Made by a program: the position numbers and the translations under genes
The notes under the pieces: generated by a model
Told to the model about the DNA's origin: nothing
The model's database searches: none
What the model saw: the letters and a program-made list of their open reading frames with translations, nothing else
Source of the DNA: Hyphomicrobiales bacterium
GTDB lineage: Bacteria > Pseudomonadota > Alphaproteobacteria > Rhizobiales > Rhizobiaceae
DNA length: 64,000 bases
Assembly (NCBI GenBank): GCA_900473685.1
Contig: UCNE01000014.1
Span: 186,001 to 250,000, forward strand
Direction: 5' to 3'
Shown here: positions 1 through 64,000 of the stretch, one piece after another
How positions within the stretch are numbered: the first letter of the stretch is position 1
Layout: every line of letters starts with the position of its first letter

Positions 1-193
1 GGTTTGAAGTCAAGGACTGCGGCCGACGCGGCTCTCGCTGCAGCGCAAACAATTCTCAATTTTGTTGGCGCGGAATCTGGTTTTGCCATTATCGCCACCT
101 ATATTGAATGGGTGCAAACGCCTGATCTATCGAGACGCAGACCGGACATCCGGCCATCGCCGGGATTTCGTTGAGAAAGCGACACGCCACGCG

Positions 194-1543
194 ATGAATA
201 TCCATAGAAACACTGTTTCCACCCACCTGCTGGACCGCGTATCGAATTGGTTGCAGCAGGCTGCCCTCAACGGCGAAACTTTAGAGACGGTCGTGACCGG
301 CTTTTGCGAGAGACTGGCGGCGTCCGGCGTGCCGCTCAGCCGAGTCCATTTGAGCTTTTCGATGCTGCATCCGCTCTACGACGCGCTGGGCTTCACCTGG
401 CTGCGTGGCCAGGGTGTCACCGTCGAAGGCTACCGCGCCGACCCGACCGACGACAAACCGGACCGGTTCTTGCTCAGCCCCTATTATTATCTGCTGAGCA
501 ACAATCTCGAGCACATGCGCCGGCAGATCGATCCTTCGATGCGCTCGGAATTTCCGATCTTCGACGAATTGAAGGAAATGGGCGTCACCGACTATATCGC
601 CTTCGTCCAATCGTTCGGCGAAACCTCCGGCCAGGGCATGATCGGCTCGTGGTCCACCGATGCCTATGGCGGCTTCAGCGACAATGTCATTGAGGCTCTG
701 CTGCGCATCCAGAACAATCTGGCCGTTGCCGCCAAGATGGCCGTTCTCGGCAAGCTCGCCGACAATATGCTGACCACCTATCTCGGCGCCAATGCCGGCA
801 AGCGGGTGCTGTCCGGCCAGACGCGGCGCGGCGATGGCGAAACCATCCGGGCGGCTCTGGTCATGGCCGACATGCGCCAGTCGACGGTGCTTGCCGAAAA
901 GGAAGGCCGGCAGGTCTATATCGACACGCTCAACCAGTTCTTCGATGCGATCGCCACTCCGTTCAGCCGCAATGGCGGCGAAATCCTGAGCTTTGTCGGC
1001 GATGGTTTTCTTGCCGTCTACCCTTGCGGCCGCCACCGCGAGCCGTCGCAGGTCGCAGCCCTTGTGGCGATGGCTGCCGTCCGCCAGGCTTCCGCGCACA
1101 TGGCCGAACTCAATGCCGGCCGCCAGCGGCAGGATCTTCCGGAAGTCCGGTATGGCATCGGGCTGCACGTCGGCAATGTCATGTTCGGCAATGTCGGCCT
1201 CAATGACCGCCTGACCTTTTCGGCCTTCGGCGCCGCCGTCAACGAGGTGGAGCGGCTGCAGGGCCTGACGAAGAAATACGCCCAGCCGATCATCGCCAGC
1301 CAATCCTTCGCCACCTATTGCGGCGGCGACTGGGTAACACTAGGCCAGGAAAAGCTGCGCGGCGTCGGCCAGAAGGTTACCGTGCTTCTGCCCGGGCAAG
1401 ACAATATGAAGCTCGATGATGGCGAAGCCATCCGCAACAACGCAATGGAGACACGATCCGAGGCCGAGCAGGTCATGCTGCTTTATCGTAACAGCAAGAA
1501 ACCGCAGCCGCGCGACCTCCTCTGGAACAAGCTGCTGCAGTAA
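194..1543 (+). CDS. Class III adenylate/guanylate cyclase
   Basis: Predicted nucleotide cyclase of about 449 residues, making cAMP or cGMP from the NTP in the cytoplasm. The C-terminal half is a class III catalytic domain: the two metal-binding aspartates are visible as MADMRQST (Asp about 226) and FVGDGF (Asp about 270), and the transition-state Asn/Arg pair as NEVERL (about 350-354). The first roughly 200 residues match no domain I recognise and have no obvious transmembrane segment, so they are probably a soluble sensor region. I chose the ATG at 194 because the codons upstream (open from 62) look non-coding. Rhizobia typically carry many such cyclases. A stand-alone cNMP-binding protein lies at 15606, but no direct link is shown. 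Confidence 0.85.
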   Translation: MNIHRNTVSTHLLDRVSNWLQQAALNGETLETVVTGFCERLAASGVPLSRVHLSFSMLHPLYDALGFTWLRGQGVTVEGYRADPTDDKPDRFLLSPYYYLLSNNLEHMRRQIDPSMRSEFPIFDELKEMGVTDYIAFVQSFGETSGQGMIGSWSTDAYGGFSDNVIEALLRIQNNLAVAAKMAVLGKLADNMLTTYLGANAGKRVLSGQTRRGDGETIRAALVMADMRQSTVLAEKEGRQVYIDTLNQFFDAIATPFSRNGGEILSFVGDGFLAVYPCGRHREPSQVAALVAMAAVRQASAHMAELNAGRQRQDLPEVRYGIGLHVGNVMFGNVGLNDRLTFSAFGAAVNEVERLQGLTKKYAQPIIASQSFATYCGGDWVTLGQEKLRGVGQKVTVLLPGQDNMKLDDGEAIRNNAMETRSEAEQVMLLYRNSKKPQPRDLLWNKLLQ

Positions 1544-1581
1544 AGAGCCGGCGATGAACGCCTCTTTGCGGTGATTGCTTG

Positions 1582-1608
1582 GCGGGATAAACAACACAAC
1601 CATCCCGC
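1582..1608 (+). terminator. Stem-loop after the cyclase gene
   Basis: A 7-bp perfect inverted repeat (GCGGGAT / ATCCCGC) with a 13-nt A/C-rich loop lies about 40 nt after the cyclase stop. There is no T-tract, so it is at best a weak or factor-assisted terminator. The rest of the 258-nt gap up to 1801 shows nothing else clear and presumably holds the promoter of the next operon. Confidence 0.25.
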
Positions 1609-1801
1609 TCGAATGATTGACATTTCCCCATCACGCCGGCTGGCCGCCGCCGTGAGTATATCCGTGCGCACTTTACCAGCCGAAGGTCATGGACACGTCA
1701 AATTCCGTGCGATAGTCTCTTTTTTGAGGAAGCCGGGCTTACCCCCGGAGGCACGCTCCGCATGATCGCGGAACGCCATCAGAACAAGGACACTTGCTGG
1801 C

Positions 1802-3703
1802 ATGAAATCAGGCGCGGACCTGCTGCGGATCGAGAATTTGGGTATCTCGTTCGCGATGCTCGGCGGGCAGATCGATGCTGTCCGAAATGCCAGCCTGCGC
1901 GTGCTGCCAGGCAAGGTGACGGCGCTGGTCGGCGAAAGCGGCTCCGGCAAATCGGTGATCAGCCAGGCGGTGATGGGCATCCTGCCGAAAACTGCCACCT
2001 GCGGCGGCCGCATCCTCTTTTGCGACCCGGCCCATGGCGAACAACCCGTTGACCTTCTGGCCATGCCGCGCGACGGGCGCGAAATCCGCAACCTGCGCGG
2101 CAACCGTATCGGCAAGATTTTCCAGGAGCCGATGACCTCGCTGTCGCCGCTGCACACGATCGGCAACCAGATCAGCGAATCCCTGAAAATCCACACGCCG
2201 ATGTCGGGCCGCGAGCGGCGCGAGCGCACCGAAGAAATGCTCGGCATGGTCGGCTTCCAGAAGCCGGCCCGCGCCTTCGACATGTATCCGTTCGAACTGT
2301 CCGGCGGCATGCGCCAGCGCGCCATGATCGCCATGGCGCTGATCTGCAACCCTTCGCTGCTAATCGCCGACGAGCCGACCACCGCGCTTGACGTGACCAT
2401 CCAGGCGCAGATCCTGCAATTGCTGCGCGGACTGCAGACCAAGTTGAACATGGCGATGCTTTTGATCACCCACGATCTTGGCGTCGTCGCCAATGTCGCC
2501 GACGAGGTCGTCGTCATCTATCACGGCGAGATCATGGAGGCCGGCCCGGTCGAGACGATTTTCCGCAATCCCTCGCATCCCTATCTCAAGGGCCTGATGG
2601 CCGCCGTTCCGCATTTCGATATGAAGCCGGGCGAGCGCCTGAAGGCCTTGCGCGAAGTGCCGGTCAATACGAGCAATCTGCTCGGCAAGAAGAAGATCGT
2701 TGCCGCCGATGAAGCCCTCAAGCCGGAAATCCTGCTTTCGGTGCGCGATGTCAGCAAGACGTTCACCACCCGCAAGTCGAGCTGGCTGACCAAGGATAAC
2801 GCGTCAGCCGTCAAGGCGGTCGATGGGGTCAGCTTCGATATCATGCGCGGCGAATGTCTCGGGCTGGTGGGCGAAAGCGGCTGCGGCAAGACAACGCTCA
2901 GCAAGATCCTGATGCGCGCCGTCACCCCGGATACGGGCGCGGTGATGCTCAACAGCAGCGACGGTCCGATCGACGTCTTGAAGGCTGAAGGCTCCGGGCT
3001 GCAGGAGTTGCGCACCAAGGTACAGATGGTGTTCCAGGATCCCGTCTCCTCGCTGTCGCCGCGCATGACCGTTCAGAACATCCTCAGCGAACCGCTGGAA
3101 ATCCATGGACGCGGCAGCGGCAAGTCCCGCGTCGAGACCGTCAAGGCGCTGTTGAAGGCGATCGGGCTCAGCGAACGCCACCTCAACCGTTATCCGCACA
3201 GTTTTTCCGGTGGCCAGCGCCAGCGCATCGGCATTGCCAGAGCACTGGCACTTGGGCCTGACCTGTTGATCTGCGACGAGCCCGTCTCGGCGCTTGACGT
3301 GTCGGTCCAGGCGCAGATCCTCAACCTCTTGAAGGATCTGCAGAAGGAGCTGGGGCTCACCTATCTGTTCATCTCGCACAATCTCGCCGTCGTCGACTAC
3401 ATGGCCGACCGGATCGCGGTGATGTGCGGCGGACGCATCGTCGAGATCGCGCCACGCGAAACCCTGATGGAAGCACCCGTTCATCCCTATACGAAATCGT
3501 TGCTTGCCGCCGTGCCCTTCCCCGATCTTGACAGGCCGCTCGATTTTTCGATGCTCAACCCAAGCGGTGCCGCCGACAAGCGCAGCTGGGGCAGGCATTT
3601 TTCCGACGAGGGCGAAGAAGACGTGCTGGGGACGGCAGACCTCGGCAACGGCCATCTTGTTCTGGCGCGAAAGAGCGCCGATGTCGGGGAGCTGGTACCA
3701 TGA
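1802..3703 (+). CDS. ABC importer ATPase, two fused nucleotide-binding domains (peptide/opine type)
   Basis: Cytoplasmic ATPase of 633 residues that powers the importer encoded just downstream. It is a tandem fusion of two Opp/Dpp-type domains, as in YejF. Domain 1 has Walker A GESGSGKS (about 44-51), signature LSGGMRQR (about 167) and Walker B ADEPTTALD (about 190). Domain 2 has GESGCGKT (about 357), FSGGQRQR (about 469) and CDEPVSALD (about 493). All catalytic motifs look intact, and each half is followed by the oligopeptide-type C-terminal stretch (NPSHPYLKGL, HPYTKSLLA). Its stop overlaps the binding-protein start (ATGA), so the four genes 1802-7774 form one operon. The substrate cannot be read from the sequence. 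Confidence 0.93.
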   Translation: MKSGADLLRIENLGISFAMLGGQIDAVRNASLRVLPGKVTALVGESGSGKSVISQAVMGILPKTATCGGRILFCDPAHGEQPVDLLAMPRDGREIRNLRGNRIGKIFQEPMTSLSPLHTIGNQISESLKIHTPMSGRERRERTEEMLGMVGFQKPARAFDMYPFELSGGMRQRAMIAMALICNPSLLIADEPTTALDVTIQAQILQLLRGLQTKLNMAMLLITHDLGVVANVADEVVVIYHGEIMEAGPVETIFRNPSHPYLKGLMAAVPHFDMKPGERLKALREVPVNTSNLLGKKKIVAADEALKPEILLSVRDVSKTFTTRKSSWLTKDNASAVKAVDGVSFDIMRGECLGLVGESGCGKTTLSKILMRAVTPDTGAVMLNSSDGPIDVLKAEGSGLQELRTKVQMVFQDPVSSLSPRMTVQNILSEPLEIHGRGSGKSRVETVKALLKAIGLSERHLNRYPHSFSGGQRQRIGIARALALGPDLLICDEPVSALDVSVQAQILNLLKDLQKELGLTYLFISHNLAVVDYMADRIAVMCGGRIVEIAPRETLMEAPVHPYTKSLLAAVPFPDLDRPLDFSMLNPSGAADKRSWGRHFSDEGEEDVLGTADLGNGHLVLARKSADVGELVP

Positions 3704-5601
3704 TCACACGACGCACCACCCTTGGCCTGCTTGCGACCGCTCTCGTACCAGGCGTCGCCCGGGCGACCCCGGAACCGCCATTCCTGCGGCCTTTTCTGCG
3801 GGCTCAGGCCCTGCCCGACCTGAAGGACCGCCTGCCGGCCAATCCACGCCGCGTCAATCTGGCCGCCATGGGCCGGCAGCCCGGCAAGTATGGCGGCACC
3901 GTGCGCATGCTGATCGGCAGCCAGAAAGACATCCGGATGATGACGATCAACGGCTATGCCCGTCTGGTCGGCTATACCGAGGACCTTAAGTTCCAGCCCG
4001 ATATCCTGGAAAGCTTCGACGTTCAGGAAGGCCGGATTTTCACCTTCAAGATCCGCGACGGCCATCGCTGGTCGAACGGCAGCTACCTGACTTCCGAGGA
4101 TTTCCGCTATACCTGGGAAGACGTCATCCTCAACAAGGAGCTGCGCAAGGGCGGTATCCAGCGTGAGCTTCTCGCCGATGGTGAGGGGCCGGCATTCGAG
4201 ATCATCGATAACCTGACCGTCCGCTACACCTGGAAAGCCCCCAATCCGGATTTTCTCCCGGGTCTTGCTGCCGCCTCGCCGGTCGTCATCCTGATGCCGT
4301 CGGCCTATATGCGGCACTTCCACAAGAAGTATCAGGATGATTTCCGCCTGTCGGCGCTGATGAAACGGTACCGCGTCAAGAAATGGGCCGACCTACACAT
4401 CAAGATGTCGCGCCAGTACCGCCCGGAAAATCCCGAGCTGCCGTCACTGGATCCGTGGATTCCCCGTACCGCGCCGCCGGCCGAGCAGTTCGTATTCGAG
4501 CGCAACCCGTTCTTCCACCGGATCGACGAAAACGGCCTGCAGCTGCCCTATATTGATCGCTGGCTGCTCAATATCAGCTCGTCGGAAATCATCGCTGCCA
4601 AGACCGGCGCGGGCGAGACGGACCTGCAGTCCACCGGCATCGACTTCTCCGACTACGCCTTCTTCAAGGATGCCGAGAAGCGTTATCCGGTGAAGGTCAA
4701 TCTGTGGAAGCGTATCCAGGGTTCGCGCCTCACCCTCTTGCCCAACCTCAACTGCAGCGACAAGGTCTGGCGCGATCTGTTCTGGGATGTGCGCGTGCGC
4801 CGCGCGCTGTCACTGGCGATCGACCGGCGTGAAATCAACATGGTGAGCTTTTACGGCCTTGCCACGGAGAGCTCCGATACGATCCTGCCGGAGAGCCCGC
4901 TTTACAAACCGGAATATGCCGCTGCATGGGCAAGCCACGATCCCGATCAGGCCAACCGGCTGCTGGACGAGGCCGGGCTGACCAACCGCAACAGCGATGG
5001 CATCCGCCTGCTGCCGGATGGCCGGGAAGCCCAGATTGTCGTCGAGACCGCCGGTGAGAGTACGCTCGAGACCGACGTGCTGGAGCTCATCAAGGACCAC
5101 TGGTCGAAAATCGGCTTGGCGCTCTTTATCAAGACCTCGCAGCGGGACGTTTTCAGCAGCCGGACGATGGGCGGCGACATCATGATGTCCATGTGGTCGG
5201 GCATCGAAAATGGCGTGCCCACCGCCGATATGAACCCCGGCGACCTTGCTCCGAGTAGGGACGATCAGTTTCAATGGCCGGTTTGGGGCATGTACTACTT
5301 GTCCATCGGGCAGAACGGAACTGCGCCGGAATTGCCAGAAGCGATCAAGCTGGTCGAGCTCCTCAAGGAATGGCGAAAGACCGTCGACACCGGGGAAAAG
5401 ACGCGGATCTGGCACGAGATGCTGGAGATCTATACGCAGAGCGTCTTTTCGATCGGCATTGTCAACGCCGCACTGCAGCCGATCATGCACTCCGCCTATA
5501 TCCGCAATATCCCCGAAAAAGGCCTCTACGGCTTTGACCCGACCTGTTATCTCGGGGTCTACATGCCAGATACGTTCTGGTACAGCGAAGAGGTTAGCTG
5601 A
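3700..5601 (+). CDS. ABC substrate-binding protein, family 5 (peptide/opine type)
   Basis: Periplasmic binding protein of 633 residues in the SBP_bac_5 family, which delivers oligopeptides, opines or oligosaccharides to Opp-type permeases. The N-terminus carries a twin-arginine-like signal (TRRTTLGLLATAL, then an Ala-x-Ala type cleavage region near residue 24), so export through Tat is likely. The family core is recognisable in the region around YGGTVRMLIG and WSNGSYLTSEDFRYTWEDV. It is somewhat longer than the usual 500-600 residues. The start overlaps the ATPase stop by four bases and the first permease follows after 2 nt. Gene order (ATPase, binding protein, permease, permease) is unusual because the binding protein is not first. 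Confidence 0.92.
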   Translation: MITRRTTLGLLATALVPGVARATPEPPFLRPFLRAQALPDLKDRLPANPRRVNLAAMGRQPGKYGGTVRMLIGSQKDIRMMTINGYARLVGYTEDLKFQPDILESFDVQEGRIFTFKIRDGHRWSNGSYLTSEDFRYTWEDVILNKELRKGGIQRELLADGEGPAFEIIDNLTVRYTWKAPNPDFLPGLAAASPVVILMPSAYMRHFHKKYQDDFRLSALMKRYRVKKWADLHIKMSRQYRPENPELPSLDPWIPRTAPPAEQFVFERNPFFHRIDENGLQLPYIDRWLLNISSSEIIAAKTGAGETDLQSTGIDFSDYAFFKDAEKRYPVKVNLWKRIQGSRLTLLPNLNCSDKVWRDLFWDVRVRRALSLAIDRREINMVSFYGLATESSDTILPESPLYKPEYAAAWASHDPDQANRLLDEAGLTNRNSDGIRLLPDGREAQIVVETAGESTLETDVLELIKDHWSKIGLALFIKTSQRDVFSSRTMGGDIMMSMWSGIENGVPTADMNPGDLAPSRDDQFQWPVWGMYYLSIGQNGTAPELPEAIKLVELLKEWRKTVDTGEKTRIWHEMLEIYTQSVFSIGIVNAALQPIMHSAYIRNIPEKGLYGFDPTCYLGVYMPDTFWYSEEVS

Positions 5602-5603
5602 CC

Positions 5604-6602
5604 ATGCTGCGTTACATTTTCTGGCGTATCATGGCGATGATCCCGACATTGGTGATTATCTCCGCGCTGGTCTTCACCATCATCGAATTGCCGCCGGGCG
5701 ATTACTTCGAGAGTTACATAGCCGAACTTCGCGCCCAGGGCGAAGCGGTGGACACCGCCGAGATCGATGCCTTGCGCAAGGAGTACGGTTTCGATCAGCC
5801 GCCGGTGATCCGCTACTTCCATTGGGCCACGGGCTTGTTGCAGGGCGATTACGGCTATTCGTTCGAGTATCAGCTGCCAGTCAACGAGGTGGTCGGCGAC
5901 CGGCTCTGGCTGACGGTGCTGGTCTCCTTCGTCACCATCCTGTTCACATGGCTGATCGCCTTTCCGATCGGCATCTATTCCGCCACGCACCAATATAGCT
6001 GGGGCGATTACGGGCTGACCTTCCTCGGCCTGATCGGTATCGCCATTCCGAATTTCATGTTCGCGCTGATCCTGATGTATTTCGCCAATATCTGGTTCGG
6101 CACCTCGATCGGCCATCTGATGGATCAGAAATATCTGGCCGAACCGATGAGTTGGGAGAAGGCGAAGTCCATTCTCGAGCATCTGTGGATCCCCGTGCTG
6201 ATCGTCGGCACCGCCGGCACGGCCGGCATGATCCGCCGCCTGCGCGCCAATCTGCTCGACGAACTGCAAAAACAATATGTCGTGACCGCCCGGGCAAAGG
6301 GCTTGCATCCGTTCCGCGCGCTGGTCAAATATCCGCTGCGCATGGCACTCAACTTCTTCATCTCGGATATCGGCTCGATCCTGCCGGCAATCATTTCCGG
6401 AGCCGAAATCACGGCGATCGTGCTTTCGCTCGAAACGACAGGACCGATGCTGATAAAAGCGTTGCAAAGTCAGGATATGTATCTGGCCGGCTCATTCCTG
6501 ATGTTCCTGGCATTCCTCACCGTGATCGGCGTGCTGATCTCAGACATTGCGCTCGCATTCCTCGATCCGCGCATCAGATTGCAAGGCGGTAGCACCAAGT
6601 GA
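5604..6602 (+). CDS. ABC importer permease, OppB/DppB type
   Basis: Inner-membrane permease of 332 residues, first of two in the peptide/opine-type importer. It starts with a membrane span (residues about 9-29) followed by the periplasmic loop and further spans characteristic of the OppB/DppB family. The cytoplasmic EAA-like coupling loop appears around VVTARAKGLHPFRALVKYPLR, with the conserved A-x-x-K-G pattern. The gene begins 2 nt after the binding-protein stop and overlaps the next permease start by four bases. Confidence 0.92.
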   Translation: MLRYIFWRIMAMIPTLVIISALVFTIIELPPGDYFESYIAELRAQGEAVDTAEIDALRKEYGFDQPPVIRYFHWATGLLQGDYGYSFEYQLPVNEVVGDRLWLTVLVSFVTILFTWLIAFPIGIYSATHQYSWGDYGLTFLGLIGIAIPNFMFALILMYFANIWFGTSIGHLMDQKYLAEPMSWEKAKSILEHLWIPVLIVGTAGTAGMIRRLRANLLDELQKQYVVTARAKGLHPFRALVKYPLRMALNFFISDIGSILPAIISGAEITAIVLSLETTGPMLIKALQSQDMYLAGSFLMFLAFLTVIGVLISDIALAFLDPRIRLQGGSTK

Positions 6603-7774
6603 CGGTATCCCTCCCCCAATCCGGCGAACCGCTGTCGCATTACGTCTCGACAGCCCCCTTCGATCCGCATTCCGTCGATGTGATGACGGAGGAACAGTCG
6701 CGGATCTATCAGGCCTCGCAGTTGCGGCTGATGTGGTGGAAATTCAAGAAACACCGGCTTGCGCTGTTTTCACTGTATTTCCTCGCCATTCTCTACGTAA
6801 CCATTGCCATCGTCGAGTTCCTGGCCCCCTACAATCTGCATACCCGCAACGTCGATTTCATCCATTCGCCGCCACAAAGCGTCCATCTGTTCAACGATGG
6901 AAACTTCGTCGGACCGTTCGTCTATGGCCGCACGATGACGCTGGACATGGATACGCTGCGGCGAATCTATACGGAAAATAAGGACCAGGTCGAACCGCTC
7001 CGCTTCTTCTGCCGGGGCGACGGCTACAAATTCTGGGGTCTTGTTGAGACCAATGTCCATCTGGTTTGCCCGGCCAAGGACGGACAGCTCTTTCTTCTCG
7101 GCACTGATCGCCTTGGCCGCGACGTGCTGTCGCGTATCCTCTACGGCGCCCGGATATCGTTGACCATCGGTCTGCTCGGTATCACCATGAGCTTCGTGCT
7201 GGGCATCACCATCGGCGGGCTTGCCGGTTATCATGGCGGCATCTTCGACCTCATCGTCCAGCGCATTATCGAAGTGTTGCAATCGATACCCAGTATCCCG
7301 TTGTGGATGGCGCTCGCGGCCATCATGCCGGTCACCTGGAGCCCGATCCTGATCTACCTGGGCATAACGGCCATTCTCGGCCTGCTCGACTGGACGGGGC
7401 TGGCGCGCGCCGTCCGCTCGAAACTGCTGGCCCTGCGCGAAGAGGACTACGTTCTGGCAGCCCAGCTGATGGGTGCCGGATCAAGCCGTATCATCGGCCG
7501 CCACCTGGTCCCCGGCTTCATGTCGCACCTGATCGCCACCGCGACCCTTGCGGTCCCCGGCATGATCCTTGGCGAGACGGCCCTGAGTTTCCTTGGTCTT
7601 GGTCTCCGTCCGCCGATCACCAGCTGGGGTATTCTGCTGACGGAAGCCCGCAGCGTCAGCGTCATTGCTTTTTATCCCTGGCTGTTGTTTCCAATCATCC
7701 CGGTCATTCTCGTGATTCTGGCGTTCAATTTCCTGGGCGATGGTCTGCGTGATGCCGCCGATCCGTATAAGTGA
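6599..7774 (+). CDS. ABC importer permease, OppC/DppC type
   Basis: Second inner-membrane permease of the importer, 391 residues. It begins at a GTG overlapping the stop of the previous gene. An N-terminal cytoplasmic tail of about 50 residues and the first membrane span (LALFSLYFLAILYVTIAI) precede a long periplasmic loop, then GTDRLGRDVLSRILYGARIS, a hallmark of the OppC/DppC family. The coupling loop is visible near EEDYVLAAQLMGAGSSRII. The periplasmic loop (about residues 75-175) is larger than in many OppC proteins. The next gene starts 72 nt downstream on the same strand, so read-through into the glycosyltransferase genes is possible. Confidence 0.92.
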   Translation: MTVSLPQSGEPLSHYVSTAPFDPHSVDVMTEEQSRIYQASQLRLMWWKFKKHRLALFSLYFLAILYVTIAIVEFLAPYNLHTRNVDFIHSPPQSVHLFNDGNFVGPFVYGRTMTLDMDTLRRIYTENKDQVEPLRFFCRGDGYKFWGLVETNVHLVCPAKDGQLFLLGTDRLGRDVLSRILYGARISLTIGLLGITMSFVLGITIGGLAGYHGGIFDLIVQRIIEVLQSIPSIPLWMALAAIMPVTWSPILIYLGITAILGLLDWTGLARAVRSKLLALREEDYVLAAQLMGAGSSRIIGRHLVPGFMSHLIATATLAVPGMILGETALSFLGLGLRPPITSWGILLTEARSVSVIAFYPWLLFPIIPVILVILAFNFLGDGLRDAADPYK

Positions 7775-7846
7775 AGTGGATACCCAAATGCTAAGGCCCC
7801 TCCTCGCGACGATTGGCAAGGCCATGGGAGACAAGAGGCTGCGCTC

Positions 7847-9055
7847 GTGACGCGCCGGATCGAAGACGCCCGCATCCTGATGTACAGCCACGACACGTTC
7901 GGTCTGGGTCATCTCAGGCGGTGCCGGACGATCGCACATTCGCTGGTCGAGGATTATCGCGGCGTCAATATCCTGATCATTTCAGGGGCGACGATCGCCG
8001 GTGCGTTCGACTACCGGGCGCGCGTTGATTTCGTCAAGATTCCCAGCGTTATCAAGCTGCGCAACGGCGAGTACACCTCGATGGACAGGCATATCGACCT
8101 GCACGAGACGATGAAGATGCGCAAATCGATCATCCGTCACACGGCAGAAACGTTCCAGCCCGACATCTTCATCGTCGACAAGGAACCGATGGGCCTGCAG
8201 GGCGAAGTCGAGGACACGCTGGCCTATCTGAAAAAGCAAGGAACGACCCTGGTTCTTGGTTTGCGCGAAGTCATGGATGCGCCGCATCTGCTCGATGCCG
8301 AATGGAAGCGTAATGATGTGCTGCGCAAGATCGGCCAGTTCTACGATAGCGTCTGGGTCTATGGCCCGCCGGACTTCTACGATCCCCTCGTCGGCCTCGA
8401 CGTGCCTCAGACTGTGCGCGGCAAGATGGATTTCGTCGGCTTTCTGCAGAGAAGCATCTCGCAGGACGTCGAATCCGAACACAAGCCCAAGGGCGACTAT
8501 ATCCTGATCACCACCGGTGGCGGCGGTGATGGTTCGGACCTGATCCATGACGTGATCGACGCCTATCAGGAGGACCCGACGCTGACGCACAAGGCGCTGA
8601 TCGTGCTTGGCCCCTACATGCCGGCCAAGCAGCGCCACAAGCTGATCCTGAAATGCGCCAAGATCCCCTATGTCGAGGTCATCGAGTTCGACAACCGGAT
8701 GGAAGAGCTAATCGCCGGCGCCAAAGGCGTCGTCGCCATGGGCGGCTACAACACCTATTGTGAAATCCTGTCCTTCGACAAGCCGGCGCTGATCGTTCCC
8801 CGGGTGATGCCACGGGAAGAGCAACTGATCCGCGCCAGCCGGGCGGCCGAACTGGGCCTCATCGATATGCTTCTTCCGGAACAGGCAGCCGATCCCATGC
8901 GCTTTGCCGCAGCACTGAAGGCCCTGCCGGATCGCGATCCGCCCTCCAAGAGCGCCAAGGGCATGACGCTTGAAGGCCTGGCGAACATCTCGCAGATCGT
9001 CGGAGAATGGCTCGGCCGCCGCGACCGCGAGCATTTGACGGTCGTAAAAGGTTGA
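7847..9055 (+). CDS. GT-B glycosyltransferase, MurG-like (first of two paralogues)
   Basis: Predicted cytoplasmic or membrane-associated glycosyltransferase of 402 residues with a MurG/GT28-like GT-B fold. The N-terminal domain has FGLGHLRRCRTIAHSL near residues 17-32, the C-terminal nucleotide-sugar domain has the Gly-rich TTGGGGDGSDLI and the diagnostic MGGYNTYCEIL stretch. The protein encoded at 10300-11445 shares both signatures (GIGHLARASRIARAL; QAGYNTVCDIL), so the two are paralogues. GTG start with an AGAGG ribosome-binding site about 9 nt upstream. Donor and acceptor sugars are unknown; neighbours suggest assembly of a surface or exported glycan. Confidence 0.8.
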   Translation: MTRRIEDARILMYSHDTFGLGHLRRCRTIAHSLVEDYRGVNILIISGATIAGAFDYRARVDFVKIPSVIKLRNGEYTSMDRHIDLHETMKMRKSIIRHTAETFQPDIFIVDKEPMGLQGEVEDTLAYLKKQGTTLVLGLREVMDAPHLLDAEWKRNDVLRKIGQFYDSVWVYGPPDFYDPLVGLDVPQTVRGKMDFVGFLQRSISQDVESEHKPKGDYILITTGGGGDGSDLIHDVIDAYQEDPTLTHKALIVLGPYMPAKQRHKLILKCAKIPYVEVIEFDNRMEELIAGAKGVVAMGGYNTYCEILSFDKPALIVPRVMPREEQLIRASRAAELGLIDMLLPEQAADPMRFAAALKALPDRDPPSKSAKGMTLEGLANISQIVGEWLGRRDREHLTVVKG

Positions 9056-9062
9056 GCCGGAA

Positions 9063-10310
9063 TTGACCCAACGCCGCAAGATCGTCGTGGTGCTGAAGGG
9101 ATATCCGCGTCTATCAGAAACCTTTATCGCCCAGGAATTGCTTGGACTGGAACGGGCCGGTTTCGACCTCGAACTGGTGGCATTGCGCCAGCCGACGGAC
9201 AAAAAGCGCCATCCGATCCATGACGAAATCCGCGCTCCGGTCCATTATCTGCCGGAATATCTGCATGAGGAACCGCTTCGGGTCACGCGTGCGCTCTTCC
9301 GCTGCCTGCCAAAACCCGGTTTCTGGCGCGCTTTGCCCGCGTTCTTTGGCGATCTCTGGCGCGACCGCACGCGCAACCGGGTTCGCCGCTTCGGCCAGGC
9401 GATGGTTCTCTCGGCCGAATGGCCAGCAGGCGGCGAATGGCTGCACGCGCATTTCATCCACACCCCGGCCTCGGTCGCCCGCTATGCCAGCATGATCACC
9501 GGCATCGGCTGGACCTGCTCGGCCCATGCCAAGGACATCTGGACATCGCCGGAGTGGGAACTGGCTGGCAAGCTCGCCAGCACCCGCTGGACCGTGACCT
9601 GCACGCAGACCGGCTTCGAGCACCTGCGCCATCTTGCAGGCGGCAAGCCGCATGTGCACCTGAGTTACCACGGCCTCGATCTCAGCCGTTTCGGCCCGTT
9701 TGAAGGCACCCGCCCAGGCTACGACGGCTCCGATCCGGCTCACCCCGTCACGATCGTCAGCGTCGGCCGCGCGGTCGAGAAGAAGGGCTTCGATATCCTT
9801 TTGCGGGCGCTGAGCCTTTTGCCTGCCGGTCTCAACTGGCGGTTCGTCCATATCGGCGGCGGCGATCTTTTGAAGAAGCTTCAAGCACTCGCATCCGAAC
9901 TTGGCATCGCTGAGAAAATTGTCTGGCATGGATCACTGTCGCAAACCGAAGTGCTGCAGCAATATCGCGACGCCGATATTTTTGCGCTCGCCTGCCGCAT
10001 CACTGCCGATGGTGACCGGGATGGGTTGCCCAATGTGATTGTCGAGGCATCAAGCCAGGCGCTGGTCTGCATATCGACTGATATTTCCGGGATACCGGAG
10101 CTTCTTACCGATGGCGAAAACGGCTTTGTCGTCCCGCCGGAATGCCCGCAAGCGCTTTCACGTGCCTTGGAGCAGGCCATCCGCGATCCGGCGCTACGCA
10201 AGCGCCTGGGGGAAGCAGCCGAACGCAAGGTCCGGGGTCACTTCGACCATCAGACCAGCATCCGCCAATTGAAAGACCTGTTTGAGAGTGAGTGGCGGAA
10301 TGACCGATAA
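9063..10310 (+). CDS. Glycosyltransferase family 4
   Basis: Retaining GT-B glycosyltransferase of 415 residues (GT4, Pfam Glycos_transf_1 type). The N-terminal domain begins with IVVVLKGYPRLSETFIAQEL, typical of GT4 enzymes acting on surface polysaccharides; the C-terminal domain contains VSVGRAVEKKGFDILLRAL and the EX7E-like segment GLPNVIVEASSQALVCISTD. TTG start, 7 nt after the previous gene. Its end overlaps the start of the next glycosyltransferase by 11 nt, indicating translational coupling. The three genes 7847-11445 probably act on the same glycan. Confidence 0.88.
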   Translation: MTQRRKIVVVLKGYPRLSETFIAQELLGLERAGFDLELVALRQPTDKKRHPIHDEIRAPVHYLPEYLHEEPLRVTRALFRCLPKPGFWRALPAFFGDLWRDRTRNRVRRFGQAMVLSAEWPAGGEWLHAHFIHTPASVARYASMITGIGWTCSAHAKDIWTSPEWELAGKLASTRWTVTCTQTGFEHLRHLAGGKPHVHLSYHGLDLSRFGPFEGTRPGYDGSDPAHPVTIVSVGRAVEKKGFDILLRALSLLPAGLNWRFVHIGGGDLLKKLQALASELGIAEKIVWHGSLSQTEVLQQYRDADIFALACRITADGDRDGLPNVIVEASSQALVCISTDISGIPELLTDGENGFVVPPECPQALSRALEQAIRDPALRKRLGEAAERKVRGHFDHQTSIRQLKDLFESEWRNDR

Positions 10311-11445
10311 CCGGCCGGGAGGCCCCCGCGCCTTTTTCTACGTGCAGCATCTGCTCGGCATCGGCCATCTTGCCCGGGCAAGCCGTATCGCCCGCGCGCT
10401 GGCCGAAGACGGTTTCGAGGTGACGGTCGTTACCGGCGGCACCCCCGTACCCGGTTTCCCCGGCCCGCTCGTTCAGCATGTAGCCCTTCAGCCGATCACG
10501 TCAGGTGATGCTGGCTTTTCGGGGCTTGCCGATATCGATGGCAATCCGGTCGATGACGCCTTCAAGGAAAGCCGCAAGGAACAACTGCTCGCAGCCTTTC
10601 ACCAAAGCCAGCCCGATATCGTCATCATCGAAGCATTCCCGTTCGGCCGCCGCCAGGTCCGGTTCGAACTTCTGCCGTTGCTCGAGACGATTTCGGCGAT
10701 GGAAAACAAGCCGTTGGTCGTCACGTCGCTACGCGATATCCTGCAGGAACGCTCCAAGCCCGGCCGGGACGAAGAAACGGTTGCCTTGGTGAAGCAGTAT
10801 TTTGATCGCGTTCTGGTGCATGGCGACCCGGCCTTCGCCCAGCTGGAAGACACGTTTCCGCTGGCTGCCGAAATTACTGACAAAGTCATCTATACCGGGC
10901 TGGTCGCAGCCCCCGCCCCTGCACAGCCAACAGAGCGTTTCGACGTCATCGTCTCGGCCGGTGGCGGTGCCGTCGGCAATGCCTTGATCCGCGCCGCCCT
11001 CGAAGCAGCAAAATCGACCGGAAACTCGCTGTCCTGGGCCTTGATAACCGGCCCCAACCTGCCGCAGTCCGATTTCGACGCGATCTCGGCCGATTCGCCT
11101 TCCCATGTCAGCGTCTACCGCTTCCGTCCGGATTTCGCGAGCCTTCTGGCCGGTGCGAAGCTGTCGGTCTCGCAGGCGGGCTACAACACGGTTTGCGACA
11201 TCCTGCGGGCCGGATGCCATGCCCTGCTCATCCCCTTCACGGCTGGTGGTGAAACCGAGCAGACGGTGCGGGCCGAGCGGCTCGAAAAGCTTGGGCTGGC
11301 CCACGTTCTGACCGAGGATGATCTGGCAGCGGAGAGCATGACGCGGGCGATCGAAACAGCGCTTGCAGCGACGAACCGCCCGCCGCACACGCTCGATCTT
11401 CACGGCGCGCAGCGCACCGCCGAAATCCTGCGCGGGTTGCTTTAA
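10300..11445 (+). CDS. GT-B glycosyltransferase, MurG-like (second paralogue)
   Basis: Glycosyltransferase-like protein of 381 residues. The GIGHLARASRIARAL motif near the N-terminus and SQAGYNTVCDILRAG in the C-terminal domain match the protein encoded at 7847, making a MurG-like paralogous pair around a GT4 gene. The ATG at 10300 is preferred over an upstream GTG at 10282 because it leaves a clean N-terminus (MTDNRPGG) and a short overlap with the preceding gene. The function is inferred only from fold motifs and neighbours. Confidence 0.8.
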   Translation: MTDNRPGGPRAFFYVQHLLGIGHLARASRIARALAEDGFEVTVVTGGTPVPGFPGPLVQHVALQPITSGDAGFSGLADIDGNPVDDAFKESRKEQLLAAFHQSQPDIVIIEAFPFGRRQVRFELLPLLETISAMENKPLVVTSLRDILQERSKPGRDEETVALVKQYFDRVLVHGDPAFAQLEDTFPLAAEITDKVIYTGLVAAPAPAQPTERFDVIVSAGGGAVGNALIRAALEAAKSTGNSLSWALITGPNLPQSDFDAISADSPSHVSVYRFRPDFASLLAGAKLSVSQAGYNTVCDILRAGCHALLIPFTAGGETEQTVRAERLEKLGLAHVLTEDDLAAESMTRAIETALAATNRPPHTLDLHGAQRTAEILRGLL

Positions 11446-11452
11446 TCGCCGG

Positions 11453-12130
11453 TCAGACCGTGCCGATCACCATGAAGCGGGTATATTTCTTCATCTTCAG
11501 CGATCCGGCAAAGGCGACGTGCGACAGCGACGTCTGGTCCTTGAAGGCTTCCAGCGACGGCACGCAGTTGATGTGGGTCGGCTCGCTGAAATAATCGTTC
11601 GACTGCAGCAGCACCTTCGTCCCGCGCGGCAATAGAGCCAGCCATGCCGGCAGATCGGCAATGTGTTCGCAGCTGGTATTGATGACGAGATCGGCGCCGC
11701 GGGTGCTGTAGTCGACCGTGTACATATCGTGCGTGGTCGTGCGGAAACGCTCACCAACTTTGGCGTTCAGCGTCGCGGCGATTTCGGCGACGGCCGGATC
11801 GATGTCGATGCTCTCGAACAGGTCGATGTCGAAACGGCTGTCATCGAAACACATCGCCGGAAGCACGCCATACCAGCCGCCGAGCAGGACGATGTGCTTA
11901 AATTTTCCGCCAAGGCTTTCAAACAGCTTTTGGCGTGCCCATATCTTGCTTCCAACCTGCTTGTGGTTGAAGGCCGTGCCGAGGTCCGCATCCGGATATT
12001 TGGCGATGACTTTCGCAAGGCCTTCTATCAGAGAGCTTCCCGTATAGGCGGACAGACCGCGGATGATATCGAAGGCACTCTCGTGCCAATCTGTTGTGTT
12101 TGCTTCGTTTGATCGGGTGGTTTTCATCAT
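11453..12130 (-). CDS. SAM-dependent methyltransferase-like protein
   Basis: Soluble protein of 225 residues that resembles a class I SAM-dependent methyltransferase. A motif I-like strand-loop (IVLLGGWYGVLPA), an acidic residue after the second strand (FESIDIDP) and a motif similar to VINTSCEHIADLPAWLALLPRGTKVLLQSND support this. It converges on the second MurG-like glycosyltransferase (7 nt between stops) and diverges from another methyltransferase-like gene with only 38 nt between start codons. A role in methylating a sugar or lipid of the neighbouring glycan is an inference. No obvious ribosome-binding site precedes the start, and a second Met directly follows. Confidence 0.68.
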   Translation of the reverse strand: MMKTTRSNEANTTDWHESAFDIIRGLSAYTGSSLIEGLAKVIAKYPDADLGTAFNHKQVGSKIWARQKLFESLGGKFKHIVLLGGWYGVLPAMCFDDSRFDIDLFESIDIDPAVAEIAATLNAKVGERFRTTTHDMYTVDYSTRGADLVINTSCEHIADLPAWLALLPRGTKVLLQSNDYFSEPTHINCVPSLEAFKDQTSLSHVAFAGSLKMKKYTRFMVIGTV

Positions 12131-12168
12131 GCGCGTGTTGTAGTCTGGACTTTTCTGGAGTGCAAGGA

Positions 12169-12768
12169 ATGCAAGTCAACCTGAAGGATGCCACCTCCCT
12201 TTCGCCGCCCTTGGAGGCGGGAAAGGACATACCGCATCTGGCAGGACTGGGCGCAACCATGCGGCAGGTCTTTGCCGCCCATTTCATGCGCGACTGCCCG
12301 CACATCCTGGAAATCGGTGGCCATATCCGGCCAATCACCCCTTATCTGACCCATCATCCGCTCTCGGTGACCTCCGTCGATCCGAAGACGGAAGCCTATG
12401 AGGCAAACGAGCTGAACGGGCAGCAATGCCATGTGCGGCATATTCCGGCCAAGTTCCAGCAGATCGACTATCATTATCAGCCTGGAAGCTATGGCCTCGT
12501 GCTGCTCGGTTATTCGCTCAAATCCTTCGGCCGCAAGGACCCGCTTGGCGACTTGCTGTTCTCGCTGATCGAAAATGCCAAGACCGTCGTCATCGAATAT
12601 GCGCCGGAACTCGAACGCGCCGCCTCCCAGGTCCCGCATATCGTCAGCCGTCCGGCGGTGACGATCCGTGGACAATTCGATCTTCATCTGCACGATCCGG
12701 AGATCGCCGGCACACCCTATGCTGCCCGGCGTTTCTACGTCCTTGACACCCGCTACACGGCCAGTTGA
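12169..12768 (+). CDS. Methyltransferase-like protein
   Basis: Protein of 199 residues with a Rossmann-like SAM-binding pattern (HILEIGGHIRPITPYL, then LSVTSVDPKTEAYEANEL) but a poorly conserved remainder. The ATG at 12169 has a GGAGTGCAAGGA stretch upstream; codons before it (open from 12094) look non-coding. Its stop lies at the start of the ABC exporter-like gene (TTGA overlap if that gene uses its TTG). Together with the divergent gene at 11453-12130 it forms a tight pair of methyltransferase-like proteins. Catalytic activity is not proven by the motifs seen. Confidence 0.65.
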   Translation: MQVNLKDATSLSPPLEAGKDIPHLAGLGATMRQVFAAHFMRDCPHILEIGGHIRPITPYLTHHPLSVTSVDPKTEAYEANELNGQQCHVRHIPAKFQQIDYHYQPGSYGLVLLGYSLKSFGRKDPLGDLLFSLIENAKTVVIEYAPELERAASQVPHIVSRPAVTIRGQFDLHLHDPEIAGTPYAARRFYVLDTRYTAS

Positions 12769-12776
12769 ATCTCCCC

Positions 12777-15494
12777 ATGGAAAAAAGCATAGCCCGCTAC
12801 ATCTGGACGCACACGAGAGGCCAGCAGCTCTGGATCCTTTTGGTCGTCGCCGTCTCGATGATCCCCTATTTCCTGTCGTTTGACCTGCCCAAGCAGATCG
12901 TCAACGGGCCGATCCAGGGTCAGGGGTTTGACCAGCCGGGTGCCACGCAAACCTTCATGAACATCAGTTTCAACCTGCCCTGGCTCGGAACCGTGACGCT
13001 GTTTGACGGCGTTGAACTGACCCGCATGCAGACCCTGTTTGCCCTCAGCATGGTTTTCCTGCTGCTGGTTATCATCAACGGCCTCTTCAAGTTCTACATC
13101 AATACCTACAAGGGCCGGCTCGGCGAACGCCTGCTGCGCCGCATCCGCTTCGAACTCGTAGACCGGATCCTGCGTTTCCCGCCCGGCCAGTTCAAGCGCA
13201 TGAAGGGCGCCGAAGTGTCCAGCATGGTCAAGGACGAAGTCGAGCCGCTCGGAGGCTTCACTGGCGATGCCTTCGTCCAGCCCGCTTTGCTCGGTGGCCA
13301 GGCTTTGACGGCCCTGTTCTTCATTTTCATGCAGAATACCTGGCTTGGCCTGATCGCCGCGGTCATGGTCGGCGTCCAGGCCGTGATCATCCCGCGCATG
13401 CGCCGGCGCCTGCTGGTACTTGGCCGCGAACGCCAGATCACTGCCCGCGAACTGGCCGGCCGCGTCAGCGAGATCGTCGACGGCATCGGGACCATCCACG
13501 CCTATGACACATCCAACTACGAGCGCGCCGACATCGCCTCGCGCCTCGGCCGGATCTTCAAGATCCGCTACGACCTTTACCAGTGGAAGTTCCTGGTCAA
13601 GTTCATCAACAACTTCCTCGCCCAGCTGACCCCGTTCCTGTTCTACTGCATCGGTGGCTACCTGGCGCTGCAGGGCCGGCTCGATATCGGTCAGTTGATC
13701 GCCGTCATCAGTGCCTACAAGGACCTGCCCGGCCCGCTGAAGGACCTGATCGACTGGGACCAGACCCGCCAGGACGTCCAGGTGAAATATGTCCAGGTGG
13801 TCGAGCAGTTCAGCGTCGACAAGACCATCGATCCGGCCATCCAGGCCATCGCCATCAAGGACGCCGGTTCGCTGAAACATCCGCTGGCTGCGGTCAACCT
13901 GTCGCTGGCCGACGATAGCGGCGCCAAGCTTCTGGAGCGGGTGTCGGTCCAGATCCATCCCGGCGAAACCGTTGCGATCGTCGGTGGCGCGGCCGGCGGC
14001 GGCGACATGCTGGCGGAAGCGTTTGCGCGGCTGACATGGCCGGAAAGCGGCAAGGTAACGGCGGGTGGCGACGATCTTCTGGAACTGCCGGAATCGGTGA
14101 CCGGACGCGCGATCTCCTATGTGTCTTCCGACGCCTATTTCTTCTACGGCAGCCTTCGCGACAATCTGCTTTACGGCCTCAAGCACGCGCCGCTGAAGGA
14201 AGCCGTTTATGAAGGCAGCGGTGCCGCGCATCGCAAATGGCAGATCGCCGAGGCGAAACTAGCCGGAAATCCGGACTATGACGTCAACAGCGACTGGATC
14301 GACTACGACGCCGCCAACGCAACGAACCGCGACGATCTCTTCACGCCTGTTCTTTCAGTGCTGGATACGGTGCAATTGTCGAAAGACATTCTCGATCTGG
14401 CCCTGCGCAGCACGGTCTCCCCGAACGAACATCCCGGGCTTGCCGAGGGTATTGTCGAGATGCGCCACGCCCTGCGCGAAGAACTCGAAGAGGCGGGCCT
14501 CAGCAGCCTCGTCGTCTCCTTCGAGCCTGGCGCCTATAATACCGAAGCGACCGTCGGCGAAAACCTTCTGTTCGGCACGGCAACCGGCCCGGCGTTCATC
14601 GGCAAAGCAATCGGCAAGAACGCCTATTTCCGCTCTGTCGTCGGCCGCTCCGGCCTTGATCGCGTCCTGTTCGACATGGGCTACAGCATCGCCGAAAACG
14701 CGGTGGAACTGTTCGCCGACCTGCCGCCGGATCATCCGTTCTTTCAGCAGCTGACGTTCATGACGGCCGATGACATTCCCGAATATCAGCTGCTGCTGCA
14801 GAAATTGAAGGGCAAGGGCTTCGATGCTGCATCAGAGGACGACCGCGGCCAGATCATCCGCCTGAGCTTCCGCTATGTCGAACCACGGCATCGTTTCGGT
14901 CTGCTGACCAGCGAACTGATGGCCAAGATCGTCGATGTCCGCCGCCAGTTCCATGACGGCATGCCCGAGAGCATGCGCGGCGATATCGAACGCTACGATC
15001 CGGAGCACTATCTGGCGTCTGCAAGCCTGATGGACAACATCCTGTTTGGGCGCATCAGTCACAAGCATACCGACGGGTCAAAGCGCATCCGCTCGATCGT
15101 CAGCTCGCTTTTGAATTCGCTCGGTCTTCTGGAGCGGGTCATCGATATCGGCCTGGATTTCAATCTTGGCGCGGGCGGCAAGCGCTTGACGGCGGTGCAG
15201 CGCCAGAAGCTCAATCTGGCACGCGCGCTGGTCCGCAAGTCGGAATATTACATCTTCAACCGGCCGCTGCCGGGCCTCGATCACCGTCTTCAGGACGAAA
15301 TCGTCCGCGATGTGCTGAAGCTGGTACGCCGCGACGGACGCGATCCGGCCGTCGTCTGGGTCCTGTCCAATACGGGCCTGGCAAACCTGTTCGACCGCGT
15401 TCTGGTATTCGACAGGGGCTTGCTTGTGGAAGAAGGAACCCATGCGGCGCTGGTTGAGAATAACGGTATCTTTAAGGAGCTTGTGTCATCATAA
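12777..15494 (+). CDS. ABC exporter-like membrane protein with degenerate, insertion-bearing ATPase domain
   Basis: Large protein of about 905 residues. Residues 1-350 form an MsbA/HlyB-type exporter membrane domain with several spans. The region after about 380 follows the ABC ATPase order but with lost chemistry: the Walker A position reads GGAAGGGD (about 403-410, no Lys-Ser/Thr), the signature reads TAVQRQKLNLARAL (about 805) instead of LSGGQ, and the Walker B position reads YYIFNRPLPGLD (about 825-836) without Asp-Glu. About 300 extra residues sit inside the domain, and the exporter motif resembling SIRENIxYG appears three times (SLRDNLLYG about 459, TVGENLLFG about 592, SLMDNILFG about 750). 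ATP hydrolysis seems unlikely. An alternative TTG start lies at 12765. A cNMP-binding protein is encoded 111 nt downstream. Confidence 0.85.
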   Translation: MEKSIARYIWTHTRGQQLWILLVVAVSMIPYFLSFDLPKQIVNGPIQGQGFDQPGATQTFMNISFNLPWLGTVTLFDGVELTRMQTLFALSMVFLLLVIINGLFKFYINTYKGRLGERLLRRIRFELVDRILRFPPGQFKRMKGAEVSSMVKDEVEPLGGFTGDAFVQPALLGGQALTALFFIFMQNTWLGLIAAVMVGVQAVIIPRMRRRLLVLGRERQITARELAGRVSEIVDGIGTIHAYDTSNYERADIASRLGRIFKIRYDLYQWKFLVKFINNFLAQLTPFLFYCIGGYLALQGRLDIGQLIAVISAYKDLPGPLKDLIDWDQTRQDVQVKYVQVVEQFSVDKTIDPAIQAIAIKDAGSLKHPLAAVNLSLADDSGAKLLERVSVQIHPGETVAIVGGAAGGGDMLAEAFARLTWPESGKVTAGGDDLLELPESVTGRAISYVSSDAYFFYGSLRDNLLYGLKHAPLKEAVYEGSGAAHRKWQIAEAKLAGNPDYDVNSDWIDYDAANATNRDDLFTPVLSVLDTVQLSKDILDLALRSTVSPNEHPGLAEGIVEMRHALREELEEAGLSSLVVSFEPGAYNTEATVGENLLFGTATGPAFIGKAIGKNAYFRSVVGRSGLDRVLFDMGYSIAENAVELFADLPPDHPFFQQLTFMTADDIPEYQLLLQKLKGKGFDAASEDDRGQIIRLSFRYVEPRHRFGLLTSELMAKIVDVRRQFHDGMPESMRGDIERYDPEHYLASASLMDNILFGRISHKHTDGSKRIRSIVSSLLNSLGLLERVIDIGLDFNLGAGGKRLTAVQRQKLNLARALVRKSEYYIFNRPLPGLDHRLQDEIVRDVLKLVRRDGRDPAVVWVLSNTGLANLFDRVLVFDRGLLVEEGTHAALVENNGIFKELVSS

Positions 15495-15605
15495 TGTCAG
15501 TGGTGAAGTCCATGCATGCGACGGGGATGCAGGCAGGGACGATCTTCCCGGTGATATTGCGGTGACCATCACCGGTGGACGATACGGGAGAGAAAAAAAT
15601 GGGGA

Positions 15606-16088
15606 ATGGGCACGATTATGCTGTTGAAGGATGAAGTTCAGATGCTGCGGCGTGTGCCGCTGTTTTCGAATGTTGAACCGGGCAAGCTGAAGCTTCTCGC
15701 GTTTACCTCAGACCGCGTCAGCTACGATCCCGGCGAAGCGCTGTTTCACCAGGGCGACACTGGCGATGCAGCCTATGTCGTGCTGGCCGGCAAGGCGGAC
15801 ATTCTCGTCGATTCCTCCACCGGCCCGATCAAGATCGCCGAAGTCGAGACCAATTCCATCGTCGGCGAGATCGCCATCCTCTGTGATGTCTCGCGAACCG
15901 CCACGGTGCAGACGACGACACCACTGGAGGCCCTGCGCATCCGCAAGGAACATTTCCTCAAGCTGCTAACCGATTTTCCCGAAATCACCATCGAGATCAT
16001 GCGGGTTCTGGCCGATCGCCTCAGCCACACGACAAGCGAGCTGTCCGAAGCCCGCAGCCGTGCCCGCAAGGACACTGACCTGCACTGA
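15606..16088 (+). CDS. Stand-alone cyclic nucleotide-binding domain protein
   Basis: Small cytoplasmic protein of 160 residues consisting of one CAP-type cNMP-binding domain. The phosphate-binding cassette is intact: VGEIAILCDVSRTATV contains the ribose-binding Glu (about 88) and the phosphate-binding Arg (about 97). There is no DNA-binding helix-turn-helix, so it is not a Crp/Fnr activator; it more likely senses cAMP or cGMP and acts on a protein partner. Its position right after the degenerate ABC exporter-like gene makes that protein the natural candidate partner (inference). ATG at 15606; a second in-frame ATG at 15618 is possible. Confidence 0.85.
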   Translation: MGTIMLLKDEVQMLRRVPLFSNVEPGKLKLLAFTSDRVSYDPGEALFHQGDTGDAAYVVLAGKADILVDSSTGPIKIAEVETNSIVGEIAILCDVSRTATVQTTTPLEALRIRKEHFLKLLTDFPEITIEIMRVLADRLSHTTSELSEARSRARKDTDLH

Positions 16089-16090
16089 GT

Positions 16091-16144
16091 GAGCACCTGT
16101 CTTCTAAGCAGGTTGTCGCAGGTTCGAACTCCGCAAGGTCGCCA
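16091..16144 (+). pseudogene. tRNA-Arg(TCT)-like 3' fragment
   Basis: The stretch just after the cNMP-binding gene reads like the 3' two-thirds of a tRNA. It has the D-stem 3' strand (GAGC), an anticodon stem-loop CCTGT-CTTCTAA-GCAGG with anticodon TCT, a variable loop, a T-loop TTCGAAC inside a stem with one mismatch (GCAGG / TCCGC), and a CCA-ending tail. There is no 5' acceptor strand or D-loop, since those positions are the end of the upstream coding sequence. Such fragments are often left where an element integrated into a tRNA gene; here it is only a remnant and is unlikely to be functional. Confidence 0.6.
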
Positions 16145-16149
16145 AAACG

Positions 16150-18048
16150 TCAGCCTGCGGGAGGCTCCCACAGTTCGATCACTCCGCTTGTCCGGTCGAT
16201 GCTGAAGTTTCGCGACGGCAGGCCGGAGAGGTATTTCGCCAACATTCGGAATATCAAGGCGAACTGCGTCTGCACCGCGCCCGGCTCCTTGTTATCGTGA
16301 TCCGAAAACAGCTGCCCGACGGCCAGGTAGGCTGAGATCTTGTCTGCGCCGATCCAGTCCAGCGCCAGTTCGCTTCCCATCCGGACCCGGTACCAGTCGG
16401 CCAGAAATGCCAGCGCCGGCATTCCGTGGAGCACCTCGATTTCTGTTCCGCATTCCGTCAGGCGCGTGGCCAACGGCTGCTGCAGGCTCATGTCGTCGCG
16501 GGCAGCAGTGAATGCCGTCATTGCATCCTCAGCGGCAACCGGCTCATTGATTAGTGCCAGAGCCGCCAGATCGGCGAGATCGAGACTGCGGATCAGCGCG
16601 GCGATATCCTTCGGCCATTCCCGCTTGAGATAACGCCGCCCGGCCAGATGGCCGATATGTTCGAACAGGAAATCACCATAGCCGTCGACATCCAGCAGGC
16701 CGCCGGCTTCCAGCCGTGACGGCAGGATCTCCCTGCCATAAGCTTGCCGCAGATCATCATCGAGCGGCATCGCCTCAAGGCCAACCGTCTCGATGTCGAA
16801 ATTATCTTCGCCAATGGTGATGATCTTGTAGGCACCCGGAAAGGCAACAAGCGATGGCATGGCGATATTGGTGAGGAAACGTTCGCCGCTGCGGTACTGC
16901 GCCGTATCGTTGACATGCAGATGCCCGCTGAAATGGATATCGATGCCGGCGGCGATCAACGCCTCTGCAACCTCTATGCCGGGAATACGCTCTGCCATAC
17001 CTGTCCGGCCAAGCAGCGCCACCTCGTCATCGACCGTCGCATCAAGTGGATCGAGAACCGGATAGTGTGAAAACGCCAAAAGGCATTTGCCGTCGTCCCG
17101 CGCCCGGTGGGAAACATCGGCCATCCAATCCAGAACGAACCGCTTGTGCACCAGCATCGCATTCCAGCCCGCGCTGGTGCTGTCAGCCAGATCGCCCTCT
17201 TCTCCGGGAACGACCCCATCGACCGGCGCAAAAACATTGGCGTCGATCATCAGCAGCCAGACGCCGGGAAAGGGCTCGATCAGATAGGACGCATCCATCA
17301 GCCTGCGCGTGGTGTTTCCATCCGGCGACTGAACCTCGTAAATCCGCGCTGCAGGATCGCCATCCGCGCCAAATGGCGTTTCCCAGTGCAGATCACCAAC
17401 GCGCGGATAAAAGCCAAAATCCGCCATGGCATCCAGCCCGTCCGGATACCCCTGGCAATACATCCGGTCGCTGGCGATGACAGCATGCGCCCCCCGGTCG
17501 CGCAGATGCGGGTCGCTGCTGAGGATACTATAGCCCCCGTCTTCATTGAGAAACCGCTTGGCGCGGTGGCGGCCATCCGCTCCGAAAATGTCGTGATTGC
17601 CGGTCGTTGCATAAAACCGCATGCCGAACCGCGCCGCATAGCTATCGAGCACGCGCTTCACGCCCCTGACGGTTTCCACCTGTCCATCATCGGAATAATC
17701 GCCAAGCAGCACGACATGGCGGATGCCGCGTGCGGCGACATCGTCAAGCGTGTAATGGAGCGCGAAATAGCTTTCGTTGAAAACCCGCGTCGAGCGGGCC
17801 GTGTCGGCCAAAAGCCGGAACGTCAGCCGCCTGTCCTTCTGAACGATGCCGGGAAAACCGTAGTCGCCATAAAGATCATGGAAATGCGCGTCGGCAATGA
17901 CGGCAATGCGCGGGTGCTCTGCGGGCGGCATTCTGTCGGTATTTTCCGTCTGCACGTTCAAACCGGATTCGTTTCTCTCCGTCTCTCGCATATGTGGAAA
18001 GAAAAAGCGAATTGAAGTCTCGCTTAACCCAAGCAGTTTAGCTAACAT
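16150..18048 (-). CDS. Calcineurin-like metallophosphoesterase
   Basis: Protein of up to 632 residues whose N-terminal 350 residues form a calcineurin-like phosphoesterase domain. The dimetal motifs are visible in order: DAHFH, GDYSDDG, GNHD, a His in LAFSHYP and GHLHVND. The C-terminal 250 residues match nothing I know. The start is uncertain: in-frame ATGs at 18048, 17991 and 17931 all lack a good ribosome-binding site, and conservation begins only after the last. No clear signal peptide is seen. It is divergent from the MBL-fold gene at 18159. The substrate could be a nucleotide, phospholipid head group or phosphoprotein. Confidence 0.8.
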   Translation of the reverse strand: MLAKLLGLSETSIRFFFPHMRETERNESGLNVQTENTDRMPPAEHPRIAVIADAHFHDLYGDYGFPGIVQKDRRLTFRLLADTARSTRVFNESYFALHYTLDDVAARGIRHVVLLGDYSDDGQVETVRGVKRVLDSYAARFGMRFYATTGNHDIFGADGRHRAKRFLNEDGGYSILSSDPHLRDRGAHAVIASDRMYCQGYPDGLDAMADFGFYPRVGDLHWETPFGADGDPAARIYEVQSPDGNTTRRLMDASYLIEPFPGVWLLMIDANVFAPVDGVVPGEEGDLADSTSAGWNAMLVHKRFVLDWMADVSHRARDDGKCLLAFSHYPVLDPLDATVDDEVALLGRTGMAERIPGIEVAEALIAAGIDIHFSGHLHVNDTAQYRSGERFLTNIAMPSLVAFPGAYKIITIGEDNFDIETVGLEAMPLDDDLRQAYGREILPSRLEAGGLLDVDGYGDFLFEHIGHLAGRRYLKREWPKDIAALIRSLDLADLAALALINEPVAAEDAMTAFTAARDDMSLQQPLATRLTECGTEIEVLHGMPALAFLADWYRVRMGSELALDWIGADKISAYLAVGQLFSDHDNKEPGAVQTQFALIFRMLAKYLSGLPSRNFSIDRTSGVIELWEPPAG

Positions 18049-18158
18049 GGCCGAAATGCGGCTTGGTTAATCAGGCCCGATAAAAGACGACTTTAAGAAT
18101 TAAGTGGGACAGTTGCAGACGGAAAGGCAAGATAGTTTTCCGTGACTGAGGCGAGAGA

Positions 18159-18989
18159 GTGAACGAAAACGTGTTTCGGGTGCGGTTATGGGGAGTGCGC
18201 GGCAGCCTCCCGGTCTCGGGGGCCGAGTTCCAGAACTATGGCGGCAACACCATCTGCATCGAGATGCAGTGTGGTCCTCACAGGCTATTGTTCGATGCCG
18301 GCTCCGGCCTGATGCCGGCAGGCCAGGCGCTGAAGTCCGAAGGCGTTTCCGATTTCAACCTGTTTTTCACCCACTGCCATTACGACCATATCGTCGGCCT
18401 GCCCTACCTACCGGCGCTGTTTGACCCACATGCCTCCGTGACCTTGTGGTCCGGACATCTGGCCGGACGCATGTCCACCCGCCAGATGATCGGCGAATTC
18501 ATGCGGCCGCCGTGGTTTCCGGTGGAGCCGGATATCTGCCGCGCCTCGATCAACTGCCGCGATTTCCGCTCCGGTGATGCGCTGGTTCCCTATCCCGGCG
18601 TGACGATCCGCACCGGCAGCCTCAATCATCCGGGCGGCGCCATCGGTTACCGCGTCGAGTGGGGTGGCCGCGCGGTGGCGCTGGTGACCGATACCGAACA
18701 CAAGCCAGGCACGCTCGATCCCGCCGTGCTCGACCTGATCGATGGCTGCGATCTCTTCCTCTACGATTGCATGTATACCGACGACGAAATGCACCGCCAT
18801 GTCGGCTACGGCCATTCCACGTGGCAGCAGGGCATCCGGCTGGCCAAGACGGCAAAGGCCAGGCAGGTGGCCTTCATCCACCATTCGCCGCTGCGCACCG
18901 ACATCGAACTCGATGAAATCCAGCGGCTCGCCGGCCAGGAATTCAACGGCGCGATTACCGCCCGCGACGGCCAGGTGATCGATCTATGA
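18159..18989 (+). CDS. MBL-fold metallohydrolase
   Basis: Cytoplasmic metallo-beta-lactamase-fold hydrolase of 276 residues. The metal-binding HxHxDH motif is THCHYDH (about 70-76), with further ligands in the His of NHPGGAIGYRV, the Asp of VTDTEH and the His of GHSTW. The N-terminus RLWGVRGSLPVSG is shared with RNase Z/PhnP-like members that cleave phosphodiesters. GTG start with a GGCGAGAGAG ribosome-binding site. It could hydrolyse a cyclic phosphodiester, which would fit a locus with a cNMP-binding protein, but this is speculative. Confidence 0.85.
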   Translation: MNENVFRVRLWGVRGSLPVSGAEFQNYGGNTICIEMQCGPHRLLFDAGSGLMPAGQALKSEGVSDFNLFFTHCHYDHIVGLPYLPALFDPHASVTLWSGHLAGRMSTRQMIGEFMRPPWFPVEPDICRASINCRDFRSGDALVPYPGVTIRTGSLNHPGGAIGYRVEWGGRAVALVTDTEHKPGTLDPAVLDLIDGCDLFLYDCMYTDDEMHRHVGYGHSTWQQGIRLAKTAKARQVAFIHHSPLRTDIELDEIQRLAGQEFNGAITARDGQVIDL

Positions 18990-18996
18990 GACAACC

Positions 18997-19758
18997 TTAG
19001 CCGGTTGAGACCTGCTGTTCGCGAAGGATATCCGCAACCGGGATCCACCGGCAGGCGGGATGATCCGCGGTCACGGCAAACAGTGCACGCATGAAATCCC
19101 AGACCGCCGCGTCATGCACCAGATGATGGGTCAAAAGCCCCATTGTCCCGCCATGATCGAACATGAACCGCAAGCGCGCGGCAATCTCGATAGCCAGTGC
19201 CTGCGGGTCACGTCCTCCCCGCGTCCCATGCCAGTCCATCACATCCACATGCGTGTTGATCAGCGGCAAGGCGGCCGGCTTTTCCGGGCCATAGACCGAC
19301 AGCGCGCGATAGCCGAGCCCGGCCAAGTGCGGAACAAGGCCAGCATCGATCCGGTTCCACGGCGGTACCAGCATAGGCACAAACTGTCCGCCATAGTGCG
19401 CAGCAAGCTGGTCGAAACCCCGTTTCAATTCGCCAAGCACATCCTCCGCCGGGCGATGCCGGCCAAGTTCCTGCTTCTTCTCGTCAGGGCCTGCATGGTT
19501 GCGATGTGCCCAGCCGTGTACGGCAACGGAGCACAACGGCTCCGCCTGCAGCCTTCCGGCCAACGCCGTGCCGGTATGCGCCGGAATGACCGCCAGCGTC
19601 AGCGGCACCGCGAAAATGTTTGATATATCCAGCAACCGGTCGAGGGCTCCCGTTGGCTCGATGGCATCGTCATCCCGCAGCCAGAACTGCGCCACCTTGC
19701 CCGCCTGCTGCCAGCGATCCAACTCGCCAACGATCGCTGCTTCGAATTCATCCATCAT
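18997..19758 (-). CDS. Polysaccharide deacetylase-like protein
   Basis: Protein of 253 residues with a carbohydrate esterase 4-like (NodB-related) barrel. WLRDDDA (about 26-32) supplies the catalytic/metal acidic residues, and VHGWAHRNH supplies the His-x-x-x-His pair. PPWNRIDAGLVPHLAGLGYRALSVYG matches the third conserved family segment. No signal peptide is evident, so it may act on a cytoplasmic precursor. It overlaps the downstream partner: the upstream glycosyltransferase gene ends at 19755, giving a four-base ATGA overlap, so the two are translated together. Confidence 0.78.
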   Translation of the reverse strand: MMDEFEAAIVGELDRWQQAGKVAQFWLRDDDAIEPTGALDRLLDISNIFAVPLTLAVIPAHTGTALAGRLQAEPLCSVAVHGWAHRNHAGPDEKKQELGRHRPAEDVLGELKRGFDQLAAHYGGQFVPMLVPPWNRIDAGLVPHLAGLGYRALSVYGPEKPAALPLINTHVDVMDWHGTRGGRDPQALAIEIAARLRFMFDHGGTMGLLTHHLVHDAAVWDFMRALFAVTADHPACRWIPVADILREQQVSTG

Positions 19759-20852
19759 GCCGTACCCGCTTTTATGTATTGGTCGAGAATGGCACTCAAT
19801 CGCGCCGCTGCCCGGTCGAGTGAACGCTCCTCGCCCGCAAAGGATCTTGCCGCACCGGCAAGCCTTGTCCGCTCGCCGTCATCCGTCAGCAGCCGCCCGA
19901 TCGCCTGCGCATAGGCATCGACATCTCCCGGCGGTGTCAACAGGCCCGTTTTCCCCTGCACCACTACCTCCGGCACGCCAGCAATCTCTTGTGCGGCAAC
20001 AGGCAACCCTGCGGCCTGTGCTTCGAGATAGGCCAGACCATAAGCCTCGCCGCACCCCGGCCAGACATAGAGCGATGATCCCGACAGGAGATCGGCGATT
20101 TCGGTTGCGGATTTTTCGCCGTGCCAGACAATCCGGTCCGCATCGAACCCGGCAAACAATGCATGCACATCGGCGGAACGCGGCCCGTCGCCGACAACGG
20201 ACAATTGCCACGGCAGATGCGTCAACCGCGACAGCGCGTCGGCCAGCATGACATAGCTGTCCATCTTGTCGCCGGACCGCATCATCGCCACGGTAATCAA
20301 CCGTCCGGGTTCAGGCCGCGGCAGCTTTTCGAGAAACAAGCCCGGATCGATGAACGGTGGCAACACGGCGAGGTGCGCGCCGGATGACGCCGCCGCAAGT
20401 CCTTCCAGGTCGCGCCGGGTCAGGCAAATATTCACCGATGCCTGTTTCACGGCATTCAGCACCTGTTGCTGCATGTCCGCCCAAAGCCCATTGTTGCGCC
20501 GTGCCGAATAGGAAGCCTCCGCCGTCACATAACCAAGGCCGAATTCACGGGCGAGCGCCGGGCCCATCAGATCCGGCGCCTTGTAATAGGGATGGTAGCA
20601 AAACCAGATATCCGGCGCGCCGCGCTCACGCCAGAGCGCCGAAATCCGCGCGCGTTCCGCGTCCATCGCTCCGGCCCGCGTTTCGATCGCATCAGCTGAA
20701 GCATCCGGCAGGAAAGCCCGCATCTCCGATGCGATCTCCACCTGATGCCCCGCCCTCACAAGTGCGGCCATCAACAGCCGCGCCATCAACCGGTCGCCGG
20801 AGGGAACGGGGTGATTGGGGGATTTGAGCGGACTGTAGAATGCGATCTTCAT
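19755..20852 (-). CDS. Glycosyltransferase family 4
   Basis: GT4-type GT-B glycosyltransferase of 365 residues. The N-terminus (IAFYSPLKSPNHPVPSGDRLMARLL) contains the acceptor-side loop; the C-terminal domain includes VWPGCGEAYGLAYLEAQAAGLPVAAQ, which holds the EX7E-like segment and the donor-binding Gly-rich region. It is co-transcribed with the deacetylase-like gene. The pair may remodel the same polymer built by the enzymes at 7847-11445. It lies 83 nt downstream of the end of a separate sugar-import operon on the same strand. Confidence 0.87.
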   Translation of the reverse strand: MKIAFYSPLKSPNHPVPSGDRLMARLLMAALVRAGHQVEIASEMRAFLPDASADAIETRAGAMDAERARISALWRERGAPDIWFCYHPYYKAPDLMGPALAREFGLGYVTAEASYSARRNNGLWADMQQQVLNAVKQASVNICLTRRDLEGLAAASSGAHLAVLPPFIDPGLFLEKLPRPEPGRLITVAMMRSGDKMDSYVMLADALSRLTHLPWQLSVVGDGPRSADVHALFAGFDADRIVWHGEKSATEIADLLSGSSLYVWPGCGEAYGLAYLEAQAAGLPVAAQEIAGVPEVVVQGKTGLLTPPGDVDAYAQAIGRLLTDDGERTRLAGAARSFAGEERSLDRAAARLSAILDQYIKAGTA

Positions 20853-20935
20853 CAGCTGCGGTTCTAGAACATAGTGCCGCCGTTGGGAACCAGCCCTGCC
20901 GGGTTGTTTGCAAACTGCGCTAACCGGCTGCCCGG

Positions 20936-22015
20936 TCAGCCGAGCGCCAGCTCGGTCTGGGCATCGAACAGATGCAGCGCATCCTCGTCAAAACCAAAGG
21001 CCTGCGTCATGCCCACCGTCAGCTTGGTGCGCGGCGGCAGACAGGCGGTGACCTTTTGTCCACTTACCCGGCCGGTGATCACCAGTTCCGGGCCTGTCAA
21101 CTCGACAACCTCGATCTCGACCGCAAGCACGGGACTTTCGGCCACATCCGCAGCAAGGCGAAGCGCTTCCGGACGCACACCCAGCTTGACGCGCCGTCCG
21201 ACGGGTGCCGCATTCTTCAGTCGCGCCGGCAAGGCAATGACCGCGTCCGATCCGTCGAGCTGCACGCCCTCGCCCGTCACCACGCCATCCAGCACGTTCA
21301 TCGGCGGTGAGCCGACAAAACCAGCGACATAGAGCGTCGCCGGATGGTCATACACCTCTTCCGGCGTGCCAAACTGTTCGATCCGGCCGTTGCGCATGAC
21401 AGCGATCCGTGTCGCCAGCGTCATCGCCTCGATCTGGTCATGGGTAACGTAGACGATCGTCGTGCCGAGCATCTGGTGCAACCGTTTCAGTTCGGTGCGC
21501 GTCTCCATCCTGAGCTTGGCGTCAAGATTTGAGAGCGGTTCATCGAACAGGAAAACCTGCGGCTTGCGCACCAGCGCCCGGCCGATCGCCACACGCTGAC
21601 GCTGGCCACCAGAAAGCTGGCCCGGCTTGCGGTCCAACAGATTCTCGATCTGCAACAGCCTGGCCGTTTCCTGCACCGCCTTTTCCCGCTCCGCGGCCGG
21701 AACCTTGCGCATCTCCAGCCCGAAGCCGATATTGCGATGGACCGTGAGGTTCGGATAGAGCGCATAGGACTGGAACACCATGGCGATGTCACGGTCCTTC
21801 GGATGCACCCCGAGGATAGAGCGCCCACCGATCCGGATGTCGCCGCCCGATGCTTCCGCAAGACCGGCAATGATGTTGAGCAAGGTCGACTTGCCGCAAC
21901 CGGAGGAACCGAGCAGCACCAGGAACTCGCCGCTTTCCAGCGATATATCGATGCCTTTCAGCGTCTCCAGCGCGCCGTAGGTCTTGCGGATATTCTCGAT
22001 TTCGAGCGCGCTCAT
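20936..22015 (-). CDS. Sugar ABC importer ATPase, MalK/UgpC type
   Basis: ATPase of 359 residues driving the CUT1-type importer of the operon 20936-27052. Walker A GSSGCGKST (about 37-45), signature LSGGQRQRVAIGRAL, Walker B LFDEPLSNLDAKLR and the His of VYVTHDQ are all intact, followed by the C-terminal TOBE regulatory domain. The ATG at 22015 overlaps the PfkB stop (ATGA); the open frame upstream of it belongs to the antisense of that kinase. The gene lies at the end of the operon. Confidence 0.95.
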   Translation of the reverse strand: MSALEIENIRKTYGALETLKGIDISLESGEFLVLLGSSGCGKSTLLNIIAGLAEASGGDIRIGGRSILGVHPKDRDIAMVFQSYALYPNLTVHRNIGFGLEMRKVPAAEREKAVQETARLLQIENLLDRKPGQLSGGQRQRVAIGRALVRKPQVFLFDEPLSNLDAKLRMETRTELKRLHQMLGTTIVYVTHDQIEAMTLATRIAVMRNGRIEQFGTPEEVYDHPATLYVAGFVGSPPMNVLDGVVTGEGVQLDGSDAVIALPARLKNAAPVGRRVKLGVRPEALRLAADVAESPVLAVEIEVVELTGPELVITGRVSGQKVTACLPPRTKLTVGMTQAFGFDEDALHLFDAQTELALG

Positions 22016-22944
22016 GCGGTCTCTCCGGTCGCGGCCAACAATGGGCCACCATAGTTGCGGGGAAGCGTGGAAATGGCGCGCGAGGCAACGGCAGTTCCGG
22101 CCTGCAAACACTCCTGCAGCGGCAGGCCTTCGGCAAGGGCGGCAAGAAAGGCCGCATTGAAGACATCGCCTGCACCGATCGTGTCGACGACCTTGACCGC
22201 CGGTGCCGTTGCAGACACCAGCGCACCATCGGCACCGATGGCAAGAGCGCCATCCGGACCGCGCTTGACGACGACAATGGCATCCACAGGCATATGACGC
22301 TTGAGCTCACGGGCAGCTTCAACGGGGTCGGCAAGACCCGATAGTGTCGTTGTTTCCACCTCGTTCAGCAGTGCGCAGCCGCAACGCGACAGCCAGCCGC
22401 GCGTCGCCTGCCGGTTTCTCTCCGTCCACCCGTCGAGCGGCCAGCCGGTGTCGAGCGCCAGCGTGATGCCGTGTGTATCGGCCCAATCGAACAGATAAGG
22501 GTAATCCGCCGTTAGGTCGTCGGTGAGGAAAGAGCCGCACAGCAGCGCATAGCCACCGGACAACCGGGCGCCATCGAGGGCTGCAAACACACAATCGAGC
22601 GAAAACCGCGGCAGATGTCCGCGGGTCGTAAAGAATGTGCGCTCGCCGTCGGGATGGGTGATGCCGACCGAAAGCGTCGTCCCCTCCGGCCGGACCGGCC
22701 ATTTCTCCGCCTGAGAGCCGAACGACTCGCGCAGCCAACGGCCGAACTCGTCGGTGCCGGTATTGGCAGCGATATCGAAAGCGACCCCGAGCGCCTTCCA
22801 GGCAAGGGCTGCATTGCCGGCCGAACCGCCGACCCGCAATTCATCGTGATCGACGATGATCTCGGTGCCGGCCTCCGGCCAGGGCGCCGCCGGTCCAAGG
22901 ATCAGGTCGACATTGACGTTTCCGATCACCGCAAGCGGACGCAT
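22012..22944 (-). CDS. PfkB-family carbohydrate kinase
   Basis: Sugar kinase of 310 residues in the ribokinase/PfkB family. It has the N-terminal substrate motif IGNVNVDLILG, the GGSAGNAALAWKALG segment and the catalytic TIGAGDVFNAAF motif (GAGD about 257-260). It presumably phosphorylates the sugar brought in by the surrounding transporter before the SIS-domain protein acts. The combination of SIS protein, PfkB kinase and CUT1 importer resembles Frl-type operons for fructosyl-amino acids, though amino-sugar routes are equally possible. The ATG at 22944 starts one base after the SIS gene ends. Confidence 0.9.
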   Translation of the reverse strand: MRPLAVIGNVNVDLILGPAAPWPEAGTEIIVDHDELRVGGSAGNAALAWKALGVAFDIAANTGTDEFGRWLRESFGSQAEKWPVRPEGTTLSVGITHPDGERTFFTTRGHLPRFSLDCVFAALDGARLSGGYALLCGSFLTDDLTADYPYLFDWADTHGITLALDTGWPLDGWTERNRQATRGWLSRCGCALLNEVETTTLSGLADPVEAARELKRHMPVDAIVVVKRGPDGALAIGADGALVSATAPAVKVVDTIGAGDVFNAAFLAALAEGLPLQECLQAGTAVASRAISTLPRNYGGPLLAATGETA

Positions 22945-22945
22945 G

Positions 22946-23968
22946 TCATTCGCTCCGGGTAATCTTGGTGGAGCGCACCGGCGTTCCGGCATTCTCGACG
23001 CGGGCTTCGGCAAAGACGATCATGAAGCGCTGGGCAACCGGCAGCATCGAGAAGATGGCCGCAAGCCCCGTCGCAGGCGCAAAGCTCAGCGTCGCTGTCC
23101 CTTCCACAGGCGCCTTTCCGGAGGCATCGAACACGATAACCGGAGAGCCCGTCTCCACCGCCGATACAGCCATCGCCGTCACCAGATCGGTGGTCACGTC
23201 ATCACCGCGAAACAGCACGACGCCAACCTTCGGACCCAGCATTTCCATCGGACCATGCCGAAGCTGACCACCTTCCAGCGAAAAACAGGGATAGCGCGAA
23301 AGCTCGGTCAACCCGAGCGCCAGTGCTTCCGCAAGTCCCTGCAGGCGGCGGCCGGACGTGACGACGGCAGCGATGTTTTCAAAAGCCGTAAGCGCTGCCG
23401 TCACATCATTTTCAACAGGCGCCGAAAGCACGGCCAGCGCAGGCGTCGGATCTTCGCCGAGCGCCGCAAGGATTGCCAGATGCAGTGCGAAACTGACCGT
23501 CAGGCTGCGCGTCGCCGCAAAGGCCAGTTCCGTGCCACCGGCACCGACGAGGCAGGGCGCGGCTCCAGCCAGAAAGGACGTCCCCTCCAGCGTCAGGCCA
23601 AATGTATCTTCGGACCCGCCGGTTTCCGAAAACCAGCGCAGCACTTCGGCACTCTCGCCGGATTGCGAGGTGATCAAAACGGTGCGGCCTTCGATCGCAA
23701 GCGGCATGCTGAGTTGCTCGGACAATGTGATGGCAATCGCCTCTATGCCAAGCGCACGATATAGCGGCTCGACCGCGCGATTGACCGCATGCGACCCGCC
23801 CATACCGAGCAAAAGCAGGCCGCCGGTCTCGCGCAACGACGCTGCGATCACTTTGGCTCTCTCGCCTGCGCTCTCAAAGGAGGCAATCGCATCGGCATTC
23901 TGGCGGGCCATTTCGCGATCGATCGCCTGCAGCCCGATCGGGCGGTAATCGTTAGAGGTCATGGTCAT
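22946..23968 (-). CDS. SIS-domain sugar isomerase/deglycase
   Basis: Protein of 340 residues with two SIS (sugar isomerase) domains, related to the isomerase half of GlmS and to AgaS and FrlB. LLLLGMGGSHAVNRA and LITSQSGESAEVLRW are the phosphosugar-binding loops of the first domain; LEGGQLRHGPMEML contains the Glu/His region typical of GlmS-like SIS proteins. It probably converts a phosphorylated amino sugar or fructosyl-amino acid to a central intermediate. It overlaps the upstream permease stop by four bases. The exact substrate is unknown. Confidence 0.85.
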   Translation of the reverse strand: MTMTSNDYRPIGLQAIDREMARQNADAIASFESAGERAKVIAASLRETGGLLLLGMGGSHAVNRAVEPLYRALGIEAIAITLSEQLSMPLAIEGRTVLITSQSGESAEVLRWFSETGGSEDTFGLTLEGTSFLAGAAPCLVGAGGTELAFAATRSLTVSFALHLAILAALGEDPTPALAVLSAPVENDVTAALTAFENIAAVVTSGRRLQGLAEALALGLTELSRYPCFSLEGGQLRHGPMEMLGPKVGVVLFRGDDVTTDLVTAMAVSAVETGSPVIVFDASGKAPVEGTATLSFAPATGLAAIFSMLPVAQRFMIVFAEARVENAGTPVRSTKITRSE

Positions 23969-24810
23969 CCCTTGACGCCGCCGCTGGTGAGCCCGGAGAT
24001 CAGGGCGCGTTGCATGACGAGGCCGATCACCACGGGCGGCAGGGCGGCAAGCACGCCCGCGGTTGCGATCAGTCCGTAATCAGAGACCCGGCCACCGGCG
24101 AGATCGGCGATGGCAACGGTCAGTGTCTTGGCGCGCAGGTCGGACGTGAACAGCAGCGCGTAGAAGAATTCGTCCCAGGCGAGCAGGAAGGCAAACAGCG
24201 CCGATGTCGCCATGACTGGGGCTGCCAGTGGCAGGGTGATGATCCGCAGCGTTGCAAACAGCCCTGCCCCGTCCATCATCGCCGCCGCCTCGATCTCCCT
24301 CGGGATGGCATCAAAGCCCGATTTCATCAGCCAAGTGGTAAAGGGGGCAAGGATGGTGAGATAGACCAGCGCCAGTCCGAAAACGCTGTTGAGCAACCCC
24401 AGATGTGCAAGGCCGAAATAAAGCGGCACCGCCAGCGCCACCGGCGGCAGCATGTAGGTGGCGATCACCATATACAGCGACCAGCCGACGGATGGCGTGC
24501 GTGATACGGCCCAGGCGGCGGGAATGGCAAGCGCCAGCGCGGCGATGGTTGCCATGCCGGCAACGAGGATGCTGTTGGTCAGCGACGCGACGAAGGCGGC
24601 ACCGGCGCTGTTTTCAACGCTGGAAAGCAACGTCGCATAGCGTGAAAAATCCACCGCCTGCGGCCACCAGACAAGCGGCTTGGCCGTCAGGTCGGCGGCC
24701 GGCGAGATGCTCATGATGAACAGCCACAGGACCGGCGCAAGGATGATGACCGCAAGCAAGAGCGCGCAGGCATGGAGGAAAAAGGAAAACAGGAAGCTCT
24801 TGCGTTCCAT
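23965..24810 (-). CDS. Sugar ABC importer permease, MalG type
   Basis: Inner-membrane permease of 281 residues, second of the CUT1 pair. It has an N-terminal span after MERKSFLFSFFLHAC, further spans and the EAA coupling loop around PREIEAAAMMDGAGLFATLRIITLPL. The ATG at 24810 shares its A with the previous stop (TAATG), so translation is coupled. The much longer open frame that begins at 25203 is only an upstream extension through the MalF-type gene in another frame. Confidence 0.93.
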   Translation of the reverse strand: MERKSFLFSFFLHACALLLAVIILAPVLWLFIMSISPAADLTAKPLVWWPQAVDFSRYATLLSSVENSAGAAFVASLTNSILVAGMATIAALALAIPAAWAVSRTPSVGWSLYMVIATYMLPPVALAVPLYFGLAHLGLLNSVFGLALVYLTILAPFTTWLMKSGFDAIPREIEAAAMMDGAGLFATLRIITLPLAAPVMATSALFAFLLAWDEFFYALLFTSDLRAKTLTVAIADLAGGRVSDYGLIATAGVLAALPPVVIGLVMQRALISGLTSGGVKG

Positions 24811-25694
24811 TATGCCGTACTCCCCGCTGTACGCCGGACAAGCATGGCATAAACAGCCGCTAGAACAGCCACCAGCAACGTGACGATCAACGCCAGCGAG
24901 GCGCCCGATCCTGCCCGCTGGAAGGAAAACGCCTCCTGATAGACGAGGATCGACAGCGTGCGTGTGCTGTTGGCCGGTCCGCCCCGGGTCATCACCCAGA
25001 TGATGTCGAATACCTTGAACGCCTCGATGGTTCGAAGCACCAGCGCCACGATCAGCGGACCTGCGAGATAAGGCAGAATGACGAAGCGGAACCGCGAAAA
25101 CGGTCCGGCGCCATCGACCAGCGATGCGGCGGTGATATCGCGCGGCACAGCCTGCAGGGCGGCCAGCGCAATCAGCGCCACCAGCGGAAAGTTTTTCCAG
25201 CAATCGGCGATGATCAGCGAAGCCAGCGCCGTGCCGGGCTCACCCAGCCAGGAACGGTAGGCATCAAGCATGCCGATCTGGGTCAGCGCGGCATTCAGCG
25301 CCCCATACTCCGGATTGTAGATCAGCCGCCACAGCGTCGCGTTGACGACGGTCGGCAGTGCCCAGGGCAGGATCATCAGCGCACGCAGGACGGTGCGTCC
25401 ATAAAATTGCTGATTGAGCAGAAGTGCCGCCAGAACGCCGAGAACCATTTCGGCAAAGACGGAGATAACGGCAAAGATCGTCGTCGTCGTCAGGGTGCGC
25501 TGGAAATTGGAGCTCGTCAGCGTCTTCACGTAATTGTCGATGCCGACGAAATTGCCGGCCGTGCCGACCAGCTTGGCATCGGTGAAGGAAAGCCCGACGG
25601 TATCGGCGAGCGGCCAGCCGATGACGGCGATCATGACGGCGAGCAGCGGTAGCATCAGCAGCCATGCACGTGTGGTCATCGATGTCCCGGACAT
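24810..25694 (-). CDS. Sugar ABC importer permease, MalF type
   Basis: Inner-membrane permease of 294 residues, first of the CUT1 pair. Spans are clear from about residue 10 onward (WLLMLPLLAVMIAVIGWPL), and the EAA coupling loop is around PRDITAASLVDGAGPFSRFRFVILPYL. An alternative start at 25679 (MTTRAW) would shorten it by five residues. It is separated from the binding-protein gene by 119 nt containing a strong stem-loop. Confidence 0.93.
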   Translation of the reverse strand: MSGTSMTTRAWLLMLPLLAVMIAVIGWPLADTVGLSFTDAKLVGTAGNFVGIDNYVKTLTSSNFQRTLTTTTIFAVISVFAEMVLGVLAALLLNQQFYGRTVLRALMILPWALPTVVNATLWRLIYNPEYGALNAALTQIGMLDAYRSWLGEPGTALASLIIADCWKNFPLVALIALAALQAVPRDITAASLVDGAGPFSRFRFVILPYLAGPLIVALVLRTIEAFKVFDIIWVMTRGGPANSTRTLSILVYQEAFSFQRAGSGASLALIVTLLVAVLAAVYAMLVRRTAGSTA

Positions 25695-25744
25695 GGGGCA
25701 ACTCTTCCTGAAAAAATCATGGGATGCAAGGGGGATGCGAAAGC

Positions 25745-25771
25745 CCGGGCGGCAGCGATGCCGCCGCCCGG
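25745..25771 (-). other. Intercistronic stem-loop after binding-protein gene
   Basis: A 9-bp perfect GC-rich inverted repeat (CCGGGCGGC / GCCGCCCGG) with a 9-nt loop lies 42 nt downstream of the binding-protein stop on the transcribed strand and before the first permease. No T-tract follows, so partial termination or 3'-end protection of the upstream mRNA is more likely than full termination. Confidence 0.6.
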
Positions 25772-25813
25772 AGATCGGTGGATGTTAGAACACGGGGTGC
25801 GAATCCCGGGGCC

Positions 25814-27052
25814 TTAGAGACCGCTGTTTTCAGCAGCCGTCTTCAGGGCATCTTCCGGACTGGTCTGGCCAAGCAATGCTTCCTGAATGGCCTGCTGCAG
25901 GGCTGTCGAAAGCTCCTGGTATTTCGGCGTCGTCGGGCGCGGATACATGGCGGCCAGCGACAGCTTTGCAGCGGCGATCAGTTCTTCCTGGTCCTTGCTG
26001 ACGGCTGCATCCTCATAGGATGAAGCCCAGATCGGCAGGCTGAGCTTGGCATACTGGTTCTGCACAGCTTGCGAGGTCATGAAGGTGATGTATTTCCAGG
26101 CTTCGTCCGGATGCTTGCTGGTCGCGGTGATACCGAGGCCCATCGAACCGTTGACGGCCGAAACCTCGCTCTTGCCGGCAACGCCCGGAGCCGGAACGAC
26201 GCCGACCTTGCCTGCCACCTTGCTGTCCTTGCCCGCGTTGGCGAGGTTGTACATGTAGGTCCAGTTCAGTGCGAACGCGGCTTCGCCATTTTCAAACACC
26301 TTGCGGACGTCTTCCTCCAGGAATTCCTTGGAATTCGGGTTGGAAATGCCGGACGTATAGCTCGACACCATATATTTCAGGGCATCGAGGCCGCCGCCGG
26401 TCTGGAAATCCGGCTTGCCGTCCTTCAGGAAGCCGCCGCCATAGGCGCTGACCAGCGTGGTGTAATCGCAGACCGCAGCTTCCGCCTGCGACCAGCTCCA
26501 GGCGATCGGGGTGGCCAGAAGGCCCTTGTCCTTGATGGCCTTGGCCTGCTCGGCCAGCTCGTCCCAGGTCTTCGGCGGCGTCTTGATGCCTGCCTTTTCA
26601 AGGATTTCCTTGTTGTAGAACAGGTATTTCGTATCGAGAATCCACGGCATGCCGTAATAGGCGCCGTCGTACTGTACCGTCGTCCAAGCGCCGGGCAGCA
26701 CGTCCTTCTTCATGTCGTCGGTAACGCGCGAGGACACGTCGACCAGAACCTTGTTGCTGGCATATTCGGCAGGCCAGATCACGTCGAACAGCACGACGTC
26801 ATAGCCGCCGCCGGAGCCCTGCGCCAACACGGTCTTGTCGTGCAGGCCTTCGTAGGGCACGAATTCGAGATTGACCTTGACGTCCGGATTGGCCTTGGCA
26901 AAGGCATCGGTCATGGCCCGGACATCGGCTTCGCTATAGGCGGCCTGGGCCATGAACAACGCATTGAGCGTGGTTTCGGCATAGGCGTTGGTCGCGAAAA
27001 ATGCACCGACCAGAGCGGCGCCCATGAGCGCGTTGCGTTTGGATTTCAACAT
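25814..27052 (-). CDS. Sugar ABC importer substrate-binding protein, family 1
   Basis: Periplasmic binding protein of 412 residues (SBP_bac_1, CUT1 type). It starts at 27052 after a GGAGGG ribosome-binding site and has a Sec signal peptide (MLKSKRNALMGAALVGAFFATNAYA, cleaved after AYA). The mature part shows TDAFAKANPDVKVNLEFVPYEG and the pattern PWILDTKYLFYNKEILEKAG typical of the family. It is the first gene of the operon 27052-20936 and faces the ROK regulator across a 235-nt region with a palindromic operator candidate. The ligand is a carbohydrate, not further defined. Confidence 0.93.
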   Translation of the reverse strand: MLKSKRNALMGAALVGAFFATNAYAETTLNALFMAQAAYSEADVRAMTDAFAKANPDVKVNLEFVPYEGLHDKTVLAQGSGGGYDVVLFDVIWPAEYASNKVLVDVSSRVTDDMKKDVLPGAWTTVQYDGAYYGMPWILDTKYLFYNKEILEKAGIKTPPKTWDELAEQAKAIKDKGLLATPIAWSWSQAEAAVCDYTTLVSAYGGGFLKDGKPDFQTGGGLDALKYMVSSYTSGISNPNSKEFLEEDVRKVFENGEAAFALNWTYMYNLANAGKDSKVAGKVGVVPAPGVAGKSEVSAVNGSMGLGITATSKHPDEAWKYITFMTSQAVQNQYAKLSLPIWASSYEDAAVSKDQEELIAAAKLSLAAMYPRPTTPKYQELSTALQQAIQEALLGQTSPEDALKTAAENSGL

Positions 27053-27222
27053 ATCTTTTCCCTCCATTATTAAACAACAGTCGTCTTATCGGCCCGCAAA
27101 ACGCGCGCCTCTCCGCGAAACCGCTCAAGCGGCTTCCGGCATGCCTTGTCGAAGTGTTGTGCGGCCACTAGGACTTGTCCCGTAATGCCGTTCGTTCCCT
27201 AAAAGCTCTGCGGCTCTTTTTA

Positions 27223-27245
27223 TTAAGTCAATTGCTTTGACTTAA
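27223..27245. promoter_or_regulatory. Palindromic operator candidate for the ROK regulator
   Basis: TTAAGTCAA-TTGCT-TTGACTTAA, a perfect 9-bp inverted repeat around a 5-nt centre, lies between the divergent binding-protein operon and the ROK regulator gene, 43 nt before the latter's start. The AT-rich TTAAGTCAA arm resembles operators of XylR/NagC-type ROK repressors. It probably controls both directions. Confidence 0.7.
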
Positions 27246-27287
27246 TTCTTGTTCAATATTCTAATGGTGTCAAGAGGGTTTCGCGGG

Positions 27288-28514
27288 ATGAACGAGATGC
27301 GACCGATCCGGGCCAAGAGCGGCACCAATCAGGAGGGCACCAGCGCCCATAACCGCCGCGTCATGATCGACGCGCTGCGGCTGAACGGGCAATTGTCGCG
27401 CGCCGATCTCGCCCGCGCAACCAAGCTCACCAAGCAGACGGTCTCCAACATCATCGAGGACCTCGAACGCGACGGACTGGTGGTCTCGCTGGCGGCAGTC
27501 CGCAACGGCCGCGGCCAGCCCTCGACGCCCTACCGGCTGGTGCCGGACGGTGCCTTTGCCATCGGGCTGCAGATCGACCGGCATGTGACACGGGCAATCG
27601 CGGTCGATCTTATCGGCACCGTTCTGGTCCGTGCCCAGGCAAACCTGCCGCCGGGCGGCCCGGCCAATGGCGCCAAGGTCATTCTCGACCTGATCGAGCA
27701 TGTCCGAACCGAACTTGCCAGTAGTGCCGAACAGGCCGAGAAACGGCTGGTCGGCCTCGGCGTTGCCATGCCGGGTCCATTTGGGCTTGCAACCGACAAT
27801 GACGATCAGTGGATGATGGCGGCCTGGCAGAATTTTCCGCTGCTCGAAACGCTGGCAGCCGGCACCGGGCTTGAAGTCGCCCTGCAAAACGATTCGGCGG
27901 CTTGCGCCACGGCCGAGCGCATGGTCGGCGCTGCCCATGGCATCGATCACGCCGTCTGCCTTTACGTCGGTTATGGTATCGGCGCCGGGCTCATTCTGAA
28001 CGGCGAGCTTTATGCCGGCGACAATGGCAATGCCGGAGAAATCGGCATGGTGCTTCTACCGCCAACCCGACAGCGTCCGGACCGAACATCGCTCGAGCAC
28101 CGCGCATCGCTGGCCTCGCTCTACCAGCATCTCGGTGCCGATCCATCCGACCCCGGCCTTCCCGACCGGCTGAACAGGCTGGTGAGTGAAGGCGACCCCG
28201 CGATTGCAGGCTGGATCGATGCCGCTGCCGAGGAATTGCGCTGGGGCGTGCAGATCATCGAGACGATCTTCGATCCGCAGACCGTCATCCTGTGTTCCAG
28301 CGGGCCGGAAGCGCTGACCCGCAAGCTTTTGGAGGCCATCCATCCCCTGCTGCCGTCGAACGCCAACCGCCCGGGCCGGTCGATCCCCCGGCTCCAACTG
28401 GGCATGACCGACCCATGGTCGGTGGCGCTGGGCGCAGCCGCCGAACCGATCAGCCGCGCCTTCGACCCACGTTTTTCGGCGATCCTGAAAACGCGGGCCA
28501 ACGCGCTGGATTGA
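27288..28514 (+). CDS. ROK-family transcriptional regulator
   Basis: Regulator of 408 residues with an N-terminal winged helix (NGQLSRADLARATKLTKQTVSNIIEDLERDGLVV, about 33-66) and a ROK sugar-binding domain (VGLGVAMPGPFGL; CLYVGYGIGAGLILNGELYAGDNGNAGEIG). The usual ROK zinc motif of three cysteines after GEIG is absent here (the sequence continues MVLLPPTRQRP), as in some repressor-only members. It is divergent from the sugar-import operon and probably represses it until the sugar or its phosphate binds. The start at 27288 has GAGGG upstream. Confidence 0.9.
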   Translation: MNEMRPIRAKSGTNQEGTSAHNRRVMIDALRLNGQLSRADLARATKLTKQTVSNIIEDLERDGLVVSLAAVRNGRGQPSTPYRLVPDGAFAIGLQIDRHVTRAIAVDLIGTVLVRAQANLPPGGPANGAKVILDLIEHVRTELASSAEQAEKRLVGLGVAMPGPFGLATDNDDQWMMAAWQNFPLLETLAAGTGLEVALQNDSAACATAERMVGAAHGIDHAVCLYVGYGIGAGLILNGELYAGDNGNAGEIGMVLLPPTRQRPDRTSLEHRASLASLYQHLGADPSDPGLPDRLNRLVSEGDPAIAGWIDAAAEELRWGVQIIETIFDPQTVILCSSGPEALTRKLLEAIHPLLPSNANRPGRSIPRLQLGMTDPWSVALGAAAEPISRAFDPRFSAILKTRANALD

Positions 28515-28562
28515 TGGTCATGCCGCAAGATCTAGCACCATTGGTGGACCGGTTTTCGGCCC

Positions 28563-28916
28563 CTAGCGGGCGTCCGCATGTGCGCCATTGGCGATTTCAG
28601 TGCAGTTGGGAAGGCCGAACTTCTCGGCCCAGAGACAAAGCGAACCTGCTGCTGCGTTGAGCGCCGAGCCCCGTTCTGTCAGCGAATAGACGACCTTCAC
28701 GGGAACCTCGGAAAAAACCTTCCGGTCGACAAGGCCGTCGGCCTCCAGTTCCCGCAGTTGTTGCGCCAGCATCTTTTCACTGATGCCGGAAAGCGCCTGC
28801 TTCAATCGGCCAAATCTGCGAGATGCCGTTCCGAGTTCGCAAAGTATATCTACTTTCCACTTTCCTTCGACCATCTTGATTGCCGCTGCAAAGCCATTGT
28901 CTGCCGATTTATTCAT
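28563..28916 (-). CDS. HxlR-family transcriptional regulator
   Basis: Small winged-helix regulator of 117 residues. The HxlR pattern is clear: IKMVEGKWKVDILCEL, FGRLKQALSGISEKMLAQQLRELEADGLVDR and VVYSLTERGSAL. The ATG at 28916 follows a textbook AAGGAGAGCACT ribosome-binding site; the open frame upstream of it is not coding. It is divergent from an imine-reductase-family gene (123-nt gap) and likely controls it. HxlR proteins often respond to electrophiles or redox stress through cysteines, and two Cys are present (CELG; CLWA). Confidence 0.9.
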   Translation of the reverse strand: MNKSADNGFAAAIKMVEGKWKVDILCELGTASRRFGRLKQALSGISEKMLAQQLRELEADGLVDRKVFSEVPVKVVYSLTERGSALNAAAGSLCLWAEKFGLPNCTEIANGAHADAR

Positions 28917-29038
28917 AGTGCTCTCCTTACCGTCTGGTGACCACTTACGCCCAGGTGCGTATTGTGCGGCGCCCGTTTCAGCGTACCTCCACACAGTCAC
29001 AGCAAAAGCCCGCCGCTTTGCACAAATGGATATGGAGA

Positions 29039-29929
29039 GTGAGCCTGAAGCGTTCAATCACAATTTTGGGAACCGGCCGTATGGGATCGGCACTCGCCCG
29101 GGCCGTGCTTCAGGCGGGGCATCGGACGACGGTCTGGAACAGGACGATCGAAAAGGCCGAACCACTGGCCGCGCTCGGCGCGACTGTCGCGGCATCCGTA
29201 CTGGAAGCTGTCAATGCGGCAGAGATTATCATCGTGAATGTCAGCGACTACCGGGCAACAACAGCAATTCTGCATAACGACGCCATTGCTTCAGCCGTTC
29301 GCGGCAAACTGATCGTTGAGCTCACCTCGGGAACGCCGCACGGCGCCCGCGACGCAGCTGAATGGTGGGCGAAGCATGGAGCCAGCTATCTCGATGGCGC
29401 GATCATGGCCACGCCGGATTTCATCGGCACGGATGCAGGGACGATCCTGGTCTCGGGGTCAGGTGAGGCTTTCGGCGCCAACGAGGACATGTTCCGTGCC
29501 TTGGGCGGCAATGTCCAGCATATCGGGGAGGAAGCGGGACGCGCGAACGCGCTTGATAGCGCGCTGCTTGCGCTGATGTGGGGCGCACTTTTTGGAACGC
29601 TGCATGCGATCGCTGTGTGTCAGGCCGAAGAGATCAGCCTCGGTGAATTGGCGCAGCAGTGGGCCGCAACAGCCCCTGTTGTCGAGGGACTTGTCGCTGA
29701 CCTCATCAAGCGGGCGAATGCCGGCCGGTTGGCCAGTGACGACGAGACGCTCTCGACAATTTCTGCACACTACGGCTCATTCCAGCACCTCCTGGAACTG
29801 ATGAAGGCACGTGAAATCGACCGCTCCGTGGTCCTCGGTTATGACGCGATCTTCCAACGGGCGATTGCAGCTGGCCAGCGACATGAAGACTTCGCGGCGT
29901 TATCACAGTTTCTCGGCAAGTCCGCATGA
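29039..29929 (+). CDS. NAD(P)H-dependent imine reductase / reductive aminase family oxidoreductase
   Basis: Oxidoreductase of about 296 residues related to beta-hydroxyacid dehydrogenases but with imine-reductase hallmarks. It has a Rossmann motif ILGTGRMGSALARAVLQAGH, then TTVWNRTIEKAEPLAALGA (Arg after Asn suggests NADPH), LTSGTPHGARDAAEW, SYLDGAIMATPDFIGT and ALLALMWGALFGTLHA, all positions typical of IREDs. These enzymes reduce cyclic imines or couple amines and carbonyls. GTG at 29039 is the best start I see, though its ribosome-binding site is poor; the frame is open from 28937. Confidence 0.8.
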   Translation: MSLKRSITILGTGRMGSALARAVLQAGHRTTVWNRTIEKAEPLAALGATVAASVLEAVNAAEIIIVNVSDYRATTAILHNDAIASAVRGKLIVELTSGTPHGARDAAEWWAKHGASYLDGAIMATPDFIGTDAGTILVSGSGEAFGANEDMFRALGGNVQHIGEEAGRANALDSALLALMWGALFGTLHAIAVCQAEEISLGELAQQWAATAPVVEGLVADLIKRANAGRLASDDETLSTISAHYGSFQHLLELMKAREIDRSVVLGYDAIFQRAIAAGQRHEDFAALSQFLGKSA

Positions 29930-30010
29930 GCGTTGTGGCATACAAGGCAGAATATAGCGGGCGCCGTTTTTAAGCCTACCGCCAAGGATATATATGAGAG
30001 GAATAGAATA

Positions 30011-30373
30011 TTGTTGACGTTTCTTGTCGATTCATATTGCGCCGCCTGGTCTACGCAAAACGCCGAGCAACGACGGGCGCTGCTGCTACCGGTCTGGAGC
30101 GACGGCGCAACGTATACGGACCCGAGTGTCCACGCTACGGGCGCGGAAGAGCTGCTGGCTCACATCGCCGGTATCCAGAGCAGGCATCCGGGGGCTCGCA
30201 TTGTGCGGACCAGTAACGTGGACGTTCATCATGACGTCGCTCGCTTTGCGTGGAAGTTTGTGATGCCTGACGGATCGTCTTTGCCCGAGGGCCTGGATAT
30301 TGCCTTTCTCGATGCCGAGCAAAAACGCCTGACGCGCATCATTGGCTTCTTCGGTTCATTGACGCCAGCTTGA
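30011..30373 (+). CDS. SnoaL/NTF2-like small protein
   Basis: Protein of about 120 residues with a probable cone-shaped SnoaL-like (NTF2) fold: LLTFLVDSYCAAWSTQNAEQRRALLLPVWSDGATYTDP and the closing strand RLTRIIGFFGSL. Such proteins are often isomerases, hydrolases or ligand binders; none can be named here. I prefer the TTG at 30011 because AGAGGAA sits 7 nt upstream; a longer form from 29933 is possible. Base composition of the leader is more AT-rich than the surroundings. Confidence 0.6.
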   Translation: MLTFLVDSYCAAWSTQNAEQRRALLLPVWSDGATYTDPSVHATGAEELLAHIAGIQSRHPGARIVRTSNVDVHHDVARFAWKFVMPDGSSLPEGLDIAFLDAEQKRLTRIIGFFGSLTPA

Positions 30374-30422
30374 CGTCCGCCTCTGGCGCAAAAGAGACAG
30401 CCCGATAAGAAGACACTAACGT

Positions 30423-30908
30423 TCAGGCCGTGCGGAAAGCCATGACGAAGCAGCCCAATGCACCGATCGACGACAGTGTGCGCACATGGTTCCACCGGAC
30501 CCAGTCGACGAGCGTGGTGGATGCCCACAGGCGGGCGGCTTCGTCGCTGCCCGGCTGCAACGCTTCAAGCGCATTGTTCATCGGCACATTGACGATCATC
30601 GTCACCAGGATGACGCCGCCGAGAAAGAGCAGCCCGCCCGCAATCAGGTAGAACCGCGCCGGCCCGCCATGGATAAAGCCGCCGGCAACCAGGATCAGCG
30701 ACAGAACCGCCGTTCCCATGAAGGCCAAAAGGAACCACGGATTGAGGATTACCACATTGATCGCCTGCATGGCGGCGATGCCCTGCTCGGCCGGCAGCCG
30801 CGCCAGCGCGGCCATGATGCAGACCGAGAAGATGAAGAACAGGCCGGCATTGAGCCCGGCGCCGATCACGGCCGAAAAGATCAGCCAGGGAAAAAGTGCG
30901 GCAATCAT
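30423..30908 (-). CDS. DUF1772 (anthrone oxygenase-like) membrane protein
   Basis: Integral membrane protein of 161 residues with four predicted spans (starts near residues 5, 55, 83 and 143). The conserved segment VNVPMNNALEAL followed by WVRWNHVRTLSSIGAL is typical of the DUF1772 family. It overlaps the NmrA-like gene by four bases (ATGA) and is therefore in the same transcript, under the adjacent TetR-type regulator. Biochemical role unknown. Confidence 0.8.
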   Translation of the reverse strand: MIAALFPWLIFSAVIGAGLNAGLFFIFSVCIMAALARLPAEQGIAAMQAINVVILNPWFLLAFMGTAVLSLILVAGGFIHGGPARFYLIAGGLLFLGGVILVTMIVNVPMNNALEALQPGSDEAARLWASTTLVDWVRWNHVRTLSSIGALGCFVMAFRTA

Positions 30909-31741
30909 TTGAGGTCCTCCCAGACACCGGTTGCAACTGTTTCGCGCACGAAATCGGCAAAGGCACGCGGCGGGCGGCCAAGCGCCTGAAGGACACCGTC
31001 CGTCAGGCTCTCGTTGCGGCCATCCAGAACGCTGGTGAACAGATACCGCACCAGTCCGATATAATCAGCCGGAATCTGCGCCTGTTCCAGCAGGGCGGCA
31101 TAGTCATCGATACCGACTGTCGTGAAGCGGATGTCACGCCCCGTCTGCCGGGCGATCTCCGCCACCGCCTCACCGAACGTCATCAACTGCGGCCCTGTCA
31201 CCTCGTAGGTCTTGCCCTTGTGTCCCGGCTCCGTCAAAGCCGCCACCGCGACATCGGCAATATCGTCGGCGTCGATGAAAGGCTCCTTCACAGCACCGAC
31301 CGGCAGGAACAACTCGCCGGACTGGATGCCATCGAGCAGAAAAGCCTCGCTGAAATTCTGGAAGAACCAGCTGGCGCTGATGATGGTATAGCCAACGCCG
31401 GACCGTTTCAGCGTCTCTTCCGCCGCCAGCGCCTCGTCCTCTCCCCGTCCCGAAAGCAAGACCAGATGTTTGACGCCCTTCTCTGCCGCCATCCGGCAGA
31501 GAGTCCCGATCGCCTCGACGGCACCTGGAACAGCAAGGTCCGGCTGGTAGCTGACATAGGCGGCATCGGCACCTTCGAGCGCTGCCGCCCAGCCCGAAGG
31601 ATCGGTCCAGTCGAATGCCGGAGCGGTCGAGCGCGACGCAAGCCGCACGTCCTTGCCCTTTGCTGTCAGGCGCTCCGCCACCCTCCGGCCGGTCTTGCCG
31701 CCACCGCCCAGGATCACAATTGTTTCGTCTGCGCTCATCAT
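30905..31741 (-). CDS. NmrA-like NAD(P)-binding protein
   Basis: Atypical short-chain-dehydrogenase-like protein of 278 residues. The N-terminal nucleotide-binding loop is IVILGGGGKTGRRVAERL, with VRLASRS following, as in NmrA/azoreductase-like sensors; the rest (YTIISASWFFQNFSEAF, GPQLMTFGEAVAEIARQTGR) fits the NmrA family. It is the first gene of a two-gene unit with the DUF1772 protein. The start at 31741 has GGGAGCAGG upstream; the longer frame would run through the operator-like palindrome. Confidence 0.88.
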   Translation of the reverse strand: MMSADETIVILGGGGKTGRRVAERLTAKGKDVRLASRSTAPAFDWTDPSGWAAALEGADAAYVSYQPDLAVPGAVEAIGTLCRMAAEKGVKHLVLLSGRGEDEALAAEETLKRSGVGYTIISASWFFQNFSEAFLLDGIQSGELFLPVGAVKEPFIDADDIADVAVAALTEPGHKGKTYEVTGPQLMTFGEAVAEIARQTGRDIRFTTVGIDDYAALLEQAQIPADYIGLVRYLFTSVLDGRNESLTDGVLQALGRPPRAFADFVRETVATGVWEDLK

Positions 31742-31776
31742 CCTGCTCCCTTGGATCCCATCAATATGAGTAATCC

Positions 31777-31795
31777 TCACATTTGCTAAATGTGA
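31777..31795. promoter_or_regulatory. Palindromic operator candidate for the TetR regulator
   Basis: TCACATTT-GCT-AAATGTGA is a perfect 8-bp inverted repeat with a 3-nt centre located between the NmrA-like gene (start 31741, minus) and the TetR gene (start 31844, plus). Size and symmetry fit a TetR-family operator controlling both. Confidence 0.68.
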
Positions 31796-31843
31796 TAAAC
31801 CCTCGTATTTTGATCGTCAAGCGAAATATCGAAAGGATGACCC

Positions 31844-32500
31844 TTGGCTCTGGACCAGACAGCCCCCTCGCCGGCACCGGAAGACGAAGGGGCAATGCGC
31901 AAATCACCGACGCAAAAGCGCAGCCGCGAACGGGTCGAGCTTATTCTGTCGAGCGCCTCCCGGCTGATTGCCGAGCGTGGCAGCGACACGATGCGGATGA
32001 GCGAAGTGGCCGAGCTGAGCGGCATTTCGATCGGTTCGCTCTACCAGTATTTTCCCGACAAGGCGGCGATCATCCGGACGCTGGCCGAGCGTTACAATGC
32101 CATCTCGCGCACCTGCATTACCGATGGCCTTGCCGATGTGCAGACGATCGAAGACCTGCAGCAGGCCTTCTCGGTTTTGATCGACGAATATTACGGGATC
32201 TTCCTGGCCGAGCCGGTGATCCGCGACATCTGGTCGGCCATGCAGGCGGACAAGACCCTGCGCGAGATCGAGCTAGAGGCCAGCCGGCAGAATGCCATCC
32301 TTCTCACCACGGCGCTGAAGCGCGCGCTGCCGGGCGAGAACGTCGACAAGCTTCAGGCGTCGGCCTTGCTGGTGATGTATTTCTGCGAGTGCGTCATGCG
32401 GCTGGCGATCTCGACCGGCGAGCCGGAAGGCCGCGCCCTCATCGAAGCCTACAAGCGCATGGCCTATCGGAGCTTTGCTGACGCTCCCGATACGCCGTAA
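31844..32500 (+). CDS. TetR-family transcriptional regulator
   Basis: Regulator of 218 residues. The N-terminal helix-turn-helix is plain: ILSSASRLIAERGSDTMRMSEVAELSGISIGSLYQYFPDKAAII, followed by an all-helical ligand domain. A TTG start at 31844 is preceded by GAAAGGATGA. It is divergent from the NmrA-like/DUF1772 pair and is likely to repress it by binding the palindrome at 31777-31795. The ligand is unknown. Confidence 0.9.
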   Translation: MALDQTAPSPAPEDEGAMRKSPTQKRSRERVELILSSASRLIAERGSDTMRMSEVAELSGISIGSLYQYFPDKAAIIRTLAERYNAISRTCITDGLADVQTIEDLQQAFSVLIDEYYGIFLAEPVIRDIWSAMQADKTLREIELEASRQNAILLTTALKRALPGENVDKLQASALLVMYFCECVMRLAISTGEPEGRALIEAYKRMAYRSFADAPDTP

Positions 32501-32560
32501 AATCCCGGCGCATCAGGTTTGCCGCTCAGGCAACCACTCGTCGCTGGTTGTATCGGATGC

Positions 32561-34186
32561 CTATCGAGCCGAGGCAATCAGCTCCGCCGCCTTTTCCGCG
32601 ATCATGATGACAGGCGAATTGGTGTTGCCAGAGACGATCGACGGCATGATCGAGGCATCGACGATCCGCAGTTTCGAGAGGCCATGCACCCGCAATTGCG
32701 GATCGACCACGGCCGTCGGATCGCTCCCCATCTTGCAGGTGCCGACGGGATGGAAGATCGTCGTGGCGATATCGCCGACACGGCGGATCAGGTCCTCTTC
32801 GCTCTGGTACTCTATACCCGGTAACATCTCCTGCGGCCGGTATTTGGCGATCGCACCGGCTTCCATCAAGCGACGGGCATGGCGGATGGAATTGGTCGCA
32901 ACGATCAGGTCCCCGGCGGTCGAAAGGTAATTCGGGCGGATTTCCGGGGCGGCGGAAAGATCAGGCCCGGCAACATGCACGGTCCCCCGGCTTTCCGGCC
33001 GCAGGTTGCAGACCGATACGGTGACGGCCGGATACTTGTGCAGCGGTTCGCCGAGCCGGTCGGTGCTCAGCGGCTGCACATGGTATTCCAGATCGGCGGT
33101 CGCAACGGCCGGATCGCTCTTGGCAAAGATGCCGAGCTGGCTCGGCGCCATCGACAGCGGCCCGGAGCGGCGCAGCATATATTCAAGCCCCATGCCCGCC
33201 CGGGTGAACAGGTTGTGATAGAGCTGGTTCAGCGTCTTGGCGCCCTCGATGCGGAACACCGTGCGGATCTGCAGGTGATCCTGCAGGTTTTCGCCGACGC
33301 CCGGAAGCGCATGACCGACGTTCAGTCCGGCAGCTGACAGCACATCCGGACGGCCGACCCCGGAAAGCTCCAGGATTTTCGGCGAATTGATCGCTCCGGC
33401 CGACAGGATGACCTCGCGGCTGGCGCGGGCGAAATGCGTCTGCCCGTTCAAACGAAACCGAACACCGGTCACCATCTTGCCGTCGAACTCCAGCCGCTCG
33501 GTTTCCGCCCCGGTCAGCACCCGCAGATTGGCCCGCTTCATCGCCGGGCGCAGGAAGGCCTTGGTGGTGTTCCAACGCAGGCCGCCGCGTTGGTTGACCT
33601 CGAAATAACCGGAACCCTCGTTGTCGCCATCATTGAAATCGTCGGTTTTCGGAATACCGAGCTCTTCGGCAGCATCGCGAAAAGCGTCCAGGATCGGCCA
33701 GGACAGCCGCTGTTTTTCCACCCGCCATTCGCCGCCTGCCCCGTGCATCCCCGACTTGCCGCGATAGTTGTCCTCGGATTTCAGAAAGTAGGGCAGAACA
33801 TCGTCCCAGCCCCAGCCGGTATTGCCGGCCTGCCGCCACCCATCGTAATCCGCGGCCTGGCCGCGCATATAAATCATGCCGTTGATCGATGAGCAGCCGC
33901 CGAGCACTTTTCCACGCGGATAAGGCAAGGACCGGCCGTTCAGCCCCGCCTCCGCCGCCGTCTTCATCATCCAGTCGGTGCGCGGATTGCCCATGCAGTA
34001 GAGATAGCCGATCGGCACATGCACCCAGTGATACCGGTCGCTGCCGCCAGCCTCGAGCAAAAGCACGCGGTTTTTCGGATCGGCCGAGAGCCGGTTGGCC
34101 AGAACGCATCCAGCCGATCCCGCCCCGACGACGATGAAGTCGTAGGTTCCTGCATCCAAGACCTGGTCATTCACATGCATGTTCAC
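32561..34186 (-). CDS. GMC-family FAD oxidoreductase (choline/polyol dehydrogenase-like)
   Basis: FAD enzyme of 541 residues. It has the dinucleotide-binding motif [16 protein letters not shown] (about 19-34), the GMC signature [18 protein letters not shown], and the C-terminal active-site elements HPVGTCKMG (catalytic His) and [16 protein letters not shown] (second His/Asn position occupied by Asn). It would oxidise an alcohol, here likely a polyol or related sugar, passing electrons to a quinone or oxygen. It overlaps the FGGY kinase gene stop by four bases and is the last gene of the operon 44151-32561. Confidence 0.9.
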
Positions 34187-35712
34187 GCCGCCACTCCAGC
34201 AACAACAGGCTCAACCGCCGTCAGACGCCGCCAGAGCGGCCCCATCGCCTCGGCAATATCGGTATAGAGAGCGTAACGCCTGATATAATGTGCCTCAAGC
34301 GAGACGTTCGGACGATAATGCCGCTCGGTGCGCACCATCGCTGCGGCACCGGCACCGAAATTCTCAAAGATGCCGACGCCGGTTCCGGCCGCAATCGCCG
34401 CGCCCAGCGCACCGGTTTCGCGCGAGCGGGCAACAGTGACGGGAACGCCCAGCACATCGGCGAAGATCTGCGGCCAGATCAAACTGCGCGATCCGCCACC
34501 GGAGAGAGCCGCTTCGTTGAACACCGCACCCGCCTTGCGGATCGTCTCGATGTGGGCGCGATGACCAAAGGCAACGCCTTCAAGCAGCGCCCGCACGAGA
34601 TGGCCCTTGGTGTGCCAGCCGGCAATGCCGTAGAAACCGGCCCGCGCATGGCCATCCTGCTGAGCGCCGTAGAGATAGGGATGATAGAGCGGATCGTCCG
34701 CCGCGGGCTCAACGGCCCCGGCCAGCGCGCAAGCTGCATCGAAGGGCGAAACGCCGTCCGCGTGCTCGCCTTCGAAAAACTCCCTGACCAGCCATTCGAG
34801 ATTGGCGGCCGAAGTGGCGCTGTTTTCCATCGCCATATAGCGGCTACGATCGAAGGTCGATGACATGAAGACCGGCCCATCAAGATCGGGACCGTCGATG
34901 ATCACCTGGTTGATGCTCCAGGTCCCGGCGATGATCGAGGCGCTGCCGGTGCGTGTCACGCCTGATCCGAGTGCCGAGGCGACGACATCGAACAGCCCGC
35001 CAACCACCGGTGTGCCGGCGGCGAGACCGGTTTGCGCAGCAACCTCTTCCGTCACCGTGCCGGCAATATCCGCACTTTCGATCAGCGGCGGCAGAAGGTC
35101 CAAACAATCGCCGAGGCCATAGGCCTCCATCAACGCCTTGTCGTAGCGGCGCTCGGCAAGATCAAGCAGCCCCGCGCCGGACATGTCGGAGACCTCGCTG
35201 ACCCGCTCGCCGGTCAGGCGGTTGACGATAAAATCCTTGGAGAAGAACACCGTGCCGATACGGCTGAACTGCTCCGGCCGGTAGCGCTTCAGCCAGGCAA
35301 GCAGGGTCGGCGTTTGCGACGGCCACGGACGCTGGCGGGCAATCGGATAGGTCCGTTCGCCGACGCCCGATCCACGCCATTCGTCGACCAGGCCGGACGC
35401 CCGCGTGTCGAGCGACTGGATGCCGATCAGCGGCGCGCCATCGCGATCGAGCGCATAGAGGCCGTTGCCATGCCCGGCGCAACCGATGGCGGCGATTTCT
35501 TGCGGCTGGATCTTCGCCTTTTCGATGCAGGCGCGAATGACCTGCCGCGCATTGGTCCAGAGTTCATCCAGACCGCGCTCGACATGGCCCGGGTGCGGCA
35601 TGCGGCTGTGCCCCCCTTCGGCAGCAGCCGCGATTTCGTTGCCCGCCCGGTCAAAGATAACCGCCTTGATGACGGTGTTTCCGGCGTCGAGCCCCAAAAG
35701 ATAGTCTTTCAT
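34183..35712 (-). CDS. FGGY carbohydrate kinase, EryA/LyxK-like
   Basis: Sugar or polyol kinase of 509 residues. The N-terminal phosphate-binding segment [35 protein letters not shown] and the C-terminal [21 protein letters not shown] with [12 protein letters not shown] are FGGY hallmarks; the overall pattern resembles L-xylulose kinase and erythritol kinase. The start at 35712 has a GGGAGGGG ribosome-binding site; the upstream open frame runs into the RIME repeat. It sits with a GlpD/EryB-like dehydrogenase, so phosphorylation of a C4-C5 polyol followed by oxidation is the likely logic. Precise substrate not determined. Confidence 0.88.
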
Positions 35713-35779
35713 TCTAAACCCCTCCCAAGGCTCTGACAGTTTTGCGCGGATCGGGCCGAAAACACAGGCCTTACTTCCT

Positions 35780-35896
35780 CTTCTCCCCAACGGGGAGAAG
35801 GTGGCCCAAAGGGCCGGATGAGGGGGACGGCACACTCGGAATTCGCCGCCCCTCGTCGCCTCGCTAAGCTCGGCACTTCTCCCCGTTGGGGAGAAG
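35780..35896. repeat. RIME-type rhizobial intergenic palindromic element
   Basis: A 117-bp element between two operon genes. It is bounded by a 21-nt unit and its exact reverse complement (left unit 35780-35800, right unit 35876-35896), and each unit is itself nearly palindromic (CTTCTCCCC...GGGGAGAAG). The left arm is followed by GTGGCCCAAAGGGCCGGATG, typical of rhizobial intergenic mosaic elements. The repeat can fold into a large hairpin in the mRNA between the aldolase and kinase genes. Confidence 0.85.
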
Positions 35897-35910
35897 AAAG
35901 AACCTGCTCC

Positions 35911-36753
35911 TTACCCCTGCTGATAACGCGCAAAAGCCTGTTCGCCGCTTGCGCCGTCATGAATGATCGCCATCAGGCCGCGCACCACGGCACTCGGATT
36001 GGCATGCTGATAGATGTTGCGCCCATAGACCATGCCCATGGCGCCCTGCTGCATCAAGGCCGCGGATTTATCAAACACGGCCTGCAAATCTTCCTTGCCG
36101 CCGCCGCGCACCAGAACCGGGCAGCGCGCCGCTTCCACCACGCGATGGAAATCCGCGGCGTTGTCGGTCGGGTCCGCCTTGATGATATCGGCGCCCATTT
36201 CCCGCGCCAGCCGCGTCAAGGTGACAATTTTGTCGGCATCGCCATCCACCATGTAGCCGCCCTTTTCCGTGACCGGCTGCATCACCAGCGGCTCGATCAT
36301 CAGCGGCATGCCGTACTTGTCGCAATCGGCGCGCACGCGGGAAATGTTCTGCACGCACTGGCGGAACAGGTCCGGCTCGTCCGGCAGCATGAACAGGTTG
36401 ACGACGACGCAGGCCGCATCCATTTCGATCGCGCCGATCAGCGGCTCGGCCTCGTTCTGCAACACCGCCCACATGTCGCGATGGCGGATGCGGTTATAGG
36501 GATTGCCCATGTCGATGCGCATCACCAGCGCCGGCTTGTCCTTGCCGGGGATATCCTGCAGCAGGTCTGCCTGGCCATAGTTCATCTGGATCGCATCCGG
36601 CCCGGCAGACACCAGCGCCTTGACGACCGCCTCGATGTTTTCCAGTCCGTCGAGGAAGGACGGCTCGTTGCAGACGCCGTGGTCGATCGCCACGTCGAGG
36701 CAGCGGCCATTGCCGAACAGCCGGTTCATCCGGACTTTGCTGTTGTTTCGCAT
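35911..36753 (-). CDS. Class I aldolase of the DeoC/FbaB-LsrF type
   Basis: TIM-barrel aldolase of 280 residues. The Schiff-base lysine is visible in GADIIKADPTDNA (about 191), and the phosphate-binding loop as PVLVRGGGKED. AIDHGVCNEPSFLDGLENIE is the family N-terminal pattern. It likely cleaves a ketose phosphate produced by the neighbouring kinase and dehydrogenase. The ATG at 36753 is supported by GGAGCACAGA upstream and overlaps the preceding dehydrogenase gene by 28 nt; a shorter start at 36729 lacks a ribosome-binding site. Confidence 0.88.
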   Translation of the reverse strand: MRNNSKVRMNRLFGNGRCLDVAIDHGVCNEPSFLDGLENIEAVVKALVSAGPDAIQMNYGQADLLQDIPGKDKPALVMRIDMGNPYNRIRHRDMWAVLQNEAEPLIGAIEMDAACVVVNLFMLPDEPDLFRQCVQNISRVRADCDKYGMPLMIEPLVMQPVTEKGGYMVDGDADKIVTLTRLAREMGADIIKADPTDNAADFHRVVEAARCPVLVRGGGKEDLQAVFDKSAALMQQGAMGMVYGRNIYQHANPSAVVRGLMAIIHDGASGEQAFARYQQG

Positions 36754-38474
36754 TCTGTGCTCCTTGGTTCGTTCCTTGCGGAAAGCATGTCTTCGTCGAC
36801 GCCATGGCGCCCGGTGAGAAGGGTGAGAAAACGGCTGCGCTCATGGGCGCGCTGCGCCGGTGTCCAGTGTTTTTCCTGCGCCAGCAGATCCAGCACGGCA
36901 TCGGCCATATCCAGCGACAGTTCCCCCGAAATTGCCAGCGCCGTCCGGCGCAACAGCAGATCGTCGAGATGCTCGACAGCTTCGCCGCGGATCAGGAACT
37001 GCAATTCGCGTACCGAATAACCGGCGTGCGGCAGCGCTGCATCGGGGCTTGCAACGATGAACCCGGCGACGGCTTCGGCATCGGTGCCATAGCGGGCAAA
37101 CAGCTCGGCCATGCGGTGCCCGGAAAGCCCCTTGGCGGTTGCGGCATTCGCAAGCCAGACCGGCGCATTGGCCGGAAAGGCCCGTCCGCCGCCGATCGGC
37201 CGGTCGGTTGTCGAAACCTGACGGCTTCTGTCCAGCCGTTCCAGGGCCATGTTGGCCGCGAGTTCACCGAAGGACCTAAAAGTCGTCCACTTGCCGCCGA
37301 TCATGCACAGGACCGGCGGGCCGCCGTCCTTCGGCTCCACGACCGTGCAGAAATGATCGCGCGGAATGCGGCCGGTAAAGCTGTCGTTGCTGGCTGGCAG
37401 CGGCCGCACGCCTGCAAACTGGAAGACGATCTCCTCCGGCCTGATCTTGATATCCGGCAGCACGAAGGCGAGCGATTGCAGGATGTAATCGCGCTCGTCG
37501 GCCTCGCAGCGCACGGTTTCCGGATCATCGACGCGGATATCGGTGGAACCGACGAGTACCTTGCCGAGATAGGGAAACAGGATGCAGATCCGCCCGTCCT
37601 CGTTCTCGTAGTAGATCATGTGATCGGCAAGCGCGTCGCGCAGCGTGTCATTGTCGATGATCAAATGCGACCCCTTGGTGCCGCCCATCAGCGGTGCGGG
37701 GAGCGCGTCCGCCGAAAACAGGCCTTGGTTGGCGATATCGATCCAGCCGCCAGTGGCATTGATGATCAGGGCCGGTTCAACGGCAACGGATGCACCGCCA
37801 ATCTGGTCTTCCACGCGATACCGGCCGTCTTCCGTGCGACGCAGCTCCGCATAGTTCAGCGCCACCGCTCCGGATGCCGCCAAAAGACCGTCCTGCAACA
37901 GTTCCATGCCAAGCCGTTCCGGATGACTGACCCAGGCGTCGAAATAGGTGGCGGAACTCTTGATGCCCGGGTGAAGGGCCGGCCATTTGCTGAGCGTCGA
38001 ACGCCGTCCGCGAAACTGGTGGCGCGGCATCATCGCCCTCTTGCGCGTCAGGAAATCATAGATGCTCAAGCCCGCCTTGATGGCGATGGCGCCGCGGCGG
38101 CTTGGGCGGCGGCTCAAGCCAAGGAACCGCACGAGGCCATTGCCGAGACCGGAAAAGATATCGAAGACCGGCACCGTCGTCGGCAACGGCGCCACATAAT
38201 GCGGCGCGTTGCGCAACAGCCGGTCCCGCTCGGCGAGCGATTCCTGCACCAGCTTGAATTCGCCATTTTCCAGATAGCGGAGGCCACCATGCACCATGCG
38301 CGACAGGGCCGAACTGGCGCCGGAACAATAATCGTGCTTTTCGACGAGCAGTACGTTCAGCCCCTGCAGCGCCAGCTCTCTGAAGACGCTGATGCCGTTG
38401 ATGCCGCCGCCGATGACACACACGTCCACCTTCGGGCTCTGACGGAGCCCGTCCAATATTTCTTCACGTTTCAT
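36726..38474 (-). CDS. FAD-dependent glycerol-3-phosphate / erythritol-phosphate dehydrogenase family protein
   Basis: FAD oxidoreductase of 582 residues in the GlpD family, which includes EryB. The N-terminal FAD-binding motif is VCVIGGGINGISVFRELALQG, followed by VEKHDYCSGASSALSRMVHGGLRYLE, strongly conserved in GlpD. ADHMIYYENEDGRICILFPYLGKVLVGSTD contains a second conserved block. It probably oxidises a polyol phosphate at the membrane with quinone as acceptor. It lies between the aldo/keto reductase (12 nt upstream) and the aldolase (28-nt overlap). True glycerol-3-phosphate dehydrogenase cannot be excluded. Confidence 0.88.
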   Translation of the reverse strand: MKREEILDGLRQSPKVDVCVIGGGINGISVFRELALQGLNVLLVEKHDYCSGASSALSRMVHGGLRYLENGEFKLVQESLAERDRLLRNAPHYVAPLPTTVPVFDIFSGLGNGLVRFLGLSRRPSRRGAIAIKAGLSIYDFLTRKRAMMPRHQFRGRRSTLSKWPALHPGIKSSATYFDAWVSHPERLGMELLQDGLLAASGAVALNYAELRRTEDGRYRVEDQIGGASVAVEPALIINATGGWIDIANQGLFSADALPAPLMGGTKGSHLIIDNDTLRDALADHMIYYENEDGRICILFPYLGKVLVGSTDIRVDDPETVRCEADERDYILQSLAFVLPDIKIRPEEIVFQFAGVRPLPASNDSFTGRIPRDHFCTVVEPKDGGPPVLCMIGGKWTTFRSFGELAANMALERLDRSRQVSTTDRPIGGGRAFPANAPVWLANAATAKGLSGHRMAELFARYGTDAEAVAGFIVASPDAALPHAGYSVRELQFLIRGEAVEHLDDLLLRRTALAISGELSLDMADAVLDLLAQEKHWTPAQRAHERSRFLTLLTGRHGVDEDMLSARNEPRSTECETTAKSG

Positions 38475-38486
38475 GATGGCGATCCG

Positions 38487-39482
38487 CTACCTGTCCATAT
38501 CAGTCAGTTTCGCCGCTATCGCCGTATCGATGGCCGCGAGATCGGCCGCATCCAGCCGGATCGTGCCAGCCCGCGCGTTGTCGATCGCCTGCGCCGGATT
38601 GCGCGCGCCGCACAGCGCAAAGGTCACGCCGGGCTGGGCCAGCGTCCAGGCAATCACGGTCTGGGCGATGCTGGCCTCATGCTTTTCCGCGACCGGCCGG
38701 ATGGCATCCGCCAAGGCCGCCGCCTTCTTGCGGTTTTCGACCGAAAAACGCGGATTGTCCTTGCGCTGATCGTCGCCGGAAAACACCCGTTCCGGACCGA
38801 TCGTGCCCGACAGAAGCCCCAGCGCCAGCGAAGAATAACTGAGCGTCGCGATGCCGTTGGCTTTCGTCACAGGCAGCAGATCCACCTCGATCTCGCGATC
38901 GATCATGCTGAACCGCTCCTGAATCGCATCGAGACCGCCAACGGCGATATAGGCATTCAGATCGTCTTTGCTAACATTGCTTGCCCCGATCGCCCGGATC
39001 TTGCCGGAAGTGCGCAGGTCTTCCAGTGCCCGCATCGTCTCTTCGACCGGTGTCGTCGGGTCCTGCCAATGGGTGATGTAGAGATCGATACAATCGGTCC
39101 CGAGCCGCTTCAGGCTCTTCTCGACCTCATGCAGGATCGCGTCGCGGCCGAGATAACGGTGGACCGGCTTGCCATCCTGATCGAAGAAATGCCGGCCCTT
39201 CTGCGTATGCCAGACAAGACCGCATTTGGTGGCGATTACAGCCTTGTCGCGGCGGCCGGTCAGCGCCTTGCCGACGATCTCCTCCGAGCGGCCAAGCCCG
39301 TAGGCCGGCGCCGTATCGATCAGCGTTACGCCTGCATCGAGCGAAGCCTGGATCGCGGCAATGGATTCCGCCTCATCCGTCCCGCCCCACATCCAGCCGC
39401 CGATCGCCCATGTGCCGAGCCCGACCGCCGAGGCGGAAACGCCGGATGTACCGATCTCGCGTGTCAACTGTTGTCCGCTCAT
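38487..39482 (-). CDS. Aldo/keto reductase
   Basis: NADPH-dependent aldo/keto reductase of 331 residues. It shows the catalytic tetrad positions: Asp-Tyr in LIDTAPAYGLGRSEE, Lys in AVIATKCG and His in LYITHWQDP; the C-terminal cofactor loop is AQTVIAWTLAQPGVTFALCGARNPAQ. The start at 39482 overlaps the SorC regulator stop (ATGA) and has AAGGA 8 nt upstream; a start two codons earlier is also possible. In the operon it may interconvert an aldose or ketose and its polyol. Confidence 0.92.
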   Translation of the reverse strand: MSGQQLTREIGTSGVSASAVGLGTWAIGGWMWGGTDEAESIAAIQASLDAGVTLIDTAPAYGLGRSEEIVGKALTGRRDKAVIATKCGLVWHTQKGRHFFDQDGKPVHRYLGRDAILHEVEKSLKRLGTDCIDLYITHWQDPTTPVEETMRALEDLRTSGKIRAIGASNVSKDDLNAYIAVGGLDAIQERFSMIDREIEVDLLPVTKANGIATLSYSSLALGLLSGTIGPERVFSGDDQRKDNPRFSVENRKKAAALADAIRPVAEKHEASIAQTVIAWTLAQPGVTFALCGARNPAQAIDNARAGTIRLDAADLAAIDTAIAAKLTDMDR

Positions 39483-40495
39483 GCCCATTTTCCTTCGCCA
39501 TTCGCCAATGCCAGTACCCGCGCACCCGTCGCCTCGTCGGTCACCAGCGTATCGAGATGATTGCCCCTCAGAACACTGAGGATCGGCCCTGCCTTGTTGG
39601 GCCCGCTCGCCACACCGATCTTCGTCGGGATCGAGGCAAATTCCGGCAGCGTCAGCGACACCAGCGACCGGTTGAGGCTGTAGTCACAGACTTGGCCCCG
39701 ACTATCGAGCAGATGCGCCAGCAGTTCGCACGATGCGCCGGAGCGCTCGATGGCGGCGCGGTCCGTGCTCGAAGACGGATGCAGGTCGTAGTAACTTGAG
39801 TCATCCGACAGGATCGAACCGATGCCGACCACAGCGATCTTCGCCTCACGGGCCCGCTTGAACACGTCGGCAACGGAACGCATGTTGATCAGCATGCCGC
39901 GCTCGGCCGCACTATCGGCAAACAGCGGCGCATGGATCTGATAGGACCGCCCGCCCAGCCGGTCGGCCATCATCGTCGAGACGTGGTTGACGTCGGTGTA
40001 ATGCTTGCCCTGGACGCAGCCGGTCGCCGGGATCACCTCAACATCGAAGCGGCGTTGCGCCTGCAGTCCGGCAACGACGGCGCTGACGCCCTTGCCACCG
40101 GTAATACAGATTGTGTCGCCATCGATAATCTCTTCCAGCAGCAGCCGGGCTGCGGCCTCGCCGACCGCCTGCAGCGCTGTCTGCGGATTGTCCGACACCG
40201 TCGGCACCACCACGGCGCGGCCGATACCGCCGAGCGCCAGAAGCTGTTCTTCCATATCCACCAGCGGCTCGACCGGCGACTTGATCTTGATTTCGACGAG
40301 GCCCAACTGACGGCCGCGCTTGATCAGCCGGTTGACGGTGGCGTGCGAGATGCCGAGCTGGTCGGCAATCTGCGCCTGGGTCAGCCCCTCGAGGAAATGC
40401 AGGACCAGAGCCTGGTGCATCTGCCGTGCAATGACGATTTCCTCGCGCGGAGCATTGGCGGGTTTCAATTTGGCAATCGGCCTATTGGGCGACAT
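39479..40495 (-). CDS. SorC/DeoR-type transcriptional regulator (EryD-like)
   Basis: Regulator of 338 residues. The N-terminal helix-turn-helix is LHFLEGLTQAQIADQLGISHATVNRLIKRGRQLGLVEI, and the rest is the SorC sugar-phosphate-binding domain (AVVVPTVSDNPQTALQAVGEAAARLL; GDTICITGGKGVSAVVAGL; AVVGIGSIL). Erythritol regulator EryD belongs to this family, which fits the neighbouring kinase and dehydrogenase. It is encoded inside the operon, between the transporter and enzyme genes, so it is probably autoregulated through the promoter upstream of 44151. Confidence 0.9.
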   Translation of the reverse strand: MSPNRPIAKLKPANAPREEIVIARQMHQALVLHFLEGLTQAQIADQLGISHATVNRLIKRGRQLGLVEIKIKSPVEPLVDMEEQLLALGGIGRAVVVPTVSDNPQTALQAVGEAAARLLLEEIIDGDTICITGGKGVSAVVAGLQAQRRFDVEVIPATGCVQGKHYTDVNHVSTMMADRLGGRSYQIHAPLFADSAAERGMLINMRSVADVFKRAREAKIAVVGIGSILSDDSSYYDLHPSSSTDRAAIERSGASCELLAHLLDSRGQVCDYSLNRSLVSLTLPEFASIPTKIGVASGPNKAGPILSVLRGNHLDTLVTDEATGARVLALANGEGKWA

Positions 40496-40496
40496 A

Positions 40497-41489
40497 TCAG
40501 GCAGCCTTCCGCTTGTGCAGGAAATGGTCGATTGAAACAGCTGCGAGCAGAATGCAACCTTTGATCATGTCTTGCCAATAGACGGACACATCAAGCAGGA
40601 TCAGCGAGCTGGTGACGACCGAGAGCAGAGCGATGCCGAGGATCGCACCCAGGATCGTACCGGAACCACCGTTGAGCGAGGCGCCGCCGATCACCGCAGC
40701 TGCGATGATATTGAGTTCCATGCCAACGCCGAAGGTCGGGGTCGCGGCACCGAAGCGCGACATGTAGATGACGCCGGCAACACCTGAGAGCGTCGCGCAG
40801 AGTACGGTGACCCAGAATTTCACCTGATTGGTCTTGATGCCGGAATAGAGCGCCGCCTTCTCGTTGCTGCCGGTGTAAAACACCTTGCGGAACGCCGTTG
40901 CCCGGCGCAGCAGGAAATCGAACAGCACGACAACGGCGACGAAGATCAGGATGACATAGGGGATGCCAGAAAACGTCCCCTGCCCGACCGCCTTGAACGA
41001 CGGCGGCAAGGTAAACAGCGACAGCGGCGTGCCCTTGGTGATGATCAGGCAGATGCCGCGCACGATCACCATGGCCGCAAGCGATGTAATGAAGTGATTG
41101 AGCCCCACCACCGTCACGAAGAAGCCCATGACGCCGCCGATCATGCCGCTGGCGATGATGCCGATCAGCGATGCGCTCCAGGGATCGAGCCCCATCAGGA
41201 ACAGCGAGCCCGACAGCACCATCGAGAAGCAGACCACCGAGCCGACCGACAGGTCGATACCGCCGACGATCAACAGGATGGTCATCCCGACAACGACGAT
41301 GCCTTCGACCGAGAACGACATCAGCATGGCCCGGAAGTTGCCAAGCGTCAGGAAGTGCGGCGAGGCAAAGCTCATGACGATGCAGAGCGCCAGGATGATC
41401 GCGATCAAACCCGCCTCGCGCATTTTCCCCAGACGTTTCCAGCCGGGCGCGCGCGCCTGATGTGCCGTTGCCATTGTAGCGTCCGCCAT
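40497..41489 (-). CDS. Ribose-type ABC importer permease
   Basis: Inner-membrane permease of 330 residues in the RbsC/AraH family (BPD_transp_2), with around ten predicted spans. LLIVGGIDLSVGSVVCFSMVLSG is the family signature near the N-terminus, and AAVIGGASLNGGSGTILGAILG the one near the C-terminus. The ATG at 41489 is supported by GGAGACAAGG; upstream codons overlap the ATPase gene and are unlikely to be used. Only one permease gene is present, so the transporter is a homodimer. Confidence 0.93.
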   Translation of the reverse strand: MADATMATAHQARAPGWKRLGKMREAGLIAIILALCIVMSFASPHFLTLGNFRAMLMSFSVEGIVVVGMTILLIVGGIDLSVGSVVCFSMVLSGSLFLMGLDPWSASLIGIIASGMIGGVMGFFVTVVGLNHFITSLAAMVIVRGICLIITKGTPLSLFTLPPSFKAVGQGTFSGIPYVILIFVAVVVLFDFLLRRATAFRKVFYTGSNEKAALYSGIKTNQVKFWVTVLCATLSGVAGVIYMSRFGAATPTFGVGMELNIIAAAVIGGASLNGGSGTILGAILGIALLSVVTSSLILLDVSVYWQDMIKGCILLAAVSIDHFLHKRKAA

Positions 41490-41517
41490 GACCTTGTCTC
41501 CTGCCCCTGCTTGTTCT

Positions 41518-43053
41518 TTATGCGGCATGCTCTGATGCCTTTGAATTGTTATGGCCGACACCGGACGCGAGCCGCATGATCGCCTCTTCCGTCATTGTCT
41601 CGCCTTCGACCTCGCCGGCAACCGTGCCCTCGCGGATCACCAGTACCCGGTCGCAGAGACCGAGCAGTTCCGGCAGTTCCGACGAGATGACGACGATGCC
41701 GATGCCGGAGCGCGCGAGATCGCGCAGCAGCCGGTGGATTTCCGATTTGGCGCCGACATCGATGCCGCGTGTCGGCTCGTCCATCAAAATGACTTTGGGA
41801 TTGACCGCCAGCTGCTTGGCAATCGCCACCTTCTGCTGGTTGCCGCCCGACAGCGACGAGACTAGCATGTCGATACCGCCCATCCGCACGCCAAGCCGCT
41901 TGGTCAGATCGCGGGCGCGCTCCGCCTCCGTCTTGGAATTCAGAAGGCCCAATGGTCCCGTCAGCGATTTCAGGTCGAGAACGGCAATATTCTGGGCGAT
42001 GGACAGATCGAGAAAAACGCCTGAGCCCTTGCGGTCTTCCGAGAGATAGACGACGCCGGCCTTGACGGCCTCAGCATAGGATCGGGCGTTCAGCCGCTGC
42101 CCATGCAGCTTCACGTCGCCTTCGGTCACCTGCCGCAAGCCGCAAATGCCTTCTGCAATCTCCGTGCGGCCCGATCCGATCAGACCGCCGATGCCTAGAA
42201 TTTCGCCCTTGCGCAAGTCGAAGCTGACATCGTGAAAGCGGCTGTCATCGCCTAGCTTGCCGAGGCTCAAAATGGTTTCGTTCGTCCGCTCGCTCGCCGT
42301 CTGCTTTTCCGGATAAAGCTGGGTGATTTCGCGCCCGACCATGCGGCGAACAATATCGTCCGGTGTCAGGTCCGCGACATTCTCCGTCGAGACGTAACGC
42401 CCATCGCGAAACACCGTGACCCGGTCGCACAGGCTAAAAATTTCGGCCATGCGATGGCTGATATAGATGATCGAGATACCTTGCGCCTTCAGATCGCGGA
42501 TGATCCCGAACAGCACCTGCGTTTCCGATTCCGTTAGGGCCGCCGTCGGCTCGTCGAAGATCAGCACGCGGCAATCGAGCGTCAGCGCCTTGGCGATCTC
42601 GACCAGCTGCTGGCTGGAAATTGGCAGCTCGGCCACCTTCTGGCGCACGTCGATCGGCGCCAGCCGGTTCATCACACCTTGAGCCTCCCGCTCCAGCCTG
42701 CCATAATTCATGAACGGCGAGCGGCGGCGGTTGGTGGCGGCCATGAACATGTTTTCTGCTACCGTTGCATCGGGGCAGAGTGCGATTTCCTGATGCACGA
42801 GACCAAGCCCGAGCGATTGCGCCACGGAGGGCGACGTCACTTTTACAGGCGCACCATCGACGAGCACTTCGCCCTCGGTCGGCTGCAGCACACCGGCAAT
42901 GATGTTCATCAGCGTCGACTTGCCTGCGCCGTTTTCACCGCAGAGCGCATGAACCTCGCCCTTCTCCAGACGAAAGCTCACATCCGTCAACGCTTTCACG
43001 GCACCGAAGTGCTTGCTGACATTGCGAATTTCCAAGACCGGCACGGACGCCAT
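41518..43053 (-). CDS. Ribose-type ABC importer ATPase, RbsA-like
   Basis: Double-domain ATPase of 511 residues. Domain 1 has Walker [10 protein letters not shown] (about 37-45) and Walker [11 protein letters not shown]; domain 2 has the usual RbsA variation GLIGSGRTE at the Walker A position, signature LSGGNQQK and Walker [13 protein letters not shown]. The start at 43053 is favoured by GGGAGCATGTC upstream. It follows the binding-protein gene after a 69-nt gap that contains a strong hairpin. Confidence 0.94.
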
Positions 43054-43079
43054 GACATGCTCCCTCATACGCTTGCGGT

Positions 43080-43110
43080 GGCTGCCCGGGGCTTCATGCC
43101 CCGGACAGCC
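43080..43110 (-). other. Intercistronic stem-loop after binding-protein gene
   Basis: Two 13-nt arms (GGCTGCCCGGGGC / GCCCCGGACAGCC) pair at all but one position around a 5-nt loop. It starts 12 nt after the binding-protein stop on the transcribed strand and 27 nt before the ATPase start. There is no T-tract. It most likely stabilises the binding-protein transcript or partly attenuates the downstream genes. Confidence 0.7.
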
Positions 43111-43122
43111 GGTTCAAAAGGC

Positions 43123-44151
43123 TTACTCCTCGATGCCCTTCGTACCACGCCGCTTCAGGTACTTGTCCCAGTAGAAGTCGTCGGCATTGTCGGCGGTGAC
43201 GATCGACAGGCCGTTATCGACAAACGGGATGCTCATCGGGTTGAAGGCGGCGCGCTTGGCGTCGTTCATCGGATCGATCAGTTCCGGATGCTTGGCAAGC
43301 CACAGAAGCATGAAGCCCATGTAACCCTGCATGCCCTGGTTCGGGTTGATCGAGCCAAACACTTCGCCGGCCTTGATCATGTCGAGAATGTTGGCGTTGA
43401 CGTCTGCGCACATGACGAGGATCTTGCCGCCGTTTTCCTTGTTGGCCTGCGAAGCGCCAATGGCCGAGTTGGCTTCCGGCATGAACACCGCGCCAAGGTT
43501 CGGATTGGCCTGGATGAGGCTCGAAAGCGCCTGATAGGCCTTGGTCGGATCCTGGTTGGATGCCGCACGGCCGACCAGCTTCATGTCCGGATATTTTTCG
43601 CCCATCCGGGCAATGAAGGCTGCAATGCGCTTGTCGTGGTTGTCCTGGCCCGGGTTTTCCAGAACCGCATACTCACCCTTGCCACCCATCTTTTCAGCGA
43701 TCGCGTCAGCGGCATAGGTGCCTTCGCGGGTATTGTCCGAGGTGATGAACGAGATGCGCTTGGAAAGCGGCGCATCGGCTGCAAACGTGACGACGGCCGT
43801 GCCCTGATCGATGGCGCGGTTGATCGGCTCGATGAACGGGTCGGAGTTCATCGGGTGAACGAGGATACCGGCCGGGTTCTGGGCCAGTGCTTGGTCGAAC
43901 GTGGCAATCTGCTTGTTGACGTCATATTCCGGCGTACCGGTATAGGCCGTCTCGCAGCCGAGCTGCTGGCCGGCCTGCTTGAACATTTCATAGACCGGGA
44001 ACCAGTATTCGACGCCCGAAACCATGACGTTCATGACGTATTTTTCGCCCGGCTTGCAGCGGAACGGATTTTCCGTTTCAGCAGCGGCCGCACCAGCGAA
44101 CAGCGTGGATGCAAGGACCGCCAATGCGGTCGTGCTTAGAAATTTGCGCAA
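43123..44151 (-). CDS. Ribose-type ABC importer substrate-binding protein
   Basis: Periplasmic binding protein of 342 residues (Peripla_BP_4, RbsB-like). I place the start at the TTG at 44151 because AAGGAGGAA lies just upstream and the encoded N-terminus (MRKFLSTTALAVLASTLFAGAAAA) is a perfect Sec signal peptide; the upstream open frame is non-coding. The mature part has PAGILVHPMNSDPFIEPINRAIDQGTAVVTFAAD, a sugar-binding family pattern. It is the first gene of the polyol-type operon. The ligand is probably a sugar alcohol or sugar, not defined. Confidence 0.92.
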   Translation of the reverse strand: MRKFLSTTALAVLASTLFAGAAAAETENPFRCKPGEKYVMNVMVSGVEYWFPVYEMFKQAGQQLGCETAYTGTPEYDVNKQIATFDQALAQNPAGILVHPMNSDPFIEPINRAIDQGTAVVTFAADAPLSKRISFITSDNTREGTYAADAIAEKMGGKGEYAVLENPGQDNHDKRIAAFIARMGEKYPDMKLVGRAASNQDPTKAYQALSSLIQANPNLGAVFMPEANSAIGASQANKENGGKILVMCADVNANILDMIKAGEVFGSINPNQGMQGYMGFMLLWLAKHPELIDPMNDAKRAAFNPMSIPFVDNGLSIVTADNADDFYWDKYLKRRGTKGIEE

Positions 44152-44300
44152 GATTCCTCCTTGAGGCCGAAGCCCCTCCCAAATACCCGGCGGCGCCTGA
44201 GCGGCGGCCCGATGATCCAATGAAGACCGGAGTTCCTCCTCGAAGTCCGGTATGGGCAGATAATCGTAACGGCGAAGCACTGTCAATATAATTCATACAT

Positions 44301-44314
44301 TGAAATATATTTCA
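44301..44314. promoter_or_regulatory. Palindrome in the promoter region of the SorC-regulated operon
   Basis: TGAAATATATTTCA, a perfect 14-nt palindrome in an AT-rich stretch 150 nt upstream of the binding-protein gene, in the 266-nt region shared with the divergent phosphatase gene. It is a candidate site for the SorC-type regulator, but AT-rich palindromes can occur by chance, so this is tentative. Confidence 0.45.
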
Positions 44315-44417
44315 CGCATTCCTTCAAGCCTCTCCCCGGACACCATTGCACGCCGTTCAGGCTGTTGTCAGCCAAAACGCCAATGGTCAGTCCATCGAAG
44401 CGGACGCTGGTGAGATA

Positions 44418-44981
44418 ATGCACAAAATCGTCAAGCTGGCTGGACTGGCAGGCTGCGTGGCAGCCCTGGGGCTGGGAGCCTATCTGTTTGCCATTCAGGC
44501 TGCGGGGAATTTTTCCGAAGTGCTGCCCGGCACGCTCTATCGTTCGAACCAGCCGACAGCCCTGCAGGTTGCCGACTATGCGCAGCGCTATGGCATCAAG
44601 ACCATTGTCAACCTGCGCGGCAGCAGCGAGGCTGCTTCATGGTACAAGAACGAGGTCGCCGCCGCCGCCGCCCTCGGTATTAAGCATATCGACTTCAAGA
44701 TGTCGGCGACACGAGAATTGAGCGTCGAAGAAGCCCACAAGCTCGTCACGTTGTTGCGCGACGCGCCGACACCCATTCTCATCCACTGCAAATCCGGCGC
44801 CGACCGGACCGGCCTTGCCTCCGTGCTTTATCTCAACCGGATTGCCGGCGTCGACGAAGACATTGCCGAGCGGCAACTGTCGATCCGGTTTGGCCATTTC
44901 AGCATCCCTTTCCTCTCGCCCACCTATGCGATGGACGAGAATTGGGAAATGCTCGAAAAGGTCTACGGCCTTTCCGGCTGA
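44418..44981 (+). CDS. Membrane-anchored dual-specificity/tyrosine phosphatase-like protein
   Basis: Protein of 187 residues with an N-terminal membrane anchor or uncleaved signal (residues about 5-28) and a cysteine-dependent phosphatase domain. The active-site loop HCKSGADRTG (His123, Cys124, Arg130) matches HCX5R, and an upstream Asp (about 92) could be the general acid. The domain would lie in the periplasm, suggesting dephosphorylation of an exported or lipid-linked substrate. GGTGAG precedes the ATG at 44418. It is divergent from the polyol-type operon and convergent with the FucA-like operon; no functional link is evident. Confidence 0.85.
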   Translation: MHKIVKLAGLAGCVAALGLGAYLFAIQAAGNFSEVLPGTLYRSNQPTALQVADYAQRYGIKTIVNLRGSSEAASWYKNEVAAAAALGIKHIDFKMSATRELSVEEAHKLVTLLRDAPTPILIHCKSGADRTGLASVLYLNRIAGVDEDIAERQLSIRFGHFSIPFLSPTYAMDENWEMLEKVYGLSG

Positions 44982-45019
44982 TCATGGCCGCTGGCCATTG
45001 GCAGGCGTCACCCGCCGGG

Positions 45020-45721
45020 TCAGGACAGCGCCCGCTGCCGGGCGATGTCGTTGACCCCCTCGGCATCCGGCGCATGGCCATAGCTCATCTTGCGCATCTG
45101 CTCGATCACCCGTGCCATTTCATCGTCCGGCAACACCGGCGGCTCGCCGAGCGTCAAAGCCTGGACATACATGCGTGACAAGGTCTCGATTTCGATCGCC
45201 AGCCAGAGCGCGCCTTCCAGCGTCTTGCCAAGCGAAATCTGGCCGTGCTGACCGAGCAGGCAGGCGAGCCGGTCTTTCAGCGCCACCAGCGCATGATCCG
45301 ACAGGGCCTGCGTCCCGAAGGTGGCATATTCGGCACACCGCACCGTCGTACCGCCCGCAACGCCGGTCATGTAATGAAAGCTCGGGATGGCCTTGTGATG
45401 GCAGGCAAGCGTCGTGGCGTAGATCGAGTGGCAGTGCAGCACGACATTGATATCCTGACGGTTCTTCAGAATGTCGCGATGGAAACGCCATTCCGACGAC
45501 GGCCGGCGGCCGGCATAGGTGCCGTCGAAATCCATCTCGACCAGATCGTCCGGCGTCATCGTGTCATAGGCAAGGGAGGACGGCGTAACGAGGAAACCGG
45601 TGGTCGTTCGCACGGAGAGGTTCCCCGCCGTTCCCTGATTGATGCCGCTGGCATTCATCTTGCGGCAGGTGTCGACCATATCGCGGCGCAACGCTGCAAT
45701 ATCGGTGTGTTGAGTGCTCAT
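45020..45721 (-). CDS. Class II aldolase, FucA-like
   Basis: Zinc-dependent aldolase of 233 residues closely resembling L-fuculose-1-phosphate aldolase. NASGINQGTAGNLSVR is the phosphate-binding N-terminal block; the metal and catalytic residues are kept as Glu77 (SSEWRFH), His96 and His98 (HCHS), Tyr117 (FHYM) and His159 (GQHG). It should split a ketose 1-phosphate into dihydroxyacetone phosphate and an aldehyde. The start overlaps the kinase stop by four bases (ATGA), and the gene ends the operon 52688-45020. Sugar specificity is not determined by these motifs. Confidence 0.92.
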   Translation of the reverse strand: MSTQHTDIAALRRDMVDTCRKMNASGINQGTAGNLSVRTTTGFLVTPSSLAYDTMTPDDLVEMDFDGTYAGRRPSSEWRFHRDILKNRQDINVVLHCHSIYATTLACHHKAIPSFHYMTGVAGGTTVRCAEYATFGTQALSDHALVALKDRLACLLGQHGQISLGKTLEGALWLAIEIETLSRMYVQALTLGEPPVLPDDEMARVIEQMRKMSYGHAPDAEGVNDIARQRALS

Positions 45722-47214
45722 GGGGAGGACCTTTCGTAAAGCATGTTGACATTCGTGGCCTGCCTGGCCGCGGCCTGCCAACGGCGGGCGTAGGCCGCCA
45801 GATCGGCGGATGGATGATCGAAGACCGGCGGCTTTTCGAGCGCGATCGCCGCGCGGGCGGACCGGGTGTCGTGGCTGGCAAGAAGGGCTGTGCCGGAGGC
45901 GACACCATAGGTATCGAGATTGGAAACCGTGTCGCCCTGCGGCCGCAGTGCTGCGACCAGCGCCGCATAAAGCGGATCCCGCAGAAAGCTGCCGTCGAGG
46001 ATCACCCGGCCGCTGCTTCCCAGCGCATCCAGGCATTCGACCGTCAGAAGCGCGGTATAGAGAACAGCCAGCGCCTTGCGCTCCGCCGCATCGGCAGGCT
46101 GGGGACCGGTGATCCGCCCCTTTCCCGCGCTCCCAGGAAATAGCCCGTCATCATCCCCGAAGGATGGCAATGCCATCGTGCCTTGCATAATCATCCGGCT
46201 GACGAGCGTGGCATCGGCATTGAGATGAGCATCATCACGCCCGGCGACATGGGTGAACTCGCGTCCGCCCATGGTCAAGGCGCCACCGATCGGGTTGCCA
46301 TCGACATCACTGTTGCAGGTCATGCCCCGGTGTTCGTCCAGCCGATCAAGCGGTGTCTTGCCGCTCAAGGCAACGATCCAAGTGCCGGTGGAAACCACGG
46401 TCGCCTCGTCGAACCCGGCCGCCTGATAACGGTAGAAGTTGGCGCTGCTGTCATGAATGCCCGCAAGAACCTTGATATCCAATGGCAGGCCATGCCGCCT
46501 GGCCAGAGCCGGGCGGATTGTGCCAACCGTTTCCCATGCCTTGGCAAAGGGCGGCAGCAGGTTTTCCCAGCCTTGAGATGCGACGATGGGAGACCAATGC
46601 CGCTCCGCCACATTCCAGAGATGCGACTGCGCACCGAGAACAGTCGCCTCCGAAACCGCCACGCCCGACATCCGCCAGGCCCAGTATTGCGGCACGCCGA
46701 AAAACCAGCGCGCCCGGGAAAAGCCTTGTGGATCAGCCTGCTGCATCCAGAACATCTGGCGGGCATGATGGGTGGCGCCGTGCATCATGGCGCTGCCGCG
46801 GTCAAAAAATGAGCCGGACAACGTCACATAACGTCGGCGGATATCATCCGGCAGCGCCTGTTCGTAGTCGATCATCGGCAGGGCCGTGCCGTCACCCGCA
46901 TCGGGATCCGGCCCGGCGAGGACGCCGCCGGAGCCATGGCCGGCTGAAACGAATGTCGAGAGCGGATGGCGTTTCGCAAGGCCGGCAAGCGTGCCGAACA
47001 CCCAATCACTGAGTGTATCCAGATCGTGATGCCGCCACGGGCCGTCTTCGAGCACCGGATTGGCAACCGACAGTGTTTCGAGGATGGTGCCGGACGCGGT
47101 GACGGCGTTGAGCTTCACATTGGTCTTGCCGACATCGAAAACCGCGACAGTCGCCGCCTGCCCGTCATCCCGTCGATCGTTCCACTGCCCGTCCGCCATT
47201 GCCGCATCCCGCAT
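45718..47214 (-). CDS. FGGY carbohydrate kinase, RhaK-like
   Basis: Ketose kinase of about 498 residues. AVFDVGKTNVKLNAV is the N-terminal phosphate loop of the RhaK/FucK subgroup; VLAGIHDSSANFYRYQAAG holds the catalytic Asp, and STGTWIVALSG the adenosine-side loop. It should phosphorylate the ketose produced by the upstream epimerase-like enzyme for cleavage by the FucA-like aldolase. Two in-frame ATGs (47214 and 47199) both have G-rich stretches upstream, so the start is uncertain by five residues. A 10-bp stem-loop precedes it. Confidence 0.9.
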   Translation of the reverse strand: MRDAAMADGQWNDRRDDGQAATVAVFDVGKTNVKLNAVTASGTILETLSVANPVLEDGPWRHHDLDTLSDWVFGTLAGLAKRHPLSTFVSAGHGSGGVLAGPDPDAGDGTALPMIDYEQALPDDIRRRYVTLSGSFFDRGSAMMHGATHHARQMFWMQQADPQGFSRARWFFGVPQYWAWRMSGVAVSEATVLGAQSHLWNVAERHWSPIVASQGWENLLPPFAKAWETVGTIRPALARRHGLPLDIKVLAGIHDSSANFYRYQAAGFDEATVVSTGTWIVALSGKTPLDRLDEHRGMTCNSDVDGNPIGGALTMGGREFTHVAGRDDAHLNADATLVSRMIMQGTMALPSFGDDDGLFPGSAGKGRITGPQPADAAERKALAVLYTALLTVECLDALGSSGRVILDGSFLRDPLYAALVAALRPQGDTVSNLDTYGVASGTALLASHDTRSARAAIALEKPPVFDHPSADLAAYARRWQAAARQATNVNMLYERSSP

Positions 47215-47228
47215 TTGCCTATCCGTGC

Positions 47229-47256
47229 GGCTGTTCCCACCGGTGCGGGAACAGCC
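47229..47256 (-). other. Intercistronic stem-loop between epimerase and kinase genes
   Basis: GGCTGTTCCC / GGGAACAGCC, a perfect 10-bp inverted repeat with an 8-nt loop, occupies nearly the whole 49-nt gap between the TIM-barrel gene (ends 47264) and the kinase gene (starts 47214). No T-tract is present; a role in mRNA processing or differential stability within the operon is likely. Confidence 0.65.
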
Positions 47257-47263
47257 TTGGCCG

Positions 47264-48112
47264 TCAGATCAAGCCGTATTGCCGCGCCTTGTTGCGCAGG
47301 AACGGCAGGCCGTTGCCCATCACTTCGGCCTCGTCCTTGGCCACCGGCCGCCAGACAGCAAGCCCATAGGCCACCTGCGGCGGCATGTTGATGAAGCTCT
47401 CCATCGCCAGACCGCCCTTAAAGCCGATGGCGGCAAGCGCTGCATAGATCTCGTCCCACGGCACGTTGCCATAACCCGGCGTGCCGCGATCGCTTTCCGA
47501 GAGATGGATATATTTCAGGTGTTCGCGCGCATCGAGAATGCCGTTGGCTGCGCCCTTTTCCTCGATGTTCATGTGATAGGTATCGAGATGCACGAAGACA
47601 TTGTCGGCACCGACCCTCTCGATCATGTCGACGGCCTGCCAGCCGGTATTGATCAGGTGGTTTTCGTAGCGGTTGACCGCCTCGACGCCGAGCTCGATGC
47701 CGCGCGTCTTGGCGTGCTTGGCCGCCGCCTGCAGGGCGCGGGCGATATTGTCGTATTCCTTCTCTGTCGGCGGCACACCGGTGCGCTCGCCGATACCGCC
47801 AAAAATGACGCCAGACAGGGCTTCCGCACCCATATCCGCCGTCTTGTCGATGGCGACCTTCAGGTGCTCGACGGCTTTTTCCGGATGCACCGAGGCCCAG
47901 GCATGTTCCGGCAGACCGAGCGAGCAGACCGAGCGCAACTTGTGTTTCTCCAGCAGCTTGCGGCTATGTTCGGCATCCACCGCCGGCGCGTCGAGAAGCG
48001 CGATCTCGATGAAATCCATCTCGTATTTGACCGCGGCGGCAATTGCCTTTTCCGCCCCTGCATGGTCCCATTTCATGGTCCACATGCTGGTATGAACGCC
48101 AAAACCTTCCAT
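47264..48112 (-). CDS. Ketose 3-epimerase-like TIM-barrel protein (D-tagatose 3-epimerase family)
   Basis: Sugar epimerase/isomerase of 282 residues in the xylose-isomerase-like TIM-barrel group. The pattern is close to D-tagatose/D-psicose 3-epimerases, with all four metal ligands: Glu in GVEAVNRYENHLINT, Asp in VHLDTYHMNIEE, His in YIHLSES and Glu in LAMESFIN; GTPGYGNVPWDEIYAALAAIGFKG is another family block. It probably acts on the unphosphorylated sugar before the kinase. An aldose-ketose isomerase such as a D-apiose isomerase is an alternative. The start at 48112 is supported by AAGGATAAAACC; the upstream permease ends 4 nt away. Confidence 0.88.
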   Translation of the reverse strand: MEGFGVHTSMWTMKWDHAGAEKAIAAAVKYEMDFIEIALLDAPAVDAEHSRKLLEKHKLRSVCSLGLPEHAWASVHPEKAVEHLKVAIDKTADMGAEALSGVIFGGIGERTGVPPTEKEYDNIARALQAAAKHAKTRGIELGVEAVNRYENHLINTGWQAVDMIERVGADNVFVHLDTYHMNIEEKGAANGILDAREHLKYIHLSESDRGTPGYGNVPWDEIYAALAAIGFKGGLAMESFINMPPQVAYGLAVWRPVAKDEAEVMGNGLPFLRNKARQYGLI

Positions 48113-48116
48113 GGTT

Positions 48117-49112
48117 TTATCCTTTTTTTCGCTTGAGAGATTGGAAGTGGCCTGCGGCAAAACGCAGGATCATCACGGTGATGAGCAGGATGCCCCAGAC
48201 GGCTGTGGCCAGATGCTGGTTGGCACCGAGGATGTTGAGGCCGGAAGACAGGAGTTGCAGCACCACGAGCGCCACCGCCACCGGGATGACCCGGCCAAAA
48301 CCGCCGAACGGATTGACGCCGCCGAGGAAGCAGGCAAGCACGGTGATCAGCAGGTAGGATTCGCCGTGGCCGACGCGCACCGAGTTGAAGCGGGCCAGCA
48401 TGATGATGCCGGCAATCGCACACATCGCCCCCGACAGTGTGTAGACCAGCACCAGCACCTTGCGGGTATTAACGCCGGAATACCGCGCCGCCTCGATATT
48501 CGAGCCGATCATGTAGGTGTTAAAGCCGAGCTTCATACGGGTCAAAAGCAGATGCCAGATCAGGACGCAGCCGATGAACACCAGAAGCGGTACCGGAAAG
48601 CCCAAAATGCTGCCATGGCCGAGCGGCTGCAAGAAAGCCGGAAACCCCGAAACATCGCCGCCGCGCGTCAAAAACTCGCCGAGCCCGCGCAGAAAAATCA
48701 TCATCGAGAGAGAGACAAGGATCGGATGGGCACGGGTATAGGCAATCACCAGCCCCATCACCACGCCGCTCAGCGCCCCAACGCCCACCCCAAGCACCGA
48801 TCCAAGCAAGAAGGCAAACGGCCCGGCATCGGCGCCACCATTCTGCTGCAGCACCCAGGCAACCGTCAGCCCGGCAAGATTGGCGGTAAAGGTGATGGCG
48901 AGGTTGAGCCCGCCGGTCAAAACCGGCAGGAGCATCGCCAGGGTGAGAAGCCCGAGTTCCGGCAGCTGGAAAGCCACCGAGCCGAAGGTCGCCCAGCTGA
49001 AGAATTGCGGCGACGCAAGACTGAAGATCACCAGCACGGCGATCAGCGCAAATCCCGGCCCGGCCATATCCGGCCCAAGTGCCACCTTGATACGATTGAG
49101 GATTGTGGTCAT
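48117..49112 (-). CDS. Ribose-type ABC importer permease (second)
   Basis: Inner-membrane permease of 331 residues, RbsC-like. PVLTGGLNLAITFTANLAG replaces the usual GGIDLS signature with GGLNLA, and LACFLGGVNPFGGFGRVIPVAVAL replaces the usual LGG-GS-GG segment; both changes suggest a diverged heterodimer partner of the other permease. Its start overlaps that gene's stop by four bases. Confidence 0.92.
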   Translation of the reverse strand: MTTILNRIKVALGPDMAGPGFALIAVLVIFSLASPQFFSWATFGSVAFQLPELGLLTLAMLLPVLTGGLNLAITFTANLAGLTVAWVLQQNGGADAGPFAFLLGSVLGVGVGALSGVVMGLVIAYTRAHPILVSLSMMIFLRGLGEFLTRGGDVSGFPAFLQPLGHGSILGFPVPLLVFIGCVLIWHLLLTRMKLGFNTYMIGSNIEAARYSGVNTRKVLVLVYTLSGAMCAIAGIIMLARFNSVRVGHGESYLLITVLACFLGGVNPFGGFGRVIPVAVALVVLQLLSSGLNILGANQHLATAVWGILLITVMILRFAAGHFQSLKRKKG

Positions 49113-50110
49113 TTGCGGCCCTCCTCGTGGCGCATGAACGGCAAGAGCTTTTCGATGCTGGTATTGGACAGGGTGATGGCAGCGAGAATGATGGCGCCGA
49201 CGATCATCTTGAAGGCATAGGGAGAGACACCCGCCAGATTGAGCCCGTTCTGGGTGATAGAGATCAGAAGCACGCCGAGCACGCAGCCGAGCACCGAGCC
49301 CTTGCCACCGCCGAGCCGTGCGCCACCCAGAACCACGGCGGCGAGCACATCCAGTTCGCGGCCATACAATGCGTTCGGCACCACTTCCTGGGCATAATGC
49401 GCCTGGATCAGCCCGCCGATCCCGGCCATCAGGCCTAGCCAGCCGAACGCGATGAACTGCATGGCGCCGATATTGATGCCGAACCGGCGCGCGCCCTCCG
49501 GATTGTCGCCGAAAGCATAGAGCTGGCGGCCGGTCGTCGTGCGGGTGATGAATACCCAGGTCGCCACCACGCAGATCAACATGACCAGCACCGGCAAGGT
49601 GATCTCGATCCAGCTGCCATCAGCCATTTCGTGTTCGAACAGGATGACGCGCGAGGTCAGCCAGTCCGGCAGGTTGTAGATCGACACCCCACGGGTGAAG
49701 AACATCAGCAGGCCGAAATAGATGTTGAAGGTGGCGATGGTCGCGACGATCGAAATGATCCGGAATTTGAGGATCAGGAAAGCGTTGATAGCGCCGAGCA
49801 AGACGCCGAGCGCACCGGCGATCAACAGCCCGCTGATCCACCCGCCGCCTCCTATCCATCCAAGCATCAGAGCCGCGACATACTGGACGACGGACGCAGC
49901 GACCGCGAACGAAATATCGATGCCACCGGCAATCAGAACCACCAGAAGGCCGACGGCAAAGATGATGTTGACGGAGCTGGTATTGAGCAGATCGAACGCA
50001 TTGCCGAGCGTGAAGAACCGGTCGGTTGCGAAGGACAGGAACAGGCTGATGACAGCGATGACGGCGATCAGCGCAAATTCCGTCGCATGGGATTGAACGG
50101 CCTTACGCAT
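49109..50110 (-). CDS. Ribose-type ABC importer permease (first)
   Basis: Inner-membrane permease of 333 residues, RbsC-like, with the canonical signature LVVLIAGGIDISFAVAASV and AAVVLGGARLGGGKGSVLGCVLG. It pairs with the diverged permease encoded next, giving a two-permease transporter like the rhizobial rhamnose importer. The ATG at 50110 overlaps the ATPase gene end by 8 nt; the longer open frame up to 50407 runs antisense-free but inside the ATPase gene and is not used. Confidence 0.92.
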   Translation of the reverse strand: MRKAVQSHATEFALIAVIAVISLFLSFATDRFFTLGNAFDLLNTSSVNIIFAVGLLVVLIAGGIDISFAVAASVVQYVAALMLGWIGGGGWISGLLIAGALGVLLGAINAFLILKFRIISIVATIATFNIYFGLLMFFTRGVSIYNLPDWLTSRVILFEHEMADGSWIEITLPVLVMLICVVATWVFITRTTTGRQLYAFGDNPEGARRFGINIGAMQFIAFGWLGLMAGIGGLIQAHYAQEVVPNALYGRELDVLAAVVLGGARLGGGKGSVLGCVLGVLLISITQNGLNLAGVSPYAFKMIVGAIILAAITLSNTSIEKLLPFMRHEEGRK

Positions 50111-51611
50111 AGACGGCTGCCTCGATTTCGGCGAGCGAGCAATCCGCCGGCAGGAACTGGTTGACGATCCGCCCCTTGGCCATATGCAGCACACGGTCCG
50201 CATTGAAATAAACTTCCGGCACCTCGTCGGAGATGAGGATGATCGCGAGGCCGGTCTCCGCCAGCTTCGCGACGATATCGAAAATGCCCGCTCGCGCACC
50301 GACATCGACGGTCGGGGCATCGAGAATGAGTAGTCTCGGATCGGTGGCCAGCCATTTGGCAATGGCAATGCGCTGCTGGTTGCCGCCCGACAGCGTCGAG
50401 ATCGCATCGGTCTGCAAACCGATCTTGACGCCGAGATCGGCGATCCACTGGGCGACCAGATCGCGCTTGCGCGTATCGGACAGAAGACCGCTGACTGTGA
50501 TCTTGTCGAGTGAGGCGATCACCAGATTGTCGGCGATCGATTGCGGCTGGATCAGCCCGAGCGACAGCCGGTCCTCGGAGAGATAGGCGATCCCCGCCGC
50601 GATGGCGTCGCGGTTGGACGAAAAATGCACCGGCTTGCCTTCGAGTTTGATGGAGCCGGAGCGCGGCTTCAGCATGCCGAACAGCGACAAGGCCAGCTCC
50701 GTGCGCCCAGCCCCGAGCAGCCCGGTGATCCCAAGCGTTTCGCCCCGTCGGACGGTAAGCGAGATATCCTCGAACTGTCCGGGCAGGGACAGCTCCTCGA
50801 CCTCCAGCACAACGGGACTGGCACCGACGTCGCTGGCGCGAACAGTCTGGTCGAAGGTCTTGCCGGTCATCAACTCGGTAATGCGCGATTGGGTCATGCC
50901 GTCGGTCGAATAGGCACCGACCAGCGCGCCATCACGCAGCACCGTCAGCCGGCTGGAAATCTCCAGCACCTCCGCCAACCGGTGGCTGACGAACACTACG
51001 GCGACGCCGGAGGCAGACAGCGTGCGAACGATATCGAGAAGATGGTCGGTTTCCGATTGTGTCAGTGATGCGGTCGGCTCGTCCATGAAGACAAGCTTCG
51101 CTTCGCCGACCAGCGCCCGGGCAATCGCCACGATCTGGCGCTGGGCGATGGCATAGTCCTTCAGCGGCCGGTCGACATCGAGCGTCACGCCCAGCCGCGC
51201 CAGGGCTTTGACCGCCTTCTCGCGCATGGCGTTATAATTGACGAAACGCGGCCAGCGGCCAAGCAGCGTCTGGAACGCAATATTCTCGGCCACCGTCATT
51301 TCCGGAAACAGCGCCAGATCCTGCCAGATCACCTGAATGCCGGAATTCTGCGCCGTCACCGGCGACATATGCGAATAGGTCTGGCTGTCGAACTCGATCA
51401 CCGCGCCGTCCTGTGGCCGGTAGACGCCGGTGATGATCTTGATCAGCGTGCTCTTGCCCGAGCCGTTTTCACCCGCCAGGCAGTGCACCTCACCCGGCAG
51501 AACGTCAAAGCTGACATCCTTCAAGGCCCTGACACCACCAAACGTCATGTTGATGTTGCGCAGGGACAGAAGCGGCTTCTGGCCACTCTTAGCGCTCTCG
51601 CGTCCAGTCAT
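50103..51611 (-). CDS. Ribose-type ABC importer ATPase with atypical second domain
   Basis: Double-domain ATPase of 502 residues. Domain 1 has Walker A GENGSGKST (about 48-56) and Walker B FMDEPTASLT, but its signature reads YAIAQRQIVAIARAL rather than LSGGQ. Domain 2 has GLLGAGRTE at Walker A, the signature LSGGNQQR, and a changed Walker B: LLILDAPTVDVG, where the catalytic Glu is Ala and two residues of the D-loop stretch are missing compared with RbsA. Thus probably only one composite site hydrolyses ATP. It follows the binding-protein gene after a structured 99-nt gap. Confidence 0.92.
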   Translation of the reverse strand: MTGRESAKSGQKPLLSLRNINMTFGGVRALKDVSFDVLPGEVHCLAGENGSGKSTLIKIITGVYRPQDGAVIEFDSQTYSHMSPVTAQNSGIQVIWQDLALFPEMTVAENIAFQTLLGRWPRFVNYNAMREKAVKALARLGVTLDVDRPLKDYAIAQRQIVAIARALVGEAKLVFMDEPTASLTQSETDHLLDIVRTLSASGVAVVFVSHRLAEVLEISSRLTVLRDGALVGAYSTDGMTQSRITELMTGKTFDQTVRASDVGASPVVLEVEELSLPGQFEDISLTVRRGETLGITGLLGAGRTELALSLFGMLKPRSGSIKLEGKPVHFSSNRDAIAAGIAYLSEDRLSLGLIQPQSIADNLVIASLDKITVSGLLSDTRKRDLVAQWIADLGVKIGLQTDAISTLSGGNQQRIAIAKWLATDPRLLILDAPTVDVGARAGIFDIVAKLAETGLAIILISDEVPEVYFNADRVLHMAKGRIVNQFLPADCSLAEIEAAVYA

Positions 51612-51645
51612 CGGTTCAACCTGTGAAATGCTGATTTTTTAGACC

Positions 51646-51691
51646 TTCCGGGCACCGCCGAGCCGGCCGAAGCCAGCCCAGCAGCCCGGGA
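51646..51691 (-). other. Structured intercistronic region after binding-protein gene
   Basis: On the transcribed strand an outer 8-bp stem with one G-U pair (51684-51691 with 51646-51653) encloses a 5-bp hairpin with a UUCG tetraloop (51663-51676). It begins 20 nt after the binding-protein stop and lies before the ATPase gene. An A-rich rather than U-rich tract follows, so it is not a classical terminator; stabilisation of the upstream mRNA is likely. Confidence 0.55.
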
Positions 51692-51710
51692 GAACCCGTT
51701 CTGGAACGCG

Positions 51711-52688
51711 TTACAGGCCCATGCCTGCAAGCTCGTCCACGGTATCCTTGTTGATCGGCAAAAGCTGATCGACGATGATGTCGTTACCAACAGGCTTGAT
51801 GACGCCGAGACCCGGAATATCGTCGCCATCCTTGACGCTCTCGCCCTTGATCAGGCGGTCGGCCATCGTGACGAAAACTTCGCCGGCCTGCTTCGGATTC
51901 CACATGAAGCCGCCGGAGATCGCCCCGGACTTGATCAGCTTCTGGCCCTGGCCGGGCGAGAATGGGCCAAGCACGAAGATTTCACCGGTCTTGCGGCGTT
52001 CCTCGACGGCACGTCCGGCACCGATCGGCCCCTGGCTGCCGAAAGCAAGGAAACCCTTCAGGTCCGGGTGAGCGGAAATCAGATCAAGCGCCGTCGAGCG
52101 GCTCTTGTCGACATCCTCCGCCACGCCATAGCGTTCGCCCACCAGCTTCATGTCGGGATAGTTGGCCTTGAGATAAGCGACGGCCGCATCGGCCCAGGCA
52201 TTGTGCAGGGGAACGGTGAGCGAGCCGACGAACACGGCATATTCACCCTTACCGCCCATCTTCTCTGCCAGAAGCTTGGCATGCGCTTCACCAAAACCGG
52301 TCGACGAGGCCAGCTCGAAATTCCAGTCGGCCCCCTTCTGGCTCGGCGATTCATGGGTGATGACGAAGATCCCGGCTTCCTTCGCCTTGGCGAGAACCGG
52401 TTCAAGCACCTTGGCATCGTTGGGAACAACGCCAATTACCTTGACGCCCTGCGCGATCAGATCCTCGATGGCGCGCACCTGCAGCGCCGGGTCAGCGCTG
52501 GTCGGGCCAACCATGAAGGCATCGAGACCGAGCTTGGCGCCCTGCTCCTTGATCCCGGCATCCATCGCGTTGAACCACGGAATACCGCCGATCTTGACGA
52601 CGACGCCAACCTTGTCGGCGGCCATCGCCGCAAACGAAACGCCAAGCGACAGCGATGCGGCGAGCGCCGCAATCATAAACTTTTTCAT
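51711..52688 (-). CDS. Ribose-type ABC importer substrate-binding protein
   Basis: Periplasmic binding protein of 325 residues (Peripla_BP_4). The start at 52688 follows GGAGGAAGAGC and gives a clean Sec signal peptide (MKKFMIAALAASLSLGVSFAAMA). The mature part has VVKIGGIPWFNAMDAGIKEQG and IEDLIAQGVKVIGVVPNDAKVLEPVLAKAKEAGIFVITHES, typical of rhizobial rhamnose/autoinducer-2-like binders. It is first in the LacI-regulated operon. The ligand is unknown; the downstream enzymes indicate a ketose or an aldose converted to one. Confidence 0.93.
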   Translation of the reverse strand: MKKFMIAALAASLSLGVSFAAMAADKVGVVVKIGGIPWFNAMDAGIKEQGAKLGLDAFMVGPTSADPALQVRAIEDLIAQGVKVIGVVPNDAKVLEPVLAKAKEAGIFVITHESPSQKGADWNFELASSTGFGEAHAKLLAEKMGGKGEYAVFVGSLTVPLHNAWADAAVAYLKANYPDMKLVGERYGVAEDVDKSRSTALDLISAHPDLKGFLAFGSQGPIGAGRAVEERRKTGEIFVLGPFSPGQGQKLIKSGAISGGFMWNPKQAGEVFVTMADRLIKGESVKDGDDIPGLGVIKPVGNDIIVDQLLPINKDTVDELAGMGL

Positions 52689-52843
52689 GCTCTTCCTCCT
52701 CCAAACGTTTCCGCGCACGGAAACAGGCCCGGGGCACCCGGCTGGCGCACCCTGTCAGTTCAGTTCGGATTGACGCGGGAAATCGCATCCTCCACTCCAC
52801 CGCCTCCTCAAGCGGACCATGGTGCACAATCGATATTTCTTTT

Positions 52844-52863
52844 TTGCACAATCGATGGTGCAA
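52844..52863. promoter_or_regulatory. LacI-family operator candidate
   Basis: TTGCACAATCGATGGTGCAA is a 20-nt palindrome with one mismatched pair, centred on CG as in many LacI-family operators. A second copy of the GCACAATCGAT half lies 22 nt upstream (52824-52834). Both sit between the binding-protein operon (start 52688) and the LacI-type gene (start 52932), in a position to control both directions. Confidence 0.75.
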
Positions 52864-52931
52864 ATAATATGTTTTGGATTTAAACTTTCGTCAAGAGGAA
52901 ATTGGCACTAAGCAAATGAAGGGAGGAATCG

Positions 52932-53996
52932 ATGAAACCGCAGGGAAAAAAGAAGGCGACGATCTACGATCTCTCGGTCCTGTCCGGCTGTTCGGCATCC
53001 ACCGTCAGCGCCGTGTTGAATGGCACCTGGCGCAAGCGCCGGATCAAGGAAAGCACCGCTGAACTGATCCAGGGATTGGCCGAGCAGCACCAATACACCG
53101 CCAACCTCCAGGCACGTGGCCTGCGCAATTCCCGCTCCGGCCTTGTCGGCTTGCTTCTGCCCGTTCACGACAACCGCTATTTCTCCTCCATGGCCCAGAC
53201 GTTTGAGGCGCAGGTGCGCAGCCACGGCAAATGCCCGGTCGTCGTCAGCGCGTCACGCGATCCGCAGGAGGAATTGGCGACCGTCGAAACGCTGATTTCC
53301 TATTCGATCGACGAGCTGTTCATCGCCGGCGCCACTGATCCCGACAGTGTTCACTGTCTCTGCGAAGCCGCAGGCATCCGCCACATCAATATCGATCTTC
53401 CCGGCACCAAGGCACCCTCGGTCATCAGCGACAATTATCAGGGCGCGCGGCTGCTGACGCAGGCGATCATCAAGCGGTTCGACGATGCCGCTGCTCCTTT
53501 GAAACCGGAGGAGCTTTTCCTGTTCGGCGGCCGCAACGACCATGCCAGCCGCGAGCGCATCAAGGGCTTTCGCGATATCAAGACCGAACTGCTCGGGCAG
53601 GACAGCGACGCCTGCATCCAGCCGACCGGCTATTCGCCGGGCATGACGCAGAAAGCCTTCGAGGCTTTTTACGAGCGTGAGGGAAAGCTACCGCGCGGAC
53701 TGTTCATCAATTCGTCGATCAACTTCGAAGGCCTGCTCCGCTTCATGGCGCAGCATCCGCACGAGACCTTCGCCGATATCGTCGTCGGCTGCTATGACTA
53801 TGACCCCTTCGGCTCCTTCCTGCCCTTCCCGGTGATCATGATCCGGCAGGATAGCGAAAGCATGCTGGCCAAAGCCTTCGAACTGATCGAAGAAGCCCGC
53901 CCGGCCGTCAAGATCCACCTGATCCAGCCCGAACTGGTCCATCCGCGCACGGCGCTGAAAGGCCCGCTCGATTCCATCCGCGACATCGACGCCTGA
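52932..53996 (+). CDS. LacI-family transcriptional regulator
   Basis: Regulator of 354 residues. The N-terminal LacI helix-turn-helix is ATIYDLSVLSGCSASTVSAVLNGTWRKRRIKEST, followed by the hinge (LQARGLRNSRSGLVGLLLP) and a periplasmic-binding-protein-like sugar domain. A strong AAGGGAGGAATCG ribosome-binding site supports the ATG at 52932. It is divergent from the FucA-like sugar operon and almost certainly controls it through the palindrome at 52844-52863. Confidence 0.93.
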   Translation: MKPQGKKKATIYDLSVLSGCSASTVSAVLNGTWRKRRIKESTAELIQGLAEQHQYTANLQARGLRNSRSGLVGLLLPVHDNRYFSSMAQTFEAQVRSHGKCPVVVSASRDPQEELATVETLISYSIDELFIAGATDPDSVHCLCEAAGIRHINIDLPGTKAPSVISDNYQGARLLTQAIIKRFDDAAAPLKPEELFLFGGRNDHASRERIKGFRDIKTELLGQDSDACIQPTGYSPGMTQKAFEAFYEREGKLPRGLFINSSINFEGLLRFMAQHPHETFADIVVGCYDYDPFGSFLPFPVIMIRQDSESMLAKAFELIEEARPAVKIHLIQPELVHPRTALKGPLDSIRDIDA

Positions 53997-54056
53997 GCCG
54001 TCCCTCTTTCGAATTTGGAGCGCGGCAACGGAAAACTTGGCGTGCCGCGAAAATGC

Positions 54057-55430
54057 CTATTGCACCACGGTGTTTGCGCGCGCCATCGAAAGGGAAACCA
54101 CAAGCCCAGGATGATTATCGGCTAGCGCCAGCTCCGCGTCATGCAGATCGGCAATGGCTCGAACCAGACTGAGGCCAAGGCCGCTGCCCGGCGTCGAGCG
54201 GCTCTTGTCCAGCCTGTAAAGGCGCCTGAACACTCTTTCACGCTCGGTCTCCGGAATGCCCGGCCCCGTATCGCTAACTGTTGCGACCAGCCGGTCAGCG
54301 GCCATTAAAAGCGAGAGAGTGATCCTCGTTCCCGGCAGGCAATGATTGATGGCGTTCTCGACGAGATTGACGAACAGCTGCATCAGCAGTTCGCGATCGC
54401 CGGAGACCAGCCATCCCCCGGCCGAAGGCGCGGCAAAGCTCAGGAACTGGCCGTTGTCTTCGGCGACATCGGAGTAGATTTCCGCAATGTCAGTCATCAG
54501 GCCGAGCAGATCGACAGGGTGGAAACGGGCTTTGCGGCTACCGGCCTCGATCTGCGAGATCCGCAGCAAAGCTTCGAACGTCGCATTGATCTGGTCGCTC
54601 TCCTCAAGCGCGGCGGCGAGAAGGTCCTCGATCGGTTCCTTTCGCTCGTTCTTGCCCATGGCATCCTGGATCGTCATCTTGAGGCGGTTGAGCGGGGTTT
54701 TCAGATCATGCGCAATGTCCGCACTCACCTGTCGCATGCTTTCCACCAGACTGGACAAACGCTCCAGCGCATCGTTGATCTGGACTGCCAGCAGATCGAT
54801 ATCGTCCCTGCGGCCGCTCAGAGGGATGCGCGCCTGCATTCGGCCATTGGAAATATCCACCATGGTCTCGGCCACCCCGTCCAGCCGCCGCTGCGCCCGG
54901 TTTGCAAGAAGGGTTCCGCCCACAGCCGCGAAAACGATCGTCAGCACCGCCACCCAGGCAAAGCTGAAAAGGGCGATATCCTCGAAATCGTCGGTTTCCG
55001 ACAGACTGCGCCCGACGGTCAGGCGATTTTGTCCGACGGGACCGGAGAAGACACGAAAGACGCTATTTCCCGGCATACCGATATCGGCCGCCGTAACGCT
55101 GGCAAGGCCATCGGCAAGACGTGGCACGGTTGCGTTTCCGGCAATGCGCCGCCCGGATGGATCGACCAGAGAGAAGACCCGTTCGTCAGCCGCCGGATGC
55201 TTGCCATAGGCTTCGATCGCCGCAACGAGATCTTCCATGTCGTTGGGCGCATAGTTCGACGTGGTGACCGCATACATTTCCGTCACCGATGTATCCAGCG
55301 CGCCGGTCAGTTCGCGCTTCAGGTACTGGTAGGTGATGACGCCGGAGATCAGGAAACCGAGAATGAACAGCAGACCGAAGGCAAGAGCCAGCCGGAACGG
55401 CGTGCTGCGGTACAGCCTAGCGCGGCGCAT
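54057..55430 (-). CDS. Two-component sensor histidine kinase
   Basis: Membrane sensor kinase of 457 residues. A span at about residues 12-34, a periplasmic sensor region (about 35-155) and a second span near 165-185 precede a HAMP linker. The kinase core is complete: H-box SADIAHDLKTPLNRLKM, N-box VNLVENAINHC, G1 SDTGPGIP and G2 GSGLGLSLVRAIADLH. The ATG at 55430 overlaps the response-regulator gene by 14 nt, showing translational coupling. The signal is unknown; the QseC/PmrB-like layout would fit metal, acid or cationic-peptide sensing. Confidence 0.92.
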   Translation of the reverse strand: MRRARLYRSTPFRLALAFGLLFILGFLISGVITYQYLKRELTGALDTSVTEMYAVTTSNYAPNDMEDLVAAIEAYGKHPAADERVFSLVDPSGRRIAGNATVPRLADGLASVTAADIGMPGNSVFRVFSGPVGQNRLTVGRSLSETDDFEDIALFSFAWVAVLTIVFAAVGGTLLANRAQRRLDGVAETMVDISNGRMQARIPLSGRRDDIDLLAVQINDALERLSSLVESMRQVSADIAHDLKTPLNRLKMTIQDAMGKNERKEPIEDLLAAALEESDQINATFEALLRISQIEAGSRKARFHPVDLLGLMTDIAEIYSDVAEDNGQFLSFAAPSAGGWLVSGDRELLMQLFVNLVENAINHCLPGTRITLSLLMAADRLVATVSDTGPGIPETERERVFRRLYRLDKSRSTPGSGLGLSLVRAIADLHDAELALADNHPGLVVSLSMARANTVVQ

Positions 55431-56094
55431 GCAGGCTATAACCGATATTACGGATGGTATGGAGAAGCTGGGTCCCGAACGGTTTGTCGATCTTGGCCCG
55501 CAGGCGGCTGATATGTGTTTCGACGACACTTGTCTTCGGGTCGAAGTGAAAGTCCCAGACGCGCTCCAGCAGCATGGTGCGGGTGAGCACCCGTCCCTCG
55601 CCGCGCATCAACGTTTCCAGCAAGGTGAATTCCCGCGGCTGCAGATCGATCGCCTGATCACCCCTGCGCACCAGACGCTTGATCAGGTCGATCTCGAGAT
55701 CGGCGACGCGCAGCATCGTCGTCTGCTCCTGCGGCGGCGGCCTGCGTCCGAGCGCATTGACACGGGCAAGCAGCTCCGAAAACGCAAATGGCTTGACGAG
55801 ATAGTCGTCTCCGCCAGCCTCCAGCCCCTCGACGCGGTCATCGACACCGCCAATCGAGGTCAGGAAAAGTGCCGGCGTCTTGACCTGCGCCGCTCTGATG
55901 GCCTTGACCACCGAAAGGCCGTCAAGACCTGGGAGCATCCGGTCGATGATGACAACGTCGTAGGTTTCACGCGTCGCCTGGAAAAGCCCATCGTGCCCGT
56001 CGGCGATGGGGTCGCAAACATGTCCTGCTTCCGTCAGTCCCCTGACAATGTACGCGCTGGTTTTCCGGTCGTCCTCGATCAGCAGAATGCGCAT
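55417..56094 (-). CDS. OmpR-family response regulator
   Basis: Response regulator of 225 residues. The receiver domain has the acidic pair IEDDRK, phospho-acceptor Asp in VIIDRMLPGLDG, the Ser/Thr in LFLTSIGG and Lys in LVKPFAF. The C-terminal winged helix is LQPREFTLLETLMRGEGRVLTRTMLLERVWDFHFDPKTSVVETHISRLRAKID. The ATG at 56094 gives the standard N-terminus; the longer frame is not typical. Upstream and divergent lie a small exported protein and a repeat membrane protein that may be its targets. Confidence 0.94.
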   Translation of the reverse strand: MRILLIEDDRKTSAYIVRGLTEAGHVCDPIADGHDGLFQATRETYDVVIIDRMLPGLDGLSVVKAIRAAQVKTPALFLTSIGGVDDRVEGLEAGGDDYLVKPFAFSELLARVNALGRRPPPQEQTTMLRVADLEIDLIKRLVRRGDQAIDLQPREFTLLETLMRGEGRVLTRTMLLERVWDFHFDPKTSVVETHISRLRAKIDKPFGTQLLHTIRNIGYSLHAPR

Positions 56095-56460
56095 TGAAAT
56101 CTCGCTTGTGCCCGCCGGCATTTCATTAGCAGAAAAAGTGCTTCCGGTCTTCACGGACCAGCGTTGGCGGACACGATGAAGGCGGGATTTTACCGCAGCC
56201 TCACCCCGGCATTACCGATTTGTAAAATCTGGCCGCAAGCGCGCGATTTTCATCATCCGGGAACCGGCGCATCCTGGCAGACGGTGCGTTCAAACCTGTC
56301 CAAGGCCTGAGCGCGCAGGAAAATTTCACATCACCTTACGAAACCGTATCCCTGCGGCAAGGCGGCCGTATGAGCACGCCGGTAGAGATTGACCGTCCGT
56401 CTCGTCTCTCGACGGAACAATCTCAGGCAATCGCGTCTCACACGTTCAAGGACAGATCCC
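56095..56460. other. Non-coding divergent promoter region
   Basis: This 366-nt gap separates the two-component genes (minus) from the small exported protein (plus). I see no conserved gene and no perfect long palindrome. It should hold both promoters and any response-regulator binding sites, which cannot be defined by eye. Confidence 0.5.
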
Positions 56461-56724
56461 ATGAAAAAAGCCCTTCTTGCCACCGCCCTGATGATCGCAG
56501 CCGCCGGTGCGCCGCTCTCCGTTTCCAGCGCGCGAACCGCTACTGTTCCCTGTGAGGACATGCTGAAAGACATGCGCGCCGCCAAGGCGGCGGCATCGCT
56601 GAGCGAGGCGGACATGGCCAAGGTCAACGACCTGGAAACGAAGGCCGTTGAACGCTGCAATGCCGATGACGACGCCCGTTCCGATGGTTTCCTGACGGAC
56701 GCCATGAAAATCATGAGCAAGTAG
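56461..56724 (+). CDS. Small exported protein of unknown function
   Basis: Protein of 87 residues with a Sec signal peptide (MKKALLATALMIAAAGAPLSVSSA) and a helical, charged mature part of about 63 residues. Two cysteines (in VPCEDM and ERCNADD) could form a disulfide in the periplasm and bracket a helix rich in Ala, Lys and Asp. The ATG at 56461 follows AAGGACAGATCCC. It is 15 nt upstream of the repeat membrane protein and probably co-transcribed with it. I do not recognise the family. Confidence 0.75.
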   Translation: MKKALLATALMIAAAGAPLSVSSARTATVPCEDMLKDMRAAKAAASLSEADMAKVNDLETKAVERCNADDDARSDGFLTDAMKIMSK

Positions 56725-56739
56725 GATCGGAGCACGGTC

Positions 56740-57525
56740 ATGACCACCACCGCCTCCCCCTCGCTTCCGGGGAATCGGGTTCCCGAAGTCACCGTGGAAT
56801 TCTGGCTTATCAAGCTGATGGCTGTCACCATGGGTGAAACCGCAGCGGATTATCTGGCAGTCAACCTGGGCTTCGGCCTGACGGTCACGTCGATTGTCAT
56901 GACCTGTGTCCTCATCGCCGCGCTCTGGTTCCAGTTTGCGCATAAGCGCTACGTACCCACAGTCTATTGGACGGCCGTGGTCCTGATCAGCATTGTCGGC
57001 ACGCTGGTAACCGATAACCTCGTCGACAATTTCGGCGTCGCGCTGCAAACCACCGCAATCTGGTTCACGCTGGCCCTGGGCACAACCTTCGCCCTCTGGT
57101 ATGCGGCTGAACGAACGCTTTCCATCCATTCGATCGTCACGGTGCGCCGTGAGGCGTTCTACTGGCTGGCAATCCTGTTCACCTTCGCGCTCGGAACGGC
57201 AGCGGGCGACCTCGTCGCAGAGGTCTTTGCACTCGGCTACCTGACGACCGGCATCCTGTTCGCAGCCATCATCGCCGTCATCGCCGTGGCTTATTATGTC
57301 TTCAGAATGGACGCCGTCCTGGCATTCTGGCTGGCCTACATCTTCACCCGCCCCCTTGGTGCATCGTTCGGAGACCTGTTGTCGCAGCCGGTCGAATATG
57401 GTGGCCTCGGCTTCGGCACCATCCTCACCAGCTTCATTTTCCTCGCCGCCATCATCGCCCTGGTCTGCCATCTGATGCTCAAGCAAGATCCGGACCCGGC
57501 AGCGCTCAGGGGCGAGCGAAATTGA
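56740..57525 (+). CDS. Four-repeat integral membrane protein (COG4705-like)
   Basis: Membrane protein of 261 residues with about eight spans. Four internal repeats each contain a Gly/Thr...Asp-x-Leu/Val motif at the start of a helix: GETAADYLAV, GTLVTDNLVDNF, GTAAGDLVAEVF and GASFGDLLSQP. This matches the uncharacterised COG4705 membrane-anchored proteins common in rhizobia. The intramembrane aspartates at equivalent positions suggest a small-ion path or a binding pocket (inference). It is coupled to the small exported protein and close to a two-component system. Confidence 0.8.
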   Translation: MTTTASPSLPGNRVPEVTVEFWLIKLMAVTMGETAADYLAVNLGFGLTVTSIVMTCVLIAALWFQFAHKRYVPTVYWTAVVLISIVGTLVTDNLVDNFGVALQTTAIWFTLALGTTFALWYAAERTLSIHSIVTVRREAFYWLAILFTFALGTAAGDLVAEVFALGYLTTGILFAAIIAVIAVAYYVFRMDAVLAFWLAYIFTRPLGASFGDLLSQPVEYGGLGFGTILTSFIFLAAIIALVCHLMLKQDPDPAALRGERN

Positions 57526-57799
57526 CAACACCGGTGGGCCGACGGCTAAAGACCGCAAAACCGCATCCATCGTTGGAAGGCCTTTCCCCTGGTCAGATGG
57601 CGGGCTTTGATGCGTGTCGTTCTGTTTGATTATGGGGCTGAAACCATCGGCTCAACGGTCACAGCGCTGCAAAATTGTGGAACCGATTGACTTGCTACCG
57701 CGAAGGATTAAGCTTTCAGAGATAGCGAACACTGTGCGCACGGGAGTTGTTGCGGATGGTGCAAGTGGCTAGGCATCCTTGAGGAGGATGAGGTTTGCC

Positions 57800-58189
57800 A
57801 TGGATTATCGTGATATTCTGCTGATCAGCGCATCCATCATCGCACTTTCTTCGTTTGATGCCCGGTCCGAAGAGGGTGATGCAACGGTAGGCGCCACCAT
57901 TTTCAAGAAATGCGCGATCTGTCATATCGCTGATACCGACAAGAACAAGGTCGGCCCGTCACTGAACGGGCTGTTCGGCAGAAAGGCCGGAACACATCCG
58001 GATTTCGCCTATTCGGCTGGAATGAAGGCGGCCGGAGACGGTGGTCTCGTTTGGGACGAGACGACGTTGCGGGATTATCTGCACAATCCGAAAGTAAAGG
58101 TGAATGGCACGAAGATGTCTTTCGCCGGCCTGAAGGACGATCAGGATATAAGCAATCTCATCGCTTATCTGAAGCAATATTCCAAGTAA
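57800..58189 (+). CDS. Class I c-type cytochrome
   Basis: Periplasmic cytochrome c of about 129 residues. It has a short N-terminal signal or anchor (ILLISASIIALSS), the haem-binding CAICH motif, GPSLNGLFGRKAGTHPDFAYS, which is typical of cytochrome c2/c552, and the axial Met in NGTKMSFAGL. The start at 57800 is best spaced from GAGGATGAGG. It is 135 nt upstream of an oxidase operon on the same strand, so it is the likely electron donor to that oxidase. Confidence 0.9.
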   Translation: MDYRDILLISASIIALSSFDARSEEGDATVGATIFKKCAICHIADTDKNKVGPSLNGLFGRKAGTHPDFAYSAGMKAAGDGGLVWDETTLRDYLHNPKVKVNGTKMSFAGLKDDQDISNLIAYLKQYSK

Positions 58190-58324
58190 CTGGTTGCATG
58201 ACGGCCGTGTGGCCCATCCGTAAACTGCTTTAATTGCTGCATTTTTCGTTTTCGAGACACTAAACCGATATTCTGTCGATGCGGCTTCATGGTCACGGCC
58301 GGGTCAGCTTAGGGAGGGTCGGAA

Positions 58325-59140
58325 ATGGCTGTCGTGTTGATCCTCGCCTTGCTGGTGGTGGGCTCCGTGCTGTTCCACCTGCTAAGCCCCTGGTGGTGGA
58401 CACCGATCGCCTCAAACTGGACCTATATCGACAACACACTCATCGTCACCTTCTGGATCACCGGTGTCGTCTTCGTCGCGGTGGTGTCCTTCGTGGCCTA
58501 TTGCGTCTGGCGCTTCCGGCACAGGCCGGGCAACCGGGCGGCCTATGAGCCGGAAAACCGGAAGCTGGAATTGCTGCTGGCATCGGGAACCGCCGTCGGT
58601 GTCGCCGCCATGCTTGTGCCCGGGCTTTTCGTCTGGAACCAGTTCATCACCGTGCCCACCGATGCCGCACCGGTCGAGGTTGTCAGCCAGCAGTGGTTAT
58701 GGAGTTTTCGGCTGCCGGGCGCAGACGGAAAGCTCGGCCGTTCGGAGACGCGTGACATCACCCCGGAAAACCCGCTTGGCGTGAACAAGAACGATGCGGC
58801 CGGTCTTGACGACGTCATCATCGAGGGTGGCGAGTTGCATTTGCCGGTCGGCAAACCGGTCCACATCCTGTTGCGCTCCATCGACGTCCTGCACGATTTC
58901 TATGTACCGGAATTCCGCGCCAAGATGGACATGATCCCCGGCATGATAACCTATTTCTGGTTCACGCCGACACGCACGGGCACCTTCGATATTCTCTGCG
59001 CCGAACTTTGCGGCGTCGGCCATCCGCAAATGCGCGGGACTGTCGTGGTCGAGGAAGCGGAGGCTTATCAGGCATGGCTGGCACAGCAACAGACGTTCAC
59101 CCAACTCCTGGCTTCGGCAGAGCTGCAGCCAGCAAACTGA
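58325..59140 (+). CDS. coxM: Cytochrome c oxidase subunit II, alternative CoxM-type
   Basis: Oxidase subunit II of 271 residues. The CuA site is intact as CAELCGVGHPQM, with the additional His in VLHDFYVPEFRAKMDMIPG. There are three hydrophobic N-terminal spans (about residues 3-22, 38-62 and 82-102) rather than the usual signal plus two, and the usual Trp/aromatic electron-entry stretch is present as QQWLWSF. It receives electrons from cytochrome c. The gene starts the coxMNOP-like operon 58325-62756; the symbol is assigned by operon resemblance to Bradyrhizobium. Confidence 0.9.
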   Translation: MAVVLILALLVVGSVLFHLLSPWWWTPIASNWTYIDNTLIVTFWITGVVFVAVVSFVAYCVWRFRHRPGNRAAYEPENRKLELLLASGTAVGVAAMLVPGLFVWNQFITVPTDAAPVEVVSQQWLWSFRLPGADGKLGRSETRDITPENPLGVNKNDAAGLDDVIIEGGELHLPVGKPVHILLRSIDVLHDFYVPEFRAKMDMIPGMITYFWFTPTRTGTFDILCAELCGVGHPQMRGTVVVEEAEAYQAWLAQQQTFTQLLASAELQPAN

Positions 59141-59180
59141 ACACGGCAGGAAGGCATCGGAGCGAAAGGAAGCAAAGATC

Positions 59181-60959
59181 ATGGTCGAGATCCCAGCCGG
59201 TGGCGCAGACGCCGTCCCGGCCGCCGAAGTCGAGGACATGGAGCTTTACCATCCGAAAAGCTGGTGGACGAAGTATGTCTTCAGCCAGGATGCCAAGATC
59301 ATCGCCGTGCAATACTCGATCACGGCCATCTCGATCGGTCTTGTGGCACTTGTGCTTTCCTGGCTGATGCGCCTGCAGCTGGCCTTTCCCGGATACTTTG
59401 CCTTCATCGACGCCGATCACTATTACCAGTTCATCACCATGCACGGCATGATCATGGTGGTCTATCTGCTGACCGCGCTGTTTCTCGGCGGTTTCGGCAA
59501 CTACCTCATCCCCCTGATGGTCGGCGCGCGCGACATGGTATTCCCCTATGCGAACATGCTAAGCTACTGGATATATCTGCTCGCAGTCCTGATCCTGGTT
59601 GCGGGTTTTTTCGCCCCAGGCGGGCCGACTGGCGCCGGATGGACGCTTTATCCGCCGCAATCCGTATTATCGGGCACGCCCGGCGGCCAGGACTGGGGCA
59701 TCCTCCTGATGCTGTCCTCACTGATCGTCTTCGTCATCGGCTTTACCATGGGTGGGCTGAACTATGTCGTCACCGTTCTGCAAGGCCGTGCGCGCGGCAT
59801 GACGCTGATGCGCATGCCCTTGACCGTCTGGGGCATCTTTACCGCAACGGTGATGGCGCTTCTGGCCTTCCCGGCCCTGTTTGTCGCTTGCGTCATGATG
59901 CTGTTCGACCGCCTGCTCGGCACCAGCTTCTTCATGCCCGCCATCGTCGAAATGGGGACGCAGTTGCAGCATGCCGGCGGCAGCCCGATCCTGTTCCAGC
60001 ACCTGTTCTGGTTCTTCGGTCATCCGGAGGTCTATATCGTGGCGCTGCCTGCCTTCGGGATCGTCTCGGACCTCATCAGCACGCATGCGCGCAAGAACAT
60101 CTTCGGTTATCGGATGATGGTCTGGGCGATCGTCATCATCGCAGCCTTGAGCTTCGTCGTCTGGGCGCACCACATGTATGTCAGCGGCATGAACCCCGCC
60201 TTCGGTTTCTTCTTCGCCACCACGACGCTGATCATCGCCGTCCCGACCGCGATCAAGGTTTACAACTGGGTACTGACGTTGTGGCGCGGCGATATTCACC
60301 TGACGCTGCCCATGCTCTTTGCGCTGGCCTTCATCGTCACCTTCGTCAATGGCGGACTGACCGGCCTGTTTCTCGGCAATGTCGTCGTCGATGTTCCGCT
60401 GTCCGACACGATGTTCGTCGTCGCCCATTTTCACATGGTGATGGGCGTGGCGCCGATCCTCGTCATCTTCGGCGCGATCCATCACTGGTACCCGAAGGTG
60501 ACCGGGCGCATGCTGAACGGCGTGCTCGGTCATATCCACTACTGGATCACCTTTCTCGGCGCCTATGCGATCTTCTTTCCGATGCATTATCTCGGCCTGC
60601 TCGGCGTGCCGCGCCGCTACTACGAGATCGGCGAGACCAGCTTCGTTCCGCCTTCGGCCCACACACTGAACATCTTCATCACCATCATGGCCCTCATCGT
60701 TGGAGCAGCACAGGTGGTCTTCCTGTTCAACCTGATCTGGAGCCTTTTCCGGGGCAAGGAAGCAAGCGGTAATCCGTGGCGCGCCACGACACTCGAATGG
60801 CAGACGCCGCAAACGCCGCCCGCCCATGGCAACTGGGGCAAGGACCTGCCGGTCGTTTACCGCTGGGCCTATGACTACAGCGTGCCGGGAGCGCCCGAGG
60901 ATTTCATTCCGCAGACGCAACCTGCAACCGCCGGCCTGACGCGGGAGGTCATGAGATGA
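59181..60959 (+). CDS. coxN: Cytochrome c oxidase subunit I, alternative CoxN-type
   Basis: Haem-copper oxidase catalytic subunit of 592 residues with twelve predicted spans. The low-spin haem ligand His in FITMHGMIMV, the CuB ligands in GHPEVYIVALP (with the cross-linked Tyr) and WAHHMY, and the haem ligands in VVAHFHMVMG are all present. The Glu of GHPEVY places it with A-family enzymes. It reduces O2 to water and pumps protons. Its stop overlaps the first subunit III gene by four bases. Confidence 0.95.
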   Translation: MVEIPAGGADAVPAAEVEDMELYHPKSWWTKYVFSQDAKIIAVQYSITAISIGLVALVLSWLMRLQLAFPGYFAFIDADHYYQFITMHGMIMVVYLLTALFLGGFGNYLIPLMVGARDMVFPYANMLSYWIYLLAVLILVAGFFAPGGPTGAGWTLYPPQSVLSGTPGGQDWGILLMLSSLIVFVIGFTMGGLNYVVTVLQGRARGMTLMRMPLTVWGIFTATVMALLAFPALFVACVMMLFDRLLGTSFFMPAIVEMGTQLQHAGGSPILFQHLFWFFGHPEVYIVALPAFGIVSDLISTHARKNIFGYRMMVWAIVIIAALSFVVWAHHMYVSGMNPAFGFFFATTTLIIAVPTAIKVYNWVLTLWRGDIHLTLPMLFALAFIVTFVNGGLTGLFLGNVVVDVPLSDTMFVVAHFHMVMGVAPILVIFGAIHHWYPKVTGRMLNGVLGHIHYWITFLGAYAIFFPMHYLGLLGVPRRYYEIGETSFVPPSAHTLNIFITIMALIVGAAQVVFLFNLIWSLFRGKEASGNPWRATTLEWQTPQTPPAHGNWGKDLPVVYRWAYDYSVPGAPEDFIPQTQPATAGLTREVMR

Positions 60960-61663
60960 ACGTCACGCTGCTCTTCCTTGCCGTCATCGGCGCCATCATC
61001 GCCTGGTGGATGGCGGGACAACGGCTGACGTCAAAACCCTGGCTCGAAGCGAGCCCGGTGCAAACGGCAACCAGCCTGAACGATCCGGCTGCTCCGGCAA
61101 TAAAAGTCGGCCTCTATGTCTTCCTCGGCGTCGTCGGTGCCCTCTTCAGCCTTTTTATCAGCGCCTATTTCATGCGCATGGCCTCGTCCGACTGGTGGGG
61201 AATGCCGGTGCCCAGGCTGCTCTGGGTGAACACCGCTTTGCTCGCCGCCAGCAGCGCCGCGCTGCAATGGGCAAAAAACGAGGCCCGCCACGGCCGCATG
61301 GAGAAACTCAGGCCTGCGCTTGCCACCGGCCTCCTCCTTGCCGCCCTCTTTCTCGCAGGGCAGATCGAAGCCTGGCGGGAACTGACCGCGGCCGGCTATG
61401 TGCTGGCCGACAATCCCGCCAACAGTTTCTTCTACCTGCTGACGGGCCTGCACGGCCTGCATATTCTCGGCGGCCTTGCCGTGACCGGCCGCACCACCGT
61501 CAGGGCATTCGCAGCCAATGTTCCGCCTACCCGACTACGCCTCAGCGTCGATCTTTGCGCCACCTATTCGCATTTCATGCTCGCCGTCTGGCTCATCCTC
61601 TTCGCGCTCTTTGCCGGCTGGGCGAACGATTTCGTCGATCTCTGCCGCCAACTGCTCAACTAG
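60956..61663 (+). CDS. coxO: Cytochrome c oxidase subunit III-like protein (first)
   Basis: Membrane protein of 235 residues with about seven spans in the subunit III family. KVGLYVFLGVVGALFSLFISAYFMRM and FFYLLTGLHGLHILGGL correspond to the conserved helices; the Glu of GQIEAWRELTAAG is the family acidic residue. It is one of two subunit III-type genes in tandem, the arrangement described for coxO and coxP in Bradyrhizobium. It starts inside the end of subunit I. Confidence 0.85.
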   Translation: MNVTLLFLAVIGAIIAWWMAGQRLTSKPWLEASPVQTATSLNDPAAPAIKVGLYVFLGVVGALFSLFISAYFMRMASSDWWGMPVPRLLWVNTALLAASSAALQWAKNEARHGRMEKLRPALATGLLLAALFLAGQIEAWRELTAAGYVLADNPANSFFYLLTGLHGLHILGGLAVTGRTTVRAFAANVPPTRLRLSVDLCATYSHFMLAVWLILFALFAGWANDFVDLCRQLLN

Positions 61664-61674
61664 GGGATTTTCGG

Positions 61675-62394
61675 ATGACACAGTCTGTCCAGACACAGAG
61701 CAATCCCGGCCCCCAACCGGCAGGCATGCGGGGCGTCGCCGCCGATTTCGGTTCGGATCAGCGCGCCTTCAAAACCGCCTCCTGGGGCAAGGCGATGATG
61801 TGGATCTTTCTCCTCAGCGACACCTTCGTCTTTGGCTGCTTCCTCTTGTCCTATATGACTGCCCGCATGTCGACGCCTGTCGCCTGGCCCAATCCGAGCG
61901 AGGTCTTCGCGCTGCATATCGGCGGCCAGGACGTTCCGCTGATCCTGATCGCGATCATGACATTCGTGCTGATCTCAAGCAGCGGCACCATGGCGATGGC
62001 GGTCAATTTCGGCTATCGCCGCGAACGCGGCAAGACGGCGGTGCTGATGCTCGCAACCGCCCTGCTCGGTGCGGCCTTCGTCGGCATGCAGGCTTTCGAA
62101 TGGACGAAGCTGATATCGGAGGGCGTGCGCCCATGGGAAAACCCGTTTGGTGCGGCGCAATTCGGCTCGGCCTTTTTCATGATCACCGGCTTTCACGGCA
62201 CCCATGTCACGATCGGCGTCATTTTCCTCCTCATCGTCGCCCGCAAGGTCTGGCGCGGTGACTTCGACACCGAACGGCGCGGCTTTTTCACCAGCCGCAA
62301 GGGCCGCTACGAGGCTGTCGAGATCATGGGCCTCTACTGGCACTTCGTCGATCTGGTCTGGGTGTTCATCTTTGCATTTTTCTATCTGTGGTGA
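61675..62394 (+). CDS. coxP: Cytochrome c oxidase subunit III-like protein (second)
   Basis: Membrane protein of 239 residues, the second subunit III paralogue. SWGKAMMWIFLLSDTFVFGCFLLSYM, AFVGMQAFEWTKLI (the conserved Glu), FFMITGFHGTHVTIGVIFLL and YWHFVDLVWVFIFAFFYLW are the family helices. The ATG at 61675 follows AGGGGATTTTCGG; the frame is open much further upstream (from 61006), but that part is an overlap with coxO and not coding. Confidence 0.9.
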   Translation: MTQSVQTQSNPGPQPAGMRGVAADFGSDQRAFKTASWGKAMMWIFLLSDTFVFGCFLLSYMTARMSTPVAWPNPSEVFALHIGGQDVPLILIAIMTFVLISSSGTMAMAVNFGYRRERGKTAVLMLATALLGAAFVGMQAFEWTKLISEGVRPWENPFGAAQFGSAFFMITGFHGTHVTIGVIFLLIVARKVWRGDFDTERRGFFTSRKGRYEAVEIMGLYWHFVDLVWVFIFAFFYLW

Positions 62395-62405
62395 GGAAGA
62401 GGATC

Positions 62406-62756
62406 ATGAGCGAAACAACGGCGCACCTCCAGGCCCAGGCGCAAAGCGGACAGCATCATCCGATCCGGCTCTACCTTGTCGTCTGGGGCCTGCTCTTCGT
62501 GCTCAGCGCGTTTTCCTACATGGTCGATTATCTCGGTATCCAGGGTTATCTGCGGTGGTCGTTGATCTTGCTGTTCATGATGTTGAAGGCGGGCCTGATC
62601 GTCGCCGTCTTCATGCACATGGCTTGGGAACGCTTGGCGCTCGTCTACGCCATCCTGCTGCCACCACTGCTCGTGCTGATTTTCGTCGCGCTGATGGTCT
62701 CGGAATCGCACTATACGATCTTCACCCGCCTCGCCTTCTTCGGGGCAGCATCGTAG
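62406..62756 (+). CDS. Cytochrome c oxidase subunit IV-like protein
   Basis: Small membrane protein of 116 residues with three spans (RLYLVVWGLLFVLSAFSYM; WSLILLFMMLKAGLIVAVFMHM; LVYAILLPPLLVLIFVALMV). This is the bacterial subunit IV (COX4_pro/CyoD-like) pattern, including the motif K-A-x-x-V...F-M-H. It starts after GAGGAAGAGGATC and ends the oxidase operon; a hairpin terminator lies about 110 nt downstream. Confidence 0.88.
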   Translation: MSETTAHLQAQAQSGQHHPIRLYLVVWGLLFVLSAFSYMVDYLGIQGYLRWSLILLFMMLKAGLIVAVFMHMAWERLALVYAILLPPLLVLIFVALMVSESHYTIFTRLAFFGAAS

Positions 62757-62863
62757 CCCTATCTCGCAAAGAACTCATGAGCCGGGCTGATGTCAGCGCG
62801 TCTCATACCGGCGCTCATCGCCCGTTGGCCTGTTTTTTCCTGCCGACTTTGCGTTTAAACGCC

Positions 62864-62899
62864 AAAAAGCCCGCAGGTTTTGACCATGCGGGCTTTTTT
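62864..62899 (+). terminator. Rho-independent terminator of the oxidase operon
   Basis: AAAAAGCCCGCA and TGCGGGCTTTTTT form a 12-bp stem around an 11-nt loop, with a run of T on the right and of A on the left, so it can terminate transcription in both directions. It lies 107 nt after the subunit IV stop. The remaining part of the 356-nt gap up to 63112 shows no other gene or signal that I can support. Confidence 0.85.
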
Positions 62900-63112
62900 G
62901 TGGTTATTGATTTGGTTGCGGGGGCCTGAGTACACGGAGACTTGTAAATTCTCCGCCTCGAGCCCAGTCTTGACGGCAACAATTCCGCTTTGCGCCGCCA
63001 TGAGCCACCTTTGCTTTTTTGAAATGTCACGTTCGCGGCCGGGAGCCGTCGGGCGGGTTTTCAAACCCAACCGCAAATTAGCTGCCGTTCCATGTGTCTG
63101 CCACAGGTCAGA

Positions 63113-64000
63113 TTACGCTGTTGCTTTGGAGTCATCAAACCGACGAAGGATGCCCGGTGCCATCGGCGAAATATCGAGCCGTGCTATCACGTCAGCTACG
63201 CCGCGCTCGTTAAAGTCGATCGTATACCGCCGCCCGCCCTGCTCTGGTGTGCTGAGCATTCGTCGGCAAAGTAAATCGGCTAGAGCCTCATCCTCAACCG
63301 CGACGACAATTTGGCGGCCAACCTGCCGCAATGACGAAAGAACTTCGACGAGTTGCAGCGCCCTGAAGTCGTTAATGTGTTGAACGGGATCGTCCAACAT
63401 GAGCGTTTCCCAACGAGACCAAGGCCTAGCTAAATGGACAGACAAGAGGAAAGCGAGACCTGCGGCTCGTCTCTGACCACTGCTGAAGACGAACTGCGGA
63501 TTGAGCTCACCGCCCACCCTTAAACTAAGGAAGCGTCGGACATCACCGCGGATGCTGTAATCGATGCTGCGCCAATTCGCGTGTGGGCGGAGCCGCTGGT
63601 AAATCTCGTTCAAGAGCGGACTGATGCGGGCAAGACGCTCATCGACGATTTCCCCCGCCGATCGCCGAACGCTCTTTTCCAAAGATTTGGCTGAGGCCAC
63701 GGCGCTTTGAGCGCGTGCGAGTTCGTCCGCAGCCGCGTCGGCTTGGCGCCGCAAAACCGAGACTCGCGCATCTACCGAGGTCAACGCATCGACGGCCCGC
63801 GAGGCCTCAAGAGCGTTCAGCGCACGCTCCAGCTCGACCAATTGTTCGCGCTCGTCCAATAATTCGCGGTCAAGCGCGTCCGGGTTCGCCGCATTGACTG
63901 GATTCAGCCCATAGCGTTCGAAGATCTCGATATGGGCCTCCTCCCGCGCGCGAAGAGTCCGCAATCGTTGCTCGATCTCGTCCCAAACCGCTTGCGCCTC
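63113..64000 (-). CDS. C-terminal part of an SMC/Rad50-like coiled-coil ATPase (partial)
   Basis: The 3' end of a gene whose start lies beyond the window; the frame stays open from 63964 to the edge at 64000. About 295 residues are visible. A coiled-coil part rich in Ala, Glu, Arg and Leu is followed by FVFSSGQRRAAGLAFLLSVHLARPW, equivalent to the ABC/SMC signature, and MLDDPVQHINDFRALQLVEVL, equivalent to Walker B and D-loop. This C-terminal arrangement is typical of Rad50/RecF-like ATPases used in DNA repair, plasmid biology or defence modules. The N-terminal Walker A domain and any partner genes are outside the window, so the role cannot be decided. Confidence 0.75.
   Translation of the reverse strand, partial: EAQAVWDEIEQRLRTLRAREEAHIEIFERYGLNPVNAANPDALDRELLDEREQLVELERALNALEASRAVDALTSVDARVSVLRRQADAAADELARAQSAVASAKSLEKSVRRSAGEIVDERLARISPLLNEIYQRLRPHANWRSIDYSIRGDVRRFLSLRVGGELNPQFVFSSGQRRAAGLAFLLSVHLARPWSRWETLMLDDPVQHINDFRALQLVEVLSSLRQVGRQIVVAVEDEALADLLCRRMLSTPEQGGRRYTIDFNERGVADVIARLDISPMAPGILRRFDDSKATA

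Follow-up and report, generated by a model that had tools for sequence, protein, structure and literature searches.

ABC exporters are textbook ATP-driven pumps, and the locus described here raises the question of what such a protein does when its ATP-site residues have been replaced. The window, a 64,000-nucleotide stretch of DNA from a Hyphomicrobiales bacterium, carries the following gene.

12777..15494, + strand: pseudo-ABC exporter, 905 aa, ATG start
12777..13811, + strand: exporter-type transmembrane domain (TMD), residues 1-345; PF00664, dN/dS 0.032

The reading frame is open from the ATG at 12777 to the stop at 15494, with an alternative in-frame TTG at 12765, 12 nt 5' of the ATG. In all 80 related loci the match begins at query residue 1 and the gene lies in a single open ORF of at least 880 aa. 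Pfam finds ABC_membrane (PF00664) above cut-off at residues 87-312 (E 5.7e-22), the mark of an exporter-type TMD, and ABC_tran (PF00005) at 40.1 bits against a cut-off of 25, spanning residues 386-485 only; the ABC-exporter models of NCBIfam pick up the second part of the ABC domain at about residues 743-904. The NCBIfam MsbA model gives 165.8 bits against a cut-off of 602. The best Foldseek match of the protein model is the PCAT1 core (8vox, E 6e-15), in an AF2 model that is weak over the TMD (many 10-residue blocks below 60). No C39 peptidase domain was found in the protein by Pfam. These results bear out the initial annotation, which had described an exporter-type TMD followed by an ABC domain in an open frame of 2.7 kb.

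We then consider the ATP-site motifs, using an alignment of 58 rhizobial sequences drawn from a set of 81 (the window protein and the 80 related loci).

13983..14006, + strand: dead Walker A, GGAAGGGD, residues 403-410; Lys position replaced in 58/58
15186..15209, + strand: dead signature, LTAVQRQK, residues 804-811; Q808 in 58/58
15246..15281, + strand: dead Walker B and D-loop, YYIFNRPLPGLD, residues 824-835; Asp to Asn in 58/58

At the Walker A Lys position, 29 sequences have Gly and 29 have Ala, so that the GxxxxGK[ST] of ABC exporters is absent from all the aligned rhizobial sequences; the residue that follows is acidic in 57 of the 58. The signature core of the window protein is LTAVQ (residues 804-808) in place of LSGGQ, followed by R809, Q810, and K811, which are invariant among the aligned relatives; LSGGQ occurs in 0/58 and LTGGQ in 5/58, so the motif is not wholly gone everywhere. 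Walker B reads YYIFNR (residues 824-829), with NR in place of Asp-Glu, and the Glu is substituted by Arg in 45 sequences, Gln in 10, Ala in two, and Lys in one. Both the Q-loop position (451) and the H-loop position (864) are Ser in the window protein, and a full recount found the H-loop His in none of the 58. An aromatic residue at the eight inspected A-loop columns is likewise found in 0/58, compared with 18/104 family-wide. The Walker A Lys, the Walker B Asp-Glu, and the H-loop His are therefore absent from all 58 sequences, window included, and the same losses occur in all 32 rows of one clade in a quick tree (SH-aLRT 99) that includes rows L180 and L182-L186, which have anomalous TMDs or long branches; these six are left out of the 58- and 75-row alignment measurements and of the tree placing relatives without an NBD. 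The loss of key residues from Walker A, signature, and Walker B reported in the initial annotation is thus confirmed and extends to the Q- and H-loops; the collection of homologues that it called for shows the named Walker residues gone from every close relative aligned.

Beyond the rhizobia, the description of the NBD as catalytically dead does not hold for the family as a whole. In a motif census that hangs on the column alignment and is shaky for the most divergent rows, the Walker A Lys is retained in 25 of 104 members, the Walker B Glu in 25, and the H-loop His in 16; one member, L157, has almost intact motifs. Outside the dead clade, GxxGSGK[DE] is found in many members and NEAT in some. 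As read from these alignments, motif decay across the Alphaproteobacteria is graded. The family was found in 131 of 385 alphaproteobacterial genomes, with no match in the non-alphaproteobacterial genomes among those listed.

The NBD is also unusually long. Walker A and the signature lie about 400 residues apart, compared with about 100 in ordinary exporters, which leaves about 300 extra residues. Profile comparison with hhalign divides this region into three units.

14112..14510, + strand: repeat unit 1, residues 446-578 (Q-loop region); motif SLRDNLLYG at 14151-14177
14511..14984, + strand: repeat unit 2, residues 579-736, also supported by the order of helices and strands in AF2 models; motif TVGENLLFG at 14550-14576
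14985..15281, + strand: repeat unit 3, residues 737-835; motif SLMDNILFG at 15024-15050

The units match one another with E 1.5e-7 (1 and 2), 2e-8 (1 and 3), and 3e-13 (2 and 3) and probabilities of 94-98; these E-values are pairwise and carry no database calibration. Twelve control comparisons gave E 0.04 or worse, and the column-shuffled controls, among those listed (6 of 40), all gave E 0.18 or worse. The three SIRENIxYG-like motifs start exactly at residues 459, 592, and 750, as first reported, and their likeness is above chance; the Asn of each copy is invariant in all 58 aligned sequences, window included. The extra length noted at the outset is therefore real. An origin as foreign sequence was rejected, since the segment repeats within itself and also aligns with unit 3, at whose end the dead signature and Walker B lie. 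By these profile matches, the extra residues are a tandem expansion within the NBD, whose Q-loop/helical segment occurs in three copies. The structural comparison proposed earlier gave no counterpart in the PDB for the insert model (best E 0.82); the repeat is ABC-derived by hhalign.

The gene is under strong purifying selection, with dN/dS of about 0.055 overall, 0.032 in the TMD, and 0.022-0.042 in four windows around the dead motifs; two glycosyltransferases of the same cluster have 0.10-0.12 for comparison. With this ratio, and with the named Walker residues gone in 58/58 close relatives, neither result that would have spoken for mere degradation, a neutral ratio or intact motifs in close relatives, was obtained for the rhizobial group, and the initial statement that this is not random decay is upheld. 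A search for phage origin gave no phage match at E 1e-20.

In ABC exporters, ICL1 and ICL2 contact the NBD, and both loops are retained here.

13125..13238, + strand: ICL1 stretch, E117-E154; 38 residues in 75/75 NBD-bearing rows
13446..13568, + strand: ICL2 stretch, R224-R264; 41 residues in 75/75 NBD-bearing rows

Relatives without any NBD exist as well; they fall inside the family in a quick tree, a provisional placement with support 84, and the trees used here have long branches. Their loops are shorter in 7/7 proteins compared (ICL1 31-36 residues, ICL2 28-39), a set that leaves out L233, L268, L270, L271, and the broken L273. Three NBD-less relatives with annotated records lie in copper gene clusters with TolC and without glycosyltransferases. 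Because their gene contexts differ, the NBD-less forms show that this type of TMD can exist without an NBD; they do not show the role of the window protein.

Directly downstream of the pseudo-ABC gene lies a candidate regulator.

15606..16088, + strand: CNB protein, 160 aa, with one cyclic-nucleotide-binding domain (CNB); PF00027, E 8.1e-19 over residues 38-122
15864..15902, + strand: predicted phosphate-binding cassette of the CNB, GEIAILCDVSRTA

The domain is identified both by the Pfam match and by the cassette, which is visible in the alignment. A strict pattern for the cassette, GE-x-[AGS]-...-R[TSA]A, is present in 142 of 154 CNBs and missing from 12; its Glu and Arg have ligand roles. 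A six-frame search linked a CNB to the pseudo-ABC gene in 155 of 162 distinct members, directly downstream in 143 and fused in 12, and found it missing in seven. These counts supersede those from ORF picking, a method that gives lower bounds for neighbors (73 adjacent and eight fused among 122 pseudo-ABC loci); as a control, ORF picking placed a same-strand CNB gene next after only 4 of 1772 other genes. We rejected a Crp/Fnr-type transcription factor as the identity of the CNB protein: no HTH or other DNA-binding family was found in the window protein by Pfam at E up to 1, and the downstream CNB ORFs have a median of 158 aa (range 81-268). The Sinorhizobium partner is nevertheless annotated as a 'Crp/Fnr family transcriptional regulator', and the pseudo-ABC proteins in the annotated rhizobial records consulted as 'ABC transporter ATP-binding protein' or 'ABC transporter transmembrane domain-containing protein'; these names hide the ABC-CNB link.

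In the rhizobial cluster the nucleotide cyclase stands first, ahead of the Opp-type ABC genes and then the three glycosyltransferases; the dead ABC and the CNB follow in that order.

62..1543, + strand: predicted class III nucleotide cyclase; PF00211, E 3.6e-7
1802..7774, + strand: Opp-type ABC system, four genes (Pfam)
1802..3703, + strand: Opp-type double ATPase
3700..5601, + strand: SBP_bac_5 protein of the Opp-type system
5604..6602 and 6599..7774, + strand: Opp-type permeases
7847..11445, + strand: three glycosyltransferases (7847-9055, 9063-10310, 10282-11445)
12094..12768, + strand: 224-aa protein overlapping the start of the ABC gene; similar ORF in 11/76 Rhizobiaceae-like loci
18159..18989, + strand: MBL-fold hydrolase; NF041851, 50 bits against a cut-off of 400

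In both S. meliloti and R. etli, an annotated cyclase occupies the corresponding position. Within flanks of about 8 kb it was in reach in only 9/76 and 6/45 loci, some with weak scores; the window cyclase is 11 kb from the pseudo-ABC gene, beyond the flanks scanned elsewhere. S. meliloti and R. etli have the same four Opp-type genes, arranged as in the window; in Azospirillum these genes lie 3' of a fused ABC-CNB gene, in a cluster with glycosyltransferases and without a listed cyclase. R. etli has three glycosyltransferases in the same place, and S. meliloti also has glycosyltransferases near the gene. The 224-aa protein has no Pfam match. The MBL-fold hydrolase weakly resembles a model for cyclic-nucleotide phosphodiesterases, and in some loci it is directly 3' of the ABC-CNB genes. 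The CNB gene, the cyclase, and the glycosyltransferase cluster did not feature in the initial annotation.

Taken from sequence comparison, then, the predicted ATP-binding and -hydrolysis residues are lost in rhizobia, in a gene under strong constraint with a CNB adjacent or fused. The preservation of the dead ABC domain, its repeats, and the CNB suggests a transporter, channel, or scaffold that is switched by a signal molecule rather than powered by ATP, and a regulated, non-pumping role, which the initial annotation had put forward in the form of a scaffold, flippase, or channel, would fit the near-universal CNB partner, the NBD-less relatives, and the constant length of the coupling loops. 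We give an even chance to the reading that this is a membrane protein derived from an ABC exporter, independent of hydrolysis, switched by cNMP through the CNB and the pseudo-NBD, and serving a glycan pathway. The pseudo-ABC protein would form a homodimer; the CNB would bind cAMP or cGMP, supplied by cyclases like that which heads the cluster, and dock on the pseudo-NBD. Ligand binding could then shift the pseudo-NBD, still gripping the conserved ICL loops, so that the TMD is opened, closed, or positioned with no ATP hydrolysis. The cargo or client is most likely a glycan or glycolipid of the three glycosyltransferases, to judge from the neighborhood. In other branches the CNB-ABC pair may still use ATP, in which case the loss of ATP use probably followed on a cNMP control that was already in place. 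A fuller version, which we offer tentatively and with less confidence, is a cNMP-gated ABC transporter, flippase, or channel with the CNB and the triplicated, ATP-blind pseudo-NBD as its switch, in a lineage running from perhaps ATP-competent to dead to NBD-less forms, and with a self-contained rhizobial cluster that makes and senses cNMP and handles a glycan.

Could the protein instead be a static scaffold that moves nothing and serves to tether the Opp-type system or the glycosyltransferases to the membrane, with assembly under the control of the CNB? The lost ATP-site residues, the glycosyltransferase neighborhood, and the large extra helical surface that lacks a solved counterpart all speak for this. 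We consider it unlikely, given that constraint is strongest on the TMD among the regions compared and that neither ICL stretch varies in length across 75/75 rows, which together suggest that TMD movement matters; the three NBD-less relatives in copper clusters also do not lie with glycosyltransferases. A decaying, functionless copy is scarcely credible: motifs are indeed lost, and G013, a 78% complete genome of the same genus, has a stop within the gene, but the open ORF in 80/80 loci, the dN/dS of 0.055, and the breadth of the family rule out a pseudogene, and the dN/dS had already refuted it.

The remaining alternatives keep ATP in play. The protein could be the regulatory half of a heterodimer whose ATP-hydrolyzing half is encoded elsewhere. 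It is common for exporters to have one degenerate site (PMC7756269), and the same genome encodes at least five half-size exporters with intact Walker A and LSGGQ or LSGGE, so an unlinked partner could exist. A linked one is seen only at L221 among 134 loci, and none lies in the window (four query exporters, E 1e-25; L132 is excluded from these tallies, and the gene set predates the addition of L230 and L231). Moreover, a single chain carries changes in Walker A, Walker B, the signature, and the H-loop alike, which would leave an intact side for neither composite site, and we regard a heterodimer as decidedly improbable. We give slightly less credence again to ATP still bound at an unusual site, where closure without hydrolysis drives transport. 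The GxxGSGK[DE] and NEAT motifs outside the dead clade favor this reading, as does TmrAB, in which nucleotide binding alone is enough for translocation according to the same source (PMC7756269). Against it, the window's group has replaced the Walker A Lys and Ser/Thr, the Walker B Asp and Glu, the Q-loop Gln, and the H-loop His, and has no aromatic residue at the eight A-loop columns in any of the 58 sequences.

The preferred cNMP-switched reading has partial parallels. CFTR and SUR1 are ABC exporters turned channel or channel regulator, and both still bind ATP; neither is known to have a CNB or a repeat expansion. The window protein shares its TMD fold and NBD frame with half-size exporters of the MsbA, PCAT1, and TM287/288 type (PF00664 and PF00005), from which it differs in its dead motifs, the three-copy helical segment, and the CNB partner. 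In TM287/288, TmrAB, and TAP, catalytic residues were lost under selection, as here, but only one of two sites is degenerate and the other hydrolyzes ATP (PMC7756269); in the window protein neither site half retains its motifs, and the chain has no linked partner. HetC of Nostoc is an ABC exporter whose CNB domain, at the N-terminus, is needed for function; HetC also carries a C39 peptidase and depends on its ATPase, while the CNB domain binds ppGpp and is not protected by cAMP, so CNB domains can take other ligands (PMC10986499). In the window family the CNB is C-terminal or separate, the peptidase was not found, the ATPase motifs are dead, and the CNB-exporter link is read from the genes (fused or adjacent in 155/162). 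An ABC operon of R. leguminosarum, RL2975-RL2977 (Vanderlinde 2010), is tied to exopolysaccharide and desiccation tolerance, as cited in PMC5596212. Among the PMC papers listed by our searches, none describes the pseudo-ABC protein; a query with SMb21262-21264 and SMb21266-21270 as presumed S. meliloti tags gave no match either, a weak negative since the numbering of the tags was a guess.

One branch of the exporters seems to have swapped ATP for a signaling nucleotide, with the intermediate steps alive in its relatives: motifs nearly kept, partly lost, wholly lost, and the NBD gone. This makes it possible to test whether an exporter TMD can function without ATP and what role a pseudo-NBD plays, and for the nucleotide cyclases of rhizobia it would provide a candidate target that is not a transcription factor.

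Among the plus-strand genes of the window is one with an exporter-type transmembrane domain (TMD) and a degenerate ABC domain (NBD), the pseudo-ABC exporter, followed by a cyclic-nucleotide-binding (CNB) protein.

Features of the window
62-1543, +, predicted nucleotide cyclase at the head of the cluster
12094-12768, +, 224-residue protein, overlaps the pseudo-ABC gene start
12777-15494, +, pseudo-ABC exporter, open frame of 905 residues
15606-16088, +, next gene, 160-residue protein with a single CNB domain
18159-18989, +, MBL-fold hydrolase

Residues 87-312 of the pseudo-ABC exporter match Pfam ABC_membrane (E 5.7e-22), and ABC_tran aligns in its first part only, at residues 386-485 (40.1 bits versus a cut-off of 25); NCBIfam ABC-exporter models resume at about 743-904. 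The solved exporters PCAT1, P-glycoprotein, TM287/288, and MsbA are closest to its AlphaFold model (Foldseek, best E 6e-15; overall pLDDT 74.6, pTM 0.62), in which the NBD and its insert mostly score 75-92, with a dip at about 471-510, and the TMD is modeled worse. By its TMD and fold the protein is an ABC exporter; by its catalytic motifs it does not qualify as an ATPase. As the initial annotation had claimed, key residues are lost from Walker A (GGAAGGGD), the signature (LTAVQ), and Walker B (..FNR), and the Q-loop and H-loop positions are also both Ser. The 224-residue protein had no match in Pfam or NCBIfam; similar ORFs occur in 11 of 76 Rhizobiaceae-like loci.

We scanned GTDB genomes and found homologues 64-100% identical in Rhizobium, Sinorhizobium, Mesorhizobium, and their kin (best 80 of 286 candidates), and all 80 loci carry a single open ORF of at least 880 residues. 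We aligned 57 of these with the window's protein. In all 58 sequences the Walker A Lys is replaced by Gly or Ala, the Walker B Asp by Asn, and the Walker B Glu by Arg, Gln, Ala, or Lys; the H-loop His is found in none. LSGGQ is likewise absent, LTGGQ occurs in five, and the QRQK following the signature is invariant. The median dN/dS is 0.055 (12 congeners), with 0.032 for the TMD, 0.077 for the insert, and 0.022-0.042 for the four dead-motif windows; two of the cluster's glycosyltransferases have higher values (0.10 and 0.12), and the neighboring CNB gene has a similar one (0.039; 11 congeners). The conservation, the open frames, and the low dN/dS rule out decay, bearing out the view of the initial annotation that the losses are not random decay. 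In one 78% complete genome of the same genus (L036 in G013) the gene is interrupted by a stop codon that may reflect an assembly error.

Of 385 genomes from the window's class, 131 gave family members in a search with an insert profile. Two overlapping draws from the phylum gave 31/398 and 24/299 genomes, all in the same class or nearer, and the listed genomes of other classes have no match; the ten plasmid matches listed are from alphaproteobacterial genera only. From 183 insert-bearing ORFs, 179 had at least 780 residues, and clustering left 104 members, including the window's. The Walker A Lys is retained in 25 (Arg in 18), and the next position keeps Ser/Thr in eight and is acidic in 84; Walker B Asp is retained in 13 (Asn in 79), Walker B Glu in 25, and the H-loop His in 16. 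None has an exact LSGGQ, and a single member, L157, combines GKT, DE, and His, with the signature LSGAQ. Using ordinary exporters to root a tree of the TMDs places the window's protein in a 32-row clade (SH-aLRT 99), in which no row has the Walker A Lys. These counts and this clade indicate that motif loss varies by degree across the class; within the clade it is complete for these residues.

The motif reported three times in the initial annotation proved to sit within longer repeat units (residues 446-578, 579-736, and 737-835) that match one another as profiles (hhalign probability 94-98; E 1.5e-7, 3e-13, and 2e-8); 12 control comparisons, made against other parts of these proteins, reached no better than E 0.04. 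Unit 1 opens as a canonical Q-loop region, and the last part of unit 3 corresponds to the canonical signature helix and Walker B strand, so the segment between Q-loop and Walker B appears to have been lengthened by two extra copies, a tandem expansion. Folded alone, the insert reached pLDDT 82, and a PDB search with that model returned nothing below E 0.82.

The CNB partner is nearly constant. Among 162 distinct members (the loci then collected plus the window), a CNB domain is encoded on the same strand no more than 1.2 kb downstream in 143 and forms the C-terminal part of a fused ABC protein in 12; seven have none. ORF picking, which misses many, found it adjacent in 73 and fused in eight of 122 members; by the same method, among 1772 other genes in these loci, four are followed by a CNB gene on the same strand. 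Fused genes occur on Azospirillum and Ruegeria plasmids and in further genomes. The fusion and steady adjacency argue strongly that the two proteins work together. Pfam found no DNA-binding domain in the window's CNB protein. Of 154 CNBs, 142 carry the strict pattern of what we take, in identity and role, to be the phosphate-binding cassette. One genome (G214; L221-L223) has three fused copies, all with degraded ABC motifs and none with the strict pattern. A divergent group (L182, L183, L184, L219, L229) keeps the insert but lacks a CNB partner and has an anomalous TMD, as would fit partner loss accompanying TMD change.

Searching with a fused member also uncovered relatives that have the same TMD and no NBD.

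NBD-less genes (locus:coordinates)
L234:11773-13077, Roseobacter plasmid copper cluster
L232:11695-12933, Roseobacter plasmid copper cluster
L233:11773-13077, Roseobacter plasmid copper cluster
L266:5068-6111, second set, alphaproteobacterial
L267:5045-6247, second set
L269:5862-6869, second set
L272:5246-6250, second set

The Roseobacter plasmid proteins P0002 and P0003 and one in L233 have 412-434 residues, with an additional N-terminal stretch before the TMD; ABC_membrane is the sole Pfam match of P0002 and P0003. Their genes lie among those for TolC, copper oxidase, and copper-binding proteins and are annotated simply as "ABC transporter transmembrane domain-containing protein". A TMD profile also matched second copies with a short ORF in nine further genomes, and one partial copy besides. 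Of the nine, eight are TMD-only (328-413 residues), and that of G257 is interrupted by a stop. In the loci of the second set (328-400 residues; also L268, L270, and L271) no CNB gene turned up. The existence of TMD-only relatives suggests that this TMD lineage can persist without any NBD. Two intracellular stretches, presumably the regions that meet the NBD in ABC exporters, are exactly 38 and 41 residues in 75/75 NBD-bearing rows (six anomalous rows omitted) and shorter, 31-36 and 28-39, in all seven NBD-less proteins measured. This pattern suggests that the pseudo-NBD, where retained, is still mechanically engaged.

In the window, the cyclase is followed on the plus strand by an Opp-type double ATPase, SBP_bac_5, two permeases, three glycosyltransferases, a small unknown gene, the pseudo-ABC exporter, and CNB, with a methyltransferase-like gene interposed on the minus strand. 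R. etli p42e matches this order, from DUF3095 and sugar-nucleotide dehydrogenase genes through the cyclase to RHE_RS24195-RHE_RS24190; these first two genes also lie upstream in the window's genome, and the DUF3095 protein (L275:11397-12575, E 8.9e-135), encoded upstream of the cyclase, possibly belongs to the same signaling set. S. meliloti RCAM1750 has a similar cluster, running from cyclase HB773_24185 to CNB HB773_24130, in which some genes are extra or lack annotation. In Azospirillum B510 the fused gene adjoins Opp-type genes, glycosyltransferases, and a polysaccharide deacetylase, and no cyclase was found in the stretch viewed. Within flanks of about 8 kb, homologues of the glycosyltransferase at 10282-11445 occur in at least 65 of 76 Rhizobiaceae-like and 16 of 45 divergent loci, and cyclase homologues in at least nine and six, respectively. 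The MBL-fold hydrolase, whose gene lies immediately 3' of the ABC-CNB pair in several loci, weakly resembles a cyclic-nucleotide-degrading phosphodiesterase model (50 bits versus a cut-off of 400) and could end the signal.

Our proposal builds on an exporter TMD, a dead, triplicated NBD, conserved coupling stretches, a CNB partner, and a glycan-type cluster with a nucleotide cyclase. The pseudo-ABC exporter would form a homodimer; the CNB protein would bind cyclic nucleotide and dock onto the pseudo-NBD, so that ligand instead of ATP drives TMD movement, with a glycan or glycolipid as the putative client. We give this whole mechanism about an even chance. What the initial annotation saw in the sequence is confirmed; the regulated, non-pump role it put forward is supported in part and extended. 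The leading rival, a static scaffold, we consider unlikely when set beside the fixed intracellular stretches. That the protein is the regulatory half of a heterodimer with an unlinked partner seems improbable; a review describes transporters pairing one degenerate site with one working site (PMC7756269). Residual ATP binding, set beside the motif losses, we rate as slightly more improbable still.

If our reading is right, the pseudo-ABC exporter would resemble HetC, a CNB-bearing exporter, but HetC retains an essential ATPase (PMC10986499). In the literature covered, which includes few subscription journals, we found no exporter family in which these motifs are lost, an NBD segment is repeated, and a CNB protein is the partner. 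CFTR and SUR1 use the ABC frame for gating; if our reading is right, the pseudo-ABC exporter would be somewhat like them, an ABC frame put to gating.
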